A stretch of 64,000 nucleotides of DNA from a virus. Each line of letters starts with the position of its first letter. Position 1 is the stretch's first letter. The translations under genes were made by a program, and so were the position numbers. The DNA is taken from positions 208,394 through 272,393 of IMG/VR virus record IMGVR_UViG_3300024308_000016, one strand, 5' to 3'. The notes beneath the pieces are model-generated. The model was given only the letters and a program-made list of their open reading frames with translations. It was not told the origin of the DNA and did no database searches. Below, in pieces: positions 1 to 64,000 of the stretch.

Positions 1-1
1 A

Positions 2-73
2 CTGAAGGTTTACAGTGATGCAGAAGTCAGCGCATTCGTTCAATACAACCTCAGGGACCACAATTTGCTATGA
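2..73 (+). CDS. C-terminal end of an upstream gene (partial)
   Basis: An open frame runs from the window edge and ends with TGA at 71-73, giving 23 residues ending in DHNLL. Its stop overlaps the ATG of the next gene in an ATGA arrangement, which is typical of translational coupling in this phage and supports it being real coding sequence. The start lies outside the window and the function cannot be judged. Confidence 0.55.
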   Translation: MKVYSDAEVSAFVQYNLRDHNLL

Positions 74-750
74 GTGTCAACTTCATTAATGAGACCGGCT
101 ATATTCTGGCAGCCAATACTGCACCCGGGGCCGCGATCTACATGAACCAGTACCCTAGTACGACAGTAGTGGTGGATATAACCATTACGCCAATAGGGGC
201 AAACACTATCCCGTTAAAGGTGACTATCCAAATATCGGGCCAGATTTTCGAGCTCATTCCAATTCGCCAACCCGATGAAACATATCGCTTGCAAGGCATC
301 ATTGTTCGATACCTGGAGATAATCAGGGCTATCGGTAATCCTTTTACCTTCAAGGTGACCGGTCTTCAGGAGACCAATGTGCTGCCTGCCGGAATGGATA
401 GCATCGCTACAGCCAATGCACTGCGAGAAGACCATTATGATCGCCCGCTTGGTTGGACGGAAACCGTTGCGTTGCCTTCCGCCAAATGGGGCTCGTGCAT
501 GGATGTGTGGATAACACCATTTACCGGATCTTCTTCCGTCGCCAAGCGGTTTACATTGTCAGTCCAATACCCTACTGGCGGCACCTACAAGGAGTATCGA
601 CCGTTTGATGTTCTTCCAATTACGGCACCGATGGTGTTCAGGAAACTGACCATTCCACCTGGGTCAACAGTTAAGGGTACCCTATATGGGAACATCGCAG
701 TGTATTACCAATGGGCTTGGCAGCGTATTGGTCCAACTCCGGATCTGTAA
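70..750 (+). CDS. Small beta-rich structural protein candidate, tandem copy 1
   Basis: The product has 226 residues and no transmembrane segment. Short alternating hydrophobic stretches suggest a beta-sandwich. The ATG overlaps the TGA of the partial upstream gene, and its own stop TAA overlaps the ATG of the next gene (TAATG), so the genes are probably co-translated. It resembles the next protein in size and pattern: both have a Cys-Met-Asp followed by hydrophobics near residues 140-155, and a Y/F-R-K segment about 35 residues from the end. I infer a diverged tandem paralogue pair, possibly capsid decoration or baseplate/fibre-associated. No family was recognised. Confidence 0.7.
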   Translation: MSVNFINETGYILAANTAPGAAIYMNQYPSTTVVVDITITPIGANTIPLKVTIQISGQIFELIPIRQPDETYRLQGIIVRYLEIIRAIGNPFTFKVTGLQETNVLPAGMDSIATANALREDHYDRPLGWTETVALPSAKWGSCMDVWITPFTGSSSVAKRFTLSVQYPTGGTYKEYRPFDVLPITAPMVFRKLTIPPGSTVKGTLYGNIAVYYQWAWQRIGPTPDL

Positions 751-1424
751 TGTCATACAACATCGCTAGCGGCGATCTCGCCTCCTCCTACCAAAAGACC
801 GTCTATGGAACCACCTGGAACGACTCTCGGGTCTACCAGGTGTGCTCCGTGAAGGTTACCGCCTACGGCACTGAGCCGTTGGTCTTCACCCTGGGCACCA
901 AGTTCGTTGAAGGCTCCGCCAACAACGACATCCAATACCGGATGCTCGCACGCAGGATCACCATCCAGCCAGGCGAGAGCTACGAGCTCGACTGCATTCC
1001 CACGTACTACAATCAGCAAGTGTATGTACGTCAGCTGTCGGGCAATGGGATCGCGTACATCTACGCCACGCCCTATGTCCCCAAAACCAATGCGCCTGTG
1101 CGCTTCATCGGCACCACGTCTTACCAGACTGGCGCCGGTGGTCAGGCCATCTACTATATGCAGCCTGCTCAAGGGCACTACTGCATCATGGACATCTTCG
1201 TGGGCGCCATCAGCGGCTCCCCGACGGTGAATATCATCACAGGTGCGACTGCCCCGTCAAACCTGCAAAACCCGGATTACATCATCCGCGGCGGCAAGGT
1301 GCTGGACTCTGAACCCTATATCTACCGCAAAGCCATGATGAAGCCATCCACCTACATGGTCGTTCAGGTTTCTAATGGCGTCGTCGATGTCACGATGCTG
1401 GGACTCGGTGTCTCGAACACATAA
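750..1424 (+). CDS. Small beta-rich structural protein candidate, tandem copy 2
   Basis: The product has 224 residues. I chose the ATG at 750 because it overlaps the TAA of the previous gene; the open frame extends further upstream but only inside that gene. Like its neighbour it is rich in Tyr, Thr, Ser and Gly with no transmembrane segment, which suits a virion surface or fibre-associated protein. The gene ends before a strong hairpin shared with the convergent baseplate gene. The paralogy with the preceding gene is by eye and weak. Function is unknown. Confidence 0.7.
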   Translation: MSYNIASGDLASSYQKTVYGTTWNDSRVYQVCSVKVTAYGTEPLVFTLGTKFVEGSANNDIQYRMLARRITIQPGESYELDCIPTYYNQQVYVRQLSGNGIAYIYATPYVPKTNAPVRFIGTTSYQTGAGGQAIYYMQPAQGHYCIMDIFVGAISGSPTVNIITGATAPSNLQNPDYIIRGGKVLDSEPYIYRKAMMKPSTYMVVQVSNGVVDVTMLGLGVSNT

Positions 1425-1430
1425 CCACAT

Positions 1431-1464
1431 CTCCCTGGAGCTCCCTTGCGGGGGCTCCAGGGAG
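1431..1464. terminator. Bidirectional hairpin between convergent genes
   Basis: An 11-bp perfect stem CTCCCTGGAGC / GCTCCAGGGAG sits between the stops of the plus-strand pair and the minus-strand spike gene. There is no long T tract. Confidence 0.7.
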
Positions 1465-1474
1465 GTATGACGTG

Positions 1475-2281
1475 TTAGTGAGGACCGTGGCCTCCGGGAA
1501 AGTGGGCATAGCCGCTGACTTGCAGGCTGCCTCGGATCTGTACGTTGCCACTGAAGATGGAGCTGGGAGCTTCAACATAAAAGCCCTTGGGTCCCGTGAT
1601 CTTGGGGTGACCATCCCGGGTCTCAAACCGACCTCCCGATGCATCGGTGAGCGAAACGTTGTTGTTGGCGCTGTCGAGCTCGATGATGTTTCCGACGTTG
1701 TCCTTGATGATGACTTTGTTCTCACCTGGGAAGATGTTGAACTCGTACATGAACTGCTCGCCGTCGCTTTGCGTGGTCACAAACTTGATGCTTTTGGCAT
1801 TCATCGTATCCCAGCGCATGTAGTAGGAACTGTCAAGGTCCCATGGAGTCAGCGTCGGGTCTCTCAGGTTTCCGATTCCCCAGATCACATCCTCCAGTCT
1901 TCGAAGCATGGGTTCCCGAAACTGTGTATTCCAGTACAGTTGTTCAGAGTCAGCGTACTTGTAGATCATCACCGTCTCATTGGCCCGCACATCTGGGGAA
2001 CTCATGAGGTGATTGTCGCCCATGGGGATCCAGATGGCTTCGACGATGGCGCGGGCGTCGGCCTTCACCGAAGTAGGCACTCCTTGCGCGTTGATGGGCT
2101 GCAGGTCATATTCCACCTTGGACTCATCAACCATCCCGCTTTGCATAGTCACCCGCTCGACTGGGTAGACACGGATGGTGTCGCTGCCTTCTTCTTTGTC
2201 TGCGGTGACGATCCCAATACTATACTCCCGAAGTCCGGACTGGAACTCATCGAGCAGTGTTCTAAATTGTGGCTGTTCCAT
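1475..2281 (-). CDS. Baseplate central-spike / gpV-like protein candidate
   Basis: The product has 268 residues. The start is ATG at 2281, preceded by AAGGA at suitable distance. The middle and C-terminal part (about 165-250) shows short repeats of NKVIIKDNVGNIIEL, NNVSLTDASG and SGNVQIRGSLQVSG, the pattern of the OB-fold-plus-beta-helix region of baseplate spike proteins (T4 gp5 / P2 gpV type). It ends in GGHGPH; His-rich tips can bind iron in such spikes. The assignment rests on this pattern and on lying in a structural region. It could instead be another trimeric beta-helical tail protein. Confidence 0.5.
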   Translation of the reverse strand: MEQPQFRTLLDEFQSGLREYSIGIVTADKEEGSDTIRVYPVERVTMQSGMVDESKVEYDLQPINAQGVPTSVKADARAIVEAIWIPMGDNHLMSSPDVRANETVMIYKYADSEQLYWNTQFREPMLRRLEDVIWGIGNLRDPTLTPWDLDSSYYMRWDTMNAKSIKFVTTQSDGEQFMYEFNIFPGENKVIIKDNVGNIIELDSANNNVSLTDASGGRFETRDGHPKITGPKGFYVEAPSSIFSGNVQIRGSLQVSGYAHFPGGHGPH

Positions 2282-2339
2282 AGATCCATTCCTTTTTGAT
2301 ACGTTGGATTCATGTTATGTATACTCCAGAAAGCCGGCT

Positions 2340-4841
2340 ATGCATCACGAACAATTGGTCATGAAGAAGAACAAACGAATGAAGTTGAGGGACATCGACT
2401 CATTCGTGCTTAACCCAGTAGCTAGGCTGCAGATGATCCTGGGCTCCAATGGCTCGGGCAAGAGTACAGTGCTCGAAGCGCTGTCTCTGCAACCCGCATT
2501 ACCTGCCCACTATGACAGGGGGGGCTTACAGTCTCATATCGTCACTCACCGAGGCTCCAGGTACGAGCTGGTGTATGATTTCACTGGCCAAAAGAACCAC
2601 TACTCCATTACCAAGGACGACGAGGTCGTGTATTCGGGCCATGTCTCCTCAGCGTGTGCGCAATATGTGGCTGAGCATTTAGGTTTGAGCCGAGAAGTGC
2701 ATGAAGTATGCATTGGGCGCCGCCGCTTTACCAAGATGAGCACAGCGGACCGACGTGCTTGGTTCACCAAGCTGTCCCCCATCGACTACTCGTATGCGAT
2801 TGGCTACTACAAACGCCTGAGCGACGCGTATCGGGACTTGGAAGGCACAGTCACTCGTCTGAGTGATCGACTGCTCAAGGAAAAGGACAAGCAGATCGAC
2901 GATATACGAGCCGATCAGATCCGCGAAGAGATCAAACGCTTGAGAGTATCCAAAGACGAGATGCTCAAACAATGGTCTCCTGTCAATATGACGATGGACG
3001 AGGCTCTCGCCCAGGTCGATGATGTCGATCGCAGGCTCACCCAACTGCACGATGACTACATGCGGTCCCTGAGTGTGTTCTCTGACCGTGGGGACTTTAA
3101 AAGCATCGACGATGTCCGTAAATTGGACTCCGACATCCGGGGCAAAGTCGCATTCCATCAAGCCTCCATCGACAAGCTATACAACCAGGTGGAGGAAAAC
3201 CGCGCACTGATTGCTAAGAGCCAGTTCATCGCTTCCCAGGACATGGCGGAAGTGGACGAGAAGATCCGTACCTGCAATGAAGCCGTCCAGAAAGCGGAAC
3301 ACGGTGTGCAGATCCGAGGGTATGCAGACAATGCATACGCCCTCAATGCGCTGGTGGGTATCTGGCATGAATTGATCAAGACACTGGGCCGTATAGAACC
3401 AGATCCGTACGGCAACATCACTGATCAGGCCATCGCAACTACAACCGATGCCATCAACCAAACCCGCATCCAGATCCAAAACGTTCAATGGGGCGTCAAC
3501 AAGTTGCGCGACGATCTCCATAAATGGGAGCACCGTACCGAGGACGATGTAGTCAACTGTCCAAAGTGTCGACACAGCTTCACTCCTGGAATGGACGAGG
3601 CTATGGCCGATGAGACCCGGAGGAAACTGGCTCTGCAGCTGGAGAGCCTGGACAAGAACACAACTATGCTCCGGGAGATGGAGGTGGACTTGCAACACAA
3701 GAGCGAGCAGCGGGCTTTACACAAGTATCTGTTTGCTATGATCCAGGGCACACACTCAGCACTGGAGCCTTTGTGGAACACCCTGATGGATGATAACCTC
3801 CTGAAGGGCAATCCCGGCAAAGCCATGATGCTACTAGAGATCGCTCGTACCGATCTTCAGTACCTCATCGAAGCTGACAAGGCCCGCCAGACGCTCACAG
3901 GTCTGTACGAGCTGAGAGAGATGAGCCAAAAGACGGCAGGTGTAAACTTGCAAGAGCTCCAGCACAAGAATGCACTTTTGGAGCGTGAGCTCTACGACCA
4001 CCAGCTCAAAAGCCAGACTTATTCCCGAAGACTCGATATCTTGGCTGTGATCCAAAAGGAATGGACGCTCCAGGAGAACACATTCGAGGCCCTGGATAAG
4101 CTCAAAGTCACTCGGGACTACGCCATCCTCCAGGCGGAGGAAGCTAATAAGAAGATCGTCATCAACTCCATCATGGCGCACTTGGATCAGGAGATCCTCG
4201 CTCAGGAAAAGGCCATCAGTCAGATCGATTCCCACAAAGCTGTGGTTCAAGCTTTGGAGACGGATATCGAAGAGTACAAGAGAAAGGCGAGGCTGCTCAA
4301 GAAGTCCATGGATGCTCTATCTCCGGCCAAGGGACTGATCGCCAAGGGACTGACCGGCTTCATCAACCACTTTGTTGAGCAGATGAATGCAGTGATCGCC
4401 AAGGTCTGGCTCTACCCTCTGCGGATCTGTCCGGTAAAGATCGACGATACCGAAGGCACGGTGGATTTGAAGTACAACTTCACCTACACCTATGACGACA
4501 ACCCCGGGGCAGATGACGTCAAGGACGCCTCAGGTGCTCAAAAGGAGATCTTCGATCTGGCTTTCATGTTGGTGTCGATGAAGCATCTGGGGATGGACGA
4601 CTATCCGATCTTCCTCGACGAGTTCTCCGTGAACATGGACTACGCTCACCGCAAGGAGGCGATGAAGCTGGTGCTCGATCTCCTGAACAGCTCCAACTTC
4701 TCTCAGATCTTCATGGTCTCGCACTATGAAGGCAGCTATGGCTCGCTGCACAATGCCGACATCACGGTGCTGTGCCCCGAGAACATCGAGATGCCAGCAG
4801 GCATGGAGTACAACGTCAACTCCAACATCGAGTACGCATAA
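2340..4841 (+). CDS. Rad50/SbcC-like SMC-family ATPase (T4 gp46-like recombination nuclease subunit)
   Basis: The product has 833 residues. Walker A is GSNGSGKST near residue 35. Long charged coiled-coil segments flank a zinc-hook CPKC at about 407-410. The C-terminal lobe has a signature-like SGAQKEIFD, Walker B IFLDEF near 758 and an H-loop VSHYEG. This is the Rad50/SbcC/gp46 architecture, the ATPase half of a DNA-end-processing nuclease used in recombination-dependent replication and host DNA breakdown. The expected Mre11/SbcD partner is not in the window. I chose the ATG at 2340 over an upstream frame that overlaps the divergent spike gene; ATGs at 2361 and 2379 are alternatives. AGAAAG precedes the chosen start. 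Confidence 0.88.
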   Translation: MHHEQLVMKKNKRMKLRDIDSFVLNPVARLQMILGSNGSGKSTVLEALSLQPALPAHYDRGGLQSHIVTHRGSRYELVYDFTGQKNHYSITKDDEVVYSGHVSSACAQYVAEHLGLSREVHEVCIGRRRFTKMSTADRRAWFTKLSPIDYSYAIGYYKRLSDAYRDLEGTVTRLSDRLLKEKDKQIDDIRADQIREEIKRLRVSKDEMLKQWSPVNMTMDEALAQVDDVDRRLTQLHDDYMRSLSVFSDRGDFKSIDDVRKLDSDIRGKVAFHQASIDKLYNQVEENRALIAKSQFIASQDMAEVDEKIRTCNEAVQKAEHGVQIRGYADNAYALNALVGIWHELIKTLGRIEPDPYGNITDQAIATTTDAINQTRIQIQNVQWGVNKLRDDLHKWEHRTEDDVVNCPKCRHSFTPGMDEAMADETRRKLALQLESLDKNTTMLREMEVDLQHKSEQRALHKYLFAMIQGTHSALEPLWNTLMDDNLLKGNPGKAMMLLEIARTDLQYLIEADKARQTLTGLYELREMSQKTAGVNLQELQHKNALLERELYDHQLKSQTYSRRLDILAVIQKEWTLQENTFEALDKLKVTRDYAILQAEEANKKIVINSIMAHLDQEILAQEKAISQIDSHKAVVQALETDIEEYKRKARLLKKSMDALSPAKGLIAKGLTGFINHFVEQMNAVIAKVWLYPLRICPVKIDDTEGTVDLKYNFTYTYDDNPGADDVKDASGAQKEIFDLAFMLVSMKHLGMDDYPIFLDEFSVNMDYAHRKEAMKLVLDLLNSSNFSQIFMVSHYEGSYGSLHNADITVLCPENIEMPAGMEYNVNSNIEYA

Positions 4842-4850
4842 GACCCCATC

Positions 4851-4874
4851 CTCAGGAGCCTTGCGGCTCCTGAG
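4851..4874. terminator. Bidirectional hairpin
   Basis: A 10-bp stem CTCAGGAGCC / GGCTCCTGAG with a TTGC loop lies between the convergent Rad50-like gene and the minus-strand gene ending at 4894. Confidence 0.65.
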
Positions 4875-4893
4875 GTGAGTGCTTATGTCCGTG

Positions 4894-5517
4894 CTACGGA
4901 GTGAGGTTCTGGATGATGTAGTCCTCCAGCTGCCGGATCTTGCCCTGTGCGTCGAGCAGATCGTTTTGCAGCCTGGATACCTGGGACGCAAACGTGGTGT
5001 CTGAGCCGATCACCACCTTGCGGCTGGCTTGCTCGGTCAGGTGCTTGTTCACATCCACCATCTGTACAGCAGTGGTCTCCACCATCTCGTGCGTGGCATC
5101 TACTCCTGCCTGGCTCTTGATCACTTCCTTCATGGAGTTGACCAAGAAGTCCAAGTTCTGCTGCACAGGCATGGGCGGCAGCTTCATGAAGACGCCGACG
5201 CCATGGTAGGGGACGCCATCTTGGATGGGATAGCCTTCCACGTAACTGACCGGCACCTGGATACGGTAGCCCCGGGTAGTAACCAGGACTGCGATTTCCA
5301 AGTTGCGAGCCAGATCTGTCTCGTACTCGCTTTTTTGCAGACCAGCGGGCTCGTAGATCTCCGCCCACGGGTCTTGGTTCTCAGCGATGTACTCCGACAG
5401 TTTGCGAAGTGCGATACACTCGCAGCGCTCCCGAGGTAGTGTGGTAAAGGGGGTTTTCAGCTGAAAGACCCCCGTCACTCCGGGAGACGGCGCCATGAAT
5501 TGCAGTTGTACACTCAT
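4894..5517 (-). CDS. Virion-associated protein candidate
   Basis: The product has 207 residues. It starts at ATG 5517, only 6 nt after the stop of the upstream minus-strand gene, so the two form an operon. The N-terminal half looks globular with beta strands. The last 50 residues (about 155-203) form a heptad-like helix ending RLQNDLLDAQGKIRQLEDYI, a probable coiled coil that could trimerise. No family was recognised. Its place with structural genes suggests a baseplate or tail role. Confidence 0.7.
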   Translation of the reverse strand: MSVQLQFMAPSPGVTGVFQLKTPFTTLPRERCECIALRKLSEYIAENQDPWAEIYEPAGLQKSEYETDLARNLEIAVLVTTRGYRIQVPVSYVEGYPIQDGVPYHGVGVFMKLPPMPVQQNLDFLVNSMKEVIKSQAGVDATHEMVETTAVQMVDVNKHLTEQASRKVVIGSDTTFASQVSRLQNDLLDAQGKIRQLEDYIIQNLTP

Positions 5518-5523
5518 AGCTGC

Positions 5524-6834
5524 TTACTTGTTGTAGAAGGGGTTGGAGCGAGCGGCCATCAGGTACGATGCCGACGCATGCGTGGCTGTGATGAACAGCT
5601 TGCCACCGCGGTTGATCTTGCGGATGCCCTGAGGCACGACACTCATGTTGGTGACCTTCTCCGCCTCGATGGTCATCCACAGCATGAACTGTACCCATTC
5701 CTGGGTCTCGGGCTTCATGCGCTGGAAGTCCGGAGATGTAGAAGGCACATCGATGAAGTCCGGATACAGGGTCTTCAGATCCTTCATGCCGGGCTGGTTG
5801 TTTTCCCCGTTCACGCTCAGCAGCGTCACCGACTTGTACGTCATGGGGAAGACGTTCAGATTGGCGCGCACATGGTTGGCGTTCATGAAATTGGTCAGCG
5901 TCACTGCGAAGTTCATGGACTCCTGGACATTGCTCATTGGCGAGTACAGGCCACTGAGCGTAGTCATGTTGGGGACCGAATGCAGATCCCAGCGTGGGTA
6001 AATCACGAATTCGGTACGCTTGAACAGGTCCGGGAACCAGGGTTCGAGCTCATGCTCCGGCGCTCCCGTGGATTCGACCAAGTCCTTGATCACTGCGTCC
6101 TTGATGGCGTCGGTGTTGTCACCGGCGGCTCCATAGATCAAGATACCCCAGTTGGTGGTGATCCGCTGGTCGGGATTGAACTTGTTGACGTAGTCAGTCT
6201 CGAAGATCGTGAAGACCGTCTCGGGCTTCAGGTTCTTGGCGGTCTGTGCCTCCAGCACAATGTCAGTGACGCTCTTTTTGTTGAGCTCATTGACGGCGAG
6301 CTGCCAGTCGCGCAGGAAGATCCGAGGATCTGGCACCGGACGGATGATCTTGTGATGATACTCCGGATACTCGGTGAGAAACACATCGTTGCTCATCCAG
6401 ATCTTGAAGTTGCTCAGATCTTCAAGCTTGGAGGTGAAGCTGAACCAGCTGGGAAGAGCGATGCCGGCGCCGTCGACCAAATCACCGAACTGAAGATCCT
6501 CGATCTCAGCGTAGTACTCAGCGGCAATGGCTGCGAGGAAATCCTGTGGGTTCGTCACCCCCAAGTGTGCCAGCGCATACTCATGGATGGACCGGATCAC
6601 CCGAAGGCCCTGATTGCTTTCGATGGTCGACAGCATCACTTCTTGGTTGCTGTTGGCATCTCGGCTGCTCATGGAGATCAGACGGTAGCCGGAGATCGAA
6701 GGATCCCAGTACTCGCCCTTCTCCATACTGTAGGTCTCACCCCACGTCGACAGCTCACCCACCGGGGAGTTGATCCCGGGGGTATTGATCAGCAAATCTG
6801 CGATCGTCGAAAAGCCTAGTATTTTCTTACGCAC
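5524..6834 (-). CDS. Virion structural protein candidate (436 aa)
   Basis: The start is GTG at 6834, with AGGAG about 10 nt upstream; no nearer ATG fits. The protein looks soluble, with mixed alpha/beta content and no transmembrane segment or motif I recognise. It shares a minus-strand operon with the 207-residue coiled-coil protein and is divergent from the membrane-protein/RNase H operon. A tail or baseplate structural role is inferred only from context. Confidence 0.7.
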   Translation of the reverse strand: MRKKILGFSTIADLLINTPGINSPVGELSTWGETYSMEKGEYWDPSISGYRLISMSSRDANSNQEVMLSTIESNQGLRVIRSIHEYALAHLGVTNPQDFLAAIAAEYYAEIEDLQFGDLVDGAGIALPSWFSFTSKLEDLSNFKIWMSNDVFLTEYPEYHHKIIRPVPDPRIFLRDWQLAVNELNKKSVTDIVLEAQTAKNLKPETVFTIFETDYVNKFNPDQRITTNWGILIYGAAGDNTDAIKDAVIKDLVESTGAPEHELEPWFPDLFKRTEFVIYPRWDLHSVPNMTTLSGLYSPMSNVQESMNFAVTLTNFMNANHVRANLNVFPMTYKSVTLLSVNGENNQPGMKDLKTLYPDFIDVPSTSPDFQRMKPETQEWVQFMLWMTIEAEKVTNMSVVPQGIRKINRGGKLFITATHASASYLMAARSNPFYNK

Positions 6835-6876
6835 GCTAGGTACTCCTATTTAAGTATATTCCCTACGGAGGTAACG

Positions 6877-7260
6877 ATGGGATTGTTAAAGATTCTGATG
6901 TCCATCATCCGGGACACATTAAGCATCCGAACCGGGGAGCTGAGGCTCCAAAGCAAGACGTTCAATGCCAAGAAGCTCTTTGCATTGACGCTGATGATAG
7001 TGCTGAGTGTCTCATGTGTGATGCTGAGCAAAAAGCTCATCAAGACCACGAACTTGCTACGCAAAGAGCGCGCAGAACACGCCAAAATGGTCCAGGATTG
7101 CGAGTCAAAAAACAAGACATCCAAGTCATCTGATAGCGGGAATGGCCTTAGGCCTACGTCGACTTGGATCTACCAAGACGGCAGCACGAATTACTCCGGA
7201 TGCCGGGCAGATGAGTGCGCATTTCTCAATCAGCAGTCCGTTTACGGAGAAACACATTGA
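6877..7260 (+). CDS. Small single-pass membrane protein
   Basis: The product has 127 residues. A strong Shine-Dalgarno CGGAGGTAACG precedes the ATG. One hydrophobic segment lies at about residues 34-55, flanked by lysines, followed by a basic helical stretch and a hydrophilic tail with cysteines (DCES, GCRADEC). Topology and size fit a spanin-like or other envelope protein, but no family is recognised. Its last codons overlap the TTG start of the RNase H gene, so the two are translationally coupled. Confidence 0.7.
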   Translation: MGLLKILMSIIRDTLSIRTGELRLQSKTFNAKKLFALTLMIVLSVSCVMLSKKLIKTTNLLRKERAEHAKMVQDCESKNKTSKSSDSGNGLRPTSTWIYQDGSTNYSGCRADECAFLNQQSVYGETH

Positions 7261-8804
7261 TCGAACTTGACCAGACCAAGAACTGGGGCATCGTCGCCTA
7301 CACTGACGGTGGCGCACGTCCCAATCCCGGCGCCACCGGCGCTGGGATACACGCCTATCTGTACGAGATAGATGCCAAGCCCGATCGCATCAAAGCCATG
7401 CGCTTTACCGTGGAAGATGTCTCACGTTACGCCATCCCCACGGTCAATGGCTATAAATACACCGACAAGGACGGAAAGATCTCGGCAGCCAAGGATAAGG
7501 AAGCCGTCCCTGTCAAGCCATCGTTCTTCCTGGAGATCTCCAAGAGCTCTTCAGGACAGCTGTCGAACAACTACGCCGAGCTCGAAGCCTTTCACCAAGT
7601 GCTGCTCACGTGCCGAGCGTACCTGTTCAAGCGCCTGCATGTCTGCGCGGACTCCATGTATGTGATCAATGGGATCACCGACTGGTGCAAGGGATGGGAG
7701 CGTAACGGCTTTCGCAACCGCTTCGGCGAACATATCAGCAACCGCGATCTATGGATGGCAGTCTGGGATCAGTTCAAGCTCATGCGCACTGAGGGCTACC
7801 AGATCTCGATCTCTCACGTCAAAGGTCATGCCGGACATCCGGGCAACAACCAAGCAGATTGGCTCGCTACCATCGGAGTGCTCCGAAGTCGAGACCTGCT
7901 GGACCAGACTGATGTGCGGCTGTACACGCCCAAGGAGTACTGGGAGCCCAAGCGAGAGCGCCATCCACTTCTGTGCCTGAAGCGCTTGTACTTCGACCGC
8001 CTGGGTGAGAACTACCAGCCGGGCAAGTATTTCATGGCTGACCCTGGTAAAGACGAGTCGTTGATCGGCAAACCCATGCCCGAGACCGTGTATGCCATCG
8101 TCCGCATGCATGAGCCTCACCCTATCATCGAGGCAGTGATGCGCAAGCAGTTCAACTACGGACAAGACTTCAACGAAGTCATGCGGATCAAGACGGACAA
8201 CTTGTTCGTGCCGGATGTGTACCGCATCATCCAGTCGCATGGTGCTTACGGGATGCTGCAGTTGTCATCAGCCAACAGCAATATCTACTGCGTCAATGAA
8301 GTGCCACTGACCCAGGAGCTGCGGCCTATCGGAATCATGATGCGAGCCATCGATTCCCTGAACTCCCTCGACGGCGTCTTTGACCAGTATCTGGAGATGA
8401 AGAAGTCGCCCGAGGCATTTGCGCTCACCAACAACCAGCTGCTCCAAGCTCATGATCTCACAGGTGAGTTCTACGAGACAGTGGAAAAGAAGGTCGGAAA
8501 GGAAGTCCGGCTTTCCAAGGTCTTGAAGAAGACCATTGGTGTGGGCTACAAAGACCATCCCATCGAGTTCAGTCTTGCCAACAAGGACGGCACTTCCCAG
8601 GATCGCAAGCTCAAGCTCAAGCTCGCTCTCGACCTTCCGGAACGTAATATGCTGAAACAATTGGAAACCGAGGATGTAACAGTAGAACTTATCACTTGGA
8701 GAGAGTCCGAACTCTCCGTCCGCTACGCGACTGTGATAAGCTGCTCAGCTGGGATGGCTATCTGGTCGAACTTTTATGCTGACCGCCTGATCTTGAAAGA
8801 GTGA
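7257..8804 (+). CDS. RNase H-domain protein (RNase HI-type N-terminus)
   Basis: The product has 515 residues. The N-terminal ~200 residues form an RNase HI domain with the four acidic residues in order: YTDGG, the glutamate of NNYAELEAF, CADSM and NNQADWLA, plus HVKGHAG before the last one. It would cleave RNA in RNA:DNA hybrids, for example removing primers. The ~300-residue C-terminal extension is not recognised. Near residue 228 it carries YWEPKRERHPLL, a motif also found at the end of the RecA-like protein in this window. I chose TTG at 7257 because GGAG precedes it by about 8 nt and it overlaps the TGA of the preceding gene (TTGA). RNase H followed by a RecA-like gene matches phiKZ gp155/gp152. 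Confidence 0.88.
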   Translation: MIELDQTKNWGIVAYTDGGARPNPGATGAGIHAYLYEIDAKPDRIKAMRFTVEDVSRYAIPTVNGYKYTDKDGKISAAKDKEAVPVKPSFFLEISKSSSGQLSNNYAELEAFHQVLLTCRAYLFKRLHVCADSMYVINGITDWCKGWERNGFRNRFGEHISNRDLWMAVWDQFKLMRTEGYQISISHVKGHAGHPGNNQADWLATIGVLRSRDLLDQTDVRLYTPKEYWEPKRERHPLLCLKRLYFDRLGENYQPGKYFMADPGKDESLIGKPMPETVYAIVRMHEPHPIIEAVMRKQFNYGQDFNEVMRIKTDNLFVPDVYRIIQSHGAYGMLQLSSANSNIYCVNEVPLTQELRPIGIMMRAIDSLNSLDGVFDQYLEMKKSPEAFALTNNQLLQAHDLTGEFYETVEKKVGKEVRLSKVLKKTIGVGYKDHPIEFSLANKDGTSQDRKLKLKLALDLPERNMLKQLETEDVTVELITWRESELSVRYATVISCSAGMAIWSNFYADRLILKE

Positions 8805-8829
8805 GGGCTCGCTAAAGTAGAGTCCATGA

Positions 8830-9291
8830 ATGCACAGTTTCCTTAACGCTACCGCTCCTGTCGGGGTTCCATCGATCTCCGCCGCTGCGCTTTCCGTGAT
8901 GGGTAAGATATTCCCGTCACGCATCAAACGACTCATGTTCGTCTTCAGTGTCCTTGGTTTCGTAGACGAGGCCATCGAAGATGACATGAAACTCATCGAT
9001 CAGCTCAATGGTCTACTGCGCTTACCTAAATCGCCAGACGTCTGCAAGGCGTCCATGCAAGTCAAGCATGCGATCTGGCAGGGCACAGGGATCAACTTCG
9101 AGTACATGGACCTTCATAGGCCCATGGAGGCGAGGAGAGCTGCTCTTGCCAATGACCGCGATCGCATGGTCACGTACTTTATCGACAACTGCCCCAAGTG
9201 GTTGCGATATGGACACGAGACTGCCGACATGCGCCGTGATCTCAACCATCTGTTCAAAGTCGTCGGGGAACTCCAACCCGAACTGGCTTGA
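8830..9291 (+). CDS. Hypothetical protein, 153 aa
   Basis: This is an open frame directly downstream of the RNase H gene on the same strand, starting at ATG 8830 with only a weak upstream GAG. The protein is mostly helical with a hydrophobic stretch near residues 35-48 (LMFVFSVLGFV), possibly membrane-associated. It is followed by a hairpin terminator. No family was recognised. The tight spacing in the operon supports it being real. Confidence 0.6.
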   Translation: MHSFLNATAPVGVPSISAAALSVMGKIFPSRIKRLMFVFSVLGFVDEAIEDDMKLIDQLNGLLRLPKSPDVCKASMQVKHAIWQGTGINFEYMDLHRPMEARRAALANDRDRMVTYFIDNCPKWLRYGHETADMRRDLNHLFKVVGELQPELA

Positions 9292-9307
9292 TGGCAGCAG
9301 GCCATAT

Positions 9308-9344
9308 ACCTATACCCCGTCCCCACAAGGGACGAGGTATAGGT
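9308..9344. terminator. Bidirectional two-part hairpin
   Basis: Outer stem CCTATACC / GGTATAGG and inner stem GTCCC / GGGAC are closed by an ACAA-containing loop, between convergent genes ending at 9291 and 9376. Confidence 0.65.
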
Positions 9345-9375
9345 TCTATGATGTCCAGTTTTCGGAAGATGTGCC

Positions 9376-10242
9376 TTAACCGGCGACGTTCTTCAGGCCG
9401 GTCAGCCGTTCAGCCATCTTGCCCACTGCGCCGATGGCTTCTTCCAGACGGTGGCGGAACACCCCCAGGAACTCGACATAATGGGCCACAGCCAAGGCAC
9501 CCTGGGCGATGGAGTTTGCCGCAGGTGCCGAGATGTTCTCGATGGCCTGTTCGTTGGAGCGCTCGATCACCAGGTTCAGGAGAGCAGAGATGTCCTTGAC
9601 GTTACCCATCACGTCCTTACGGTCGGTCTGGATGCGGACTTTGTTGACGTCCTTGGCCAGGTTGACCGTATCCACGATGTCCATGCCTTGGTCAAACACA
9701 GCGTACAGAGGCAGGACGCTGACGGTGCTCTTGGGGTTGAAGTAGCTCGCCAGCTGCTTGCGCTGCTCGTTCATCCGCCTTTCGATCCCTTGATAAACAG
9801 ACGAATAATCGCGAAGCGCCGTTTTAGCGTCGGCAGAAGAGATGAAAGCAGAAAGCGCACGACGGTAGTCCTCCAGTAGTTTGTCGCGTTCCTTGAGGAT
9901 CTCGTTGCCGGTCTCCTTGAGGAATTTCAGATAGGGTACATACTTTGCGTTCAGCCCCTGCGGCACCGCCACCAGCAGCTCGTCCATGGCGACGAAGTTC
10001 ATCGCCAGCGCGTTGTGCTCATAGGTGGAGAAGGCGCGGGTCTGCTTGTCGAAGTCAAACTCCACGTCGTCCTTGGCGGTGAATGCCCGGATGGAGTCCT
10101 CCAGATACTGGGACACCGAGGGGAAGACATTTCGAAACACATTGATCACATTGGCTGTGACCAGACCCTCCAAATTGAGGGTGTTGACCGCAGTGACGGC
10201 GGCTCGCTCGATGGGCGGGAGAGTGGAGAGTTCAATCGTCAT
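9376..10242 (-). CDS. Helical protein, phiKZ-like conserved hypothetical
   Basis: The product has 288 residues. I chose ATG at 10242 because the upstream extension of the frame runs through the divergent intergenic region into the RecA-like gene. The sequence is almost wholly alpha-helical with heptad-like stretches (residues about 115-160 and 230-280). No enzymatic motif is visible. It lies between RNase H and RecA-like genes on the opposite strand. A structural or inner-capsid role is possible but not shown. Confidence 0.7.
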   Translation of the reverse strand: MTIELSTLPPIERAAVTAVNTLNLEGLVTANVINVFRNVFPSVSQYLEDSIRAFTAKDDVEFDFDKQTRAFSTYEHNALAMNFVAMDELLVAVPQGLNAKYVPYLKFLKETGNEILKERDKLLEDYRRALSAFISSADAKTALRDYSSVYQGIERRMNEQRKQLASYFNPKSTVSVLPLYAVFDQGMDIVDTVNLAKDVNKVRIQTDRKDVMGNVKDISALLNLVIERSNEQAIENISAPAANSIAQGALAVAHYVEFLGVFRHRLEEAIGAVGKMAERLTGLKNVAG

Positions 10243-10339
10243 TTTACGTCCTTTGCTCCCCGATTTCGGGCAGCAGAAAAATAGCTGAGGATGCCATAGT
10301 ATGGCGTAACTGACACCCCTGAGTATACAAGGAAAATCA

Positions 10340-11827
10340 ATGCAACATAAAGCAAGAGTCGCATTTCCGGTGGCCAACCAAATGCCGTCTTCGCCAAACG
10401 TTAAGGTGATGCTTAACGTCGGCGCCGGTATGGATATCCCTACCGGTCGCTGGCTGCCTGGCAAGTTCGGTGAGCAGATCCTCAATGGGGGTCTAGCCAT
10501 CGTGGAGGCCATCGCTGGCAAGGGCAACAACTTCAAGAGCACAATCTTGGAGTACAAGATGCACAAGGCGGCATCTCGTGTGGTTCGGGAGATGGATACC
10601 AACATCACCACCCACGATACCGAGGAAAACAAAGACGAAGACCGGATCACCAGTCTTTATCAGCGTATCCCGGAGTTCGCTGATCGGGACTTGTTCGCTG
10701 AAGGCGTGTACGTCATTACTGGCAAGAGCCAGCTCAAGGGCGAGCAGTGGTGGGAAAACCTCAAGGATTTCCTGGAGAACAAGAAGAAGAATGCCAAGGA
10801 CTTGATGGTCGAGACGCCGTTTCTCATGCGGGACCGCGTCACACGCCTGAAGATCATGCAGCCGACGTTCTCGCTGGTGGATTCCATCTCCGAGTTCGAG
10901 ACATCGGACGTCTCCAAGATCCTCGACGAGAACGTGATCGGTGACTCCGCGGGCAACATGGTCCACATGCGCGCAGGTCTTGCCAAGACGCGATTCCTGA
11001 TGGAGTACCCCACTCAGGGCATCGCCAACCAGCACTACCTGACCATGGCTGGTCACTGGGGCAAGGACGGCATGATCGCACAGGGTCCGCACTCGGCGCC
11101 TCCGGAGAAGAAGATGAACTCCATGCCCCAAGGCGAGAAGGTCAAGGGCGTGCCGGACAAGTTCTACTACCTGATCCACTGGGCTGGTCTGGCCACGGGC
11201 TCTCGACTGCACCTGAACAAGGATACACGGGCATGCGACTACCCCGCTGATGAGCACGACAAGGAAAAGGGTCACACCGACCTGTGGCTGGTGCCCATCA
11301 CCACTCTGCGCTCGAAGTTCGGGTCGTCTAGCTGGTCATTCAACCTGCTGATCTCCCAAGCCGAAGGTGTGCAGCCTGGTCTGACCGAGTTTCACATGCT
11401 CAAGGAGTCCAGGTATGGCCTGGATGGTAACCTGATCAACTACTGGTGCGATCTGATCCCAGATGTGAAACTGTCGCGCTCTGTGATCCGCGGCAAGATC
11501 AACACCAACGCCAAGCTGCGTCGTGCGATCAACATCTGTTCGGAAATGTACCAGATGACGATCTTTCACCGGGACATCCGCTACGAGATCCCATCTCCCA
11601 AGGAGCTGTACGAAAAGCTCAAAGCCGCCGGCTACGACTGGGACATGATCTTGGGCCGCACTCGTGGCTGGTGGAAGCCCAACAACGAGAGCCATCCACT
11701 GCTGTTCTTGTCGACAATGGACCTTATCAATATGGCGGCTGGCAAATACCATCCATATTGGTTGGAAGATGACAAGAAGACGATCAAACCTGAATACATC
11801 GTCGACGAGCCATACGAGTTCGTGTAA
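10340..11827 (+). CDS. RecA/UvsX-like recombinase ATPase candidate
   Basis: The product has 495 residues. The N-terminal segment IPTGRWLPGKFGEQIL then GGLAIVEAIAGKGNNFKST resembles a RecA-fold NTPase with an unusual P-loop GKGNNFKST (residues ~60-68). QPTFSLVDSISEFE near 175-188 fits a Walker B strand ending in Asp. UvsX/RecA proteins drive strand exchange in phage recombination-dependent replication. In phiKZ a RecA-like gene lies between RNase H and the beta C-terminal gene, as here. A DnaB-like helicase is the main alternative. The C-terminus carries WWKPNNESHPLL, echoing the RNase H protein. AAGGA precedes the ATG. Confidence 0.6.
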   Translation: MQHKARVAFPVANQMPSSPNVKVMLNVGAGMDIPTGRWLPGKFGEQILNGGLAIVEAIAGKGNNFKSTILEYKMHKAASRVVREMDTNITTHDTEENKDEDRITSLYQRIPEFADRDLFAEGVYVITGKSQLKGEQWWENLKDFLENKKKNAKDLMVETPFLMRDRVTRLKIMQPTFSLVDSISEFETSDVSKILDENVIGDSAGNMVHMRAGLAKTRFLMEYPTQGIANQHYLTMAGHWGKDGMIAQGPHSAPPEKKMNSMPQGEKVKGVPDKFYYLIHWAGLATGSRLHLNKDTRACDYPADEHDKEKGHTDLWLVPITTLRSKFGSSSWSFNLLISQAEGVQPGLTEFHMLKESRYGLDGNLINYWCDLIPDVKLSRSVIRGKINTNAKLRRAINICSEMYQMTIFHRDIRYEIPSPKELYEKLKAAGYDWDMILGRTRGWWKPNNESHPLLFLSTMDLINMAAGKYHPYWLEDDKKTIKPEYIVDEPYEFV

Positions 11828-11834
11828 CTCCATC

Positions 11835-11875
11835 CACCACCATGCCCTAGAGCTTCGGCTCTAGGACATATGGTG
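11835..11875 (+). terminator. UUCG-capped hairpin terminator
   Basis: Stem CCTAGAGC / GCTCTAGG is closed by a TTCG tetraloop, with outer CACCA / TGGTG pairing, 18 nt after the RecA-like stop. There is only a short CTCTTTGTTT tail. Confidence 0.65.
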
Positions 11876-11908
11876 CCTCTTTGTTTACTCTCAGTTAGGG
11901 AATCCCAA

Positions 11909-12271
11909 ATGTCGGAACTCAAAAACAACTATGAAGCGGGCGTGGCTCTGTACCACGAACCCAAGCCCGAAAACGATCGGGACCTGGTCAAGGAAGTGCG
12001 CGGCATCTTCAAGGACGCCGGCGTCTCCGAGGAAGGCCTCAAGCGCAACTACGATGAGCACCGCCATATCGCCACCAGCGTGGACAAGGTCTCGGTCGTG
12101 CAGCAAGTCATGATCAACCGCTACATGGACGTGACGCTCAAGCGCAGCCCCAAGAGCACCATCCAGCTGCGCGCGGAACTCCTGGCCAATGGCAATATCG
12201 ACAACTGGGTCGGCCAGGTCAAGAACAAGATCGCTCCCTTCATGACCGAGACTCGGCTGCTGGAGCGATGA
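11909..12271 (+). CDS. Hypothetical protein, 120 aa, coupled to RNAP beta C-terminal gene
   Basis: I chose ATG 11909, preceded by TTAGGG, over an upstream in-frame ATG that lies next to the terminator. The protein is hydrophilic and helical with no recognised domain. Its stop overlaps the start of the RNAP beta fragment by ATGA, so the two are translationally coupled. This could reflect a role with the polymerase, but the inference rests on position only. Confidence 0.65.
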   Translation: MSELKNNYEAGVALYHEPKPENDRDLVKEVRGIFKDAGVSEEGLKRNYDEHRHIATSVDKVSVVQQVMINRYMDVTLKRSPKSTIQLRAELLANGNIDNWVGQVKNKIAPFMTETRLLER

Positions 12272-12927
12272 ACCGCAAGGCCTTTGAGAAGGTCGTCCTG
12301 TCGGGCATCCAGGAGCTCACGCGCAGCAAAGAAAACGTGGCGTTTTACCAAAACCTGTTTGCGTCCATGAACGACAAGCAGTTGGCGGTGTTCGTCAACG
12401 ATCTGAAGGAGCGTCGTAAGCGCCTGTCGATCATCGTACCTAACTTTTCGGAAAGTCCCTCCAATGAGGAGATCAAGGACTTTGGCAAGAAGATCGGCTA
12501 CGAGCCTATGGAGCAGCTATACGTGGAAGGCCAAGACGGCAAGCCCACGTACCTGACTCCGGTGGCTTTTTTGATCCTGATGATCCCGGTGCGGCGAGCT
12601 TCACAGCTGCTGACCAAAAAGATCAGCGTCCCCCCACACACCAAGGTGCGGGACATATTGACTGGCCAAGTCACTGGCGAGTCCAAAGGCACACGGGTCT
12701 CTGGCCCTGAAGTGCAGATCTTGGCTGGCATGGGCGCGACAGCGTCAGCCATCGAGATGATGAAGTTCCGAGGCGGCGACTTGCGGGGCGAGGCTGCTTT
12801 GGTGGCGATGCTCTCCAAGTACGGCAGGGCCAGCCAAGAGGTGCTGGACAACTTCTCGTCTGGCGTGCAAGCGAAGACCGCTCTTCGCACTTATCTGACT
12901 GCAGCAATGCATAGGACCAACTTGTGA
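12268..12927 (+). CDS. Virion RNA polymerase beta subunit, C-terminal fragment (phiKZ gp149-like)
   Basis: The product has 219 residues. The segment from about residue 95 (TPVAFLILMIPVRR, KKISVPPHTKVRD, then GPEVQILAGMGATASAIEM) aligns by eye with the extreme C-terminal region of bacterial RpoB (LHHLVDDKLHARSTG, then FGGQRFGEMEVWALEAYG). It therefore supplies the clamp/switch part missing from the large beta gene at 30571-35265. phiKZ-type phages encode beta in two or more separate genes, and a beta C-part near RecA-like and RNase H genes corresponds to phiKZ gp149 of the virion polymerase. It overlaps both neighbours by 4 nt (ATGA upstream, GTGA downstream). Confidence 0.75.
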   Translation: MNRKAFEKVVLSGIQELTRSKENVAFYQNLFASMNDKQLAVFVNDLKERRKRLSIIVPNFSESPSNEEIKDFGKKIGYEPMEQLYVEGQDGKPTYLTPVAFLILMIPVRRASQLLTKKISVPPHTKVRDILTGQVTGESKGTRVSGPEVQILAGMGATASAIEMMKFRGGDLRGEAALVAMLSKYGRASQEVLDNFSSGVQAKTALRTYLTAAMHRTNL

Positions 12928-13772
12928 TCGAAGGAAAACCATCGCAGATTGGAGCGATGCTGATATCTCTGGACTGTGTCTTGGACACAGTCCAGGGTAC
13001 ATTGGCTGCCATCTCTCCGACACTCTACGCTACCAACGCAGCCAAGGGCTACTTCAGCCGCCTAAGAGATGAGTTCGAAGGCATCTCCAAGGAAGACTTC
13101 CAAAAGGCGTACGCCAATCGAGGAGCCAAGGAGCTAATGCTCTCGACCGCCACACCGGCGCTCGCACTGATCATCGACTTTGTCAAGAAGGTCAACACCC
13201 TATCCATCCACTCCCCAGTGGCTATGGTCCCGAGGGTGGATGTGAACTTCTTTCCCTTCATGCCGCCTGAGCATGTCCGGGAATCCATCCTGATGGCGAT
13301 TCGCGCGCATGTCAAAGAGCGTTTTGACCTGAATGCGATTTGTGTGGACCCCAAACACATCACGTTCGACTACGTGCGGGTGAACTACGACCATATCGTC
13401 ATGTACGATCTGGGTCCGTGGCTGGAAGCGCAGGTGCAGGATGGCAAACTCGAACGCGCCATACCGAACGTCACGCTGATGGGGCCCATCATCAACCGCA
13501 GTGACGAAGAGCTCACGCTCGATGAACTGCACAACCGAGCAATGGTCGCAGGAGAGGACTTTGCACCCTTGTTCAACCTTGTGCTCATTCCGCTGGAAGC
13601 ATTTTGCAGCGCTATGAATCCCAATCGCATCAAACCCCCACCGCCCAGAGCCGAAGCTCCGAGCAGTGGGGATGTGTCAAAATCGGACCAAGAAGATATA
13701 CCTAATGAGGTTTTGCCTGCAAATGAGGCCGAGCCGACAGATGAGGATATCTTCGGGCCGCAGTTCAGTTAA
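12924..13772 (+). CDS. Conserved hypothetical protein downstream of RNAP beta C-part
   Basis: The product has 282 residues. The start is GTG at 12924, overlapping the TGA of the beta fragment. The N-terminal ~240 residues look globular. The last ~45 residues are Pro-, Glu- and Asp-rich and probably disordered, ending DEDIFGPQFS. No enzymatic motif is recognised. The stop codon overlaps the stop of the convergent minus-strand gene by a few bases, so there is no terminator hairpin here. Confidence 0.72.
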   Translation: MIEGKPSQIGAMLISLDCVLDTVQGTLAAISPTLYATNAAKGYFSRLRDEFEGISKEDFQKAYANRGAKELMLSTATPALALIIDFVKKVNTLSIHSPVAMVPRVDVNFFPFMPPEHVRESILMAIRAHVKERFDLNAICVDPKHITFDYVRVNYDHIVMYDLGPWLEAQVQDGKLERAIPNVTLMGPIINRSDEELTLDELHNRAMVAGEDFAPLFNLVLIPLEAFCSAMNPNRIKPPPPRAEAPSSGDVSKSDQEDIPNEVLPANEAEPTDEDIFGPQFS

Positions 13773-14215
13773 GCGGTGATCTTGATCGATTCGTCAGCCA
13801 AGATGGCCGCCGTGTCGATTGGCTGAGTGCCGATGTGAGACATGCCTGGCACTTCCTCGAACTCCTCGTCTACCAAGACCTCCCTGATGCCGCCTGCCGG
13901 CATCGGGGGGCGTTGACGCAGCACGTCTGCCGTGCTTTGCGCGATTGCGATGGCCAGCGCTTCCTGAGACTGGGCCTGCTTCTCGGTGCTCTTGATGCGC
14001 TTGACGCCAATCGCCGCACCAGACATGTCCTTCAATGCCGCCAGGAAGAAGATTCGATCTTCCTTGTCCTTGGGCATCTTGCCATCTTCACCGATTATGT
14101 CTTCAACAAACTTCTTGCGCAGATCCTGGGTATACTGGATCAAGCGATCGTTTTCATCCGTCTCCTCGGTAGCCGCCGATTGGCGGATGGGAGCATTGCT
14201 GCTTTGGTCTGACAT
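13769..14215 (-). CDS. Hypothetical acidic protein, 148 aa
   Basis: It starts at ATG 14215 with AAGGAG about 8 nt upstream. The protein is hydrophilic, with a charged N-terminal half (residues 15-55), an alanine/glutamine-rich helix around 70-100 and an acidic segment DEEFEEVP. No domain is recognised. It is a lone minus-strand gene set between plus-strand genes, and its tail overlaps the previous plus-strand stop. Confidence 0.68.
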   Translation of the reverse strand: MSDQSSNAPIRQSAATEETDENDRLIQYTQDLRKKFVEDIIGEDGKMPKDKEDRIFFLAALKDMSGAAIGVKRIKSTEKQAQSQEALAIAIAQSTADVLRQRPPMPAGGIREVLVDEEFEEVPGMSHIGTQPIDTAAILADESIKITA

Positions 14216-14247
14216 AGGTGGGCTCCTTAATGCCGTTTTGAAAAGTG

Positions 14248-14274
14248 TTCAGGCACTTACACCTTACTTGAGGA
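14248..14274 (+). promoter_or_regulatory. Copy A of repeated promoter-like motif
   Basis: One of five plus-strand copies of a 27-nt motif whose core is close to TATACYTTACYTGAGGA; this copy reads TTACACCTTACTTGAGGA at its 3' end. It precedes the 14.3-18.7 kb gene run. The promoter role is inferred from its recurrent intergenic position. Confidence 0.55.
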
Positions 14275-14315
14275 CACAGCCCGTTGTTTCTTGTCTCAAG
14301 GAGGAGTATCATGGC

Positions 14316-14780
14316 CTGACGCATATTGAAACCATCTCACCAGCCCACGAAGAGCTGGCGTACTTATTAGCGAAGATTGACGTCTCGCAAATTCGGACGT
14401 ATAGCTCACTGGATAATACGTCGGCTACCACGGTCTACGGAAAAAACATAGAGACGCACACTACGTTCATTGGCGAGATCACCGCCGTGATCGGCAAGGG
14501 AAAGGCCGTGACTCGTAAAAAGGTCAGAGAAGCCGAGCATCTATACAACGACCGGGACTACTTCATCTCACAGGACGGATTCATCATTGATCGCCACTTT
14601 GCACTGGAGCGCTTGTTCCTGCGCATGCAGTTGCTGATCGATGCATACGCCCGGCTTTTGGCAAGTGCCGATGACTCCATCACCGCTACTCATAACAGGG
14701 AGCTGGTGGCGCCGATCATTGATAACTGCCTGAAGATGGTCAAATCTATCCAACTTAAACCAAATGGCACAAGCTACTGA
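14316..14780 (+). CDS. Hypothetical protein with abnormal start (CTG or frameshift), about 154 aa
   Basis: An excellent Shine-Dalgarno AAGGAGGAG (14298-14306) is followed at 14311 by ATG GCC TGA, which stops after two codons. The long open frame is in another phase, where the first plausible codon is CTG at 14316, 9 nt after the SD; no ATG, GTG or TTG lies sensibly placed in it. Either a CTG start, a -1 frameshift right after the ATG, or a base error explains this. The product is helical and basic with no recognised domain. It overlaps the next gene by 17 nt. Confidence 0.6.
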   Translation: MTHIETISPAHEELAYLLAKIDVSQIRTYSSLDNTSATTVYGKNIETHTTFIGEITAVIGKGKAVTRKKVREAEHLYNDRDYFISQDGFIIDRHFALERLFLRMQLLIDAYARLLASADDSITATHNRELVAPIIDNCLKMVKSIQLKPNGTSY

Positions 14781-15528
14781 TTTTCGTGATATCCGCACGG
14801 GAGAGCCGGATGCAGTGCTGGCTGGCATATGGCGCCAGATCATGCGCAACTACGGAATGGACTTTGCCCGCTTGGACGATCTGGTCACAGATTACTCCAA
14901 GATGATGACGTTCATGACGCCGGAGAAACAAAGCCAGTATCGTGGCAATGTTTTATCCGATCTCAAGAGCGAGAAGATGACCTGGGGGACCTTCCTTCGG
15001 GGTATCCGTTGCTTGAAGATGCAGAAGATGGATTTCATCCTTCACCTGCACCATTTGCAGTACATCACCGAGCATACGCTGGTCAAGGAGTTTGCGCCTC
15101 CTGAGGTGGACATCGACTTGCCGCTGCCTAATGGCGACAAGCCTCCCACCGAGCTGTACTACCTGTATACTTCGATCCGTCATGATCTTGGTATATCGGT
15201 GGCTGACACCCAGCAGCTGCTCACCAAGTACATGATCCGCTGTCAGATACCACTGACACACAAGAACAAGACCAGTGTCCGGGGAAACATCAAGAAGGAC
15301 TTATTTGGGGAACGCCTATCATGGGCCTCCCTGATACGAGGCTTGAACTTCCTGGAGATTGTCAAGTTCGATGTAGAGATCGTCCTGTATCCGAAGAAAG
15401 GCAAAAGCACCCGACATCGTCGCACTATCATTTTGAATGACCCGCACGATCTTAGGGAAGAGCTCGAAGCCATCAACGAGAGAAAGGACGCAAATGACAC
15501 TCAACTCAAACCAGCTACCCCTACTTGA
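14764..15528 (+). CDS. Protein with two tandem copies of one domain
   Basis: The product has 254 residues. Residues ~22-95 and ~132-210 are diverged repeats: SQYRGNVLSDLKSEKMTW aligns with TSVRGNIKKDLFGERLSW, followed by FLRGIRCLKMQKMDF and LIRGLNFLEIVKFDV. The R-G-N...D-L...W...R-G...L...K-x-D pattern is kept in both copies, each preceded by a short helical segment. The size and helix-then-strand layout could suit a small nucleic-acid-binding domain, but I do not recognise the family. The tail after residue 215 is basic, then acidic. The start ATG overlaps the preceding gene. Confidence 0.75.
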   Translation: MAQATDFRDIRTGEPDAVLAGIWRQIMRNYGMDFARLDDLVTDYSKMMTFMTPEKQSQYRGNVLSDLKSEKMTWGTFLRGIRCLKMQKMDFILHLHHLQYITEHTLVKEFAPPEVDIDLPLPNGDKPPTELYYLYTSIRHDLGISVADTQQLLTKYMIRCQIPLTHKNKTSVRGNIKKDLFGERLSWASLIRGLNFLEIVKFDVEIVLYPKKGKSTRHRRTIILNDPHDLREELEAINERKDANDTQLKPATPT

Positions 15529-16018
15529 CCGCGTCGTCAAGGAAGCCAACGATCTGATCTCGCAACATCTGAAGCTGATGATCTCGTTGAGCTCCACTGA
15601 GAACGATAAAGCTCTCAGCATTGTACGTATCTTGGTAAGCATGACCATAGAAACCGGACCGTCCATGTTCTTCAGTGAGCAAAACATCCGGGATCTGGAA
15701 GACCATGTCGACAAGAACATGGCTTTCCGGTCGCTTGTTGATAAAGTTGCAGGCCGTGTCTGCGACTTGTTGGTGTTCTCGGGGTCTTCGCACCGCGCGT
15801 TCTCCAACAGCATCATCGAGGGCTTCATAGCCAAGGAGCAGCCAGCGACAGAAAGCAGCTCCGGCACCTGGCCCGGTATGTTCCGTGATGACGAAGGGAA
15901 ATTCCTTTGTGCTCGTGAGAACTTCTGGATCATCTGCCTGTACATCGTTACCAGTACCTTTCACTACGCTAACTGGCACGACCAGTTCGACGTTTTGGAA
16001 ACACCGCCTTCTAATTGA
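15494..16018 (+). CDS. Hypothetical protein, 174 aa
   Basis: I chose ATG 15494 because GAAAGGACGC precedes it at good distance, though it lies inside the end of the previous gene. The protein is mostly helical, with hydrophobic segments around residues 45-60 and a C-terminal stretch NFWIICLYIVTSTFHYANW that could be a buried or membrane-associated helix. No family was recognised. It sits in a run of tightly packed plus-strand genes. Confidence 0.65.
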   Translation: MTLNSNQLPLLDRVVKEANDLISQHLKLMISLSSTENDKALSIVRILVSMTIETGPSMFFSEQNIRDLEDHVDKNMAFRSLVDKVAGRVCDLLVFSGSSHRAFSNSIIEGFIAKEQPATESSSGTWPGMFRDDEGKFLCARENFWIICLYIVTSTFHYANWHDQFDVLETPPSN

Positions 16019-16030
16019 AAGACTCGACAA

Positions 16031-17593
16031 ATGGCACTCGCTGACAACATCTCTCGCCGCAACAAGAACAATGGCGCTCGCAAGAGCGAAGCGGCTGTGG
16101 AACGCCTGCTGGATCTGGACGCACGCAAGAGCCAGGGCATGTACCATGATGCATCGGCCGGCATCTATCGCCAAGCGCCTGCGTGGACATCAACTACGCC
16201 GCTGGATGAATCGATCCGTCATCTGAACATCAGCCTGAGCAGCCGCTCGGACCTGGGCAAGGCCCTGGATCCGGAGTTCAACCTGGAATGGGAGCACCCG
16301 GACTTTGGCCGTTTCATGAGCCTGAAGGCCTTTTGGCATTATGTGCTGGGCAGGGAAGCAGACAACCGCATTCGCATGCTTCGGTCCCGGGAACTGCGTG
16401 AGTTTGCGGCCAATCGGCGTGGCACGCTCGACCGCAACAAGATCCCCAACTTCCAGGCGCTGATCCTCAAGGCAGCCTACGACCGCATCACATCGCTGCC
16501 GGGGCTGTACAAGCTGGTCATGGACTCCAACCTCCCGTTTGAGAACTACATTCCTGGCACTCGGGACAGCGGCGCTCGCCGTGCCGATCATGCCAGTTGG
16601 TTTATTCCGGGCATGGAGATCATCCGCTTTGCACTGATCAAGGGCGAGCATCCGGACTTCACGGACTTCCTGAATTCCCAAGAGACCTACGATGACATCG
16701 TTCGTCAGCTCAAGAGCCGTGAAGTTGTGGATGTGCCCAAGGTCGCATCCATCCCCAACCTGTCGCAGTTCCTGAGCCACGGACCCGCGGCCAACGATCC
16801 CAAGGTCCCCAGGGCCAAGGGCGTCAAGGCCGCTCCTGCCCAAACCCCCAAGGCAAAGCCTACCCAGCCCAGGGCAGCCAAGCCAGCGGGCCCCATGTCC
16901 ACCCTGGCGGCCAAGGACGTGATGGACTGGGTCGATCGCGGCGGCTATATCGCAGGTCAAAAGCCCGACCCCAAAGCAGCCAAGTCTGCCGACAAGAAGG
17001 GACCCAAGCCCGCGCCTGTGAAAACCAAGGAAGACCGTATGGTCGAGATCAAGACCTACATCAACACCCTGGACGGCGCCTACCCGGTGGCCATCGTGAC
17101 GTTCGAAGAACGCGCACATGCCATCCGCTTCATCTTCGGGGCGATGGACAAGCTGGCCAAGGCCAACAGCAATGAGCTGGATGTGGATCTGGGCGGCGGA
17201 ACGCTGTACATGGGTGACGCCATGGAAGGTGTGCAAGCCAATGACGGCACCACCAAGGTCGTGATCTATGATCACAACGGCCAGACCAACCTCATGCGTC
17301 TGCAGGACGGCTCCTTCGACAACCCCTTCAATGACTCGATCCAGATCGGGCTGGAGTTGCCTGAAGGCGAGGACCTGCTGGACTATGTGGTCAATGAGTC
17401 GCGGTGCCCGGCTAGCTTCATCCATCACTGGCGTCGGCCCCAGTCCAGGAAGGAAGCAACGCTGATCGACGAGGAGAAATTCCGTCGTGAATGCCTGAAG
17501 ATCGCCCAAGAAGCGGGCGCGCCAGAAGCTGTGGCTGCGGTGCTGGATGTGGAACCTGTCAGCGAACCCACTGCTGAGCCTGCTGCCGAGTAA
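16031..17593 (+). CDS. Two-domain hypothetical protein with Ala/Pro/Lys linker (520 aa)
   Basis: The N-terminal globular domain (about 55-235) contains HPDFGRFMSLKAFWHYVLG and HASWFIPGMEIIRFALIKG. A low-complexity linker rich in Lys, Ala and Pro follows at about 255-350. A second globular domain (about 335-490) contains KTYINTLDGAYPVAIVTFE, and the tail is Ala/Glu/Pro-rich. The motifs do not allow me to name either domain. A canonical intrinsic terminator with a ten-T tract follows, so this is the end of the transcription unit begun near 14.3 kb. Confidence 0.72.
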   Translation: MALADNISRRNKNNGARKSEAAVERLLDLDARKSQGMYHDASAGIYRQAPAWTSTTPLDESIRHLNISLSSRSDLGKALDPEFNLEWEHPDFGRFMSLKAFWHYVLGREADNRIRMLRSRELREFAANRRGTLDRNKIPNFQALILKAAYDRITSLPGLYKLVMDSNLPFENYIPGTRDSGARRADHASWFIPGMEIIRFALIKGEHPDFTDFLNSQETYDDIVRQLKSREVVDVPKVASIPNLSQFLSHGPAANDPKVPRAKGVKAAPAQTPKAKPTQPRAAKPAGPMSTLAAKDVMDWVDRGGYIAGQKPDPKAAKSADKKGPKPAPVKTKEDRMVEIKTYINTLDGAYPVAIVTFEERAHAIRFIFGAMDKLAKANSNELDVDLGGGTLYMGDAMEGVQANDGTTKVVIYDHNGQTNLMRLQDGSFDNPFNDSIQIGLELPEGEDLLDYVVNESRCPASFIHHWRRPQSRKEATLIDEEKFRRECLKIAQEAGAPEAVAAVLDVEPVSEPTAEPAAE

Positions 17594-17609
17594 TCGGTAA
17601 CTACCACTT

Positions 17610-17656
17610 CCCCAGACGCCTTCGGGCGTCTGGGGGAGAGGCTCTCTTTTTTTTTT
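17610..17656 (+). terminator. Classic rho-independent terminator
   Basis: Stem CCCCAGACGCC / GGCGTCTGGGG with a TTCG tetraloop is followed by GAGAGGCTCTC and a run of ten T (17647-17656). This is the clearest intrinsic terminator in the window. Confidence 0.9.
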
Positions 17657-17693
17657 GTCCCGATGCTATGACTTATTTGAATAGGAGTGTATA

Positions 17694-18746
17694 ATGATCC
17701 CAGCACAGCGGATGCAGTTTCTGGACAAAGAAACCAACGTCGGCTTGGTCGACCCTCTGAAGGTCAAAGCCAATGACATCCTGAACGTCGCAACCAACCA
17801 GCTCAACGAGATCACCTCGGGACTGGCGGACTTTATCAAGAACATCCAGCAGCAAGCATCAGCTCCGGCAGGTATGCTGCAAAGCCTGCTGGATCAAGGC
17901 ATACGCCTGACACGCGATGCCTTCAGTGCTATGAGCGACATCTCCAAGCTCAACCCCCGAGCCATCGAGTCAGCCATCGCATCCATGCTGCCAGGAAATG
18001 CAGCAGTGCAAAACGCCTTCAAGAACATCACTGCCCAGTGTCGCAACAAGGGTCTGGGAACCAACTCAGGCTTCAAGCCCTACAACGACTCGTTCGGCTG
18101 CGGCAAGGGCCAAGGCGCTTGCAACAGCTCTGAGGTACGGGGATTGCTCGACAAGATCACTGGGGGCGCGGCTTCTCAGTTCACCCGTTCCCTGAACTCC
18201 ATGCTCAAGAGTGTGTTGGCTCTTGGCCGAATGGGCTATGACGCAGGTCTGTGCAAGGTGTTCGGTGAACTCATCAAGGGCATGCCTGGTAACATCGTCC
18301 AGCGCGGCGCAGCTGGCTTGCTTGGCCTGATGGGCTCCAATGGCAATACCTCGGCTGTACTGGACATCACTGCCAACATGGGAAATGCCATCCCCAGCTT
18401 GGAGATCCCGGGACTGGTCGGCATCGCCATGAGCAACTTCACCACGCCCAAGAACTACAACCCCAACACCTTCTCGGATCTTGCCGACGGCTATATGACT
18501 GCGATGGATGGGATCCAGCCCGGCTGGAACAAGACAGCCGATGGCATGACCACCATGGCCAACGTAGGTGATACCCGCAGTGGCGACTTCATGAATGTGC
18601 TGGACAACGTGTGCTCGCGTACTCCGTTTGATCCGGACGATCTGACCGGTGTGGTGGGTGGTCCACTCGACGCCTTCACCGGTGCTTACAAGTCGGTCTC
18701 CTCTGTCAAAGGTCTGACCAGTGGTCTGAGCTCTTTGTTTGGCTAA
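17694..18746 (+). CDS. Virion structural protein candidate (350 aa)
   Basis: A clear SD (AGGAG) precedes ATG 17694. The protein is rich in Gly, Asn, Ser and Met, with long amphipathic helices at residues ~15-110 and a small-residue-rich C-terminus. Cysteines cluster at about 115-145 (AQCRNKG, FGCGKGQGACN). No family is recognised. It stands alone between terminators and converges on the large minus-strand tail genes. A tail or baseplate component is the likeliest role. Confidence 0.7.
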   Translation: MIPAQRMQFLDKETNVGLVDPLKVKANDILNVATNQLNEITSGLADFIKNIQQQASAPAGMLQSLLDQGIRLTRDAFSAMSDISKLNPRAIESAIASMLPGNAAVQNAFKNITAQCRNKGLGTNSGFKPYNDSFGCGKGQGACNSSEVRGLLDKITGGAASQFTRSLNSMLKSVLALGRMGYDAGLCKVFGELIKGMPGNIVQRGAAGLLGLMGSNGNTSAVLDITANMGNAIPSLEIPGLVGIAMSNFTTPKNYNPNTFSDLADGYMTAMDGIQPGWNKTADGMTTMANVGDTRSGDFMNVLDNVCSRTPFDPDDLTGVVGGPLDAFTGAYKSVSSVKGLTSGLSSLFG

Positions 18747-18756
18747 AGCGCCATAC

Positions 18757-18798
18757 ATACTCCACTACCCGCCCCTTTCGGGGACGGGTAGTGGGTAT
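18757..18798. terminator. Bidirectional hairpin
   Basis: Stem CCACTACCCG / CGGGTAGTGG with flanking ATAC / GTAT pairing sits between convergent genes. Confidence 0.7.
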
Positions 18799-18806
18799 AT
18801 GCCGTG

Positions 18807-20900
18807 CTATCGGCCGATAGCGGTTTCAGTGCCTCGCACAGCGCCTTCCAATACGTGCCCTGCTCCCAGAGTGACGTACTGCAAGAAACCGGTTGTGGCG
18901 CTGTTGTGGGTGGCGGCTGCCCAGAACGCGGGAGACGTCCATTTGCCGTAGTTGATAGCAGCCTTGGCCAAACGCAGACGCGCTGCGCTCATAGGGAAGA
19001 TCTGCGAGTAGATGTCCTGGGACGCAAGTACTGCCAGGTAGTCGGACAAGATGTTGTCCTCATCGAGCGTCATGTCCACGCCGAAAATCTCGCCCCCGGA
19101 CACAGGCATATGCATCACACTGGACAGATCGACCACGGAGAACGACACCTCAAACGCCAGTGGGTTACCACGAGAGTCAAAGCCGATGTTGGCTCCAGCC
19201 CCAGCTGTGATGGTCAGCGACTCGATCATCCCCAGTCGGATCTGAGCGCGACCCTTATCGAAGATCTGGCACAGGAAGGGAGCCGTGTACGCCTGCTTGC
19301 CGATGGAGCGTGGGAGCGTCCCTGCCAAGATCATCGCTAGCGGGATGTACAGCTTCATCATGCGCTGCATGGGCGTGTTGTACGTCGCCATCAAGGTGAA
19401 CGAGTACGTGGTCCGGGGCAGCGACACCGAGGAGCTTTGCCAGTGCTTGGGGACATCCACATAACCGTCACCTAGGATACCCTGCACGAAGGATGCCATA
19501 TCAAGGGTCACGCCGTTGATCAGGCCCGACGCTGCATCGCCCAGAGCACCCATCACATCCTTGACGGTCTCGCCAATGAAGTTGCCTTCAGCCAGCGCAA
19601 AGCGCGCAGAGCGAACAGTCGAGGATGCATTGTTGAGCTTTTGCTGCAGCTGCGATTCCACAGCAGAGTTGTTGAAGCTCGTCGCCTGTGGACCTGTGAA
19701 GTCCACATTGAACGTTGCAAACTGAGACCCCATCCGGAACTCCGCATCGAAGTACTCGGCATACTGGTGCAGCCAGGACTTGTCTTGCTCCTTGCCCTCC
19801 GGGGAGTTGGTATCGATGCGCGGGTCGGTCTCACTAACGGCTGAGGAGTTGTCCTCCGCCCGAAACACGTTGGCCAACTTCAGCGTCTCATCGAGCAAAT
19901 CCGCCAGCCGGTGCTTGCCCTGTTTGTTGGTGACCTTGGTGGAGTGAGTGCCGTCTCCAGACAGCTCACGCTTCAAGTATCCCACATAGTCAGTAGCTGT
20001 GCCGTTGTCAGCAGCGTTGTACTCCTGGGTGTGGATCTCGTTGGCCAAGCGTTGGGCGCGATTGGCGATGGAGTGGACGTCGAAGTAGTTCTGTTCGCCG
20101 AACACATCGGGCATGATGCGATTCAATTGGGTCAGGTAGTCTTGGTCGATCGTAAACGGCCTGCCCAACTTTTGAGTGTCGTCCGCATTGGCGCCCAAGA
20201 TAGCTGGAAAGATACCGATATTCACCGCCAGCGTGTTGGCCAGTGTGTTCACCGTGGACCAATACGCGAACATCAGCGGCTTCATGGTGTAGAACTTGCT
20301 AGTGCTTCGGTTGAAGAAGAACCCAGCCACCCGTCCAGCCAACACAGTGATCGCCACTGCTGGGAACGTCACTACCGTGATGAAGGTACCCAGCAGTTTA
20401 CCTGCCGTATAAAAGGCGCTCGGCATACGGCCTGTGCGAGCAAACGTGGATTGACCTGGATCAAATGCTCGACTGAGGAAATTCACCAAGGAGTTGAACC
20501 TGGGGACACCGAAGCGCAAAAAGATCGTCTGCTTGGTGTCGTCCACTGCCTCGGAGTAGTAGTGACCCCAACCATAGTTGCCCGAGGAGTTGTAGATCGA
20601 CAGCTCTGCACGGTCAGCCATGCGGCCTGGCACCGGGAAGTCGGCGTACGGTGTGTACTGCGGGGCGTTGTTGATGCCGATGTTTCCACCTAGACGCGAG
20701 TCGGTGAACTTGCTCGACGCAGTGGACCAAAAGCGGTTGGTCTTGTCGACTTCATCTTCAAAGTCATCATTGGTCAGCATGAACGACGTGCGGACCCAAT
20801 CGGAGTCCAGCAGGTCGTAGGGGTTTTCTCCGCCGATGGCGGTGTTGGTTTTTTGGATCGCCTTGCCAGAGCGGAAGGCGTCGCGAAGATTGGAAGCCAT
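18807..20900 (-). CDS. Large tail/baseplate structural protein candidate (697 aa)
   Basis: It starts at ATG 20900; the frame continues upstream through a terminator hairpin and is not used. A hydrophobic block at residues ~165-195 (FITVVTFPAVAITVLAG) and another near 220-245 are unusual for a soluble virion protein and suggest membrane interaction or a buried core. The C-terminal ~150 residues include MIESLTITAGAGANIGFDS and PLAFEVSFSVVDLSS, a beta-rich pattern seen in tail-tube/baseplate initiator proteins. It lies directly downstream of the tape-measure gene, separated by a hairpin. No family call is secure. Confidence 0.72.
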   Translation of the reverse strand: MASNLRDAFRSGKAIQKTNTAIGGENPYDLLDSDWVRTSFMLTNDDFEDEVDKTNRFWSTASSKFTDSRLGGNIGINNAPQYTPYADFPVPGRMADRAELSIYNSSGNYGWGHYYSEAVDDTKQTIFLRFGVPRFNSLVNFLSRAFDPGQSTFARTGRMPSAFYTAGKLLGTFITVVTFPAVAITVLAGRVAGFFFNRSTSKFYTMKPLMFAYWSTVNTLANTLAVNIGIFPAILGANADDTQKLGRPFTIDQDYLTQLNRIMPDVFGEQNYFDVHSIANRAQRLANEIHTQEYNAADNGTATDYVGYLKRELSGDGTHSTKVTNKQGKHRLADLLDETLKLANVFRAEDNSSAVSETDPRIDTNSPEGKEQDKSWLHQYAEYFDAEFRMGSQFATFNVDFTGPQATSFNNSAVESQLQQKLNNASSTVRSARFALAEGNFIGETVKDVMGALGDAASGLINGVTLDMASFVQGILGDGYVDVPKHWQSSSVSLPRTTYSFTLMATYNTPMQRMMKLYIPLAMILAGTLPRSIGKQAYTAPFLCQIFDKGRAQIRLGMIESLTITAGAGANIGFDSRGNPLAFEVSFSVVDLSSVMHMPVSGGEIFGVDMTLDEDNILSDYLAVLASQDIYSQIFPMSAARLRLAKAAINYGKWTSPAFWAAATHNSATTGFLQYVTLGAGHVLEGAVRGTETAIGR

Positions 20901-20926
20901 AAAAATAGTTCTCGCAAAAGGTGACA

Positions 20927-20954
20927 GCAGTAGCTCCCTTGCGGGAGCTACTGC
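20927..20954 (-). terminator. Hairpin after the tape-measure gene
   Basis: A perfect 12-bp stem GCAGTAGCTCCC / GGGAGCTACTGC with a TTGC loop lies between two minus-strand genes. Confidence 0.65.
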
Positions 20955-20964
20955 GGTCGGTGGA

Positions 20965-23900
20965 TCAAAGCACTCGCCGGTTATCAAAGGATGAGGTCGA
21001 CGCTTCCGCAAACTTCGGTGTCTTGTACACCGGAGCGACGGGTTGCGGGGCCTCGGGCTTGGCGCCTCCTTGTTCAACCATGACTTGTCCCAGTCCGGTC
21101 AGTGCCTGACTCATGCCCTGCAGTATCGGAACGATCTGCGTGACAAGCGTCTCACTGATGGTGGCTACGTACTTATTGGAGTCATTGCCGATTTGGACCA
21201 GCTCATCGATGCCTTGGCTATTTTGGCCCTTGGCGATGGCGGTCAGTGCGGGATCAGGTCTTGCCATGGAGGGGACAGTGATCCGACGCTCAGCTGCTGC
21301 CGAAGCTTTAGCTGGTGCGGCGCTCGCTGTACTCACCGTCCGCATAGCGGAGCTGGGTACATTGAACGACGCGGTCGTGGTAGCGGTAGGTGTCGATCGA
21401 TCAGCGTCAGCCGCCACAGCCTTGCCGGTAGTGTTACCTACCTTGGGGCCTCCCATGCCCTTAGGGGCGTAGGGAATGTTGAACTGCTGTGCCTTGTTCT
21501 CGATCTTGTTTTCGATGCGGTCGTACATCTCCGAGGTGGTCAGAGGACGATTGTTCGCATAGAACAGTTTGGCGTTGATGGGGTTGGCCGCTGCCTTTTG
21601 GAAGAGGCTGGCTGCCGGTGTATCGGGAGAGGCACTGAAGAACTTCCTGGCTCCGCCCAGACCCAGGTAGTGGGCCATGTAGCCGTCAGTGAAGTCGGGG
21701 TTTGGACGTACAGACTCCAAACCCTTCAGATTTTGCTTCAGATACTCCGCACCCATCAAGGTGTTGGCTCTTGGATCAGTGCGATCTTCGTTGCCCTTCA
21801 AGCCGTACTTGGAGCCGGTCTTGCGCATGGTGTCGTTCCATGCAGCGGGGAAGAACTGGTTCAAGCCGACCGCATTGCCAGCTTTGGCAGCGGGGTTCAT
21901 ACTCGACTCCATCGCGCTCATCAAGAGCATGTCGTTGGGATTGACGCCTGCTTCCTTGGCAGCGGAGGTGATGGTGCCTCGGATGCCTTGCTCTGCAGGT
22001 TTTCCACCACCCACAGATTCGGAAGGACGGGTTTCTCCGTCTTCGGCAAGTTTGCCCTTGTCAGTGTCGATCTTAGCACTTGGCTTGTAGGCCACTTGCT
22101 GCGTGCCCGAGGAGAACTTGTCTGGAGCGCCAGTGGTGGCGATCGCAGCCGCTGTAGGCGCTTGAGCCTGAGCGGTCATGCTCTTTTCCTCGGTGACTCC
22201 GGTCTTGGCCTTGATGCCTTGGTCCGCCTGGCTTGCAGTCTCGCCTGGAACCTGGGGCATTTTCAGATCGTTGATCGGAGAAGCTCCCTTGACCGCTGGG
22301 TCAGTGACAGTAGCACCGCCCTTGGCGTTGTACAGGTCACGAGCGAGCTTGGGGTTGCGGGTGCCGAGCTTGGAACCCTTGATAGAGCCTTGGCCTCCGC
22401 CTCCTCGTCCCAGCGACGACTGGATCGCAATGTCCGCATAACTCTTGTCGGTTTTGGCCAGTTTCTCCGAGCCTTGGTAGCCGGCTGCTTCGATGTGCCA
22501 CGTCTCTCCGCCCACAGGGCGAGTGAAGCCGTACTTGCGAAGCAATCCCATCTGCTCGAGTTCTTCCAGTTGGACGCTGGAGACGTCAAGCGCCAGGCCA
22601 TGCTCGTGCATGGAGTTGCCGGGCTTGGCTGCCTTGGCTGGGTTTTGTCGGTGAAGCGCTGCTTGTCTTTGATAGCTTCGGAAAGCCTCATTGACTTGCA
22701 AGCTTTTGCCAGTGGCCTCCCCATACTCCTGGGCCATAGACAAGAAGTGCTTGAGCAGGCGCGGTTGCATCCCTTCCAGGACGGCGTCCTTGCCCAACTT
22801 CACGTACTTCATGCCGCCGGAGCCATCCGCCATTTGACCACCCGCCAGTGCAGGCACCTTGGTCATCCCGGTGGAGGAGTCCGAGCCATCGGCCTGGCCA
22901 TTGGAGATGATGGTGGAGTTTTGGGTCTTGGACTGGGGAGGATCCTCAGGAGTGGCCACATCGAAGGGCTTGGCACTCGGAGCTTTGTTGAGCTCTCCGA
23001 CTTGCTTGGACTCCACCGCAGGGGTGTTGGGGATCGCCTCACTCTTGATCTGATCGCCAGCCGCCACGATGACTGCCTTGGCATTCTTCTTGTCAGCTCC
23101 CTTAGGATCGATCTCCCCAGCTTTGATCGCCGCTTTGACGCTCTTTTGCTGCTCCAGTCCCAGCGTCTTGATCTTGGCGTTGACCAGATTGAACGCAGGC
23201 TGGACGTTCGTGTTCAGAGAGTTCAGTCCCTTGAACGGAGAAACCGTCACGTCGTAGGGGCCCGACTCGAACGCTGCCTTGGACAGGTATTCGAGCTTTT
23301 GTTCGGGCTTGAGCTTGTCGAGTTCATCGAGCTTGACCTTCATGTCCACCTGAGCCAAGATAGCCAGGTGGTGCAAGAATACGGGTTTGAATCGCTGGTC
23401 GATCCACTCCGTCAGGTTCTGAACCATCTGCGACTCCTTGGGATCGATGGAGAAGATCTCCAAGATGTCCTTGGTGTCGATGGCACGCTCGTTGATGTAG
23501 GGCTGCTTGCCACGGTATCCGATACGGCCGTCCAGCAGGTACTTCTCCAGGCCCATGACCTGGCTGTTGTACATCTCGGTAGCGTCAGTGCCGTCCAGAC
23601 CGTACTGGATCACGCGGATGCGTTGCCAATCGTCGAGTCGGTTGCGGGTGAGGTACTTGTACAGCTTGTAGCCGCCATAAGCGGTTCCAGCCACAGCAGC
23701 GGCGCCGAGCACGACCGGAGAAGTGAGAACAGCCGCCAGCGAAGTGGCTGCGGCTCCCAAAGCGCCGATGATAGCACCGCCGGAACCACCAGCTGCCAGA
23801 CCTACGGTCATAGCTGCACGAGCTGCGAAGCCACCGAAGCGGGCAACAGAGGCTGCACCTGGCAGTCGGGCCAACAGACCACCACCTGCCTTAGCGGCAC

Positions 23901-26900
23901 CCGCCAAAGGTGTGCCCACTGTCCGAAAAGCTGTCGGGATCTTGCTCAGACCGGAGCCGAGCAAGCTCGCGCCTCCCATCAAGCCGCGACCGAGCAGTCC
24001 AGCTCCGCCTTTGAGGCCGCGACCCAGCAAGGAACCCGCGCCCTTGAGCAGTCCGCCCTTTCCACCCAGACCAAGCAATCCTATCGCCCCACTCATGATA
24101 GAGCCAGCGGCTGATGCGATAGTACCCATCATGCCGGTAGCCATCTTAAAGATGGTACTGAGCATGTCTGAGCCTTCCATGTACTTGTTCTTCTCCAGCC
24201 CTGCTTCGGACTTTTGCTGGGCTTCGAGCTTGCGCTGCTCATTGGCTTGGCGCATGTCTTCGTTTTGTTGCATGCGGTCAGCAGCTCCGCCATCGCGCTG
24301 TCCATCACCGTCTCGGTCGTTGAACTGGCCCGTAGCCTTGCGGTACGCCTTCATAGCGCGTTGCTTGGCTTTGTTGACCATGTTGCGCATGCCGGAGCCA
24401 GACTCTTGAGAAGTCTCCTCCTGAGCGGGGCCTTGCTGCTGATTGCCGGCTTGGTCCTTATTGCCGGAGAACATACCAGACAAGAAACCTGCACCCTTGG
24501 CCAAACTTCCACCCAGACCTCCGAGCAATCCTGCTCCACGACCGAGCAAGCCTCCCAGACGACCTCCGCGTTTAGCGCCCAGGCCTGCGACCCTGGAGCC
24601 AGCCTTAGAGGCCATAGAGCCGATACCGCCGATGGCGCCCGGAAGCATAGAGGCGACACCTCCGAGCAATCCACCCAAGTTGCCACCAGCGTACTTGTTC
24701 ATGATACGCTGGCCAGTCGGGATCTGGGGACCTAGATCCACGCCAGATGGGAACATGGGACCTACGAAGTCGTCCGTTCCAGGCTGAGGAGCCGAGCCAA
24801 ACATCTTGGCCCAGTCTTTCATCTTCTTGATGGTGCTGGAGTTGGCAGCTCCCGTGGTCTTGTCCTTGAGGAAGTCCCCGATACGAGCGCCTTGACCCAA
24901 GATAGAGTCCACGATCTTGGAGTCTTTGCCCACCAAGCTGATGTCCCGGATCTGAGTGAGCAGCGAGCGGTTGGTCTTGTCGACCGAGTCGTCCGATACT
25001 TCCTCAGGTGTCGCCGCCTGCATGGGCTTGGCCCCTGTGCGGTTCAAGATAGAACGCACGCGTCGACCACCCTTGCCCATTGCCAGGAGATCCCGGATCT
25101 GTTCGAGCACTTCTGTGGGCTTTTGCCAGCAGGTGCAGTCTCCGCCGGCTTGGAGCTGGGGAAGAGCTTGCAGTGCCTTGGAGACAGACTCTCCGATAGA
25201 TGCCGACAGCTCTCCCATACGCTCCTTCGACGATGCCCACATTGCGGCCATCCCTTCAGCGGAGTTTTGCCACGCTTGTCCAGCCATGGCTTTACCGTCT
25301 TCGTACATCTGGCCCGCGCCCTGCACTCCGTGCTGGTACATGCTCTTGGCTTTACCGCCGAAGGACTTGGCTCTATCGCGAGCGAAGTCATACGCCTTGG
25401 ATGCGCCGCTCATGAGCATGCCTGCAGCTCCTCGGCCCCGAGTGAACGCCTCGCCGGCCTTCTTCTTGATCCAGTCCAGCGCTTGGCGGGTCAAGGTACG
25501 CACAGGCTTGCCGTCTGCAGTAAACAGGCCGTCGACCATGTCGTCGATCGTCAGAACCACCTTGCCGTGGTGATCGATCACGTTGCCGGAGATGCGCGAC
25601 AGGTCCTCCAAGTTCTTGATGGGCTTTCCGGTGCTCTCGTCCTTGTAAGCACCGAGCTCCATGAGCTTGGCGCGCAACACCGGTGCGGGATTGCCCGGCA
25701 TGTACACGTCCTGGGGACCGTTGACCAAGTTGATAGCCATGCCCTTGGCCTTATCGAGCATCATCCGTGCGGTCTTGACGGTGGCGGGCACCTTTTGGAA
25801 CAACACGTCAGAACCAAAATCCACAGCTCTGCGAGTAGCGTTGACCGCTGCCTCGTAGACGCTGGACATCAGATTCTTGGCAGGCTCCTTAGCTGCTCCA
25901 GCAGCCGACTTGCCCATATCCCACCCAGGCATGATCACCTTGTCCTTGAGCCAAGATGCCGTATCGATGGTGGTGCCTGTGAGTTTGGCAGCACCAGCAG
26001 CGGCTGCGTTGACCACACCAGCGATCAGGTTACCCATCAGGCCTTGGCCCTTCAGACCAAACCCGCGGGAAGCCATAGAACCGCCTTCTTGACCGCCCTC
26101 GCCCCCAAAGCCCATGAAACCACCGCCCTTGGCTTGTTGGGCGGAGATCTTCTTGACTTGCTCATCGATACTCTTGAGGTATTGAACGCCTTCTGAACCC
26201 ACACCACTGTCGAACTTCTCACCCAGCGCCTTGATGGCGGCGAGCATGTGACCTTGGGCCGAGATCGGATCGATGGAGGTGCCCCCTGGTGCTGTCTCCT
26301 CTCCCAGATTTCGGTTCACGTCCTGAGCCATAGGACCGAAGTGCGTGGACTTGCCCAATCCCGCAGCTGCTTTGTAGTTCCAGCTGTAGTTGTCAGTGTT
26401 CATGATCCCCTTCAGGCTAGCTGTGGGGTTCTTGGGTGCGTAGGAGCGGATGTTCTCCTTTTGGGTCTGGTCAGACGTCATCCGGCCGCCTTGGTCGATG
26501 AGCTTGTAGTACTCATCTTCCACGATCTCGTAGTTGCCGTCCTTGTCACGCTTCAAGAAGCCCGCTTCCACCAGTCCTTCAGCATTGCCGTCAGCGATGG
26601 CTTGCTGGATAACGCCTCGGTGGTCCTTCACAGAGCTTCTGAGCTCCGAAGACCGGGACGTGAGCGAATACTTGCGGGTCAGCGCCTCCAGGGAGTCGCC
26701 GCTGTAGTTGGTCTGCAAGATCTTCCTGACCGTTTCCTGGGCTGAAGGGCTCAGGTTGCGGAACTCCACGGTGTCCATCATCCGGTCACCGTCATAGTCG
26801 AAGTTGCGCCTGCGGCTCAACTTGCCCAGATAGTCCTTTACTTCGTCTCGGTCCGCGTCTGGAACAGTGGCACCCTTGGTGAAGTCGTCGTAGGTCTCAT

Positions 26901-28476
26901 TCAGGCGATCCTTGTAACTGGACTCAGATGCTGCCTTCTTGATACCCATCAAGATGTCCGAGGACAGCTCGCGTTGGGTCTTGAACTTGCCGGTGTTGGG
27001 ATCGTACACAGTCAGTGCCGTGGAGGTGTCTCCAGTGCGCAGCACGGTGATCTCTCGCAAGATGCGGGCCAAGTAGCCTGGGATCACATCGACCTGCGCG
27101 CGAGCCACTCTCTTGGCGGTGTACAGGGCATCTTCCCCTTCTCCCCCGATGCCAGAGTTCTTGATAGTCATATCCGGCGTTTGATCACCGAAGATATCCA
27201 TCAGGCCTTCGAGCATCTCTCGGATAAGACCAGAGGGACCTCCCGCGTAGCCGAAGTCCTGGAACTTGTCAGAGCGTTTGATCCGATCGATCAGACCGCC
27301 GGGGTTGTGCCCATAGCGGCCAGCCAGCATGGAGGCGCGCATGATGTTGGGGTTCTTCTCGGCAAGGGCTTTCAAGCGCTTGGAGACGTTCTTGCTCACC
27401 CACTCACCAGCGGCAGCCCCCACGCCAGAGCCCACTGTGCGCCACCCCGAGTGCTTTTCCCCGGTGATCTCCGCCATGTCCCGGGCCATTTCGTTTTCGG
27501 AGATGATGTTCTCCAGCATGTCATCGACCAAGGAGATGTTGTCCTTGAAGTCGTCCATCTGCTCTTTGATCTTGGCTCGGATCTTCTTGCTGGCGTTGGC
27601 GATTCGGTCGGTGGTACCAAACAGGCTGTCCTGGATCGCGCCGAACGCCTTGTTCTTGGCGATGTTGGAGAAACGCTCGGTTTCCTTGATCTTGGCAGCA
27701 TCCGGCAGTCCGGTATTCTTCAAGATCCCAGCACCCGTGGTCTCAGCGACCTTGCGGTACTCGTTGAAGCTCTTGACCAGCGAGGCCATAGCGAAGTAGC
27801 TCCGGTACTGCAGCTCAAGCGACTTCTTTTGGAAGTTCATGTTGAACGTCTGCTGGTAATCCCGGATGCTGTTGACACCGACGGCGATCTGCTGCTGGAC
27901 CTTAAACGAAGTGTTGAAGCGCTTGGTGTCGATCTTGTCGCTCAAGATCTTGCGGGCCTCATCCTCGACGCGATCTTCCTCGGTCTGAGCCATCATGCGC
28001 CCAAACGTCTCACCCAGCATACGCTCCACGCCCTGGTCCACCGCATCGGTGTTGTCCCAGTCGGTCTTGCGCGAGCCGCTCAGGGAGTCCGCCAGTGCCT
28101 TGGTCGTTTGCTTCAGACGCGTGGCCGAATCAGGTACGAGCTTGTCGATCTTTCTCATGATGGAAGCCAGCTGAGGCTTGACTTCCGAGATAGATTGATC
28201 GTATAGACGCGAGGCATCTGACGTGATCTGATCCGTCGCCTCCCATGCTTTGCCGATGCCCTCGGGCAATGCGTCACGCGCTATCTGCGTATAGGTGGAG
28301 GGATCAGTGAACTTGTTACGCATGCTGGTCTTGACGCCTTCGAGGACGTGGTCGACTGGCTTGCGGTCGCGCTTGGGGCGCTCATCAGGGAAGTCTCCCC
28401 CGGAATAATCAAAGTCAAGATCCCGATCAAATTCGAAATCCCCGTAATCATTACGGTTATCATCACGAGTCGCCAT
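20965..28476 (-). CDS. Tape-measure protein with M15 peptidase and lytic transglycosylase domains (phiKZ gp181-like)
   Basis: The product has 2503 residues. An acidic N-terminus precedes long helical segments. A Gly/Ala/Leu-rich hydrophobic region lies at about 1240-1610, containing PVVLGAAAVAGTAYGGYKLY. At ~1915-2000 is an M15 D,D/L,D-carboxypeptidase (VanY) domain: SMHEHGLALDVSS and ETWHIEAAGY hold the zinc ligands. At ~2165-2330 is an SLT-type lytic transglycosylase: LLMSAMESSMNPAA with the catalytic Glu, then AVGLNQFFPAAW. It would set tail length and locally cut peptidoglycan during genome entry. phiKZ gp181 is a similar giant virion hydrolase next to the vRNAP genes. I chose ATG 28476 rather than the upstream in-frame ATG, since AAAGGG precedes it. 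Confidence 0.88.
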   Translation of the reverse strand: MATRDDNRNDYGDFEFDRDLDFDYSGGDFPDERPKRDRKPVDHVLEGVKTSMRNKFTDPSTYTQIARDALPEGIGKAWEATDQITSDASRLYDQSISEVKPQLASIMRKIDKLVPDSATRLKQTTKALADSLSGSRKTDWDNTDAVDQGVERMLGETFGRMMAQTEEDRVEDEARKILSDKIDTKRFNTSFKVQQQIAVGVNSIRDYQQTFNMNFQKKSLELQYRSYFAMASLVKSFNEYRKVAETTGAGILKNTGLPDAAKIKETERFSNIAKNKAFGAIQDSLFGTTDRIANASKKIRAKIKEQMDDFKDNISLVDDMLENIISENEMARDMAEITGEKHSGWRTVGSGVGAAAGEWVSKNVSKRLKALAEKNPNIMRASMLAGRYGHNPGGLIDRIKRSDKFQDFGYAGGPSGLIREMLEGLMDIFGDQTPDMTIKNSGIGGEGEDALYTAKRVARAQVDVIPGYLARILREITVLRTGDTSTALTVYDPNTGKFKTQRELSSDILMGIKKAASESSYKDRLNETYDDFTKGATVPDADRDEVKDYLGKLSRRRNFDYDGDRMMDTVEFRNLSPSAQETVRKILQTNYSGDSLEALTRKYSLTSRSSELRSSVKDHRGVIQQAIADGNAEGLVEAGFLKRDKDGNYEIVEDEYYKLIDQGGRMTSDQTQKENIRSYAPKNPTASLKGIMNTDNYSWNYKAAAGLGKSTHFGPMAQDVNRNLGEETAPGGTSIDPISAQGHMLAAIKALGEKFDSGVGSEGVQYLKSIDEQVKKISAQQAKGGGFMGFGGEGGQEGGSMASRGFGLKGQGLMGNLIAGVVNAAAAGAAKLTGTTIDTASWLKDKVIMPGWDMGKSAAGAAKEPAKNLMSSVYEAAVNATRRAVDFGSDVLFQKVPATVKTARMMLDKAKGMAINLVNGPQDVYMPGNPAPVLRAKLMELGAYKDESTGKPIKNLEDLSRISGNVIDHHGKVVLTIDDMVDGLFTADGKPVRTLTRQALDWIKKKAGEAFTRGRGAAGMLMSGASKAYDFARDRAKSFGGKAKSMYQHGVQGAGQMYEDGKAMAGQAWQNSAEGMAAMWASSKERMGELSASIGESVSKALQALPQLQAGGDCTCWQKPTEVLEQIRDLLAMGKGGRRVRSILNRTGAKPMQAATPEEVSDDSVDKTNRSLLTQIRDISLVGKDSKIVDSILGQGARIGDFLKDKTTGAANSSTIKKMKDWAKMFGSAPQPGTDDFVGPMFPSGVDLGPQIPTGQRIMNKYAGGNLGGLLGGVASMLPGAIGGIGSMASKAGSRVAGLGAKRGGRLGGLLGRGAGLLGGLGGSLAKGAGFLSGMFSGNKDQAGNQQQGPAQEETSQESGSGMRNMVNKAKQRAMKAYRKATGQFNDRDGDGQRDGGAADRMQQNEDMRQANEQRKLEAQQKSEAGLEKNKYMEGSDMLSTIFKMATGMMGTIASAAGSIMSGAIGLLGLGGKGGLLKGAGSLLGRGLKGGAGLLGRGLMGGASLLGSGLSKIPTAFRTVGTPLAGAAKAGGGLLARLPGAASVARFGGFAARAAMTVGLAAGGSGGAIIGALGAAATSLAAVLTSPVVLGAAAVAGTAYGGYKLYKYLTRNRLDDWQRIRVIQYGLDGTDATEMYNSQVMGLEKYLLDGRIGYRGKQPYINERAIDTKDILEIFSIDPKESQMVQNLTEWIDQRFKPVFLHHLAILAQVDMKVKLDELDKLKPEQKLEYLSKAAFESGPYDVTVSPFKGLNSLNTNVQPAFNLVNAKIKTLGLEQQKSVKAAIKAGEIDPKGADKKNAKAVIVAAGDQIKSEAIPNTPAVESKQVGELNKAPSAKPFDVATPEDPPQSKTQNSTIISNGQADGSDSSTGMTKVPALAGGQMADGSGGMKYVKLGKDAVLEGMQPRLLKHFLSMAQEYGEATGKSLQVNEAFRSYQRQAALHRQNPAKAAKPGNSMHEHGLALDVSSVQLEELEQMGLLRKYGFTRPVGGETWHIEAAGYQGSEKLAKTDKSYADIAIQSSLGRGGGGQGSIKGSKLGTRNPKLARDLYNAKGGATVTDPAVKGASPINDLKMPQVPGETASQADQGIKAKTGVTEEKSMTAQAQAPTAAAIATTGAPDKFSSGTQQVAYKPSAKIDTDKGKLAEDGETRPSESVGGGKPAEQGIRGTITSAAKEAGVNPNDMLLMSAMESSMNPAAKAGNAVGLNQFFPAAWNDTMRKTGSKYGLKGNEDRTDPRANTLMGAEYLKQNLKGLESVRPNPDFTDGYMAHYLGLGGARKFFSASPDTPAASLFQKAAANPINAKLFYANNRPLTTSEMYDRIENKIENKAQQFNIPYAPKGMGGPKVGNTTGKAVAADADRSTPTATTTASFNVPSSAMRTVSTASAAPAKASAAAERRITVPSMARPDPALTAIAKGQNSQGIDELVQIGNDSNKYVATISETLVTQIVPILQGMSQALTGLGQVMVEQGGAKPEAPQPVAPVYKTPKFAEASTSSFDNRRVL

Positions 28477-28532
28477 AGTGCGAACCCTTTCTTTTATTAT
28501 GCGGACCAAAAAACACTCAAAGGATCACAGCC

Positions 28533-30553
28533 ATGGCAAAAGACATTGACCCACTGAAGATAGAGCTGCTCATCCCCATGAAGACGGACTTGCAGGGTGT
28601 CAAGCCCGTGCTGGTCATGGACATCATGAGCGGCATGAGCAAGAACTTCCACCCTGAGGGCTTGTTCTCGGTGGAGATCTTCGGTAAAGTCGGAGAAACT
28701 ACACGCTCGGCCACCTTCGCCTATATCAACTTGAATATCCCGGTGTTTCACCCGCTGCTGTTCAAGGTGATCTGCGATTTGAAGGAGCTGTACCAAGACA
28801 TCATGGCCGGTAAGGCCTACGCAGTGTTCGATGAGGAAAAGAAGGACTTCTTCAAGAGCAACATTGCAGAAGGTGAAACCGGCTTTGCGTTCTTTTTGAA
28901 GCACTTCCCCAAGCTGCAGTTCGAAGAGCGTAAATCCATCACCCGGGCTGAGTACATCCGTCTGGTGGAGATGTACCGCGATAACCCCTTCATCGAGCAA
29001 CTGGTCATCTTGCCCGCCGGTGTGCGGGACTATGTGGTCGAAGAAGACGGCAAGCCTTCGGAAGACGAGATCAACGGTATGTACCGCTCCATCATGGCAG
29101 TGGCTGGCTCCATGGAGAACGTGCGCGCTGATGTGAACCCTGAGTTCATCGATGCGTCCAGATACAACCTGCAAGTCAAGCTGCTGGAGATCTACCGATA
29201 CCTGATCGGCCTGATCTTGGGCAAGCACAAGATGGTCCAAGGCGCGTTCTTGAGCCGCAAGGTCTCCAACACCACGCGAAACGTGATCACCTCTTATATC
29301 CCGAACGTGCAAGAGTTCGGCGATGCCAGAAGCGTGCGTGCTGACCAGACGGTGATCGGCCTGTACCAGTTCACCCGAGACATCATGCCGCTGGCGGTGC
29401 ATGCCATTGTGGGCAAGTACCTGCCCAAGGTTTTCACGGGTCCCAATACCCCGGCTCAGCTGGTCAATCCAAAAACCCTGCACAAGGAAATGGTGACCGT
29501 CAACCCCCGGGAGTACAAGAAGTGGATGACCTACGAAGGCATCGAGAAGATGGCCGATCGATTCTCCGAAGAGTCGATGCGCCATTACCCGATCATGATC
29601 GAAGGCTACTACATGGGCCTCGTGTACAAGGGCAATGACGGCACGTTCAAGTTCATCCAGGACATCGACGAGATCCCGGAGTCCCGCTCCAAAGATAGCG
29701 TCACTCCCATCACCATGGCGGAGTTCCTGTACATGTGCCTGTACGAGGAAGCCCTGGACGCCTGGGGTTATACCACTCGGTATCCTATCTCCGGCTATGG
29801 ATCGACCTACCCGGGTGGGGTCGCTCTGAGAACTACCGTGCGATCGGAAGTGCGCACTGAGCTGGACGACTACTGGCAACCGATGCCTCACCAAGCGGTG
29901 AGCTTTCCGTTGCCGGGTGCGCAGTTCTTCAACTCCATGAGCCCAGCTGTCCGCCAAATTGGCCGGCTGGGGGCTGATATAAATACAGCTTTCACTCCCC
30001 TAAATCGCATATACAGCTATCCCAGACGAGGGATGTGAGTGACTAAGGGTGTAAGCGTATATGTCCTTCTGTCTAGTAATAGACAGTCGAAACTTCTTTA
30101 ATTGCTGGAAACCCCTGAGAGCCGACCACACCACTGCGAGCGGTAACGTAAAGCGACGGTTTTAAGAAATGGGCGGATTGGGCAATCAGCAGCCAAGCCT
30201 CTTACTGAGAGGAAGGTCCAACGATCATCGGGTAGCTCCGAGTAAAGCCCCAAGCGGGGAAGAAATGGGAAGGGTCCTACCAGGTCATGCTGGGGATCTT
30301 GATATGATCTGCTCCTCATGGAAACATGAGGCGGGTGTCTGTAGCACACCGGGACTGCGTAGCGAGCAGTCTGGACAATAGGTACGACGGGGACCAATGT
30401 TCTCACTATTGTGTACTGACCCAGGAAGCCAAGCGAGAAGTCAAGCGTATGCTCGCTAGCAGGGATTATTACATGAACCTGGACGGCACCATGGCGTTCA
30501 GCCAAAACAACGACTACATCTCTTTGGCGCTCAAGTATCTTACTGCGCGCTGA
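28533..30553 (+). CDS. Virion RNA polymerase beta-prime subunit, N-terminal part, interrupted by a group I intron (phiKZ gp180-like)
   Basis: Exons are 28533-29978 and 30383-30553, giving 538 residues. SRKVSNTTRNVITSYIPN near residue 240 matches the GKRVDFSGRSVI region of RpoC. The splice joins GRLGAD to YDGDQCSHYCVLT, rebuilding the NADFDGD metal-binding motif with Asp 482, 484 and 486. The remaining residues match the RpoC stretch after it (TLEAQ..., then LGLYYMTR), and the gene ends there, as beta-prime is split in phiKZ-like phages; the rest must be elsewhere. Unspliced, exon 1 stops at 30038 after 20 intron-encoded residues that lack the second and third aspartates. The gene is divergent from the tape measure and 17 nt upstream of beta. 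Confidence 0.88.
29979..30382 (+). ncRNA. Group I self-splicing intron 1, in RNAP beta-prime catalytic motif
   Basis: It is 404 nt without a credible ORF. All four conserved core elements appear in order: P AATTGCTGGAAAC (30100-30112), Q AATCAGCAGCCAAG (30184-30197), R GGTCCAACGATCA (30215-30227), S CTTGATATGATCTG (30298-30311); R and S can form P7 (CGATCA / TGATC). Exon 1 ends in U and the intron ends in G, as the family requires. Boundaries were set by restoring GAD|YDGDQ. Exon bases 29969-29976 can pair with 29986-29993 (GGGGGCTG / CAGCTTTC), placing the splice site beside this helix, but the usual U-G pair was not found, so P1 is uncertain. Confidence 0.88.
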
Positions 30554-30570
30554 TCTTTGAGGATTTCACA

Positions 30571-33500
30571 ATGGGCTTTCAGCAATACAAGGATTGGTAT
30601 CGGGATCATGGCACACGCAATGCGCTGAGCCTGATGAACGTCGATCCCACGCCGGTCAAGAACCTGCCCCAGGGCTCGACCCTGCACTACCTGGGCTCCG
30701 ATGATGCCCCACTGCCTGATCTGTCTGATCCCCTGTTTGCTGGGTACTCTAATAAGATCGAGCTGCACTCCATCACGGAGTACAACGGAGCCACCGAGCC
30801 CCACGGCTCCAAGCTAGCGGTACAGGTGGTCAAACAAACCACGGACTTTGCGTCTCGCAGCAAGCTGTTCCACTACTTGAAGACCCTGAACCTGTCCACA
30901 GTCTCCAACAGCCAGCTGGTGGTGGTGAGCTACGGCTTCTTGGATTTGATGTACCGCTATCCGGCAGTATCGACTTCCAAGTACTATCAGTTTCGCAACA
31001 AACTGCAGACGTTTGTCTCCACGGTGAACTTCCTGAACCGGGACAAGCCCAGGAACAACTTCATTGTGCTGACGGTGCCATCCGAGCTGGTAGGCCGCAA
31101 CACGCTGGACAACCGGGCGCTGGGCCAACCCAAGCAAGTCGCCAGCATCTTTGACACCGAGGAGAAGGTGGTGTTGCGCGAGATGTGGCTGTGGTGTAAT
31201 CCCGATACCCGGGACCATTCGGTCTTCGCTGACATGAGCGAGACTGATATGCGGCACTTGAACTTGATGTTCAAGACTTACACAGGTGAATACACCACGG
31301 TCTCGTTTGGCTATCTGTACAGCTGGATGAAGGGCAACCCCAACTACACCACAGTCTCTGCTGTGATGCAGGTGAGCTTCATCGAGCTGCAAAAGTACTG
31401 GCTCAAGTACTTGATGGTGCTGCAAACTATCAACGCCAATGGTGCATCGCTGGCCGAGCAGGAGAAAGCCGCAGCCGAGGCGATGGTCAAGGCAGAGACC
31501 GCCACTGATCCCGACAAGGAGGCTCCTGAGGGCGACCAGCCCCAGGAAGAGCGATTTCCCGAAGTACCGACTGAAGGACACTCTGGACTGGGAACAAGTA
31601 GCTCAGGCGACGGGCGTGACACCGCAACAAGCAAGGCTACTGCTGGCGACACTATTGAAGCCGAGATCGATATTACCCAGCAGCTCAAAGAACTCGACGC
31701 GGATATAGCCGCGCTCGATGCACTGGACAAGCGCAAGTTCGACAACAAGTTCGTGGTCAAGAAAGACGCCGATGGTGAAGAGCTCATCGACGTCAAGGAC
31801 GTGACACCGGAAGTATATACCTCCGACATCCCGGAGACTGCTGAAGCCATCGCGGCGAAGATCTTCACCGCCAAGACCGCCAAGCAAGCTCTCCTGGACA
31901 AGATCGACGCAGCCGCTGATGAAGGCCGCATCTCCGTGTCCGACTACCGCAAGCTCAGCGAGCAAGCCAGGAAGTCCGACCAAGCGCAAGACCCCTTCGG
32001 CTCCGACAAGACTATTGCCGAGGCTATGAAGATCGAGCCCGGGGAGCTGGAGATCACCCAGCAAGAAGCAGCACTGAATGTGCCGCCCACTGTGCTCGAT
32101 CCGTCGATGGCCGCAGCTCCCCTGTCGGTGATGGATCGCAAGTACAACACCTCTATCATCTACAAGGATGTGCTGAGGTCGGTGCAGGCTATCCAAAAGG
32201 CTGGCATCATCGTACGTCGCCATGAGGTGGAGACCAAGTACTCGGAAATGGGTACGTTCGATGTGCACACCATCGAGCTCAAACCCGTCAACGGCAACCC
32301 CTCCATCATCCGGGCACGCATACCGCGCGTCGACGAAGAAGGCATCTTCGTGGTGCGGGGTGTGCGCTACTTGGCGCGTAGCCAGATGGTGGACAAGCCC
32401 ATCCGCCGCATCGGTGTCAACCGTGTGGGCCTGACCAGCTACTACGGCAAGAGCTTCGTAGACCGGGCAACCAAGAAAGCCGATAGCTACTTGGAGACCA
32501 TCATCCGACGCCTGAACCGTGGCACCATCGAGCCAGACCAAGACATCCGGGACGTCTCTCCGGGTGATGTGTTCGACAACTACTTCGAAGCGCCCTACAT
32601 CTACAACGGTCTGGCGGCAAAGTTCCGTTCGTTCAGAGCTGGTCCGTACTTGCTGAACATGAACCACAAGGACCGGGAAAAGGCAACGACTCCCGAGATC
32701 CTCGCCAAGCTGGAAGTCAAAGGACGACGCCTGATCGGTCAGGGCCCTGGCTCTCGTCCGCTGGTGGTGGACATGGACAACCAGTTTTACCTGATCGGCC
32801 CTGACGGGGAGACTCCCGTAGGAGACATCTTTGACATCATGAAGATGGACCGCCACAATGCACCTGTGGACTTTGCGGAAGTGAAGGTCTTCTCCAAGGG
32901 GATTCCGGTCGGTGTGTTCATCGGCTACAACCTGGGATTTCGGGCACTGGTCAAGTACCTGGGAGCTCGCCACCGTCTGGTGGAAGGACGCCAGCAAAAG
33001 AAGATGGGACCCTACGAGTACGCCGTGCAGTTCAAGGACGTGGCCTACATCTTTGACCGCAGGGACAAGGCTGCATCATTGGTGCTCGCTGGTTTCCGGG
33101 CGTTTGAGAAGGACACCAAGGCGTACGACGCCGTCGAGTTCGACAACAAGGCCGTCTATACCCGACTGATGGAGTCCCGGGGTCTGACGAGTATCTATCT
33201 CAAGGAGATGGAGAACTTGGTGGACATGTTCGTTGACCCGATCACCGAGGACTTGCTCAAGGAGCTCAACGAGCCACAGACCTTTATGGGGCTGCTGGTG
33301 CGCTCGTGCGAGTTGCTCGACACCTACCACCATCCGGCGTCCCAGGACATGAACAACCAGCGTGTGCGGGGCTATGAGCGCTTCGCTGGCTTCCTGTACA
33401 AGGAGATGGCCAACTCGGTAAGGGCATTCAAGTCCAAGAACACGACAGGACGCGCTAAGGTGGACATGAGTCCGTTTGCAGTGTGGTCGCTTGTCACGCG

Positions 33501-35265
33501 TGACAACTCCGTCAAGCAAGCCGAGGACATCAATCCCATCCAGGCGCTGAAAGGCTCGGAAGCCATCACCTATGTGGGAGAAGGTGGCCGCTCCAAGGAG
33601 TCGATGAACAAGGCATCCCGCGCTCTGCACACCTCCAACCTGGGCGTGGTGTCGGTCGATGCTTCCGTAGACTCTTCGGACGTGGGTATCAACATCTTTA
33701 CCTCCGCCAACCCTGGCTTCAACTCCGTGCGTGGAATGAGCAAGAAGGGTCGTGAGATGGGACCCGCCAACCTCCTGGGCACCAGCGCGATGCTGGCACC
33801 CTTTGCGATCAATGACGATCAAACAGGTCCGCACTACTGGAGACGGTATTGTGTATCTCCCTCAATTGCGAGAACCCCCTGAGAGCTCCACTACCACTGC
33901 TAGCCGCGAGGCGAAGCGAAGGTTCTAACAAAGCTGGAGATTGGGAAACCCGCAGCCAAGCCTCTCTAGTCAGAGGAAGGTTCAACGACTATGGCAGTTT
34001 GTCAGCCATAGGGCCGAAGTGGCCCGAAACAGGGAGCATCTCTTAATCTAGAGATGAAGATATAGTCTCGACATCTGGGGAAAACCCAGAGCTGCTCTTA
34101 TACTAGAGCGGGGCAAGCGTAACGAACTTGCCTGAAGGTATCGCCAAAACGTGTCGCATTTATCTCCATCCAGCAGGCCCACACCGTGGCCACCACTGGC
34201 TACCACGCACCCGTGGTGCGTACTGGCTACGAGTCCGTGATCGGACAGCGTACTGGTGAGATGTTCGCTTCGGCTGCTCGGATGGACGGCAAGGTGATCT
34301 CGGTATCGGACTCCGGCATCTTGGTGGAGTACGCAGACGGTGAACAAAAGGGCTACACCTTGGGCACGATGTACGGACGTGCGGAAGGCTCCACCTATCC
34401 ACACAACCTCATCACTGAGATGAAGCCCGGTCAGAAGTTCAAGAAAGGCGAGTACATCTCGTACAACACCAACTTCTTTGAACCCGACCCGATCTTGCCA
34501 GGCTCCGTGGTCTACAAGGGTTCCATGCTTACGCGTGTGGCTCTGATCGAATCCTCCAACACCCATGAGGACTCCTCGACTATCAGTGAAGAACTGTCCA
34601 AGTCGATGACCACCACCACCGCCAAGGTCAAGAAGTACGCCGTGAACTTCCGGCAAAACCTGCTCAACATGGTCAAGATCGGCCAGCAGGTCAACCCTGA
34701 AGACATCATCATGACCATCGAAGATGAGATCACTGCGATGGACGACAGCTTCGGAGATGCGTCGATGGAGATCCTGGCCGCCCGTGCCAAGAACTCTCCG
34801 ACGTCCGGCTACCGTGGCCGAGTCTCTGACATCGATGTGATCTACCACGGCGACAAATCCGATATGTCCGCATCTTTGAAAGCCTTGGCTGATCGCTCCG
34901 ATCGCCGAAGAGCCGACAAGGCCAAGGCCACGGGTCGACCTGCTGTGACCGGAGCTGTTGACTCCGACTACTCGCACGACGGTGCACCGCTGATGCTCAA
35001 CAAAGCGATCATCATCGTCTACATCACCGTCTCTGAAGGAGCGGGCGTTGGTGACAAGTTGGTATTCTCCAACCAGCTCAAGAGCGTGATCGGTGAGGTC
35101 ATGCCCTACAAGCTCACCACCAAGTCTGGCCTTCCCGTGCATGCCAAGTTCGGTGCCAAGAGCTTCGCTGCCCGTATCGTGAACTCTATGATCTCGATCG
35201 GATTGCGGGGCGCAGTCCTCGACCGGCTGACTGATGTCGCCGTCGAAGCTTACGAAGGAAAGTAA
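30571..35265 (+). CDS. Virion RNA polymerase beta subunit, large N-terminal part, interrupted by a group I intron (phiKZ gp178-like)
   Basis: Exons are 30571-33819 and 34144-35265, giving 1456 residues. The splice yields APFAINDD|PKRVAFISIQQ, matching the RpoB segment [24 protein letters not shown]. Exon 2 continues RTGYESVIGQ, RMDGKVISVSDSGILVEY and later GDKLVFSNQLKSVIGEVMPY, which replaces the RpoB GDKMAGRHGNKGV stretch. The gene ends after EAYEGK; the final beta region is encoded at 12268-12927. Residues ~290-520 are an acidic, Lys/Asp-rich insertion. Unspliced, the frame stops at 33882 with 20 foreign residues after INDD. It would transcribe early genes after injection together with beta-prime. 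Confidence 0.88.
33820..34143 (+). ncRNA. Group I self-splicing intron 2, in RNAP beta
   Basis: It is 324 nt without an ORF. Core elements: P AATTGCGAGAAC (33864-33875), Q AAACCCGCAGCCAAG (33946-33960), R GGTTCAACGACTA (33979-33991), S AAGATATAGTCTCG (34057-34070); R and S form P7 (CGACTA / TAGTC). Exon 1 ends GACGAT and the intron ends in G. A P1 can be drawn between exon 33810-33819 and 33842-33851, with the splice-site U33819 facing G33842 as a U-G wobble and two purine mismatches. The sequence is clearly related to intron 1 (shared CCTGAGAGC after P, and AGCCAAGCCTCT around Q). Confidence 0.92.
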
Positions 35266-35280
35266 GTAAAAGATGTCCCA

Positions 35281-35309
35281 GATCTGGCACCCCAAAAGGG
35301 TGCCAGATC
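35281..35309 (+). terminator. Hairpin after RNAP beta gene
   Basis: A perfect 12-bp stem GATCTGGCACCC / GGGTGCCAGATC with a CAAAA loop lies 15 nt after the beta stop. It has no T tract, so read-through into the next genes is possible. Confidence 0.65.
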
Positions 35310-35388
35310 CGGTGCATTGTATGCAATCAAGTGGGCGTTTTGCCGTAATGGCACAAGCGCAGAATTTCTACCCCTTATAGAGGACATC

Positions 35389-35628
35389 ATGCAAGACAAG
35401 AGCACTCTCCCTGTCCAGCCGCAGCCGGTGGACCAAACCACTACCATGGCGCTGGCCAACTGTGCAGCCATCGCCGTGGGTGTGGTGCAGCACATCTCGG
35501 GAACGTCGATCTCAAAGACCATCAACAACAGCCCGATGACCCAAGAAGCGATCGCCAACATGGCGCTGCAGCGCATCGTTCGCAACCTCACCAATCGCAG
35601 CCTGCGCGCCAGCGCCATCGGAGCCTGA
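35389..35628 (+). CDS. Small hypothetical protein, 79 aa
   Basis: I chose ATG 35389 because AGAGGAC precedes it at 6-8 nt; the frame extends upstream to 35317 but without an SD. The protein has a Pro/Gln-rich start and two short amphipathic helices. It ends 2 nt before the next start, so it is the first gene of the structural operon after the polymerase. No family recognised. Confidence 0.65.
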   Translation: MQDKSTLPVQPQPVDQTTTMALANCAAIAVGVVQHISGTSISKTINNSPMTQEAIANMALQRIVRNLTNRSLRASAIGA

Positions 35629-35630
35629 AC

Positions 35631-37076
35631 ATGATCTCGCAAGCAATCTACAACGTCGCACAAGCGCAGTCCGCTGGCCTGAAGGCAGCCATCGGCAAAC
35701 AGGTGCTGCCTGGCTCCAAGAGCCTGCTCAACGCACTGATCAACATGAGCTTCGTATCGGCCTCGCCCTCCGACGTGGCCGTGCAGATCGAAGAAGTCAC
35801 TACTGGCGCCCCCGGTCAAGTCACCGGCCATACGGCAGCGCTGGGCGCCATCGTCGATGAACTGGCCACTGCCGCTCAGACGCACGTCGAGTATGTGCAA
35901 AACACCGTGCGTCCGGCGGTCACCGCCATGATGGACGAGCTGTACAACTTCCGCAAGGAAAACGAAGCTCAGGGTCCAGGCTCTTTGTTCGACATCCAGG
36001 TGGTGGTGCCTCCTCCGTCCATGACGGATGACTCCCTGCGCACCATGATCGACTCCATGGCTCAGGAAGGCATGCAGGAACCCATGCGCCTGATGACGCT
36101 GCCGGCGGCCACCTATGAGCAGATCGTCGAGTGGATGAGCGTCTCCAGCGCCTCGGTCAACAAGACCGTGCAGGAATGGCTGGCCACGCGTGGCCAAGAA
36201 TGGCTCACCAACATCTACGCCTACTACTTCGCCAGCTCCAACATGGCCGTGACCACGCCAGGCCTGTACAAGGGCGGCCTGGCTGAAATCAATGCACTGC
36301 CTGCATTCACTCGCGTGGAACTGGGCACCGTGCTGTACCTGATCAGCCGCGGCTTGTACAACGTCGCGCTTGATGAGCCCACTGGCATGAACGCCAACCA
36401 GTGGAAGCAGGCCATGGATGCCTATTCCCGTTATGCGGCGCTCACGTTCAAGTTCGCCTCTCGTGTGGTGGACGTGTACGAGCGCAACAAGACACTGATC
36501 ATGAGCGTGCTGGACCAAGGCAAAGTCGGGATCGTGTATGGCCCTGTCTACAACGCGTGGCTCGCCGAGGGCAACGATGCGGCGACCATCCTGGGCGCCA
36601 TGATCTCGGGCAAGGCCACGTCGTTCACCGTGCAGGACATCAACGACTCCGACGTGTGCTATGGCGACGTGTGGTGCAACTACGAAAAGACCGCCGAAGC
36701 GACGCTGCGTGCTCGTCTGGATGTGGCCATGCGCGCCCATGCACTGGGTATCATGCAGGGCATGTGCGGCAAGTTCACTCCCGCGGAGCAGGCTCTGTTC
36801 GGCGAGGACAACACCTCCGTGTTCAACACCATGGTGTCGGAAGCTCGCAACTGGCTCAGCCAGATCCCCACGGACACGGCGCTGGACCCCGAGAAGGTGG
36901 CTCTGAAGCTGGTCGCCGGCATCCGCTACAAGCATACGCCCGCCTTCCAGTTCCTGAGCGACATGCTGGAGCTGGGCCGCCAAGGTGTGGAAGATCCCCG
37001 CGAAGCCGCAGCTATCGCAGCGATCAACTACATCGCCGACTACCTGTCCACTGAGCTGGCTCTGACGCAGGCATGA
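35631..37076 (+). CDS. Virion structural protein (481 aa), position of phiKZ gp177
   Basis: The protein is soluble, mostly helical and rich in Ala, Met and Ser. No enzymatic motif is visible. It lies between RNAP beta and the prohead protease, the place of gp177 in phiKZ, so an inner-capsid or head structural role is inferred from synteny. If it is a head protein, processing by the downstream protease is likely. Its stop overlaps the ATG of the next gene (ATGA). Confidence 0.72.
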   Translation: MISQAIYNVAQAQSAGLKAAIGKQVLPGSKSLLNALINMSFVSASPSDVAVQIEEVTTGAPGQVTGHTAALGAIVDELATAAQTHVEYVQNTVRPAVTAMMDELYNFRKENEAQGPGSLFDIQVVVPPPSMTDDSLRTMIDSMAQEGMQEPMRLMTLPAATYEQIVEWMSVSSASVNKTVQEWLATRGQEWLTNIYAYYFASSNMAVTTPGLYKGGLAEINALPAFTRVELGTVLYLISRGLYNVALDEPTGMNANQWKQAMDAYSRYAALTFKFASRVVDVYERNKTLIMSVLDQGKVGIVYGPVYNAWLAEGNDAATILGAMISGKATSFTVQDINDSDVCYGDVWCNYEKTAEATLRARLDVAMRAHALGIMQGMCGKFTPAEQALFGEDNTSVFNTMVSEARNWLSQIPTDTALDPEKVALKLVAGIRYKHTPAFQFLSDMLELGRQGVEDPREAAAIAAINYIADYLSTELALTQA

Positions 37077-37792
37077 ACTACAAGCGCAACCCCGAGGCCG
37101 TGAGGGCGAACTTTGCGGTCAACAAGGCCAAGCAGGTCATCTGCCGACAGCCTTGCACCATCCAGGTGCCCAAGACGTACTTTGACTCCGGCCTGGGGCA
37201 GCTGGGCGTAGACACCAAGATCTATGGCCTGTTTCCCGTCATCTTGGAGGACGGTCAGTACTCCTTGGTGAACACCACTGCCATGTTCTCGATCTCTCCG
37301 TCGGCGACCACCATCCGCACGGTCGATGAGATCGAGTACTATGAGTTCTACTTCGCCAAGGACACGGTGGTCTGGAAAACGACAGGCTTGCTGAGCGATG
37401 CCAAGCTGATCTATGAAGTGTTCCAAGCGTTCTTCTTCATGGGTCGGGTGCCCTGGTATGTCAGCTACGACGATCACGGGCGGGTGCTGGATACAGCACC
37501 TACCTTCGCAGGCTTCGGTGCTGTGAAGAATCCCGAGGTGGTGGAATTCCTCACCGCCATGATCGCCCGAAAGGCCAACTCCATCGACAACGAGTTCCTG
37601 CGTCTGCTCATCAAGAGCTACGAGGACACGAAGATCGGCAAGGTGGAGTTCGTGCCCATGGGCTCTGTCGTAGCCTCTGTCAAGAGCTCGCTCAACAAGA
37701 TCTCGGCCGCCTACGCTCAGGACGGCATCATCAGCGCCATCGTCTCCCCAGGAGAAGATGTCGGTGTCGTCGAGAAGATCGTACGAGCATAA
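37073..37792 (+). CDS. Virion structural protein (239 aa), position of phiKZ gp176
   Basis: It starts at ATG 37073, overlapping the upstream TGA. Mixed alpha/beta composition includes YYEFYFAKDTVVWKTTG and FFMGRVPWYVSYDDHG. There are no membrane segments and no recognised family. It sits between a large head-associated candidate and the protease gene, which matches the phiKZ gp177-176-175 order, so a head role is inferred. The stop is followed after 19 nt by the protease GTG start. Confidence 0.72.
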   Translation: MNYKRNPEAVRANFAVNKAKQVICRQPCTIQVPKTYFDSGLGQLGVDTKIYGLFPVILEDGQYSLVNTTAMFSISPSATTIRTVDEIEYYEFYFAKDTVVWKTTGLLSDAKLIYEVFQAFFFMGRVPWYVSYDDHGRVLDTAPTFAGFGAVKNPEVVEFLTAMIARKANSIDNEFLRLLIKSYEDTKIGKVEFVPMGSVVASVKSSLNKISAAYAQDGIISAIVSPGEDVGVVEKIVRA

Positions 37793-37811
37793 CTCAAGAA
37801 AGGCATCTGTC

Positions 37812-38582
37812 GTGAGCGACATCATCTACACATCCACCATGCTCGCCGGCACTGGCCGCAAGGGCATCATCAAGCCAGACGCTGCGGGCTACTACACCTC
37901 GTGCATCGGGGCACTCGGCATCAAGAACGCCGCCGGCGTCATCTATGATGCCAAGATCGGCGCCAAGCTGTTCGAGTCCAACAGTGACCTGATGCGGCGC
38001 ATCGCCACGGGCAACCTGCGAGGAGAAGTCGGCCATCCTCGGCGCCAAGCTGGTATGAGCGACGACGAGTTCTTCCAGCGTTGCCTGGACATCGCTGAGC
38101 CCAACGTCTGCGTGTACTGGGCCGAGATCGGCCTGGACGAACAGTACGGCAGGAAGAACCCTGAGCTGGGCCTTCCAGAGATGGTCGGCATCATGGCGCG
38201 TTTCCGTCCAGGCGGCGCTCGTGGTGACTTCCTGGCGCGCGATATGGAAGACCCCAACACCAACGTGTGCTTCTCCATCCGCGCGTTCTCGGTGCCCTTC
38301 AAGCAAATGGGCCGCCCCATGTACGGGCTGCAGACCATTGCTACCTGGGACTACGTCAATGAGCCGGGCTTGTCGCCAGCCAACAAGTTCCAATCGCTGA
38401 CCTGCGAGGCCCTGAACACGGAAGTGATCAAGGACGCCACCGTGCAGCGCGCTTTGCGCGAGATCGAATCCGGTCATCTGACCGTGAGCTTCGAGTCGGC
38501 TGCGGCTATCCGCACGCTGGCACAACTGAGCCGCCGTCCTGCAGACGTCGCCGCTCCCACCACTTTCCTGACTGGCTGGTAA
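37812..38582 (+). CDS. Prohead (head maturation) protease, T4 gp21 / phiKZ gp175 type
   Basis: The product has 256 residues. I chose GTG 37812 because AAAGG precedes it by 9 nt; the longer frame lies inside the previous gene. GNLRGEVGHPR (around residue 75) carries the expected catalytic His, and VCFSIRAFSVPF (around 155) the Ser, followed by TIATWDYVNEPG, the usual ending of the fold. Such serine proteases cut scaffold and inner head proteins during capsid maturation; in phiKZ-like phages gp175 does this. Autocleavage is expected. The downstream hairpin ends the vRNAP-head operon. Confidence 0.75.
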   Translation: MSDIIYTSTMLAGTGRKGIIKPDAAGYYTSCIGALGIKNAAGVIYDAKIGAKLFESNSDLMRRIATGNLRGEVGHPRRQAGMSDDEFFQRCLDIAEPNVCVYWAEIGLDEQYGRKNPELGLPEMVGIMARFRPGGARGDFLARDMEDPNTNVCFSIRAFSVPFKQMGRPMYGLQTIATWDYVNEPGLSPANKFQSLTCEALNTEVIKDATVQRALREIESGHLTVSFESAAAIRTLAQLSRRPADVAAPTTFLTGW

Positions 38583-38604
38583 GCCAAAAAGAAAAGACCA
38601 TATC

Positions 38605-38634
38605 CTCCAGGGCCCCCGAAAGGGGGCCCTGGAG
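38605..38634 (+). terminator. Strong GAAA-capped hairpin
   Basis: A perfect 13-bp stem CTCCAGGGCCCCC / GGGGGCCCTGGAG with a GAAA tetraloop follows the protease gene by 22 nt. Confidence 0.75.
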
Positions 38635-38663
38635 TGGTATGTTCTATGCCGCACGTAAACAAT

Positions 38664-38690
38664 TTCAGTCACATATACCTTACCTGAGGA
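38664..38690 (+). promoter_or_regulatory. Copy B of repeated promoter-like motif, with a long leader
   Basis: This copy contains CATATACCTTACCTGAGGA and is closest to the consensus. It lies 30 nt after a terminator and 153 nt before the membrane-protein start. The leader between (38691-38843) holds no gene I can support; it includes a C/T-rich stretch and CCTCAGGTTTAACTG, which faintly resembles the motif reversed. Confidence 0.62.
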
Positions 38691-38843
38691 TGGCCACGAT
38701 CTTTTCGTAGCTGTCTCCATTCCCTCTTCCCGGAGTCCATAGAGACTCCCGTAATATAAACGAGATATCGCACCAGTGCAGGAATTCTCCTGGCTGGTTC
38801 CTCAGGTTTAACTGTCGTATACCCGGCAGAAAGGTTGGCTATT

Positions 38844-39425
38844 ATGTTCGTCGCTCCTAACACCTTCAAGCAAGCTGCATACAATGCGTTTGTTCCTGTC
38901 TTGATTGCGGACCATCTGTTCCGTACTTTGCTGATCGCCAGCTACCTGGCTGTGTGCCTGATGATCTCCTTCATCAAGGTCGATGGCTTGTTTCTTGTGA
39001 TCTACTCTTTGCTGTGCGCTGGCGTCTATGCGCTTACCTATGTGCACCTGGGCATCGCTAACCACCTGCGTTTGTATTTCGACCTCCAAGAGCTCGAACT
39101 CGCAGATGAGGTCAAGTACTGCCGAGAAGCCTACCGCGTCGTGGTGGGCCGCGTACACGCCTTGCTGCGTGTGTTCACGGTGATGGTACTGTTCACTTCT
39201 GGTATGACGGTGTTTTGCACGCTGGGCGCTGTGATGAAAGTCCACGACTCGCTGCTGAGCATCGCCATCGGTGGTAACTTGGTCAGTGCCGCCATCATGC
39301 TGGTGCTGGGTCTGACGGGTGCTTATAAGTACATGTCCACCAACTTCATCCAAGAACGTCTGGAGGACATCAGCTTCCCCCATATCCGCATCATGCTCAG
39401 CCGCGTCAAGCGCGAAGGCGTGTAA
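38844..39425 (+). CDS. Four-pass membrane protein
   Basis: The product has 193 residues. I chose ATG 38844; an in-frame TTG at 38835 lacks a better SD. Four hydrophobic segments are visible at about 25-45, 49-70, 108-130 and 139-162, with a hydrophilic loop between the second and third and a basic C-terminus (MLSRVKREGV), suggesting both ends are cytoplasmic. No family is recognised. It follows promoter-like copy B and is therefore probably transcribed separately from the head genes. Holin-like or envelope-modifying roles are possible but unproven. Confidence 0.72.
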   Translation: MFVAPNTFKQAAYNAFVPVLIADHLFRTLLIASYLAVCLMISFIKVDGLFLVIYSLLCAGVYALTYVHLGIANHLRLYFDLQELELADEVKYCREAYRVVVGRVHALLRVFTVMVLFTSGMTVFCTLGAVMKVHDSLLSIAIGGNLVSAAIMLVLGLTGAYKYMSTNFIQERLEDISFPHIRIMLSRVKREGV

Positions 39426-39449
39426 AGGGAACCAGGTAGCCATATCACT

Positions 39450-39818
39450 ATGGCTATCTTAATTCCCTTAGTTTCGATGTTCAAACCCGATCCTACAGCT
39501 AAGGTGGTGTTTTACGCGATACGCCAAAACCTCAGCTCTGGGGTCTTGGATTGTTACCCGTACCCTACACCCCGATTTGATGTAGAGAGACTCCCAGTAG
39601 AGAAAGGTGCCAGATGGAGAGTTAATCTAGTTCTTGATCCCGACCTCGGGTTTACGGACAATATGACGTCTAGATCCGACGTCCTCAGCTATTTGCTGCG
39701 AGCGCCCAAGTACATCGATGATACAGATGCATCGACGGTCCGGTCTTCGGTGACCCGGCTGCTGATGCACTGGGCTGAGATGTTTCCTTGTGGCGTACCA
39801 GATCGCATCCTCGACTGA
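39450..39818 (+). CDS. Hypothetical protein, 122 aa
   Basis: It starts at ATG 39450, with an AGG about 13 nt upstream and no strong SD; ATG 39477 is an alternative start. The protein is soluble with a Pro/Tyr-rich middle (YPYPTPRFDVERLPVEKG). It lies 24 nt after the membrane-protein gene on the same strand. No family was recognised, and the weak start makes it less certain. Confidence 0.5.
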   Translation: MAILIPLVSMFKPDPTAKVVFYAIRQNLSSGVLDCYPYPTPRFDVERLPVEKGARWRVNLVLDPDLGFTDNMTSRSDVLSYLLRAPKYIDDTDASTVRSSVTRLLMHWAEMFPCGVPDRILD

Positions 39819-39902
39819 AAAAGTGGTGGAAAAAATCTGGCTCTATCCCATCGCTGTGGGAGGATGAGCGAGATCGCGAAAGGATCCCCCTTTCTAAATT
39901 GG

Positions 39903-39929
39903 TCAAAGCACATATACTCTACTTGAGGA
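39903..39929 (+). promoter_or_regulatory. Copy C of repeated promoter-like motif
   Basis: This copy contains CACATATACTCTACTTGAGGA and lies 119 nt upstream of the 153-residue gene at 40049. The region 39819-40048 otherwise holds an AT-rich leader with no supported gene. Confidence 0.6.
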
Positions 39930-40048
39930 GTGCGCGTTGACTTCTTTAGTTTCGCGAACGAACCTCCCCTATTGGCATACTTGCGTTTTGCGATTCGCCT
40001 TTAGCTTTTAGCTTTTTCCCTTTTCAACAAAGACTTTCTGGAGAGATC

Positions 40049-40510
40049 ATGTCCGATACCAAAACCCTGAGCGCCACTGCTGCCAAGGTTTCCGAAATGC
40101 TGGTCAACGATGCCGCGGCCCGCGATACCGTTTTCGAAAAGACCCTGCCCGAACACCTGAACATGGGCATCGTCGAAGAAGTCGCTCAACACCATGTCGA
40201 CGTGGCCGCGGGCACCGTCAATGCCGTCACCATCCTGGGCATCAAGGCAGCCAAGGAAAGCGGCGACAACAAGACCCAGACCTCGCTGCGCGTCAAGACC
40301 GGCAAGGGCAGCCACATCGACGCCACCTACACCCCCAAGAAGGAAGGCACCCTGCCGGCACGCAACGGCGGCGAACCCACGCACTACACCAGCTGGGGCG
40401 CTGTGAGCGTGGGCGTCAAGACCTCCATGGACTCCAAGGGCGGCCAGATGGGCACCGCGCTGGACCTGGCCAAGTCGATGACCGAAGAAGCGCTGGGCGG
40501 CACCAAGTAA
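40049..40510 (+). CDS. Small, probably highly expressed hypothetical protein (153 aa)
   Basis: TGGAGAGATC precedes ATG 40049. Codon choice is strongly biased to GGC, GCC, ACC, CTG and AAG compared with neighbours, and the gene has its own promoter-like motif and intrinsic terminator, all pointing to high expression. Residues 30-75 are Ala/Val-rich helices; the second half has beta-like SLRVKTGKGSHIDATYTP. No family was recognised. An abundant virion or nucleoid-type protein is possible. Confidence 0.72.
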   Translation: MSDTKTLSATAAKVSEMLVNDAAARDTVFEKTLPEHLNMGIVEEVAQHHVDVAAGTVNAVTILGIKAAKESGDNKTQTSLRVKTGKGSHIDATYTPKKEGTLPARNGGEPTHYTSWGAVSVGVKTSMDSKGGQMGTALDLAKSMTEEALGGTK

Positions 40511-40567
40511 TCACTGGGCAGCCGGCATGACGGGCTAAGCCTGTCTTAGAACGTCAAAGATACCTCC

Positions 40568-40613
40568 CTCCCACCAGCCGCGAGGCTGGTGGGAGAGGGG
40601 CTCTTTATTTTTT
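40568..40613 (+). terminator. Intrinsic terminator
   Basis: A perfect 12-bp stem CTCCCACCAGCC / GGCTGGTGGGAG with a GCGA tetraloop is followed by GGGGCTCTTTATTTTTT. It separates the 153-residue gene from the convergent tube-like gene. Confidence 0.85.
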
Positions 40614-40628
40614 GCCTGCTTTTGCCGA

Positions 40629-41504
40629 TTACGCGCCGGTGAGCACGTTCTCGTCAGCAGTGCGGCGCATACCTGCGTACAGGCCGGTGTTGGCAGCAGC
40701 TGCCACGTCAGGTGCGATCTCGTTGAGCCACGCACGACGGTTGTAGGGATCAGCGCCCACACGGCTGGAGCTGTTCATGATCTCCTGGGCAAACGCATTG
40801 ATGCCGTTGCCCACAGCCGAGATGCCGGAGAAGGGGATCGACAGACGCGTCAGGGCCGAGGGTTCGGTCAGGTCGCGCAGGCCGATGATTTCACCGGTAC
40901 CCAGAGGGTAGAAGTTGGTGGTGAGCCACGCCTTCTCAATGCCGTTGTGCACGGGGTCTGCTTCGTAGGCCAGGATCGTTGCCGAGTACCAGTCAGCCAG
41001 CAGGTCCGAGGGGACGTTGGACGGCAGCGTGGTGAGCATGGCATACTTGACTTCCGGGTCCATGATGGCGTAGCGGATCCAGATGTCGATGAAGCGCTGG
41101 ATGGGGCGGCCGTACTTCTCGATGAAGTTGAGCACAGGCTCGGTACGGGCGCGCTTGGAGTCAACAGGCTCCTGCATCATTTCACCAGCGCCACCCACAG
41201 CGTGATCGTCGGTGGACACCGTCAGAGCGGCGTTGAAGCCTTCTGCGCGGATGACCTTGGTCTCCATCATGTTGCGGAACGATGCTTGCCAGCGAAGCGG
41301 GTCGGGCATCAGGTTGAAGAAGCGCGGCGACTCCAGCACCACCAGCTCCAGTGGCTTGCGGACATACGCTTGGTCAGACAGGTAGTTGCCCAGGTCAGGG
41401 GACCAACCAAAGAAACCGCCAACGTCCAGGGACACTGCGTTGGGGTTGCCACCCATCAGGCCATAAGCCGATTGTCCGATAATGGTATCTTCTCTACGTG
41501 CCAT
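40629..41504 (-). CDS. Tail tube protein candidate (phiKZ gp30-like position)
   Basis: The product has 291 residues. AGGAG lies about 10 nt before ATG 41504. The gene directly follows the sheath gene on the same strand, the standard sheath-tube order in contractile-tailed phages. The sequence is soluble with mixed strands and helices; NFIEKYGRPIQRFIDIWIRYA and FSGISAVGNGINAFAQEIM are the main features. No sequence motif proves tube identity; the call is from order, size and dedicated terminator. Confidence 0.6.
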   Translation of the reverse strand: MARREDTIIGQSAYGLMGGNPNAVSLDVGGFFGWSPDLGNYLSDQAYVRKPLELVVLESPRFFNLMPDPLRWQASFRNMMETKVIRAEGFNAALTVSTDDHAVGGAGEMMQEPVDSKRARTEPVLNFIEKYGRPIQRFIDIWIRYAIMDPEVKYAMLTTLPSNVPSDLLADWYSATILAYEADPVHNGIEKAWLTTNFYPLGTGEIIGLRDLTEPSALTRLSIPFSGISAVGNGINAFAQEIMNSSSRVGADPYNRRAWLNEIAPDVAAAANTGLYAGMRRTADENVLTGA

Positions 41505-41537
41505 TTCGGTTTAACTCCTAATCTTGTCAAATAAGCA

Positions 41538-41560
41538 GCGAGAAGCCCGAAGGCTCTCGC
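41538..41560 (-). terminator. Weak hairpin between sheath and tube genes
   Basis: Stem GCGAGA-a-GCC / GGC-t-CTCGC with a CGAA loop. It may lower or process read-through from sheath to tube. Confidence 0.5.
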
Positions 41561-41577
41561 TATTGCTTTGCTAGAGC

Positions 41578-43650
41578 TTACTGCTCGGCTTCCAGGCGCT
41601 TGCGGCGGTCCGCTTGCACGCTCAGGGTCTGCACGGTCTTCATGCCGTTGGCGCCGATCTTGATCGGCAGCGTCCAGCTGAAGCCTTGCTGCTCATCGAG
41701 CGCCGAGATGTTGGCCTCGGGGATGATGATGAAGCGGCCATCGAACTTGTCCTTGACAGCGTTGCGCACGTAGTCGTCGACGCGTTCGGTCAGCTGCAGA
41801 TCCGTGAGGTCGGAACGACCCACGAAGGTGCGGTGGCAGGCATGGCCGATCTTGTTGAGCGTGCAGCATGCGAACGTGGTGAGCACCGAGGTGAGCACCG
41901 ACGTGTCGTACGGGTACACGGTCTTGTAGGCCGGGATGTAGTACTGCTCGCGGTCGAAGCGGCCGATCCAGTTCAGACCCACGTCCCAGAAGCGCGTACG
42001 CAGGGACTCGTTGACGAACGTCTCGTTGATGTCGATCAGTTCGTTGACGATGGAGCCAGGATCACCTTCAGGGTTGAAGGAGCCGTTCCAGCGGCCGTTG
42101 CCAGCGCCCATGTAGCGCGCGAACTTCACAGCGACTTCGTACGTTGCAGGCACACGGTAGACCGTGTTGCGCACCACGCCCGAGCAGCCCATGATCATGC
42201 AGCGCACGGTCGGAGTGCCGTAGTAGTCCGATTCCGGGTAGTTCTGCACACGAGCGCGCAGAGCCACCGCCAGGGAGTGCTCTTCGCTCAGTGTCAGCTT
42301 GCGCTCGCCCCATTGGTGAGTGCCCAGCACCAGGAACGTGTCATGGCGCTGCGAGATGAAGCTGGTCAGCTCCATCTTGGTGTCCACGTCGAAGCCGGAG
42401 TCGTAGAAGATCGACTCGACGTGGTAGGCCACGTCCATCACGGCGTTGTCACGGTCACGGTAGCGACGGATCTCCTGCGCCACCATGGCGTTGTAGACCT
42501 CGTTGCTCATGGTGCCATCGGAGCCACCAGCGGCCAGCACGTCCGTGAACTGCGAGAACGTGATGGACTCGGGGCTGTTGACGAAGATGAAACTGTGGTA
42601 GGGGACGCCCGTGGTCGTCACACCAGTGATGATGTTGAACAGGCCGTAGTCGTCGGGTTCAGCGGAGAAGTCGCTGTGCTCGTCGATGAACGGAACTTCA
42701 GCATCGAAGAACTGCTGAGTGACCGTGTCCACGTTCTTTTGGTAGATGTGGAACTGGCCAAACGGCGGGTACTGGATGTTGTAGCGCGGATCGGTCGTGT
42801 TGCCATACAGGGGCACCACGCGGTCGCCGATGTACAGGTTCTGACGGGTGATCGGGTCGATCGAGTTGGGCTTGAGCGTGACCGTGATGGACTGCTCGCC
42901 GAACACCGTGGGCTTGTTGACCGGGCTGGTCAGGTCGCTTTCGCGCTCGATGATGGAGAACAGGTACGGGAACGCCTTGTTCTGGTTCATCATCTTGAAG
43001 GGCACCTGGTTGAGCTCGGCACGCGGAGACCACATGCGGATGCCCAGGTTGTTGCCGTACGCACCCTGGGAGTCCACGACAAAGTCGAAGATCGGGTAGC
43101 GCAGCGACTGCTTCATGGTCGCGGGATCGAACTGGTCGCCGGGTTGCATCGACTGGATGCCGAAGTTGGCCGCTGCCTGGTGCGTGGACGCCGAGGTGGC
43201 CACCCACTTGACCTTGTAGCCGGGGGTGGTGCCCACGACGATGGGGTCGCCCAGCGTGTTGGTCTTGATGGAGCCGTCGGGCAGACGCTCGTAGAGATCC
43301 ACACGGGTTTCCAGCACATCGAGCCACAGCGTGATGTTGGACTTGGGTCCAGCGTCGACCGGGATCAGACGCTTGTACATGGCTGCGTTGCCTTGGGCAT
43401 TGGTCGCGTTGGCGAACAGGGTGCCGTGGTTGAAGTAGGGCGAGCCATCGGTGAAGGTGGCCGTGCCGTACACATTGTCCCGCTCGACACCGATCAGCAG
43501 TTCTTCCTCCGGACGCCCCTTCTGGCAGAAGAGGTAGTACTTTGGCAGATGCTGTGGCAAAGGCCGGCTTGCCCGCGGTACTTGGACAATCGAACCGTCG
43601 TGGATGCCAAGGTCGATGGTGTTTGGCGCTGCATTAGCTGCGGTTACCAT
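41578..43650 (-). CDS. Contractile tail sheath protein (phiKZ gp29-like)
   Basis: The product has 690 residues. I chose ATG 43650, preceded by AAAGGA; the longer frame extends into the divergent gene. The C-terminal third has sheath features: a conserved mixed segment with NWIGRFDREQYYIPAYKTVY, LTERVDDYVRNAV, FDGRFIIIPEANIS and SWTLPIKIGANGMKTVQTLS, as in the polymerising domain of jumbo-phage sheath proteins. The central part is an insertion domain. It forms the outer contracting tube around the tail tube. It is divergent from the virion gene at 43690. Confidence 0.78.
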   Translation of the reverse strand: MVTAANAAPNTIDLGIHDGSIVQVPRASRPLPQHLPKYYLFCQKGRPEEELLIGVERDNVYGTATFTDGSPYFNHGTLFANATNAQGNAAMYKRLIPVDAGPKSNITLWLDVLETRVDLYERLPDGSIKTNTLGDPIVVGTTPGYKVKWVATSASTHQAAANFGIQSMQPGDQFDPATMKQSLRYPIFDFVVDSQGAYGNNLGIRMWSPRAELNQVPFKMMNQNKAFPYLFSIIERESDLTSPVNKPTVFGEQSITVTLKPNSIDPITRQNLYIGDRVVPLYGNTTDPRYNIQYPPFGQFHIYQKNVDTVTQQFFDAEVPFIDEHSDFSAEPDDYGLFNIITGVTTTGVPYHSFIFVNSPESITFSQFTDVLAAGGSDGTMSNEVYNAMVAQEIRRYRDRDNAVMDVAYHVESIFYDSGFDVDTKMELTSFISQRHDTFLVLGTHQWGERKLTLSEEHSLAVALRARVQNYPESDYYGTPTVRCMIMGCSGVVRNTVYRVPATYEVAVKFARYMGAGNGRWNGSFNPEGDPGSIVNELIDINETFVNESLRTRFWDVGLNWIGRFDREQYYIPAYKTVYPYDTSVLTSVLTTFACCTLNKIGHACHRTFVGRSDLTDLQLTERVDDYVRNAVKDKFDGRFIIIPEANISALDEQQGFSWTLPIKIGANGMKTVQTLSVQADRRKRLEAEQ

Positions 43651-43689
43651 AGCCTGATTCCTTTCTAGAAAAATCCGTTGGAGAACGTA

Positions 43690-44724
43690 ATGACAATTTT
43701 TGTTGATCCCTACCACACCCCGATCGGTGCGGTCCATGACATGCGAAAGGAGGTCCGGTTGTTGGAAGAGTCAACCGTGCGCGATCCTCTGCAGGGGACA
43801 AACCTGGGAGTGCGTGCCGAGGACGGCATCACTCCGGTGTTTATCACAGGATGTCGTGACAGTGAAAAAATGATTCCACTATTCACCCATCCAATATCCG
43901 TTAAAAATTCGAACGGGAAATCATATCTTTTCACCGATATGAGGCTGTACATCCGTGCAGGCGCGGATCTGTACAACATCGGGCAGTTTGTCCGAAGGGC
44001 CGAAGAGTTCGAGTTCAACAGGAACCGCGGCATCGCGTCTTTGGCGTGGGCCGCTCGTGACACGGGTCGCTTCGAGATGGGCATGCGGTTTGCGGGGCTG
44101 GTGTTTGCCTCGGTGATCGGTCAAGCCCTGGGCCGCACAGAGACGCTGGACTATGTCGAGCAGATCAAGGTGCAGATCGTGGCGCTTGCATATTACAATA
44201 CGTTGTTCCACGAAGGCCCGGTCGACTACAAGGAAAACGAAGGCCTGCGCATGGCTGTGGCCCAGTACGCCTCGCAGAACATGCGCATGCCGACCACCGA
44301 GGTCACAAACCTTCTGAAGACATTCGAGCCCATGGGCACGTTTGCCGACATGTGCTCTCAGATCTCCAAGACCATCCAAAGCTCACTGCTCAAGGAACTG
44401 AACCCTCGTGTGATGCTCAACTTGCTGAGCACCATCTGGTTTTCCACCAACAGTCAGCAACTGCTGGCCGTGGCCATGGAGCATCCGCCAACTTGGTGCT
44501 CTATCTTGTACTACGTCATGTCGTACAACAACAACATGCGTTCGACCATCGGTCAGACCATCCAGGCCCAAGGCCGCGGTGGCAAGGGTGCGGACTTCGG
44601 GGCTGCCTACAAGAAGATGATCGATGAGTACCTCACACCTGTGGCTGGGTTGCGCTCCGTGATGGAGTACCTCAAGCCTGAGGCATATGCTGGCGATCTC
44701 ATGGAGCCCACAGCAACCGAGTAA
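43690..44724 (+). CDS. Virion-associated protein candidate (344 aa)
   Basis: I chose ATG 43690, with GGAG 6 nt upstream, over an in-frame TTG at 43678. The protein is soluble and mostly helical after residue ~85, with FAGLVFASVIGQALGRTETL and a C-terminal TIWFSTNSQQLLAVAMEHPP. It is the first gene of a three-gene plus-strand set divergent from the sheath. No family was recognised; head-tail or neck roles are plausible given its position. Confidence 0.68.
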   Translation: MTIFVDPYHTPIGAVHDMRKEVRLLEESTVRDPLQGTNLGVRAEDGITPVFITGCRDSEKMIPLFTHPISVKNSNGKSYLFTDMRLYIRAGADLYNIGQFVRRAEEFEFNRNRGIASLAWAARDTGRFEMGMRFAGLVFASVIGQALGRTETLDYVEQIKVQIVALAYYNTLFHEGPVDYKENEGLRMAVAQYASQNMRMPTTEVTNLLKTFEPMGTFADMCSQISKTIQSSLLKELNPRVMLNLLSTIWFSTNSQQLLAVAMEHPPTWCSILYYVMSYNNNMRSTIGQTIQAQGRGGKGADFGAAYKKMIDEYLTPVAGLRSVMEYLKPEAYAGDLMEPTATE

Positions 44725-44729
44725 TACCT

Positions 44730-44785
44730 CACACCACCGGGCACTCCCTAGCGGAGGCCCGGTGTGGTGTGCTTTTTCTTTTTTC
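44730..44785 (+). terminator. Intrinsic terminator
   Basis: A stem of CACACCACCGGGC with GCCCGGTGTGGTGTG (2-nt bulge) is followed by a T-rich tail GCTTTTTCTTTTTT ending about 18 nt before the next start. Confidence 0.75.
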
Positions 44786-44802
44786 GTATTGGAACTAACC
44801 AG

Positions 44803-47412
44803 ATGGCCAAATATGAATACATGCTCCAGCGAGCAATGAGGGAGGTCTGGTGCAACCCGCTGATGGACAATCAGCATGTGTTCGCGCCAGCCCGTATCTC
44901 CCAGGGCTACGGAGCTTTGAACCGGTTCTTTGCACTGGATCGGTTCATCCCCACTCCCAAGCCCGACATCCACTATCACATCTTTCAGATCGGCCAGCTC
45001 ACGCCCGCTCAGCTGAACCTTCTGGAGCGCAATCCCTCCTGGACTGCGGAGAAGTGGTTCACGTTCACGGAGGCGATGAACAAGCTCAAGCTGTATGTGA
45101 ACATCTACAACGCCGAAGGGGTCAATATCCCCAGATTCACATCGTACTTCATGTTCACTCGGGAAAAGTGCCTGATGTTCGCGGTTGAACGCGACGCTCG
45201 CATCCGGATGAACTCCGATGAAGGACAGATCTACTTTCGGGTCTACACCAACGCTTACTTCTCCAGTCGCCTGGGTGTGAGCCGAGGAGCCACCATCGAG
45301 ACCAAGGGCTACACGCTCTCTAATATGCAGGACCTGCTCAATGCCCAGATGGACTACCGTCGGGCACTGGCCAAGCCCGGCTATGCGGAAGCGTTTGTCA
45401 ATGGCTTCTTGGTCAATGACATCAATCCCGGCACCGCCAGGACCGGAGACCGCGTAGAGTGGATCCAAGACGGCTCGGTCAAGCGCATCGTCACTTGGCG
45501 AGTCGGGGACCTGACGCCGTTTACCTCGACGATGGACAAGAAGTTCAAGCACCTGCTGCACTACGAAAGTCCAGACCCGCATCAGATCGACTATCAAGAC
45601 GATCTGGACGTGGCGCTGCACACGCCTAATATAGATACCCGCGGCTACAGGGGCAGGTACTATCCCAAGAACATGCCCTCAGCTATGCGCAACGTCACCC
45701 ACCGGGACTACTCGGTGATGGGGGCAACTGTGAAGTATGTGTGCGACGGCATCATTCGGGATATGGGCAAGGATGCACCTGGTAGCTATCAGGACATGAA
45801 GCTGATGCTCAAGATCCGGGAAGGCGGCTACCAACGGCCACTGATCAAGGACAATGCCCGCATCTTCGAGTTGTACAAGTTGAAGGACGCCGACATCCTG
45901 GCGGCCATGAGCGGCATCATCTCTGCTCCTCCGGTATGGCATGCGGCTGATCTGGAGGCCAATGACTATCCCAAGGTCATGCGCACGCTCCTGGAGAAGA
46001 TGACCATACTGGATGTGGAGGGATGCTACGGCTACAACTCTATGAGTCAGATCCTGGCCGACACTCCGCAAAAGACGTACAACATCGGCAACTTCAATGT
46101 GGTCAACCCTCCTGAACTGCTTCAGCGGGACTCCACGTTTTATGAGTTTGATGAGCAGGGAGCATTGCTGGGTTGGCATTACCACGTCAACGATGACGAC
46201 TACTCCACTCGCTCTCCGGTGGCCAAGATGGTCGAAGGGATCGTGGGCCGCGGCACTGAACGCACCAGTGTGACGTTCGGGCAGTCGGGCATCAAGGTGC
46301 CGGCTGATGCCCAGTACCGTGTCTACTACCGCCGGGTGCTGGTCGGCCAGCCCCAGGACAAGTGGACCGATGTGACGGGAGACGCCAGGTATCGCATCAT
46401 CAACAACACCCTGGAATGGACAGATCCCAACCGAAACTACGAGCTGATGGTACGCACCAATCAGACGTTCCTGGCGTATGACACCAAGATCAAGATGGTC
46501 CAGGGTATGCTCCGGTTTACGCTGTCGGAAACACTGAACAAGGGCTCGGGTTTTCAACCCTACGCCATGGAAGTGCCGATGGGGCAGCTGCAGATCTGGA
46601 TGAACTCCCGAAACCTGGTGCGTGGTGTGGACTACATCCTGGACTTCCCCAACGTCTACATCAACAGCTACCCATTCCTGAACCAGCCAGCAGCGACTGC
46701 CGAACAGCTCATCCATGTCCGGTTTACGGGATTTTGCACGCCAGCTATGCAGCTCGACGATGAGCAGCAGTTCGGCTTTGTGGAGCACGGTGCGCTGAGC
46801 AACAACCGCAGGTATGACCTTTGTGACGACAAGGTACTCCATATCTCGGTAGGCGGCAACACGATGGATCGTAGTGACCTGAAGTTCTTCGAGGACCGCC
46901 CAGGCTACGATATCCAAAATCCGTTGAACGGACGACCTTACCAGATCACGGCGATAGTTCCGCCTTTGCGGGACTACACCAAGACTGCGTGGCCAGAGCT
47001 GCGTAAAAAGAGCCTGGCCATCGACAAGGTGGTCTCCGACTACATGACCGAGTACATGCCGCCTCTGGGGCCGTGGAAGAATAGCTCTTCCATCAGCCGT
47101 TGGCCACTGTTTTCCCCGTTCTTCAGCCATATCCTGTACCGTCTGTCGACAGGTGGCTTTTTCCTCGTCACTGACGCGGAGTGGACGGACGAAGAAGTGA
47201 TCACCATGTGCAAGCCCTACGAGTCCCTGTTTGCGACCGACCCCTTGGAGGAGACGATCGCGCTGCCGGACAAGTTTGTGGTGATCCGGCCTCACCCCTA
47301 CAACAACACCGTGAACCTGACCAAAACTCAGTACCGGTTCTTGATGCAGGTGGTCAAGCTGTATGGTCGTGGCAAGATCGGCATCAACAACTTCGTGACT
47401 TTCACCGCCTAG
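44803..47412 (+). CDS. Large virion structural protein candidate (869 aa)
   Basis: I chose ATG 44803, preceded by TTGGAAC; the frame extends into the terminator. The protein is soluble, rich in Tyr, Asp and Arg, with many beta-like stretches; around 505-560 it contains VYYRRVLVGQPQDKW and LEWTDPNRNYELMVRTN. No enzymatic motif is visible. It ends 7 nt before the next gene, another large protein of similar composition; both probably belong to one baseplate, neck or fibre assembly. Confidence 0.7.
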   Translation: MAKYEYMLQRAMREVWCNPLMDNQHVFAPARISQGYGALNRFFALDRFIPTPKPDIHYHIFQIGQLTPAQLNLLERNPSWTAEKWFTFTEAMNKLKLYVNIYNAEGVNIPRFTSYFMFTREKCLMFAVERDARIRMNSDEGQIYFRVYTNAYFSSRLGVSRGATIETKGYTLSNMQDLLNAQMDYRRALAKPGYAEAFVNGFLVNDINPGTARTGDRVEWIQDGSVKRIVTWRVGDLTPFTSTMDKKFKHLLHYESPDPHQIDYQDDLDVALHTPNIDTRGYRGRYYPKNMPSAMRNVTHRDYSVMGATVKYVCDGIIRDMGKDAPGSYQDMKLMLKIREGGYQRPLIKDNARIFELYKLKDADILAAMSGIISAPPVWHAADLEANDYPKVMRTLLEKMTILDVEGCYGYNSMSQILADTPQKTYNIGNFNVVNPPELLQRDSTFYEFDEQGALLGWHYHVNDDDYSTRSPVAKMVEGIVGRGTERTSVTFGQSGIKVPADAQYRVYYRRVLVGQPQDKWTDVTGDARYRIINNTLEWTDPNRNYELMVRTNQTFLAYDTKIKMVQGMLRFTLSETLNKGSGFQPYAMEVPMGQLQIWMNSRNLVRGVDYILDFPNVYINSYPFLNQPAATAEQLIHVRFTGFCTPAMQLDDEQQFGFVEHGALSNNRRYDLCDDKVLHISVGGNTMDRSDLKFFEDRPGYDIQNPLNGRPYQITAIVPPLRDYTKTAWPELRKKSLAIDKVVSDYMTEYMPPLGPWKNSSSISRWPLFSPFFSHILYRLSTGGFFLVTDAEWTDEEVITMCKPYESLFATDPLEETIALPDKFVVIRPHPYNNTVNLTKTQYRFLMQVVKLYGRGKIGINNFVTFTA

Positions 47413-47419
47413 GATAGAA

Positions 47420-49120
47420 ATGGACAATATCAACAACCCCAACTTGGAGTTTATCCCAGCTCCGGTCAAGGGCACCGATGGTGCCAATCCGCTGTACAAC
47501 GAAAACGGTCCCTGGAGGTGGTGGAGTATCGACGATATCTACACCGGCTTTGTGGGTGCCAAGAAGTTTGTACCCAAGGTCCTGGACTACGTGATCTCCC
47601 CGGAGAACTACATGGTCTGGATTGTGCGGGCCATTGACCCTGTCAAACTGATCCCCACGCTCGATGAGATCCGCCCCTACGGCATGTTCAACCCCATCGA
47701 GGAATCGGACGTGTTGTTTGGTGTGGGTCCAGGCACTCAGGCGCAACTGCTTCGGGTGTACCTCAACCGCTCCAGCTATCCGTATCGCCTCACGGTGGAT
47801 ACCCATTGCTTCGTGGGTGGTGACAACAACGCCTACGCTATCCTGTACAAGGGTGGCGTGCCGTCCATGGGCGGGCAGCCTGTGTCCCAGATGTACGATG
47901 CCTCCGGGCAGTTCATCACGGACCGCGTGCCGCTGGAAGCCATCAAGCTCGACAGCCACGAGGTGCAAAACCTCAAGGTGGTCAGCGAGTGCTTCACAAC
48001 GTTGGATCTGGCCGACGGTACTCCGATCACCGTGGTGTTTTACTCGCTCGATGGCGTGCCCCAGAGCAAGTCCATGCTGCTGCTGGAGAACACCACCTAC
48101 ATCCGGGGTGTGGACATCAAGCGACGCTTCATCACCAACATCACCATGAGCTCGCCATGGATCAGTCCAGCTGATCCCAACACGCTGCGCTTCCCGCTGA
48201 ACATCCCTGCCAATGCACTGGGACTGATGGGTACCGTACATTATTCGGACGGCGACTCCATGACGCTGCCCGTCGACGGCAACAAGTTCAGCATCCTGGG
48301 TCTGGACGGCTACCTGTCGACCATCATCGGTGAGGAGCAAGACTTGGTGCTGCGCTATGCGCTTGGCAAAGACGAAATCAACTACGCAGGCCAAGGCCAG
48401 TGGAGCCAAGACTTCGTCACCCAAGGCTACAAGTTCGTCACCGAGATGATGGAAGCCGGCTATACGGTCAAGTTGTTCCCGTATCCCTTCTGGGATCAGC
48501 AGCTGCAGGGCTACCGGCTGCGCTGGTGGCTGCTGGACCTGGAGCGCACAGCGTTCAAGGAAGTCACCAACTTGGTGGAGTGGTCGGCTCAATCCGGAGC
48601 CTGGGATCCCCAGAACTACGGCATGATCCAGCGCTTTCAGATCAACCTGAACCTGCGCAAGGTCTCCCAGGCGTACAAAGCCATGATCCACACCCAGCAG
48701 TGCGAGATCACTTTGTTCTCGCCCCCCTGGGAGCAACCCACTCCGTGGCTGGTGGCCAACCAACCCATGCCCAACATGCCGGCATATGGCCGTGAGGCCA
48801 AGGCCAAGATCGTGATGCTCAACAAGGTCAACCTGTCCGCTGGACGCGCCAACCTTGACGAGTGGATCGAGGACATCTACGGCACTACGTACCCGCTGAT
48901 CGATCGGCGTTCGGAAGTACGGGCCCCAAGGCCCAACAACTTCGCTCTGTCCATCGATGACGGCCAGACCTGGACCGAGTATCCGGTGCAGCGCTGGAAT
49001 GAGGACATCCTGTTCACGAGACCCCTGTCTCCGAACCGCAACATCCTCATCCGCTTCTTCCGACGCACCTCGCAGCAGGGCACTTTGACCCTGAGTATTG
49101 CGGCTATGACCCTGGAATAA
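47420..49120 (+). CDS. Virion structural protein candidate (566 aa)
   Basis: It starts at ATG 47420, with TAGGATAG just upstream. The sequence is aromatic- and Pro-rich with alternating strands; the last ~55 residues (FALSIDDGQTWTEYPVQRW, then a strand LTLSIAAMTLE) look like an Ig-like or jelly-roll terminal domain often found at tail-fibre or baseplate tips. No family is recognised. A perfect 18-bp terminator hairpin follows. Confidence 0.7.
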   Translation: MDNINNPNLEFIPAPVKGTDGANPLYNENGPWRWWSIDDIYTGFVGAKKFVPKVLDYVISPENYMVWIVRAIDPVKLIPTLDEIRPYGMFNPIEESDVLFGVGPGTQAQLLRVYLNRSSYPYRLTVDTHCFVGGDNNAYAILYKGGVPSMGGQPVSQMYDASGQFITDRVPLEAIKLDSHEVQNLKVVSECFTTLDLADGTPITVVFYSLDGVPQSKSMLLLENTTYIRGVDIKRRFITNITMSSPWISPADPNTLRFPLNIPANALGLMGTVHYSDGDSMTLPVDGNKFSILGLDGYLSTIIGEEQDLVLRYALGKDEINYAGQGQWSQDFVTQGYKFVTEMMEAGYTVKLFPYPFWDQQLQGYRLRWWLLDLERTAFKEVTNLVEWSAQSGAWDPQNYGMIQRFQINLNLRKVSQAYKAMIHTQQCEITLFSPPWEQPTPWLVANQPMPNMPAYGREAKAKIVMLNKVNLSAGRANLDEWIEDIYGTTYPLIDRRSEVRAPRPNNFALSIDDGQTWTEYPVQRWNEDILFTRPLSPNRNILIRFFRRTSQQGTLTLSIAAMTLE

Positions 49121-49134
49121 TCCAGAAACCCTAC

Positions 49135-49174
49135 GTGTATACCAGCGCTCCCGCGAGGGAGCGCTGGTATACAC
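49135..49174 (+). terminator. Very strong perfect hairpin
   Basis: An 18-bp perfect stem (GTGTATACCAGCGCTCCC with its complement) is closed by a GCGA tetraloop and followed by CCCCTTTGTAAGCTTTTTT. It closes the structural operon. Confidence 0.8.
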
Positions 49175-49189
49175 CCCTTTGTAAGCTTT

Positions 49190-49216
49190 TTTATCCACTT
49201 AGACCTTACTTGAGGA
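49190..49216 (+). promoter_or_regulatory. Copy D of repeated promoter-like motif
   Basis: This copy contains CACTTAGACCTTACTTGAGGA, 16 nt after the 18-bp hairpin and 32 nt before ATG 49249. It probably drives the accessory block. Confidence 0.58.
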
Positions 49217-49248
49217 ATAGCCCTCTATTTTTCTATTTGGAGGATGAA

Positions 49249-49983
49249 ATGCCCAAACATCACGGATCCAAGCAGCAGCCCAAAACTGCTCAATCTCTCG
49301 ACGAGCTCGCTGCGCTGATGAAAGCCGCTGATGAAGCGGCCCAGGAAATCGGTGATCAAACCGAAACCACTGCTCGTGTGGAGCAGACTTACGTCCCAGC
49401 GCAAACTCATACCAAGGTCTCGCTCAACGGCGAGATGCTGTATACCTCGACCCGTCTGAACTATGACGGCTCCGAGCAAACGGATCAAGAGATCGAATCT
49501 CGATCGGTCCAAGCCAAAAGCCTGGGCGAGAAGTTCTTTGACAAGAACAATCCGTTCGATTCGTTCATCAAGGCAGTTCCGAAGCTGGAGCTGCCCGATG
49601 GCGAAGAGCCCGCACCACTGGCAGCGCTGCAGCAAATGCGCGACTGTGGCAAGGAGCTGACATTTGCTCGGCTGTCCACTCCCTGGGGCGCCACTAGTTT
49701 GGTGGACCGCGCCATGGTCGAGTCTCTCAAGCCTGGCGAGGTAGTATGGAGCTACCTGAAGGACGGCATCTCCGTCATCTACGTTCTCAAGGACAAGGCC
49801 ACTGACTCCAAAGACTACGCTGTGGTCCTGAAGGTGTACAAGACCAACTCCATGCAGTACGACACCTGGGTGTTCGGTGATCTTCGCCATATCACGGCGA
49901 TGAAAAACGACCACCTGCGCTACTACGAAAGCTTGCCCGAGCTCGATCCCAGCCTGTGGCAAAAGCTCAAGAACCTGTTCTAA
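49249..49983 (+). CDS. Hypothetical protein, 244 aa
   Basis: A strong SD TTGGAGGATG precedes ATG 49249; the upstream extension runs through a terminator and is rejected. The N-terminal ~60 residues are charged and probably helical or disordered. The C-terminal ~150 form a globular domain with strands VVWSYLKDGISVIYVLKD and YAVVLKVYKTNSMQY. No family recognised. It is the first gene after promoter-like copy D, before the ART-like gene. Confidence 0.7.
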   Translation: MPKHHGSKQQPKTAQSLDELAALMKAADEAAQEIGDQTETTARVEQTYVPAQTHTKVSLNGEMLYTSTRLNYDGSEQTDQEIESRSVQAKSLGEKFFDKNNPFDSFIKAVPKLELPDGEEPAPLAALQQMRDCGKELTFARLSTPWGATSLVDRAMVESLKPGEVVWSYLKDGISVIYVLKDKATDSKDYAVVLKVYKTNSMQYDTWVFGDLRHITAMKNDHLRYYESLPELDPSLWQKLKNLF

Positions 49984-50048
49984 AAGCAGGCCGCAGATCG
50001 ATAAAGTGGTGAATCCTATCAATCTGCCTATTTCCCATAAGGAGACGT

Positions 50049-50558
50049 ATGTCCATCGCTGAACTGTTGGCCGCCAATGACGAGCAGGCCAAACAAACCA
50101 TGAACCTGTACCATGGCTCGGGCTTCAAGCAAACGGAGCTCAAGCCCGGCTTTGCCCATACAGGGGAGCTGGTCAACTGGGACAGGTACGAGTCCAATGA
50201 CTATTTGTACGCAAGCAGTCACAAAAACTCAGCGATCCTACTGGGCATCGTCTCCGCATGGGAAAAGAAGTTCCCTATTTCCCGAACCAAGATCGACGAG
50301 CCGGGTCGCCAGATCCGCTTGGAGTTCGAGGACAAGGTGCCCAGTCCGGACGATCTCAATCGGGTCGATGCCTGGCTGTATACCATCGCTCGTGATGACG
50401 CAGCCGACGGCTGGGTCCACAACCACAACCCTTTCAACAACATCAAGACGGAGTACAAGACCAAAAGTACCATCAAGAAAAACATCCTCAGCATCGAGAA
50501 GATCAATATCGAGTCCACCTTAAAAGGATTCGTGATCCATTCCAGCGTCGCAAAGTAA
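50049..50558 (+). CDS. Putative ADP-ribosyltransferase-fold protein (Arr-like)
   Basis: The product has 169 residues. Residues ~20-66 read LYHGSGFKQTELKPGF, then a gap, then DYLYASSHKNSAILLGI. This mirrors the start of rifampin ADP-ribosyltransferases (Arr: FYHGT...KPGF...YVYLTATLEAAIWGAEL) and of other ART-fold enzymes with a YHGT/S motif that binds NAD. Arr enzymes use a His-Tyr-Asp set; the candidate His is in LYHGS and the candidate Tyr in DYLYA. Phages use ARTs to modify host polymerase, ribosomal proteins or RNA. The match is by eye and covers only the N-terminal half; the C-terminal half is unassigned. Confidence 0.5.
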   Translation: MSIAELLAANDEQAKQTMNLYHGSGFKQTELKPGFAHTGELVNWDRYESNDYLYASSHKNSAILLGIVSAWEKKFPISRTKIDEPGRQIRLEFEDKVPSPDDLNRVDAWLYTIARDDAADGWVHNHNPFNNIKTEYKTKSTIKKNILSIEKINIESTLKGFVIHSSVAK

Positions 50559-50597
50559 ACCCCGGTTCCCCTTCTCTTTATATAGAAAGCATTTGAA

Positions 50598-52049
50598 ATG
50601 ACAGCATCGAACAACGCAGCCGACAACAATAACAACGCATCCGCTGGCGGTGGCAGCCTGAGCGATTTCCGATCCTCCATGCTCAGCAAGCTGGGTGTGA
50701 CGGCTGCTCCGAAGTACGAACGTCGTGGCCCCAACCAGCATGAAATGCTGGACGACACGATCCGTGAGCTCAATGGCGAATTTCGTGCCAAGATGGCCCG
50801 CGTACTGGAAGACTCCGGCGTCTTCACCCGCGTCACCTATCCCGAGGGGCTCAATGCCCGTGAAGTGGCCGCTGATGTCAGCTTCGAATCCCGCATCGCC
50901 TCCATCAAGGGCTTCCAATCGGTGCGCGACTTCATGATCTTCTACCCCCGTATCCAGGGCGACATCGAAGACATCATCAAGTGCAACGCCATGCTCGATG
51001 GCCTGAGCCCGGTGATCGGCCGCACCAATGGCCTGAGCAAGTCCATGACGCTCAAGGACCAGACCTCCATCAACGAGCTGGTGCTCGATCTGCATGAAGC
51101 TGGCTTCTACGGCGTGCACGACAGCGACGACGTGATGGCGTTCGATGAAAAGAACATCCCCACGTTCCGTGCCGGCATCTCGTTCACTCGCAAGGGCAAC
51201 CTGGGCACTCAGTCCATGGAAGTGTCCGTGCGCTGGGCGGCCAACAACGAGCTGGTGGAAAAGTTCATCCGCATCGTCCGCAACCACGTGGCCGTCTCCG
51301 GTGCCATTGACGCTGGCGTTTACGACACCATCATCGGCATCACCGGCGGCAAGATGGACATCAAGAGCGAGTCCCTGCAGGACTCCCAGGAAGCGGTGCC
51401 TGCGTTCTACCCCTGGATGAACGAGACGGACATCGCCCAGTACTTCCTGGACTTCCTGAACTCTTCGGCCAACGTGCTGATCCTGTACGGCCCTCCCGGC
51501 ACCGGCAAGACCACCATGATCCGTACGGCCGTCAAGCGCCTGGGCCTTCGCGCTCTGGGCACTGCTGATCAGACCCTGATGAGCATGCCTGGCTTCGTGC
51601 AGATCTGCGGCACCCACATGTCGGGCGGCGGCGAAAACGGCAAGTACGATGTGCTGGTGGCCGAGGACTCGGAAATCCTCACCAAGAAGCGCCTCAACGA
51701 AGAAGGCCAGGTGGTCAACCCGGTGATGGCATCGCTGCTCAATGCGGTCGACGGCGTCTCCAAGGAAACCAGCTTCAAGCTGGTGATCACCACCAACCTT
51801 CCCAACCTGCTGGACATGGACACGGCACTACTGCGCCCTGGCCGCTGCTTCGACGTGATGGAATTCGGCCGCCTGACGGCTGAGCAAGGCATGACCATCC
51901 GCGCCATGCTGGGCAAGGAAAACAAGCGCCTGGCAAGCCCGAACGGCTACCTGCTGGCCGAGATCCTGAACATGGACACCACCAAGAGCGAACTGATCGA
52001 CGGTCACGCCATCGTCTCGCCCCGCTTCCCGCTGCCCAAGAAGAAGTAA
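50598..52049 (+). CDS. BCS1-like AAA+ ATPase, tandem copy 1
   Basis: The product has 483 residues. Walker A is GPPGTGKTT near residue 298. Walker B reads DVLVAEDSE, with Glu-Asp in place of the usual Asp-Glu, as in BCS1-type AAA proteins. The sensor/arginine-finger region is TALLRPGRCFDVMEFG, and it ends DGHAIVSPRFPLPKKK. An N-terminal ~280-residue domain is shared with the next two genes and is probably a substrate or oligomerisation domain. Role unknown: likely a remodelling or assembly ATPase. Codon use is highly biased, suggesting strong expression. Confidence 0.82.
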   Translation: MTASNNAADNNNNASAGGGSLSDFRSSMLSKLGVTAAPKYERRGPNQHEMLDDTIRELNGEFRAKMARVLEDSGVFTRVTYPEGLNAREVAADVSFESRIASIKGFQSVRDFMIFYPRIQGDIEDIIKCNAMLDGLSPVIGRTNGLSKSMTLKDQTSINELVLDLHEAGFYGVHDSDDVMAFDEKNIPTFRAGISFTRKGNLGTQSMEVSVRWAANNELVEKFIRIVRNHVAVSGAIDAGVYDTIIGITGGKMDIKSESLQDSQEAVPAFYPWMNETDIAQYFLDFLNSSANVLILYGPPGTGKTTMIRTAVKRLGLRALGTADQTLMSMPGFVQICGTHMSGGGENGKYDVLVAEDSEILTKKRLNEEGQVVNPVMASLLNAVDGVSKETSFKLVITTNLPNLLDMDTALLRPGRCFDVMEFGRLTAEQGMTIRAMLGKENKRLASPNGYLLAEILNMDTTKSELIDGHAIVSPRFPLPKKK

Positions 52050-52066
52050 GTTCTTCTATCCCTCCA

Positions 52067-52103
52067 CTTCCTGCGGCCCTTCGGGGCTGCGGGAAGGTCT
52101 TTT
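52067..52103 (+). terminator. Hairpin terminator between AAA+ genes 1 and 2
   Basis: A stem from CTTCC...GCCC to GGGC...GGAAG with a TTCG loop (one or two wobbles) is followed by GTCTTTTG. Confidence 0.65.
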
Positions 52104-52143
52104 GTCAGTTTCCCTTTTAAATAGTAAGCATTAGGAGCTACCC

Positions 52144-53805
52144 ATGTCCGAGAACAACAACCCCGAATCCACCAACCCCGCGTCCGAGCAACCCGCTCCC
52201 ATCATCGCCACTCCCGTCTACGAACAAACCGAAGTGACCATGGGCGCGGACGGCGAAGGCGCCACTGAATCTGCTGGTGAAGAAGCTGGTGAAGCGGCTG
52301 AAGCTGTCGCCTCAGCCTCTCCCTCTGTCGAGATGCTGAATCTTGAGCTTCCTGACCTCACCACCAAGAGTTTCGTGAAACGCATGATGGGCAACTCCAT
52401 GGTCGGCTTGATGTCGTCCTCCATGCTGGAGGCGTTGCGGTCCCAGTCGCCGGTGGCCGCTCGCGTGGCCTCCCGCAACCGTGTCAAGTCGGTGCGCCAG
52501 GCATTCGAGGAAGCCGTGGAAACGGTCGACAAGGTGCACTACTGCCGCGCCCGCTTCAAGCACACCATGGACTACATGGCGATCACGAACCCGAGTGGGA
52601 TCATGGATCTGGGCGAGTTCTACGACAAGAAGGGCAAGTACCAAGAGCGCCTGATGCTCGCCCGTGCTCGGGAAGTGGGCTTTGCCTCCATCCATCGCGC
52701 CATCTCCTTCACTGAGAGCTTCGGTATGCTGGAGAAGATCTGCGACCAGATGTCGATGTACGATGGCGCGGGTAAGACGTTCGATCGTCGCCTGGGCATG
52801 AACCAGATCCACCTAAAGCCCAATGCTCGTATCGAGATCGTGCAAGCGTTCATCGACGAAGGCTGGGTCTTTGTGGGTGGTGACACCATCTGCAAGTTTG
52901 ACGAAAAGAACCGTCCCATCGGCGGCATCAACTTCGACTGGCATGGCGGCTCTGAAGGTGGCGAATGCTACTCCAACACCCCGACGGTCTGGGGTATCGG
53001 TGAAAACCACATGCCTCGCCTGATCGAGCTGTTCCGTGAACGCCTGGCAGAGCGCACTCTGGGCACGGCCAAGCTGACCACCATCCAGGCCATCAACCCG
53101 ATGAGCGGTCTGGAGACAGTGGATGACGATCTGTCCGACGTGCGTCTGGCCGACTCCACGTTCTTCCCCTGGATGAACGGCACGCCGATCACCGAGTACT
53201 TCATGGACTTCCTGACCAGCGACGCCAACGTCCTGATCCTGTACGGCCCTCCGGGCACGGCAAAGTCGACCATGATCCGTACCGCGGTCAAGCAGCTGGG
53301 TCTGCGTGCCCTGGGCACGTCCAACCAAAAGCTGATCGGAAACCCGCAGTTCCTGACTGCATGCGGCTCTCGCATGTCCGGCCGTGGCGGCGACGCTCCG
53401 TACGACGTGCTGATCGCTGAAGACGCGGAAATCCTGGTGCGCAGCCGCGACCTGGGCAACCCGCTGATGTCCACGCTGCTGGACGTCACCAACGGCATGA
53501 GCGCCAAGCACTCGTTCAAGTTGATCCTGACCATGAACTCGGACAACCTCAACGACGTGGACACGGCGCTGCTGCGCCCTGGCCGGTGCTTCGACATCAT
53601 GCACTTCGGCTACCTGGACGCCAAGCAAGCAGCCAACGTGCGCACCGCACTGAAGCTGCCTGAGGTGCCGATCAAGGAAGGCAAGTACGTGCTGGCTGAA
53701 GTCGTCAACATGGGCATCATCAAGACCGACCTGATCGAAGGCAAGGCCATCGTCAAGCCGCGTTTCCCGCTGCCCAACGATCGCGTGATCGATCGTTCGC
53801 TGTAA
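52144..53805 (+). CDS. BCS1-like AAA+ ATPase, tandem copy 2
   Basis: The product has 553 residues. TAGGAGCTACCC precedes ATG 52144. An acidic Ala/Glu-rich N-terminal tail (residues ~1-60) is unique to this copy. Walker A is GPPGTAKST near 367, Walker B DVLIAEDAE, and the arginine region TALLRPGRCFDIMHFG. The pre-ATPase domain shares FIDEGWVFVGGDTICKFDEK with FVKRGWRIMNHDHLVLLDHR of copy 3. The three paralogues may form one mixed oligomer. Confidence 0.82.
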   Translation: MSENNNPESTNPASEQPAPIIATPVYEQTEVTMGADGEGATESAGEEAGEAAEAVASASPSVEMLNLELPDLTTKSFVKRMMGNSMVGLMSSSMLEALRSQSPVAARVASRNRVKSVRQAFEEAVETVDKVHYCRARFKHTMDYMAITNPSGIMDLGEFYDKKGKYQERLMLARAREVGFASIHRAISFTESFGMLEKICDQMSMYDGAGKTFDRRLGMNQIHLKPNARIEIVQAFIDEGWVFVGGDTICKFDEKNRPIGGINFDWHGGSEGGECYSNTPTVWGIGENHMPRLIELFRERLAERTLGTAKLTTIQAINPMSGLETVDDDLSDVRLADSTFFPWMNGTPITEYFMDFLTSDANVLILYGPPGTAKSTMIRTAVKQLGLRALGTSNQKLIGNPQFLTACGSRMSGRGGDAPYDVLIAEDAEILVRSRDLGNPLMSTLLDVTNGMSAKHSFKLILTMNSDNLNDVDTALLRPGRCFDIMHFGYLDAKQAANVRTALKLPEVPIKEGKYVLAEVVNMGIIKTDLIEGKAIVKPRFPLPNDRVIDRSL

Positions 53806-53812
53806 AGCGCTA

Positions 53813-53841
53813 CTCCACGGGCCCTTTACGGGCCCGTGGAG
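53813..53841 (+). terminator. Hairpin terminator between AAA+ genes 2 and 3
   Basis: A perfect 12-bp stem CTCCACGGGCCC / GGGCCCGTGGAG with a TTTAC loop. Confidence 0.7.
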
Positions 53842-53896
53842 GTGTTTGCATTTTCAATAATCAGTATTCTCTCCCTTCTCTATTAGAAAGCGTCAC

Positions 53897-55309
53897 ATGT
53901 CCGCAGTTCCTACCCCTGAAAACTTCGCAACTACCCTGCTGAGCGCCGCCGCTACTGCCATCCGCCAGCGCCAAAGCGCCGCCGGCAGCCGCATCCTGAA
54001 CCGCTCCAAGCCCAGGACGGTGGTCGAACGCTTCGACTACACCGTTGATGTGGCCATGAAGAAGGCCGGTGCCTTCGAGGACATCCCCCAGCCTCCCCAC
54101 CACGACCGCGGCGACTCCGTCACGTCGGTGGTCCTGAACCGCGATTTCTACTGCGGCGAAGGCCGCCTGCTGATGGACTCCTTCATCAGCCAGGTGATCG
54201 CCGCTGATGGCTTCCGTAGCTCTCTGGACCTCATGGTCATGGACCTGGGCTACGGCGGCATGCTGGACATCGCTCGCGCCAACATGCAGACCTACTACGA
54301 CCAGCTGCCCGTGAAGGGGGGCTTCTGTGCCGGCAACATGTACGTCAAGGAAGGCGGTGAGCGCGCTCTGTTTGAAGCCTTCGTCAAGCGTGGCTGGCGC
54401 ATCATGAACCATGATCACCTGGTGCTGCTGGATCATCGCAACCTCCCGATCGCTGGCGTGGACCTGGACCTGTGCCGTGACCGTCACCACGACGTGTACA
54501 TGGACGACATCCAGTTCTTCGGTCTGAGCACCGCTGTGCTCGACGAGATCACGGGCATCCTGCGCTCGGTGCTGGCGGACCGCATGATGGGCAACGCCTC
54601 CATGACCACGATCCAGTCCATCGACAAGCGCGGCGAGATGCAGACGTCCACGGATGACATGTCCGAAGGCCTGACGGCTACGAGCGCCTTCTATCCCCAG
54701 ATGGAGGGCGCCTCGATCCGTGAGTACTTCATGGACTTCTTCAACTCCAAGGCGTCGGTGCTGGTCCTGTACGGCCCTCCCGGCACTGCTAAGTCGACCA
54801 TGATTCGCACAGCCATCATCGAGCTGGGCCTGCGTGCACTGGGCACTTCCAACCCCAGCGTGTACGCCAGTCCCAATTTCATCTCGGTGTGCGGCTCCCG
54901 TATGGCGGGCGCCAACGGTGAGACGCCCTTCGACGTGCTGATCACGGAAGATGCGGAAGCTCTGGTGGCTCCTCGCTCGGCAGGCAACGCCAAGATGGCT
55001 GAGCTGCTCGATGCCACCGACGGCATCGGCACTCAGCACAAGTTCAAGATGATCATCACTTTGAACTCGCGCGATCTGTCGAACGTGGACACAGCACTGC
55101 TGCGCCCTGGCCGTTGCTTCGACATCATGGAGTTCGGCCATCTCACGGCCGAAGAAGCCATGGTGGTGCGGCGCACTCTGGATCTGCCCGAGATCGCCAT
55201 CAAGCCCGGCAAGTACCTGCTGGCCGAGGTGGTGAACATGGACGACACCAAGAGCGAGACCATCGACGGCCATGCCATCGTGACTCCGCGCTTCAAGCTC
55301 AAGAAGTAA
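53897..55309 (+). CDS. BCS1-like AAA+ ATPase, tandem copy 3
   Basis: The product has 470 residues. Walker A is GPPGTAKST near 292, Walker B DVLITEDAE, then NVDTALLRPGRCFDIMEFG and a C-terminal DGHAIVTPRFKLKK nearly identical to that of copy 1. The three genes arose by duplication, with copies 2 and 3 sharing the GTAKST P-loop. AGAAAGCGTC precedes the ATG. Confidence 0.82.
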   Translation: MSAVPTPENFATTLLSAAATAIRQRQSAAGSRILNRSKPRTVVERFDYTVDVAMKKAGAFEDIPQPPHHDRGDSVTSVVLNRDFYCGEGRLLMDSFISQVIAADGFRSSLDLMVMDLGYGGMLDIARANMQTYYDQLPVKGGFCAGNMYVKEGGERALFEAFVKRGWRIMNHDHLVLLDHRNLPIAGVDLDLCRDRHHDVYMDDIQFFGLSTAVLDEITGILRSVLADRMMGNASMTTIQSIDKRGEMQTSTDDMSEGLTATSAFYPQMEGASIREYFMDFFNSKASVLVLYGPPGTAKSTMIRTAIIELGLRALGTSNPSVYASPNFISVCGSRMAGANGETPFDVLITEDAEALVAPRSAGNAKMAELLDATDGIGTQHKFKMIITLNSRDLSNVDTALLRPGRCFDIMEFGHLTAEEAMVVRRTLDLPEIAIKPGKYLLAEVVNMDDTKSETIDGHAIVTPRFKLKK

Positions 55310-55332
55310 GCCGCGTCCCGTGGTAAAACAGT

Positions 55333-55370
55333 AAGAGGAGCCGGCATCTGCTGGCTCCTCTTATTTTTTT
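55333..55370 (+). terminator. Intrinsic terminator
   Basis: Stem AAGAGGAGCC / GGCTCCTCTT is followed by ATTTTTTT. It closes the AAA+ triplet. Confidence 0.85.
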
Positions 55371-55393
55371 GTCTCTATTGAAAGGATATCATC

Positions 55394-56176
55394 GTGAACA
55401 AGAACCAAGTAACCGCTATCGGGCGTTTCATCCAAGGCAGACTTCAGTTTTCGGAACTGCTCAACACAGCAGCTCGATTCATAGAAGCACAGAGCTGGAT
55501 CAACCAGTCCGGCGAGCTGGACAAGGGTATTGGCAAGCGCCGCACCAGCATGGCTGTCGCTGACTTGTTGAAAGCCACGCATCAGCCCCTGAATGTACAG
55601 GAGGTGCTGATCAACTATTACGCTGACCTGATAGTCACCTCCATCAACCTGGACATCGCGGCTAAGGAGCTGCAAATCACTGTCATCTTGTCTGACACCT
55701 CTGTCAGTGCCAAGGTGTCCCAGCAATACGTGTTGACCGTCACCGCGGGTACTTCGGCTGCTCAGCCCGATCCCGTTGCAATGGATCCCGCGGACTGGGC
55801 GCAGCATCCAGCCAATCGCGCAGATGCCCCGAAGAAGTCGCCAGCTCCCATTGCTCCTCCCGAAGCCGCTAAAAAGGCAGTCCAGGCCAAGGCACAGGTT
55901 ACGCTCCCTGTGGAGCAGCCTCCCCAGTTCCTGTATGCCGCCAAGGACAAGGTGCGCCAGTTGAGCACCCTGAATATGGCGCGTGTGCAGCCCTTCATCG
56001 AAGCAGCGAACTTTCCGATCGGCTACAAAGTGCATCGTGTCGTCTCCATCGATGGCCCGCTCAATGAAGGCATCGCTCGCATCGACGTGATCTCCACGTG
56101 GACAGGTCCCGGAAAAGGCCACCATTCCGAGATCCTTACTCCGCTGTACCTGAGCCAGCACCGCTTCTCCAAGTAA
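55394..56176 (+). CDS. Hypothetical protein with Pro/Ala-rich linker (260 aa)
   Basis: It starts at GTG 55394, with GAAAGGATATC upstream. The N-terminal domain (1-120) is helical then beta. A disordered Ala/Pro linker spans about 125-175. The C-terminal ~75 residues are compact and beta-like. No family was recognised. It begins 24 nt after the intrinsic terminator, so it may have its own promoter or rely on read-through. Confidence 0.7.
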   Translation: MNKNQVTAIGRFIQGRLQFSELLNTAARFIEAQSWINQSGELDKGIGKRRTSMAVADLLKATHQPLNVQEVLINYYADLIVTSINLDIAAKELQITVILSDTSVSAKVSQQYVLTVTAGTSAAQPDPVAMDPADWAQHPANRADAPKKSPAPIAPPEAAKKAVQAKAQVTLPVEQPPQFLYAAKDKVRQLSTLNMARVQPFIEAANFPIGYKVHRVVSIDGPLNEGIARIDVISTWTGPGKGHHSEILTPLYLSQHRFSK

Positions 56177-56200
56177 CTGCTCCTTCTAAGGACCCCTAAA

Positions 56201-56554
56201 ATGAAAGCTACCGCATCCGCTTACTGCCGCATCGGCGTCTCCATCAACACCCTGCAAGAACTCACTGAAGCACTGACGGCTATTTCACAAGGGCGTAGTG
56301 ACCTGGAGATGGCCCGAGCTGTGGCCCATGCCGAGACGCTCGTGTATCGCCGCCTGGCTGATGTGCGCAAGGCGGGTGCGCGTATCATGCCGTTTCAGTC
56401 CCTGATCCCCAAAGAAGTGGTCTTCAGCATCGTGGAACAGGGGCCCAATTCGTTGCATTTCAAGATGGACAAGCACATGCGTACTTCCAGCAAGGGACAA
56501 GAGTCCCAGGAATCGATGTACAGCTTCGACATCATCATTACCCATCCCAACTAA
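56201..56554 (+). CDS. Hypothetical protein, 117 aa
   Basis: CTAAGGACCCC precedes ATG 56201. The protein is small and basic: an N-terminal helix-rich half (LQELTEALTAISQGRSDLEM) and a C-terminal beta half. It ends 14 nt before the next gene. No family recognised; operon position supports a real gene. Confidence 0.68.
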   Translation: MKATASAYCRIGVSINTLQELTEALTAISQGRSDLEMARAVAHAETLVYRRLADVRKAGARIMPFQSLIPKEVVFSIVEQGPNSLHFKMDKHMRTSSKGQESQESMYSFDIIITHPN

Positions 56555-56568
56555 AGAAAGCTTTCACC

Positions 56569-57639
56569 ATGGCTACTGCCAAGAAAACCGCCACCAAGAC
56601 TGAGATAGTCAACTCAGCACTCAAGCGTGCCTCGGTCCGCAAAGCGACAGCCTCCAAGGAACTCAAAGCACATCTGGACAAGGCCGACGAGCTGGCAGTT
56701 CCCTCCACAGTACCTGTCATGCAAGACGCCAAAGCCGTGGCTGACGAGGCTTCGCTCGTGACCAGCCTGAACCTGCTGCTCGCCGGCAAAGCCACCCGGC
56801 GCCTCAAAGATGAGGCCCGCCTGATGTGGCAGTTGCGCGAAGTGCTCAAGAGCACCCAGACTCAGCTGCAAGGCACACTGATCAATGGCGGCGTCTCGGA
56901 CGCTACAGGTGCCCTGACCATGGAGGCGTATCGCAACGTCATGGAACTGCTGGGCTTGAAAGAGCTGGCCAAGGTCCCAAATCCGGGCCCTGAAGTGCGT
57001 TCGACTCGCTCCATGCGCCGCGCTTACACGCGTGGTCTGGTGCAAGTCCTGCAAAAGGGTATCAATGCCATCGACGAGTCGGTGCGCACCATCGGTGCCT
57101 ACAAGCAAGCTGGCGTCAAGACCCGCAAGAATCGGGCAGTTTCGGTGGACATCCCCCGCACTCCCATCGTGGAGACGCTCACGGTGCAGCGCATGCGTGG
57201 GCGCTCGGTCACGCATCACAACAGCCATCTGTTCGTCACCGCGGGCTACATCTGCCTGGCGGTCGATCACATCGCCAAGATCGTGATGGAGTCCAAGTCT
57301 CTTAACGAGATGACCAAGGCTGTACGTGACCGCACTGCCAGCTCCCGCCAGCGGCTGCTGCCCTTCCTGGCCAAGGAAGTGCCGGTCACCATCACCGAGG
57401 ACAACATCTTCATCCAGTCGGCCACTGGCTTCATCGACGGCCACTACGAAGTCGAAGTGCTGGTGCGCTATCCCCTGGGCCTGGGCGCTGAAGCCATCCA
57501 GGGCCTCAAACTGAAGGTGTACCGCGACAAGTCCATCGGTGCCTATGACCGCGTGATGCAGCACACCAGTGGCGTTACCAACATGGGTCGTGAAGACATC
57601 ACAGCTTTGGTGCAGCACGCTCATCGCCAACTGGGTTGA
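56569..57639 (+). CDS. Hypothetical basic protein, 356 aa
   Basis: AAAGAAAGC precedes ATG 56569. The N-terminal ~30 residues are Lys/Ala/Thr-rich, as in nucleic-acid-binding tails. Residues ~60-190 are helical. The C-terminal ~150 contain beta segments VPVTITEDNIFIQS and HYEVEVLVRYPLGLG. The overall net charge is strongly positive. No family recognised. Codon use resembles the AAA+ genes. Confidence 0.7.
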   Translation: MATAKKTATKTEIVNSALKRASVRKATASKELKAHLDKADELAVPSTVPVMQDAKAVADEASLVTSLNLLLAGKATRRLKDEARLMWQLREVLKSTQTQLQGTLINGGVSDATGALTMEAYRNVMELLGLKELAKVPNPGPEVRSTRSMRRAYTRGLVQVLQKGINAIDESVRTIGAYKQAGVKTRKNRAVSVDIPRTPIVETLTVQRMRGRSVTHHNSHLFVTAGYICLAVDHIAKIVMESKSLNEMTKAVRDRTASSRQRLLPFLAKEVPVTITEDNIFIQSATGFIDGHYEVEVLVRYPLGLGAEAIQGLKLKVYRDKSIGAYDRVMQHTSGVTNMGREDITALVQHAHRQLG

Positions 57640-57650
57640 TAGCTCCCACC

Positions 57651-57692
57651 CCCGGCGCCTGCGGGCGTCGGGAGTGCGGTGCTTTCTTTTTG
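57651..57692 (+). terminator. Intrinsic terminator
   Basis: Stem CCCGGCGCC / GGCGTCGGG (one G-U pair) is followed by AGTGCGGTGCTTTCTTTTT. Confidence 0.75.
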
Positions 57693-57709
57693 TCCCGTAT
57701 CTAGAAACT

Positions 57710-57736
57710 TTCAGTCACGTATACTCTACCTGAGGC
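57710..57736 (+). promoter_or_regulatory. Copy E of repeated promoter-like motif
   Basis: This copy contains TCACGTATACTCTACCTGAGG, 18 nt after a terminator T tract and 46 nt before ATG 57783. The terminator-motif-gene spacing is the same pattern as copies B and D. Confidence 0.6.
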
Positions 57737-57782
57737 ATAACGCTTCAATATCTTTTAACCTTCAAATAGAAAGACCTCAACC

Positions 57783-58190
57783 ATGTACATCAAAGACGGC
57801 TACCTGATCCAGGGCTCCAACCGTTACAAGATCCTCAAGTCGTTTGAGACGACTGTGAAGCTGTTCTCCGACAAGGGTAAGCTCAAGCACGGTGAAAAGA
57901 AGTTCGCCTACGACGAGTTCCGCTTGTCGGGCTACGTAGTGGACGCCGAGGACAACCCCAAGACGCTGTATTACCGCATCGTGGGCACCGACATGATGAA
58001 CGCCTCGGCGATTGTCAAGGGCATCTTGGTCAATGGCTCCACCTTGCAGCCCGAGCACTACCCGATGGATGCGATCCATACCTACAGCCTGGAATCTACG
58101 CTCGATCCGTCCCAGCATGCGCTGGAGGACTGCGTCAAGCACATCAAGCGCGATCTGATCGCAGCTCGTGCCTCCATGGAACTGAACTGA
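57783..58190 (+). CDS. Hypothetical protein, 135 aa
   Basis: TAGAAAGACC precedes ATG 57783, about 46 nt after promoter-like copy E. The protein is soluble alpha/beta with a Lys-rich N-terminal half (FSDKGKLKHGEKKFAYDEF). No family was recognised. It is followed after 12 nt by the DHH-like gene, so the two are likely co-expressed. Confidence 0.68.
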   Translation: MYIKDGYLIQGSNRYKILKSFETTVKLFSDKGKLKHGEKKFAYDEFRLSGYVVDAEDNPKTLYYRIVGTDMMNASAIVKGILVNGSTLQPEHYPMDAIHTYSLESTLDPSQHALEDCVKHIKRDLIAARASMELN

Positions 58191-58202
58191 GCAGGAGCAT
58201 GT

Positions 58203-59231
58203 ATGACTGAACTTGTCAAATATGCCGGTCAGCGCGCACTGACGGACCTGGAGAGCTTTCTGGGCTCCCACATCACGGACGGTGAGGACATCCTCATCAA
58301 GGGCGCCAAGGATGTGTACGTCCTGTATACGGTCGACTCTCTGGACTCTCTGGTGGCTGCGGCTATCCTCCAGCGCATGCACTGGAAGCATGCCAAGTCG
58401 CTGGCAACGGCGGGCGTAACAACCCCCGATGCGCACTTCAACTTGCATATCGAGTCGATCGTCAACGCCTCCATCCCGGAGGATGCGCCTTTCGTGGTGT
58501 GGCTGGGCATGCAGCCTACTCCCGCGGTGTTCAAGACCGGACGGCCGGGCTTGTTCCAGTTCGGTGACCCCAAGATCCCCAAGGGCGTCAAAAACATCAC
58601 CGTGACTGCAAACCCTCAGAGCTATCCGGCCAATAGACCTTTCACCGAAGAAGTGGAGGCGATCTGGCAGGAGTGCTATGGAGGCGACCAGCCAGCTCCG
58701 GCGTATGGGCTCATCATCGATCTGTTCTCCAAGCTGGCCGAGCAGTTGAACTACTCAGCCAGCAACCCGATGATCTGCTACCCGAACCTGGCAGCCTACC
58801 TGATCGATGTGCAAACTGCGGTCAACCAGTTCGATATGCGGCACACCATGGACTTGCGCTCTCCCAAGGAGCAGTCCGCAGCTGTGGTCAAGGCGTTTGC
58901 TCTGGGCGTGGCGGCCTTGAAGACGCTCAAGCAAGCCGGCGGCATGATCGACATGACCGACGCTGACAAGGCCTACCGGATGGTGCTGAGCAATGTGCGC
59001 GCTCAGTTGGCCAGAAACGGCCACAGGGCTGAGTCCGCTCAGCGAGGCCCGGTGCTGCATGCTTGGTTCACCCACATCTCGGAGTTCTACTGGGTCGCTC
59101 GCCGTCAGGTGCAGCATTCCCACAAGTTCTACGTGAACGTGACCAAGTGCCGTACAGGTGACTTCATCTACACCAACGTGCCCTCGGGGCATACGGTGAA
59201 CATCAGCCAGCAGACCATCAGGTCGTCATAA
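58203..59231 (+). CDS. Possible degenerate DHH-type phosphoesterase fold protein
   Basis: The product has 342 residues. GCAGGAGCATGT precedes ATG 58203. Residues ~38-57, VYVLYTVDSLDSLVAAAIL, resemble the first strand and loop of DHH phosphoesterases (YHADCLDGFTAAAI), but the metal-binding His and the C-L-D-G loop are altered (T-V-D-S-L-D-S). A later FVVWLGMQPTP occupies the place of the second acidic strand but lacks the aspartate, and no DHH triad is seen. If related, it has probably lost catalysis. The alternative is a fully unrelated unknown. Confidence 0.45.
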   Translation: MTELVKYAGQRALTDLESFLGSHITDGEDILIKGAKDVYVLYTVDSLDSLVAAAILQRMHWKHAKSLATAGVTTPDAHFNLHIESIVNASIPEDAPFVVWLGMQPTPAVFKTGRPGLFQFGDPKIPKGVKNITVTANPQSYPANRPFTEEVEAIWQECYGGDQPAPAYGLIIDLFSKLAEQLNYSASNPMICYPNLAAYLIDVQTAVNQFDMRHTMDLRSPKEQSAAVVKAFALGVAALKTLKQAGGMIDMTDADKAYRMVLSNVRAQLARNGHRAESAQRGPVLHAWFTHISEFYWVARRQVQHSHKFYVNVTKCRTGDFIYTNVPSGHTVNISQQTIRSS

Positions 59232-59234
59232 GCG

Positions 59235-59291
59235 CCTAGTCCACCACGCCCTTTTGGGGCGTGGTGGACTAGGTATGCCTATTTTTTTTTT
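59235..59291. terminator. Strong bidirectional intrinsic terminator
   Basis: A perfect 17-bp stem from CCTAGTCC to GGACTAGG is followed by TATGCCTATTTTTTTTTT on the plus strand, with the terL stop just beyond. Confidence 0.85.
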
Positions 59292-59293
59292 GG

Positions 59294-61429
59294 CTATCGA
59301 CGAGCCACCACACGAGTGCGGTTGGCGCGTATCTGGGAGATGAGATCATCCGCAGACAGCACTTGGCGGTCCTCGTCAGTCATCTGAGCTTCCAGATACC
59401 GGAGCTTTTGCTCGTAGCGCTGGGCGATGTAGGGATCTCGCTCGTCTTGCAGACGATCGATGATCATGCTGACTTCGTCGCGCAGGCGCTGCTGCTTGAC
59501 GCGGTCGTACATCTTCTGCGTCGTTTCTTCCTCCTCGATCACCTCATTGTCACTGAGCATCTCCCGGGGGTTGATACCATAGTGCGAGACGTTGCGAGCG
59601 TTGGTGAGGAACCAGTAGCTGAGCAGCCACGATACCACCAAGTCGTCCTTGCCGCCTTGTGGGTGGTCAATACGTCCGCCGCGCGTGACCAACGCCAGGA
59701 TCTGGGAGATCAGTGGCATGTCGTAGACCTTGTCCCCGGTGTACTTGACAGCGCTCATGAAGACGCTGCCATACAGGCCATCCCGGGAGAAGATGCCGGA
59801 GCCTGCAGTCTTGAAGCCAAAGAAGCGCCTGTATTGATTGACAAACTCCTTGGGAACGCGGCCCTGGGTGACGATGGTCTTGTAGCGCTCCTTGAACTCC
59901 AAGTGCTCGTGCACAATGAGGTTGAAGATGCGCTTGAAGGGGTCGACATTGGCACCCACCAGTTCCATAAGCACGTAGTCGATGATCGTCACGCCGTTGA
60001 GCTTGTTCTCAGGGATCCAGGTGATGTTCTCGTACTTCAGGAGCAAGTGAGAGATCCACTTGGCGATCTCGATGGTGTTGGTATCGTTGACATTGGCCGC
60101 TCCGATCACCCGACCGTCCTTGACGTCCCGCAGCACGAGCGTGGAGTCGTCTCGACCGATGGCTTCAGAAGCGTCAAACGCCATGATGGTCTTGTTCTCG
60201 GCCATATAGCGCTCCAGGTTCTCCCGGGGCACGAACCAGCGCATGAGGAAAGGCCAGGGACGGCAGATCTCATCGAAGCTGACCATCTGGGAGTTGCGGA
60301 TACGCGCGGTGTCCTTGGTCGACAAGGGTGAGCTCTGGGAGCCATCCGTCCATACATTACCGAAGTCGCGATCTGCGGCATCTCCCGTGGACTTGGCAGC
60401 TATCATGGACTTCTTGAGCCAGTCATCCTTCAAGCCCAGTTGGCGGTGGTTGAACGAGCAGTGCACTTCAGGCACGCCTTCAGGGGAGGCGGCCATCACC
60501 ACATCGTACAGGTCAGAGCGGTTGACTGCGTCAAAGAACGCTTCCGACCACACAGCAGCTTCGTTGATGAGCTTGTAGATAAAGGCGCCGTCTTCGTCGT
60601 CCTTCTTGCCAGCGGTAGTGGCGATCACTGTGCCGTAGAAGATGCCGTCATTGTGGGCCTGGGTACGTGCGGCGTTACCGCCTGCGAGCATCGCGGGCAG
60701 CGTCACTGACACATAGCGAATGAAGGCAGCTTCGTCGATGAAGTACGTGGGTGCAGTCAAACCACGACCCACGTTGTTGGCCGCTTTGTCGGACGTTGCG
60801 GGCACCAAGCCCACGATCCGATTACCGGTGATCCCGAAGTGGATCTGTTCGGTATTGTTGATGTCCCCGCGCTTGTGGCCTGATAGGTAAAACGGTAGAT
60901 ACGCGTTGATCTCCCGTATCCGCTCCATGTTCTGCTTGCGAAGGTTGTCGTCCTTGGTTAGCAAGTTGATGAGCTTGTTATTGTAATGCAGGTTGTTCAA
61001 ATACTCACCCAAATGGTCCATGGACAGGGACTTGCCGGTCTGACGGATCTGGATGAGGTACACCGTGATAGCGTTGAAGAACAACCAGTACATACTCATG
61101 TTGCCGCGATTGGCACGAAAGTACGCTGGATTGTCCCGTGTGTTGCCTGGTGCTCTGGCTACTTCCCGGAAGTAGTAAAACGGATTGACCGCGCATTCCA
61201 TGCGAATCATCACCATCTGCTCAGGCGTTAGGTTCTCCACATCGTGGGGATCTACGTCCTTGAGAAGGGGGTTGTGCAGCTGTAGGCACCATTTATAGTT
61301 GGAGATTCCCATCTTCTTGAGCAAGTTGGCATACTTGATGAAGGAGATGTTCTTGGTCTCGTTGTGGACGACGGCATGCGGGTTCTTGGCCCAGTCTTCC
61401 TCAAACAAGATGACGCTAGGGGCTGTCAT
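59294..61429 (-). CDS. terL: Terminase large subunit (TerL, phiKZ gp25-like)
   Basis: The product has 711 residues. The ATPase half has Walker A IQIRQTGKS (~127-134) and Walker B PTYFIDEAAF (Asp-Glu at 232-233), followed by IATTAGKKDDEDG as coupling motif region. The RNase H-like nuclease half has TIMAFDASEAIGRDDSTLVL (first Asp) and HPQGGKDDLVVSWLLSYW (last Asp). It packages DNA into the prohead and cuts the concatemer. Length fits jumbo-phage TerL. No small terminase is recognised next to it. Confidence 0.93.
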   Translation of the reverse strand: MTAPSVILFEEDWAKNPHAVVHNETKNISFIKYANLLKKMGISNYKWCLQLHNPLLKDVDPHDVENLTPEQMVMIRMECAVNPFYYFREVARAPGNTRDNPAYFRANRGNMSMYWLFFNAITVYLIQIRQTGKSLSMDHLGEYLNNLHYNNKLINLLTKDDNLRKQNMERIREINAYLPFYLSGHKRGDINNTEQIHFGITGNRIVGLVPATSDKAANNVGRGLTAPTYFIDEAAFIRYVSVTLPAMLAGGNAARTQAHNDGIFYGTVIATTAGKKDDEDGAFIYKLINEAAVWSEAFFDAVNRSDLYDVVMAASPEGVPEVHCSFNHRQLGLKDDWLKKSMIAAKSTGDAADRDFGNVWTDGSQSSPLSTKDTARIRNSQMVSFDEICRPWPFLMRWFVPRENLERYMAENKTIMAFDASEAIGRDDSTLVLRDVKDGRVIGAANVNDTNTIEIAKWISHLLLKYENITWIPENKLNGVTIIDYVLMELVGANVDPFKRIFNLIVHEHLEFKERYKTIVTQGRVPKEFVNQYRRFFGFKTAGSGIFSRDGLYGSVFMSAVKYTGDKVYDMPLISQILALVTRGGRIDHPQGGKDDLVVSWLLSYWFLTNARNVSHYGINPREMLSDNEVIEEEETTQKMYDRVKQQRLRDEVSMIIDRLQDERDPYIAQRYEQKLRYLEAQMTDEDRQVLSADDLISQIRANRTRVVARR

Positions 61430-61474
61430 ATATGTTATCCTTGTGTTACAATTGAAGGGCGTGCATACACTATC

Positions 61475-61506
61475 CTATCCCGGAAGCCCGAAGGCTCCCG
61501 GGGTAG
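61475..61506 (-). terminator. Hairpin upstream of terL
   Basis: Stem CTATCCCGG / CCGGGGTAG plus GCC / GGC with a CGAA loop terminates the minus-strand transcript of the 127-residue gene. Confidence 0.65.
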
Positions 61507-61512
61507 TGGTGC

Positions 61513-61896
61513 TTATACTTGTTCAGCGATCATGCGCGCTCGCAACTCTTGCATGTAAAGTTGAACCAACAGGCGAGGCACTTTCATGTCACTCACCTTC
61601 TCCAGGTACGAGCTCTTGAACAAGAGGCTGAACCTGGAGCAGCGAAAGATCGGAGCTCCCACACTGGGCACATCGCACTTGACGACATACCCCGTGAAGG
61701 ACTTCCGACGGATACGGCCATACCTGTACTCGAAATTCACGCAGTTTTCCTTGTACAGGGAGAACACGATCTCCTGGTCTTCTATGGTACGCGTCCCCAA
61801 AGACATCAACACTGCCGACTGGGGCATCGCTGATGTCTCAAAGAACTTGATACCGGCGAAGAACAGATAGACCCGAAACAAAAGAGTCTGAAACAT
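61513..61896 (-). CDS. Hypothetical protein, 127 aa
   Basis: AAGGATACC precedes ATG 61896. The protein is basic with a hydrophobic N-terminus (FQTLLFRVYLFFAGIKFF), possibly a signal anchor. It lies between TerL and a larger structural gene on the minus strand. No family recognised. Confidence 0.65.
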   Translation of the reverse strand: MFQTLLFRVYLFFAGIKFFETSAMPQSAVLMSLGTRTIEDQEIVFSLYKENCVNFEYRYGRIRRKSFTGYVVKCDVPSVGAPIFRCSRFSLLFKSSYLEKVSDMKVPRLLVQLYMQELRARMIAEQV

Positions 61897-61983
61897 CTGC
61901 GGTATCCTTGTTTGTCCCGTTGGTGGGGATCTTTTATATGCGTTTTCCCATAGAATCTGGAAATAGACCGTATATCCTATTGC

Positions 61984-63207
61984 TCAGCTTTGGTAACCAG
62001 TCATAACACGCAGCATGATGTACAAGATCACAGCCGTTCGGGTGGCCATGACGAGTGACTCGGAGATGCCCTTGTGCTGGGACACGATAAGTGCAGCTCC
62101 CTGCTCCCGGATGCTCAAAAGTGCTGGATCCATGGAGCGTGTGGACAGGAACAGGTTCTTCAGCGTGGTCAAGATGAAAGGCCAATCACGCCTTTTGCTC
62201 ACCGGCACGTTCTTGTCGATGTAGAAAGCGCTTTGCACGATCACATCGACCACGAACTTGTCGACCTTCTTGTTCCATTTCGGATCTGTGTAGGCGTGGC
62301 TCATCCATTCGAGCACCGAACGGATCATCTTGAACGAGGAGTTGGAGTTCATGTCCGCCACCACGGTGATCAGGTCGTTGTCGATCCAGCCATGTGGATC
62401 ATTCAACAAGTTCCTCACGTAGTTGACCAGGCTTTCAGTGCCTTTGGTCTTTTCCCGAAGCACCACATCTCCGTCCGCATCCACGATGGTGGCTGTGTTC
62501 ACACCGATGGACTCCCCGGAGGAATGCACACGGTCGAACTCGTCGTAGTAGATGCGAAATACGTCCTTGAAGCGTCCCTGCGAGTCACTGATCACGCCCG
62601 TGATGACGATGTCGTCGTTGAACATGCTCAGGCGGTCGTAGTTCAGACCATTGGGATCAACCATGGCCTCTGCCCGATACTCGCATAGCTTCTTCCACGA
62701 ACCCAGCGTCTTGATCAGGTTTTTGTTGCTCATGTTGGCGTACGCCGCCTGAGCCACCTTCGGATCTGCGTTGTAGTGGAAGTAGTTGTTGGTCAGCGCG
62801 ATCACCGTGCGGTAGCAAAAGATCATCGCCGTATCGAATGCTCCACGCAGGCGCATCTTGTCCGTCAGATGCGGCGTGTGGTAGAACCTGTGGATCATGT
62901 ACATGAGCGTCAGGTTCAGGATGTCCGCGGTGATGGAGTTTTCCTGGTAGATGGTGTCCAGCCTTCGGATATCGCGCTCCAGTGACGAGTAGTCCACCCC
63001 GATGGTGCGGTCAAAGAACCTTAAGATCTCCCGAGGCAGCAGCCGAAGTGTCTGCACTCCCAGCAAAGCGGAGCCAAAGAACTGGATGTGGTCTTGGTTC
63101 TTGGTGGCGATGAAGAGCTGATACTCGTAGACTCCACGAGCTAAGTTCTTGTCGAACTTGACCTTTTCAAAGTGTCGGTCAAAGACATCTGCGAGGGAGT
63201 GATCCAT
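61984..63207 (-). CDS. Virion structural protein candidate (407 aa)
   Basis: GGAAGTGATAAG precedes ATG 63207. The protein is soluble and helix-rich, with many His/Tyr in YMIHRFYHTPHL and a C-terminal helix AVILYIMLRVMTGYQS. No motif is recognised. It starts 6 nt after the upstream gene stop, so the two form an operon. The region upstream of terL in phiKZ (gp26-28) holds structural and uncharacterised virion proteins, so the same is inferred. Confidence 0.7.
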   Translation of the reverse strand: MDHSLADVFDRHFEKVKFDKNLARGVYEYQLFIATKNQDHIQFFGSALLGVQTLRLLPREILRFFDRTIGVDYSSLERDIRRLDTIYQENSITADILNLTLMYMIHRFYHTPHLTDKMRLRGAFDTAMIFCYRTVIALTNNYFHYNADPKVAQAAYANMSNKNLIKTLGSWKKLCEYRAEAMVDPNGLNYDRLSMFNDDIVITGVISDSQGRFKDVFRIYYDEFDRVHSSGESIGVNTATIVDADGDVVLREKTKGTESLVNYVRNLLNDPHGWIDNDLITVVADMNSNSSFKMIRSVLEWMSHAYTDPKWNKKVDKFVVDVIVQSAFYIDKNVPVSKRRDWPFILTTLKNLFLSTRSMDPALLSIREQGAALIVSQHKGISESLVMATRTAVILYIMLRVMTGYQS

Positions 63208-63213
63208 GACTTA

Positions 63214-63834
63214 TCACTTCCCCGAGGTCTTCTTGGCCATCTGCACGACCATCTGGCCGATTGCCATAGGCCGGATAGCCACTTGCACGCCCAAGCTGGT
63301 CGCGTGCTTGACCAAGCTCTCAGCGGTATGGCACAGTTTGCCCTCTGCCGCCAGCACCACGCCCACATTAGCGTTGGGGTTTTCATTCTTGCGCTCGATC
63401 AGCCGGCTCATCACACGTGTGAGTTCCGTGCTGGGCAGATCTGTGCCATCGGCCACATACAGATAGCCTTGGGAAGTGCCGTGCTCACCATTCTTGGCCA
63501 CGCCATCAGCGCTCACGTCCACAAAGCCAGTAGGCGTGCCACTGGTGGGACCCTTGGCGTCGTCTTCTTCCACGCTCAGAGCAGCCACAATAGCTCCCAT
63601 GCTCTCTTTGCTCAAGACCCTGTTCAAGATCTCGGTGTATTGGTGGCCCAACGGACCGTCCAGCATGATGGCGGGAGCTTTGCTCTTGTCGATGGTGATC
63701 CCGCCTTCCGTCACATCCACCTTGTAGGGTTTGTGGGTGATGGGGTCTGTACGAGTTTCCAGCTCACTGCTGGCTTTGACCAGCTTCGGATCATCTTCTA
63801 CTTCCTTTTGGGCCAAGCTGAGGTTAAACGTCAT
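63214..63834 (-). CDS. Virion-associated protein candidate (206 aa)
   Basis: I chose ATG 63834, with AGGAG about 8 nt upstream; the extension of the frame runs through a terminator hairpin. Residues 1-115 are acidic and probably partly disordered, with a Gly/Thr stretch. The C-terminal half is a compact alpha/beta fold (ANVGVVLAAEGKLCHTAESL, VQVAIRPMAIGQMVVQM). No family is recognised. It heads the minus-strand operon leading to TerL. Confidence 0.7.
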   Translation of the reverse strand: MTFNLSLAQKEVEDDPKLVKASSELETRTDPITHKPYKVDVTEGGITIDKSKAPAIMLDGPLGHQYTEILNRVLSKESMGAIVAALSVEEDDAKGPTSGTPTGFVDVSADGVAKNGEHGTSQGYLYVADGTDLPSTELTRVMSRLIERKNENPNANVGVVLAAEGKLCHTAESLVKHATSLGVQVAIRPMAIGQMVVQMAKKTSGK

Positions 63835-63920
63835 GGTGCTACACTCCTGGATGTATATAGATAGGTGTTCGGGTAGATCATCGAAGATCAGTTCACTGGA
63901 TCTTGCGCAAAGTACCCCCT

Positions 63921-63950
63921 CACCCACACCCCGTAGCAGGAGTGTGGGTG
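63921..63950. terminator. Hairpin upstream of the terL operon
   Basis: Stem CACCCACAC / GTGTGGGTG with a 12-nt loop. It probably terminates a minus-strand gene lying beyond the window. Confidence 0.55.
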
Positions 63951-63990
63951 AAAGGATAAGATGACGTGTGTATTACCTGAGTAGTATCTA

Positions 63991-64000
63991 GGGGGGGGGG
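63991..64000. other. Terminal G run
   Basis: The window ends in ten G. Just before it, 63967-63983 reads GTGTATTACCTGAGTAG, a partial match to the repeated promoter-like motif. The G run could be biological but is also a common sequencing or assembly end artefact. Confidence 0.5.

Follow-up and report, generated by a model that had tools for sequence, protein, structure and literature searches.

The window analysed here is a 64-kb stretch of DNA, bases 208394-272393 of the 272,393-base IMG/VR virus record IMGVR_UViG_3300024308_000016, and all of its features described below lie on the plus strand and are numbered from its first letter. At 28533-30553 it carries the N-terminal gene of a virion RNA polymerase beta-prime subunit in two exons, with an insert of 404 nt between them. 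Exon 1 (28533-29978; phrog_2986, E 8e-164, with tblastn matches to 295 phage records) has 482 codons, the final ones being GGG GCT GAT, where GAT encodes the first catalytic aspartate. Exon 2 (30383-30553), placed by junction alignment to homologues, starts with TAC GAC GGG GAC CAA and reads YDGDQ... to the stop, supplying the second and third catalytic aspartates. Removal of 29979-30382 gives a joined protein of 538 aa that matches PHROG 2986 “RNA polymerase beta subunit” and has homologues in the 295 phage records, mostly full-length, with coverage up to 99-100% and a top identity of about 40% (tblastn). The junction aligns without a gap with the intron-less homologues, the D-x-D-G-D motif is present in the alignment of the joined subunit, and the homology spans the entire subunit. 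The gene adjoins that of the beta subunit (phrog_3148), and by homology it is part of a phiKZ-type virion RNA polymerase (RNAP) of the phiKZ gp180 family, which bears out the virion-type polymerase proposed in the initial annotation of this DNA. We found no solved structure of a virion beta-prime subunit. Elsewhere, the same genome encodes a non-virion (nvRNAP) beta-prime gene of the phiKZ gp55 type.

As judged from its sequence, the insert is a group I intron that separates the codon of the first catalytic Asp from that of the second, and the boundaries predicted in the initial annotation, 29979-30382, proved exact to the base. A covariance-model search of the 64 kb against 4227 Rfam families matched the group I model RF00028 at 30043-30331 with 58.3 bits (E 3.2e-12), above the gathering score of 50 bits, and the 5′ exon ends in U and the intron in G, as U^...G (where ^ marks a splice site). 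The aspartates were also rightly placed on different exons, GAT (D) ^ TAC GAC GGG GAC, while the split motif, described before as of the NADFDGD type, reads GADYDGD here and is cut as GAD^YDGD. The P, Q, R, and S core elements announced earlier were all found, and the P7 pairing, identified by sequence reading and RF00028, is kept by a compensatory change: its 5′ strand in element R (GAUCA, 30223-30227) and its 3′ strand in element S (UGAUC, 30305-30309) replace the usual GACUA/UAGUC, with both strands changed and the pairing preserved. A P2 hairpin, CUGUCUA-GUAA-UAGACAG (30069-30086), was read from the sequence and is also present in the computed fold, and a P9 hairpin (30314-30331) is given by both RF00028 and the computed fold. 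As for P1, a candidate guide strand at 30057-30065 (GUAUAUGUC), found by eye, would pair with GAU^AUAAAU across the 5′ splice site in 8 of 9 positions, including a U.G pair at the splice site itself; an automated guide scan gave another P1 candidate of 4 bp, so that two candidates remain, and the exon side of P1 is short in this intron, 3-4 bp. The minimum-free-energy fold was no better than that of shuffled sequence (z -0.88), a score that is uninformative here, as it is no test of a pseudoknotted ribozyme. Left unspliced, exon 1 would continue into the intron and soon stop, as had been predicted, although after 19 codons instead of the 20 first counted. No homing nuclease ORF was found inside the 404 nt.

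The adjacent beta gene is also interrupted. Its exon 1 (30571-33819; phrog_3148, E 1.7e-244) ends with ...INDD, and a second group I intron of 324 nt follows (33820-34143; RF00028 65.2 bits, placed by the junction, by homologues, and by comparison with PMC11620839), before exon 2 (34144-35265; phrog_3148 and homologue alignment). This intron likewise contains no nuclease gene. Birkholz et al. 2024 (PMC11620839) reported the PhiPA3 gp210 intron at this same site of the virion polymerase beta subunit, and about 14 IMG/VR loci are also split at this beta position according to protein alignment, some of them verified with Rfam.

Given that the record is a metagenome assembly, the interrupted beta-prime gene could be taken for a dead gene or an assembly artefact, but we consider this highly improbable: both exons are intact and conserved and the intron boundaries are exact, the same arrangement occurs in independently sequenced phages, and a search of the whole genome found no second virion-type beta-prime copy able to substitute for this one. 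One such case is phiKZ itself (AF399011), where a search of public phages with the nuclease-bearing intron of phage Koomba found an intron at exactly the nucleotide position occupied in the window. There, PHIKZ180 is annotated up to ...LGAD*, PHIKZ179 is an HNH_3 protein within the intron, and exon 2 (FDGDT...) lies unannotated before PHIKZ178 (AF399011, 5528-8626 of our fetched locus L015); the predicted joined exons give the junction-spanning sequence LGADFDGDTVSF. The phage KTN4, verified directly, has an empty site, and the joined phiKZ exons are 96% identical to its uninterrupted gene, the DNA being identical through the junction. The phiKZ Gp180 protein is said to contain DFDGD (PMC10612078, 2023), which fits the spliced form only. 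The phiKZ sequence contradicts PMC11878797 (2025), in which PhiPA3, and not phiKZ, is said to have an intron in an RNA polymerase gene. In the openly readable literature, we found no description of this gp180/gp179 intron, which carries a nuclease and splits the phiKZ virion beta-prime gene within the catalytic triad.

Presence or absence at the exact site, the criterion of a mobile intron, varies among the relatives, with phiKZ and others occupied and KTN4 empty. The closest relative found (two loci, L008/L038, 65% aa identity) also shows an intact motif without any group I match, and in L008 the beta intron is absent too. Among phiKZ-like records, 12/47 are occupied and 35/47 empty, a count read from alignment ends, consistent with the intron matches, and including RefSeq duplicates. 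The occupied phiKZ-like relatives encode HNH_3 nucleases, while OMKO1 has kept the same intron (88.4 bits) but lost the greater part of its nuclease gene, and fMGyn-Pae01 has a phiKZ-type intron without an intact nuclease. Three states of the site are therefore seen, namely empty, nuclease-bearing, and nuclease-less as in the window, OMKO1 being an intermediate toward the last of them.

The intron had first been presented as singular, which does not hold, given that phiKZ and its relatives are occupied at the identical site, and other sites nearby are used as well. We fetched 80 IMG/VR beta-prime loci, some of them redundant, and seven contain introns in the motif (L021, L022, L030, L033, L039, L074, and L086), so that five nucleotide positions are used in the virion beta-prime motif. 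The position between the first Asp and the aromatic residue is shared by the window, phiKZ, L021, L022, L030, and L074; the site in L086 lies one nucleotide downstream (GACT^TC) and that in L039 two (GACTT^T); L021 and L022 have second introns after the second Asp; and L033 has one after the third Asp, which scores 36.5 bits, below the Rfam cut-off. The U^...G rule holds at 16/17 intron boundaries, and the best candidate guide moves with the site (GGUC for GACU in L086, GAGUC for GACUU in L039). In L021 (9429-10183) and L022 (about 9429-10325), a predicted exon of only 6 nt, TTCGAT, stands between two group I introns, both with U^...G ends and the second with a GUCG guide matching CGAU. Separately, L033 has between its FD and GD codons (about 6353-6398) a stop-containing insert of 46 nt, too short for a group I intron, which adjoins the divergent group I intron located after GGTGAT; translational bypass was considered for this insert and rejected, as the take-off and landing codons do not match.

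The introns sharing one site do not share one origin. In a tree of intron cores (31 rows, 227 columns), a single inherited lineage for all same-site introns was rejected (one-clade AU p 2.6e-5), and it follows that the site has been colonised repeatedly; single clades of window, phiKZ, and OMKO1 (AU p 0.024) and of window, L021, and L022 (AU p 0.042) were rejected as well. The introns of the window group instead with other introns of their own genome, with moderate support (92/92 and 93/93) in a tree whose bootstrap has not settled and whose individual groupings are tentative, and this pairing suggests traffic or conversion inside genomes. These results also bear on the notion, contained in the initial annotation, that RNA folding regulates how much polymerase is made, with splicing as a gate that tunes its synthesis through temperature, Mg2+, transcription-translation coupling, or infection stage. 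The recurrent occupation of the motif, which in phiKZ and in the window phage affects the two polymerases alike, would agree with such a gate, but the intron is present or absent among near-identical phages (12/47 phiKZ-like records occupied, KTN4 empty) and among divergent ones, the closest relative and the 96%-identical phiKZ-like phages do without it, different lineages sit at one site, and the insertion positions shift by single nucleotides. We therefore rejected a regulatory switch as the main account, as unsupported and at odds with this patchy presence, and hold it to be very unlikely.

The non-virion polymerase is affected in the same way. In phiKZ, the intron carrying PHIKZ056 interrupts the beta-prime gene of this polymerase at N^ADFDGD, and the protein predicted from the joined exons has the same sequence as PDB 7OGP chain A, a solved structure deposited as PHIKZ055 | PHIKZ056.1. 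The window genome’s own nvRNAP beta-prime gene has three apparent tandem introns (L097 about 7746-9900; genome about 37745-39900), the first with an HNH_3 gene and the other two being the only ones that Rfam detects; here, the motif is cut as NA^DFDG^DALN, with an exon of ~12 nt in between, and the 3′ end of intron 2 has no terminal G (C before GAT), which may be an odd splice, a one-base loss, or an assembly error. DNA-similar introns were also noticed among RNAP2 gene fragments of Litunavirus (N4-like) phages (L102 about 2466-2771, L106 about 1994-2299), with 82% similarity over ~130 nt in LP14, RNAP2 being an unrelated single-subunit polymerase.

That HNH_3 gene, in the first nvRNAP intron after ...LHRND, is the only one in the genome, and no free-standing GIY-YIG or NUMOD4 nuclease was found there. 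Its location within an RNAP intron invites the idea that the beta-prime intron can still move, or give protection, in trans, in that this nuclease or that of a co-infecting phage cuts empty beta-prime sites, to which an occupied site would be immune. PhiPA3 gp210 offers a precedent (PMC11620839), and the pairing of window cores with introns of their own genome, over introns of the same site, is consistent with traffic within the genome; nevertheless, the nuclease in question occupies a different site, and the core similarity may reflect gene conversion instead of mobility, so we regard this reading as unlikely, though clearly less so than the two discussed above.

Very probably, the beta-prime intron is a trapped selfish self-splicing element, seated by homing or by transfer within the genome, whose nuclease was lost or never present in this copy. 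According to this proposal, a mobile phage-type group I intron would have reached a virion beta-prime gene of the phiKZ type by nuclease-driven homing, or from another intron in its genome, and settled precisely where the codon of the first catalytic Asp meets that of the second. The ribozyme would excise itself and join GAT to TAC, restoring GADYDGD, and, with its nuclease gene lost or never in the window copy, the intron would stay as a trapped selfish element and not as a regulator. It would persist because inexact deletion destroys the active site, and the protection from deletion proposed at the outset stands in this sense, as precise loss alone restores the gene. We infer splicing in the window phage, loss of the nuclease, and lack of function from these comparisons; efficient splicing is not guaranteed, given that the core scores below those of phiKZ-type introns (58 vs. 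about 90 bits). The class of element is ordinary, and its address is remarkable but recurrent.

More generally, we think it probable, on the sequence comparisons above, that the triad codons of jumbo-phage multisubunit RNAPs are a recurrent group I landing site, with five or more positions used within 12 nt of the virion motif, more in the non-virion enzyme, and several unrelated lineages, the TTCGAT of L021/L022 doing double duty as the 3′ exon of the first ribozyme and the 5′ exon of the second. In phages, selfish RNA would then have repeatedly targeted the motif that is most conserved in cellular-type RNA polymerases. For phiKZ, the reference annotation of gene 180 omits the exon with two of the three catalytic aspartates, and phiKZ and KTN4 form a natural intron-plus/intron-minus pair for measuring the cost or gain of an intron, while the very short exons of L021/L022 offer a test of two ribozymes sharing six nucleotides.

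Among the known systems, PhiPA3 gp211/gp210/gp209 resembles the window in that a group I intron interrupts highly conserved residues of a virion polymerase subunit, although in beta and not in beta-prime, its site being that of the window’s beta intron (33820-34143). The PhiPA3 intron nuclease has been shown experimentally to nick the phiKZ gene (PMC11620839). The PhiPA3 “intron weapon” model may be reciprocal, as PhiPA3 has an empty beta-prime site and that of phiKZ is occupied: phiKZ, treated as the intron-less target in that study, has nuclease-bearing introns in both of its polymerases, and competition could probably run both ways. The PHIKZ180/PHIKZ179 intron shares with that of the window the gene, the nucleotide position (GAT^TTC/TAC), and a group I core, but is 1443 nt long with an HNH nuclease, whereas the window intron has 404 nt and none; the two cores are not of one lineage (p-AU 0.024 for a single clade), and the proteins of the two phages are only about 33-34% identical. 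In the phiKZ nvRNAP (gp55/gp56/gp56.1), a group I intron, in this case with an HNH gene, cuts the same catalytic motif in the other polymerase, one codon upstream (N^ADFDGD). Finally, the nvRNAP of AR9 (gp269/gp270) is likewise a jumbo-phage enzyme whose beta-prime N-terminal gene is split by an intron, this one with an HNH gene around which the depositors annotated gp269 as a two-part join, but it differs from the window in being the non-virion enzyme of a Bacillus phage, with a site apparently several codons past the motif.

Follow-up and report, generated by a model that had tools for sequence, protein, structure and literature searches.

Three tandem BCS1-like AAA+ ATPase paralogues of a phiKZ-type jumbo phage as candidate soluble ring chaperones

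Why should a phage keep three complete copies of one AAA+ ATPase side by side? The question is raised by a 64,000-nt stretch of DNA (the window) covering positions 208394-272393, the terminal part of a 272,393-base IMG/VR virus record. A preliminary description had placed three full-length tandem paralogues of 483, 553 and 470 aa there; their coordinates, strands and lengths proved exact, BLASTP confirmed their kinship, and a search of the whole record showed them to be its sole members of the family. The features of the locus, numbered by window position, are listed below.

47420-49120: gp26-like virion gene, left neighbour of the island
49135..59231, + strand: island of ~10 kb that contains the trio, flanked by the gp26-like virion gene and the terminase
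50049..50558, + strand: gene immediately upstream of the trio, phrog_13483, 169 aa, function unassigned
50598..52049, + strand: paralogue 1 (P0001, 483 aa), Walker A GPPGTGKT, Walker B VAED (VAEDSE), outgroup to the other two
52067..52096, + strand: terminator-like hairpin of 13 pairs behind paralogue 1, with UUCG loop and U-rich tail, z -4.5 vs shuffles
52144..53805, + strand: paralogue 2 (P0002, 553 aa), Walker A GPPGTAKS, Walker B IAED (IAEDAE), longest low-complexity N-tail
about 53813..53841, + strand: hairpin behind paralogue 2, with a core stem of 12 pairs and a weak U tail, z -5.3 vs shuffles
53897..55309, + strand: paralogue 3 (P0003, 470 aa), Walker A GPPGTAKS, Walker B ITED (ITEDAE), sister of paralogue 2
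55330..55365, + strand: strong hairpin of 16 pairs behind paralogue 3, with a long U tail, resembling an intrinsic terminator, z -7.3 vs shuffles
59294-61429, - strand: terminase, right neighbour of the island

Judged from its gene content, the source is a phiKZ-type jumbo phage, of the giant, nucleus-forming type. This assignment is based on the RNA polymerase subunits, prohead protease, phiKZ gp26-28-like virion proteins and terminase encoded in the window, together with the major head protein, internal head protein and chimallin encoded elsewhere in the record. By terminase, the closest described phage was Burkholderia phage FLC9 (44% identity), and a scan of viral contigs with the terminase returned no match. 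The gene for chimallin, the nuclear-shell protein, lies at C1:34115-36073 of the record (profile E 1.3e-38; phrog_4795, nuclear shell protein, 1.4e-44) and was detected by a five-phage profile, a single phiKZ chimallin sequence used as query having yielded nothing convincing. The same gene (L119:14115-16073) is divergent, and is the record's third-ranking ORF by codon bias.

Pairwise comparison of the paralogues by BLASTP gave 42% identity over 391 columns for P0001 and P0002 (2e-86), 49% over 323 columns for P0002 and P0003 (8e-109) and 38% over 393 columns for P0001 and P0003 (8e-78). Chance or misassembly was considered as the origin of the trio and rejected, the copies being 38-49% identical and each of them open and codon-biased. 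Each protein consists of a low-complexity N-tail, a family-specific alpha/beta N-domain and a single AAA core, and these parts have diverged very unequally: identity within the trio is 53-61% in the AAA core, 19-26% in the N-domains and 16-19% in the N-tails, which thus differ as first described, while the C-termini, formerly called near-identical, measure 45-62%. All three paralogues contain the Walker A lysine, the E-D Walker B, the sensor-1 Asn and both RPGR arginines, all of which are invariant in 41 homologues, in agreement with the earlier statement that Walker A, a Glu-Asp-ordered Walker B and the arginine region are kept. The E-D order itself was found in 44/44 aligned family members, and the family-invariant LAE motif is likewise present in all three paralogues.

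The lone departure from the family-invariant catalytic residues is a P-loop common to two of the copies, which the preliminary description did not mention. The family otherwise has GPPGTGK[ST]; the residue preceding the P-loop lysine is glycine in paralogue 1, as in 41/41 relatives, and alanine in paralogues 2 and 3, giving GPPGTAKS. Since loops of the GPPGxAKS kind are found in active MCM and MoxR ATPases, the change from Gly to Ala suggests tuning, not death. Inactivity of some of the copies was also considered and is unsupported, the catalytic residues being kept in all three.

The family to which these proteins belong was approached by profile and by predicted structure. All three match Pfam AAA (PF00004) and PHROG phrog_14322, the latter over the AAA core (2.8e-45, 3.0e-44 and 1.5e-43). 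In AlphaFold models of P0001 and P0003 (mean pLDDT 71.5 and 73.0) the AAA core scored mostly 85-96 and the confidence of the N-domain was moderate. The first PDB match of both models by Foldseek was Bcs1 (8t7u; 1.1e-11 and 1.7e-10), followed by other Bcs1 states and Bacillus subtilis YjoB (7w42), about two orders ahead of Cdc48/p97; the alignments to Bcs1 span ~390 columns, with low TM-scores (0.27-0.31) and a large rmsd. A search of BFVD gave a Ralstonia RP12 record as its top match. Against the PDB, a profile of seven sequences (A1) placed BCS1 first (6sh3, 4.2e-14), and one of 44 sequences (A3) placed AFG2 slightly ahead of BCS1, so that filing by sequence is not decisive.

The earlier label of BCS1-like therefore holds for the AAA module, by profile A1 and by fold and with AFG2 in a near-tie, and does not extend to the rest of the protein. 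Bcs1, the mitochondrial Rieske translocase, carries a membrane helix at its N-terminus and a middle domain specific to BCS1, whereas in the trio no transmembrane helix was detected (highest 19-residue hydropathy mean 1.0-1.3, with none in the N-tail) and BCS1_N gave no Pfam match at E 0.1; for these two reasons the paralogues are not regarded as true BCS1. YjoB, a bacterial AAA+ protein that ranked near the top of the structural comparison, is cellular rather than of phage origin and only 14-17% identical to the trio, with an unproven relation between the N-domains. AFG2, Cdc48 and p97 share the classical AAA core and nearly equal profile scores, but they have two AAA domains, a D-E Walker B and aromatic pore loops, in contrast to the one AAA domain and E-D order of the trio, in whose alignment no aromatic YVG-type pore-loop motif was seen between Walker A and B. 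The lid after the AAA core is very short. The trio would work most like the soluble BCS1/YjoB proteins, without being filed as BCS1.

BCS1-like ATPases had been thought unusual in phages, which is untrue of jumbo phages: orthologues have been reported in all three of their major groups (Iyer et al. 2021, PMC7824862), and we found relatives in many jumbo phages, including GAP32, CBB, ME3 and PA5oct from other groups. In a tree of 53 rows the three proteins form one clade (100/99), with paralogues 2 and 3 as a sister pair inside it (100/95), and the trio falls, as one family with phiKZ gp208, in a 12-row clade (99/94). Sister to the trio (97/90) is the ATPase that stands alone as the third copy in Klebsiella jumbo phages; the two have in common an insertion ahead of Walker B and, at the C-terminus, a K..(D/E)G..(I/V)V stretch. 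These Klebsiella phages (KpLz, KpYy and Kp24; Siatvirus, Maaswegvirus) also carry three family members per genome; however, their tandem pair groups with phiKZ gp208 and Phabio, apart from the trio, and the third copy, the closest kin of the trio, lies at a distance, indicating that tandem duplication took place independently at least twice.

Nearly all of the ~36 records searched whole have one strong match, the exceptions being the three Klebsiella phages with three matches and PA7 with a second, short and weaker one; these counts are lower bounds, because many records are fragments. The same array was not found in phages (megablast), in viral contigs or in genome contigs, where two remote matches only were obtained. 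Elsewhere, the neighbours of the family member are a helicase, RNA ligase, RtcB or small unknown genes. The gp208 family (phrog_14322) resembles the trio in sequence, in its single AAA core and E-D Walker B and in a tendency to codon bias, and differs from it in being usually single-copy and in its shorter N-domain; the present phage stands apart with three members in tandem, the insertion before Walker B, the K..(D/E)G tail at the C-terminus and a changed P-loop in two copies. The trio is thus a real expansion of a known jumbo-phage family and not a product of chance; what is new is the tandem triplication with diverged N-domains and P-loop.

Codon usage is highly biased in all three genes, as first noted. 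Their effective codon numbers are 32.3 (P0001), 34.0 (P0002) and 32.1 (P0003), against a genome median of 44.5, and paralogues 1, 2 and 3 rank 2, 4 and 1 among 33 window genes and 6, 11 and 5 of 154 ORFs in the whole record, the latter ranking being approximate since its ORFs (at least 200 aa) were picked mechanically. Similarly biased genes encode the internal head protein, the major head protein, chimallin and a head-decoration/tail-fibre-like protein. In phiKZ, gp208 ranks 3/43 among the sampled genes, one place under chimallin, and the Klebsiella third copy ranks 3/24. The high bias of the gp208-type ATPase in phiKZ is not shared by the Klebsiella tandem pair (L004:9790-10890, L006:8329-11295). 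As a proxy only, codon bias points to abundant proteins.

The reading that we favour, with a probability of about 0.55, is that the trio codes for AAA+ chaperones of the BCS1/YjoB type that are soluble, catalytically competent, abundantly produced and diversified by triplication. The proteins would assemble into wide rings, in which the ATP cycle would open and close a vestibule built by the N-domains, and folded protein clients would be moved or remodelled, rather than unfolded chains threaded. Against this reading stand the near-tie with AFG2, the low TM-scores and large rmsd to Bcs1, the moderate confidence of the N-domain, the missing membrane segment and the very short lid. The ancestor would have been a single-copy gene akin to the lone third ATPase of the Klebsiella phages, and would have duplicated twice in tandem, the motor being kept and the N-domains presumably diverging for different clients or for a mixed ring. 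Membrane-proximal translocation of folded proteins has been proposed for the jumbo-phage BCS1 orthologues (Iyer et al. 2021, PMC7824862), and the lack of a membrane segment in the trio favours a soluble chaperone version of that proposal.

Retention of the triplication with apparently intact active sites, on which tree and catalytic residues agree, had been taken to suggest a hetero-oligomer or separate substrates, and conservation of the motor with divergence of the N-domains fits both alike. A single hetero-oligomeric ring, in which paralogue 1 (GPPGTGKT) and paralogues 2 and 3 (GPPGTAKS) would differ in their share of the ATPase work in the manner of Rpt1-6 or MCM2-7, is a less likely alternative that overlaps with the soluble chaperone reading rather than opposing it. 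It is consistent with the adjacency and similar codon bias of the genes, with the AAA core, the source of subunit contacts, as the best conserved part, and with a P-loop change present in two copies and in 0/41 relatives. The solved Bcs1 rings, however, are homo-heptamers (PMC11143374, PMC12219900), no mixing of paralogues is possible in one-copy relatives, and the other catalytic residues are kept in all three copies. The genes are also separated by hairpins that permit separate expression. Unlikely, too, is a BCS1-type ring turned hetero-oligomeric by triplication of a homo-oligomeric motor, in which two GPPGTAKS subunits and three N-domains would make an asymmetric folded-protein machine at the levels of a structural protein.

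The hairpin reported behind every paralogue was recovered in each case as a strong structure, and with every gene followed by its own hairpin, the single operon proposed for the trio is unsupported. A search for a promoter motif shared upstream of the three genes gave one exact site only, and an Rfam search of the trio region gave no match.

The position of the trio bears on a possible role in the virion. In phiKZ and FLC9 the terminase adjoins the gp26-type virion gene, and here ~10 kb with the trio separates them. Four of the other island genes had no match among 50,697 phage records. The phrog_13483 neighbour has counterparts with 41-46% identity in 65 jumbo phages, mostly of Pseudomonas, and a functional tie to the trio is unsupported; it starts with a YHGS...LYAS pattern that by eye resembles ADP-ribosyltransferase folds, with no profile support. 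A virion-assembly translocase, loading folded proteins such as the virion RNA polymerase or inner-body proteins into heads, is an unlikely alternative here: Iyer et al. 2021 (PMC7824862) suggested such a role for the BCS1 proteins of jumbo phages, and the trio adjoins virion genes on their strand, beside the terminase, with codon use like that of head genes, yet the phiKZ, Phabio and Klebsiella homologues lie outside head-gene modules, and phiKZ gp208 is not annotated as structural and was dispensable for plaques under knockdown (PMC12571901).

Published data on gp208, the single-copy member in phiKZ, bear on two further alternatives. In a glycerol gradient it was found in high-molecular-weight fractions (PMC10914614), which could reflect binding to another complex. 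Antisense knockdown left plaque counts unchanged and weakly lowered ChmA, and gp208 is listed as non-core in Chimalliviridae (PMC12571901 Table 1). Its non-core status, the lack of a plaque effect in a laboratory strain and the no more than weak fall of ChmA would suit an accessory host-takeover or anti-defence function, in which an arms race expanded the family and each copy extracts or remodels a different host target, as would the lineage-specific island and N-domains that are the most strongly diverged of the compared domains. This possibility nevertheless seems improbable: genes of this kind do not usually have a codon bias as strong as that of head and shell genes, and no linked anti-defence gene was recognised. 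PADLOC anti-phage defence profiles gave generic P-loop matches of 20-40 residues and none of full length, by which membership of a defence or anti-defence family was ruled out at the profile level. Among the virion-assembly, translocation and anti-defence machines first envisaged, a chaperone or translocase is the best class, and the virion role is the part that gp208 does not support.

A function at the phage nucleus, in which folded proteins or shell subunits are moved at the chimallin shell, is very improbable. The phage does encode chimallin with a similarly extreme codon bias, and the weak fall of ChmA on gp208 knockdown points the same way; against this, jumbo phages from further groups carry the family as well, gp208 is non-core, and no shell interaction was reported in the literature found.

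BCS1-like ATPases are widespread among jumbo phages. A tripled gene with intact motors and codon usage like that of capsid and nuclear-shell genes amounts to a natural experiment, in which comparison of the N-domains across the trio should point to clients, and which tests whether Bcs1-type folded-protein translocation machines can turn hetero-oligomeric.

Elsewhere in the window, two group I introns (Rfam RF00028) were identified on the + strand, with no endonuclease ORF of note seen in either. That at 33810-34091 (65.2 bits) interrupts an RNA polymerase subunit gene, positions 3-1051 of phrog_3148 being matched in ORF 30571-33882 and positions 1065-1422 in ORF 34186-35265. That at 30043-30331 (58.3 bits) directly follows RNA polymerase ORF 28533-30038, which ends near position 496 of the 539 of its family. 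On the - strand, 20965-28509 encodes a 2514-aa protein with a tail-fibre family N-terminal part and endolysin/transglycosylase matches near its C-terminus.
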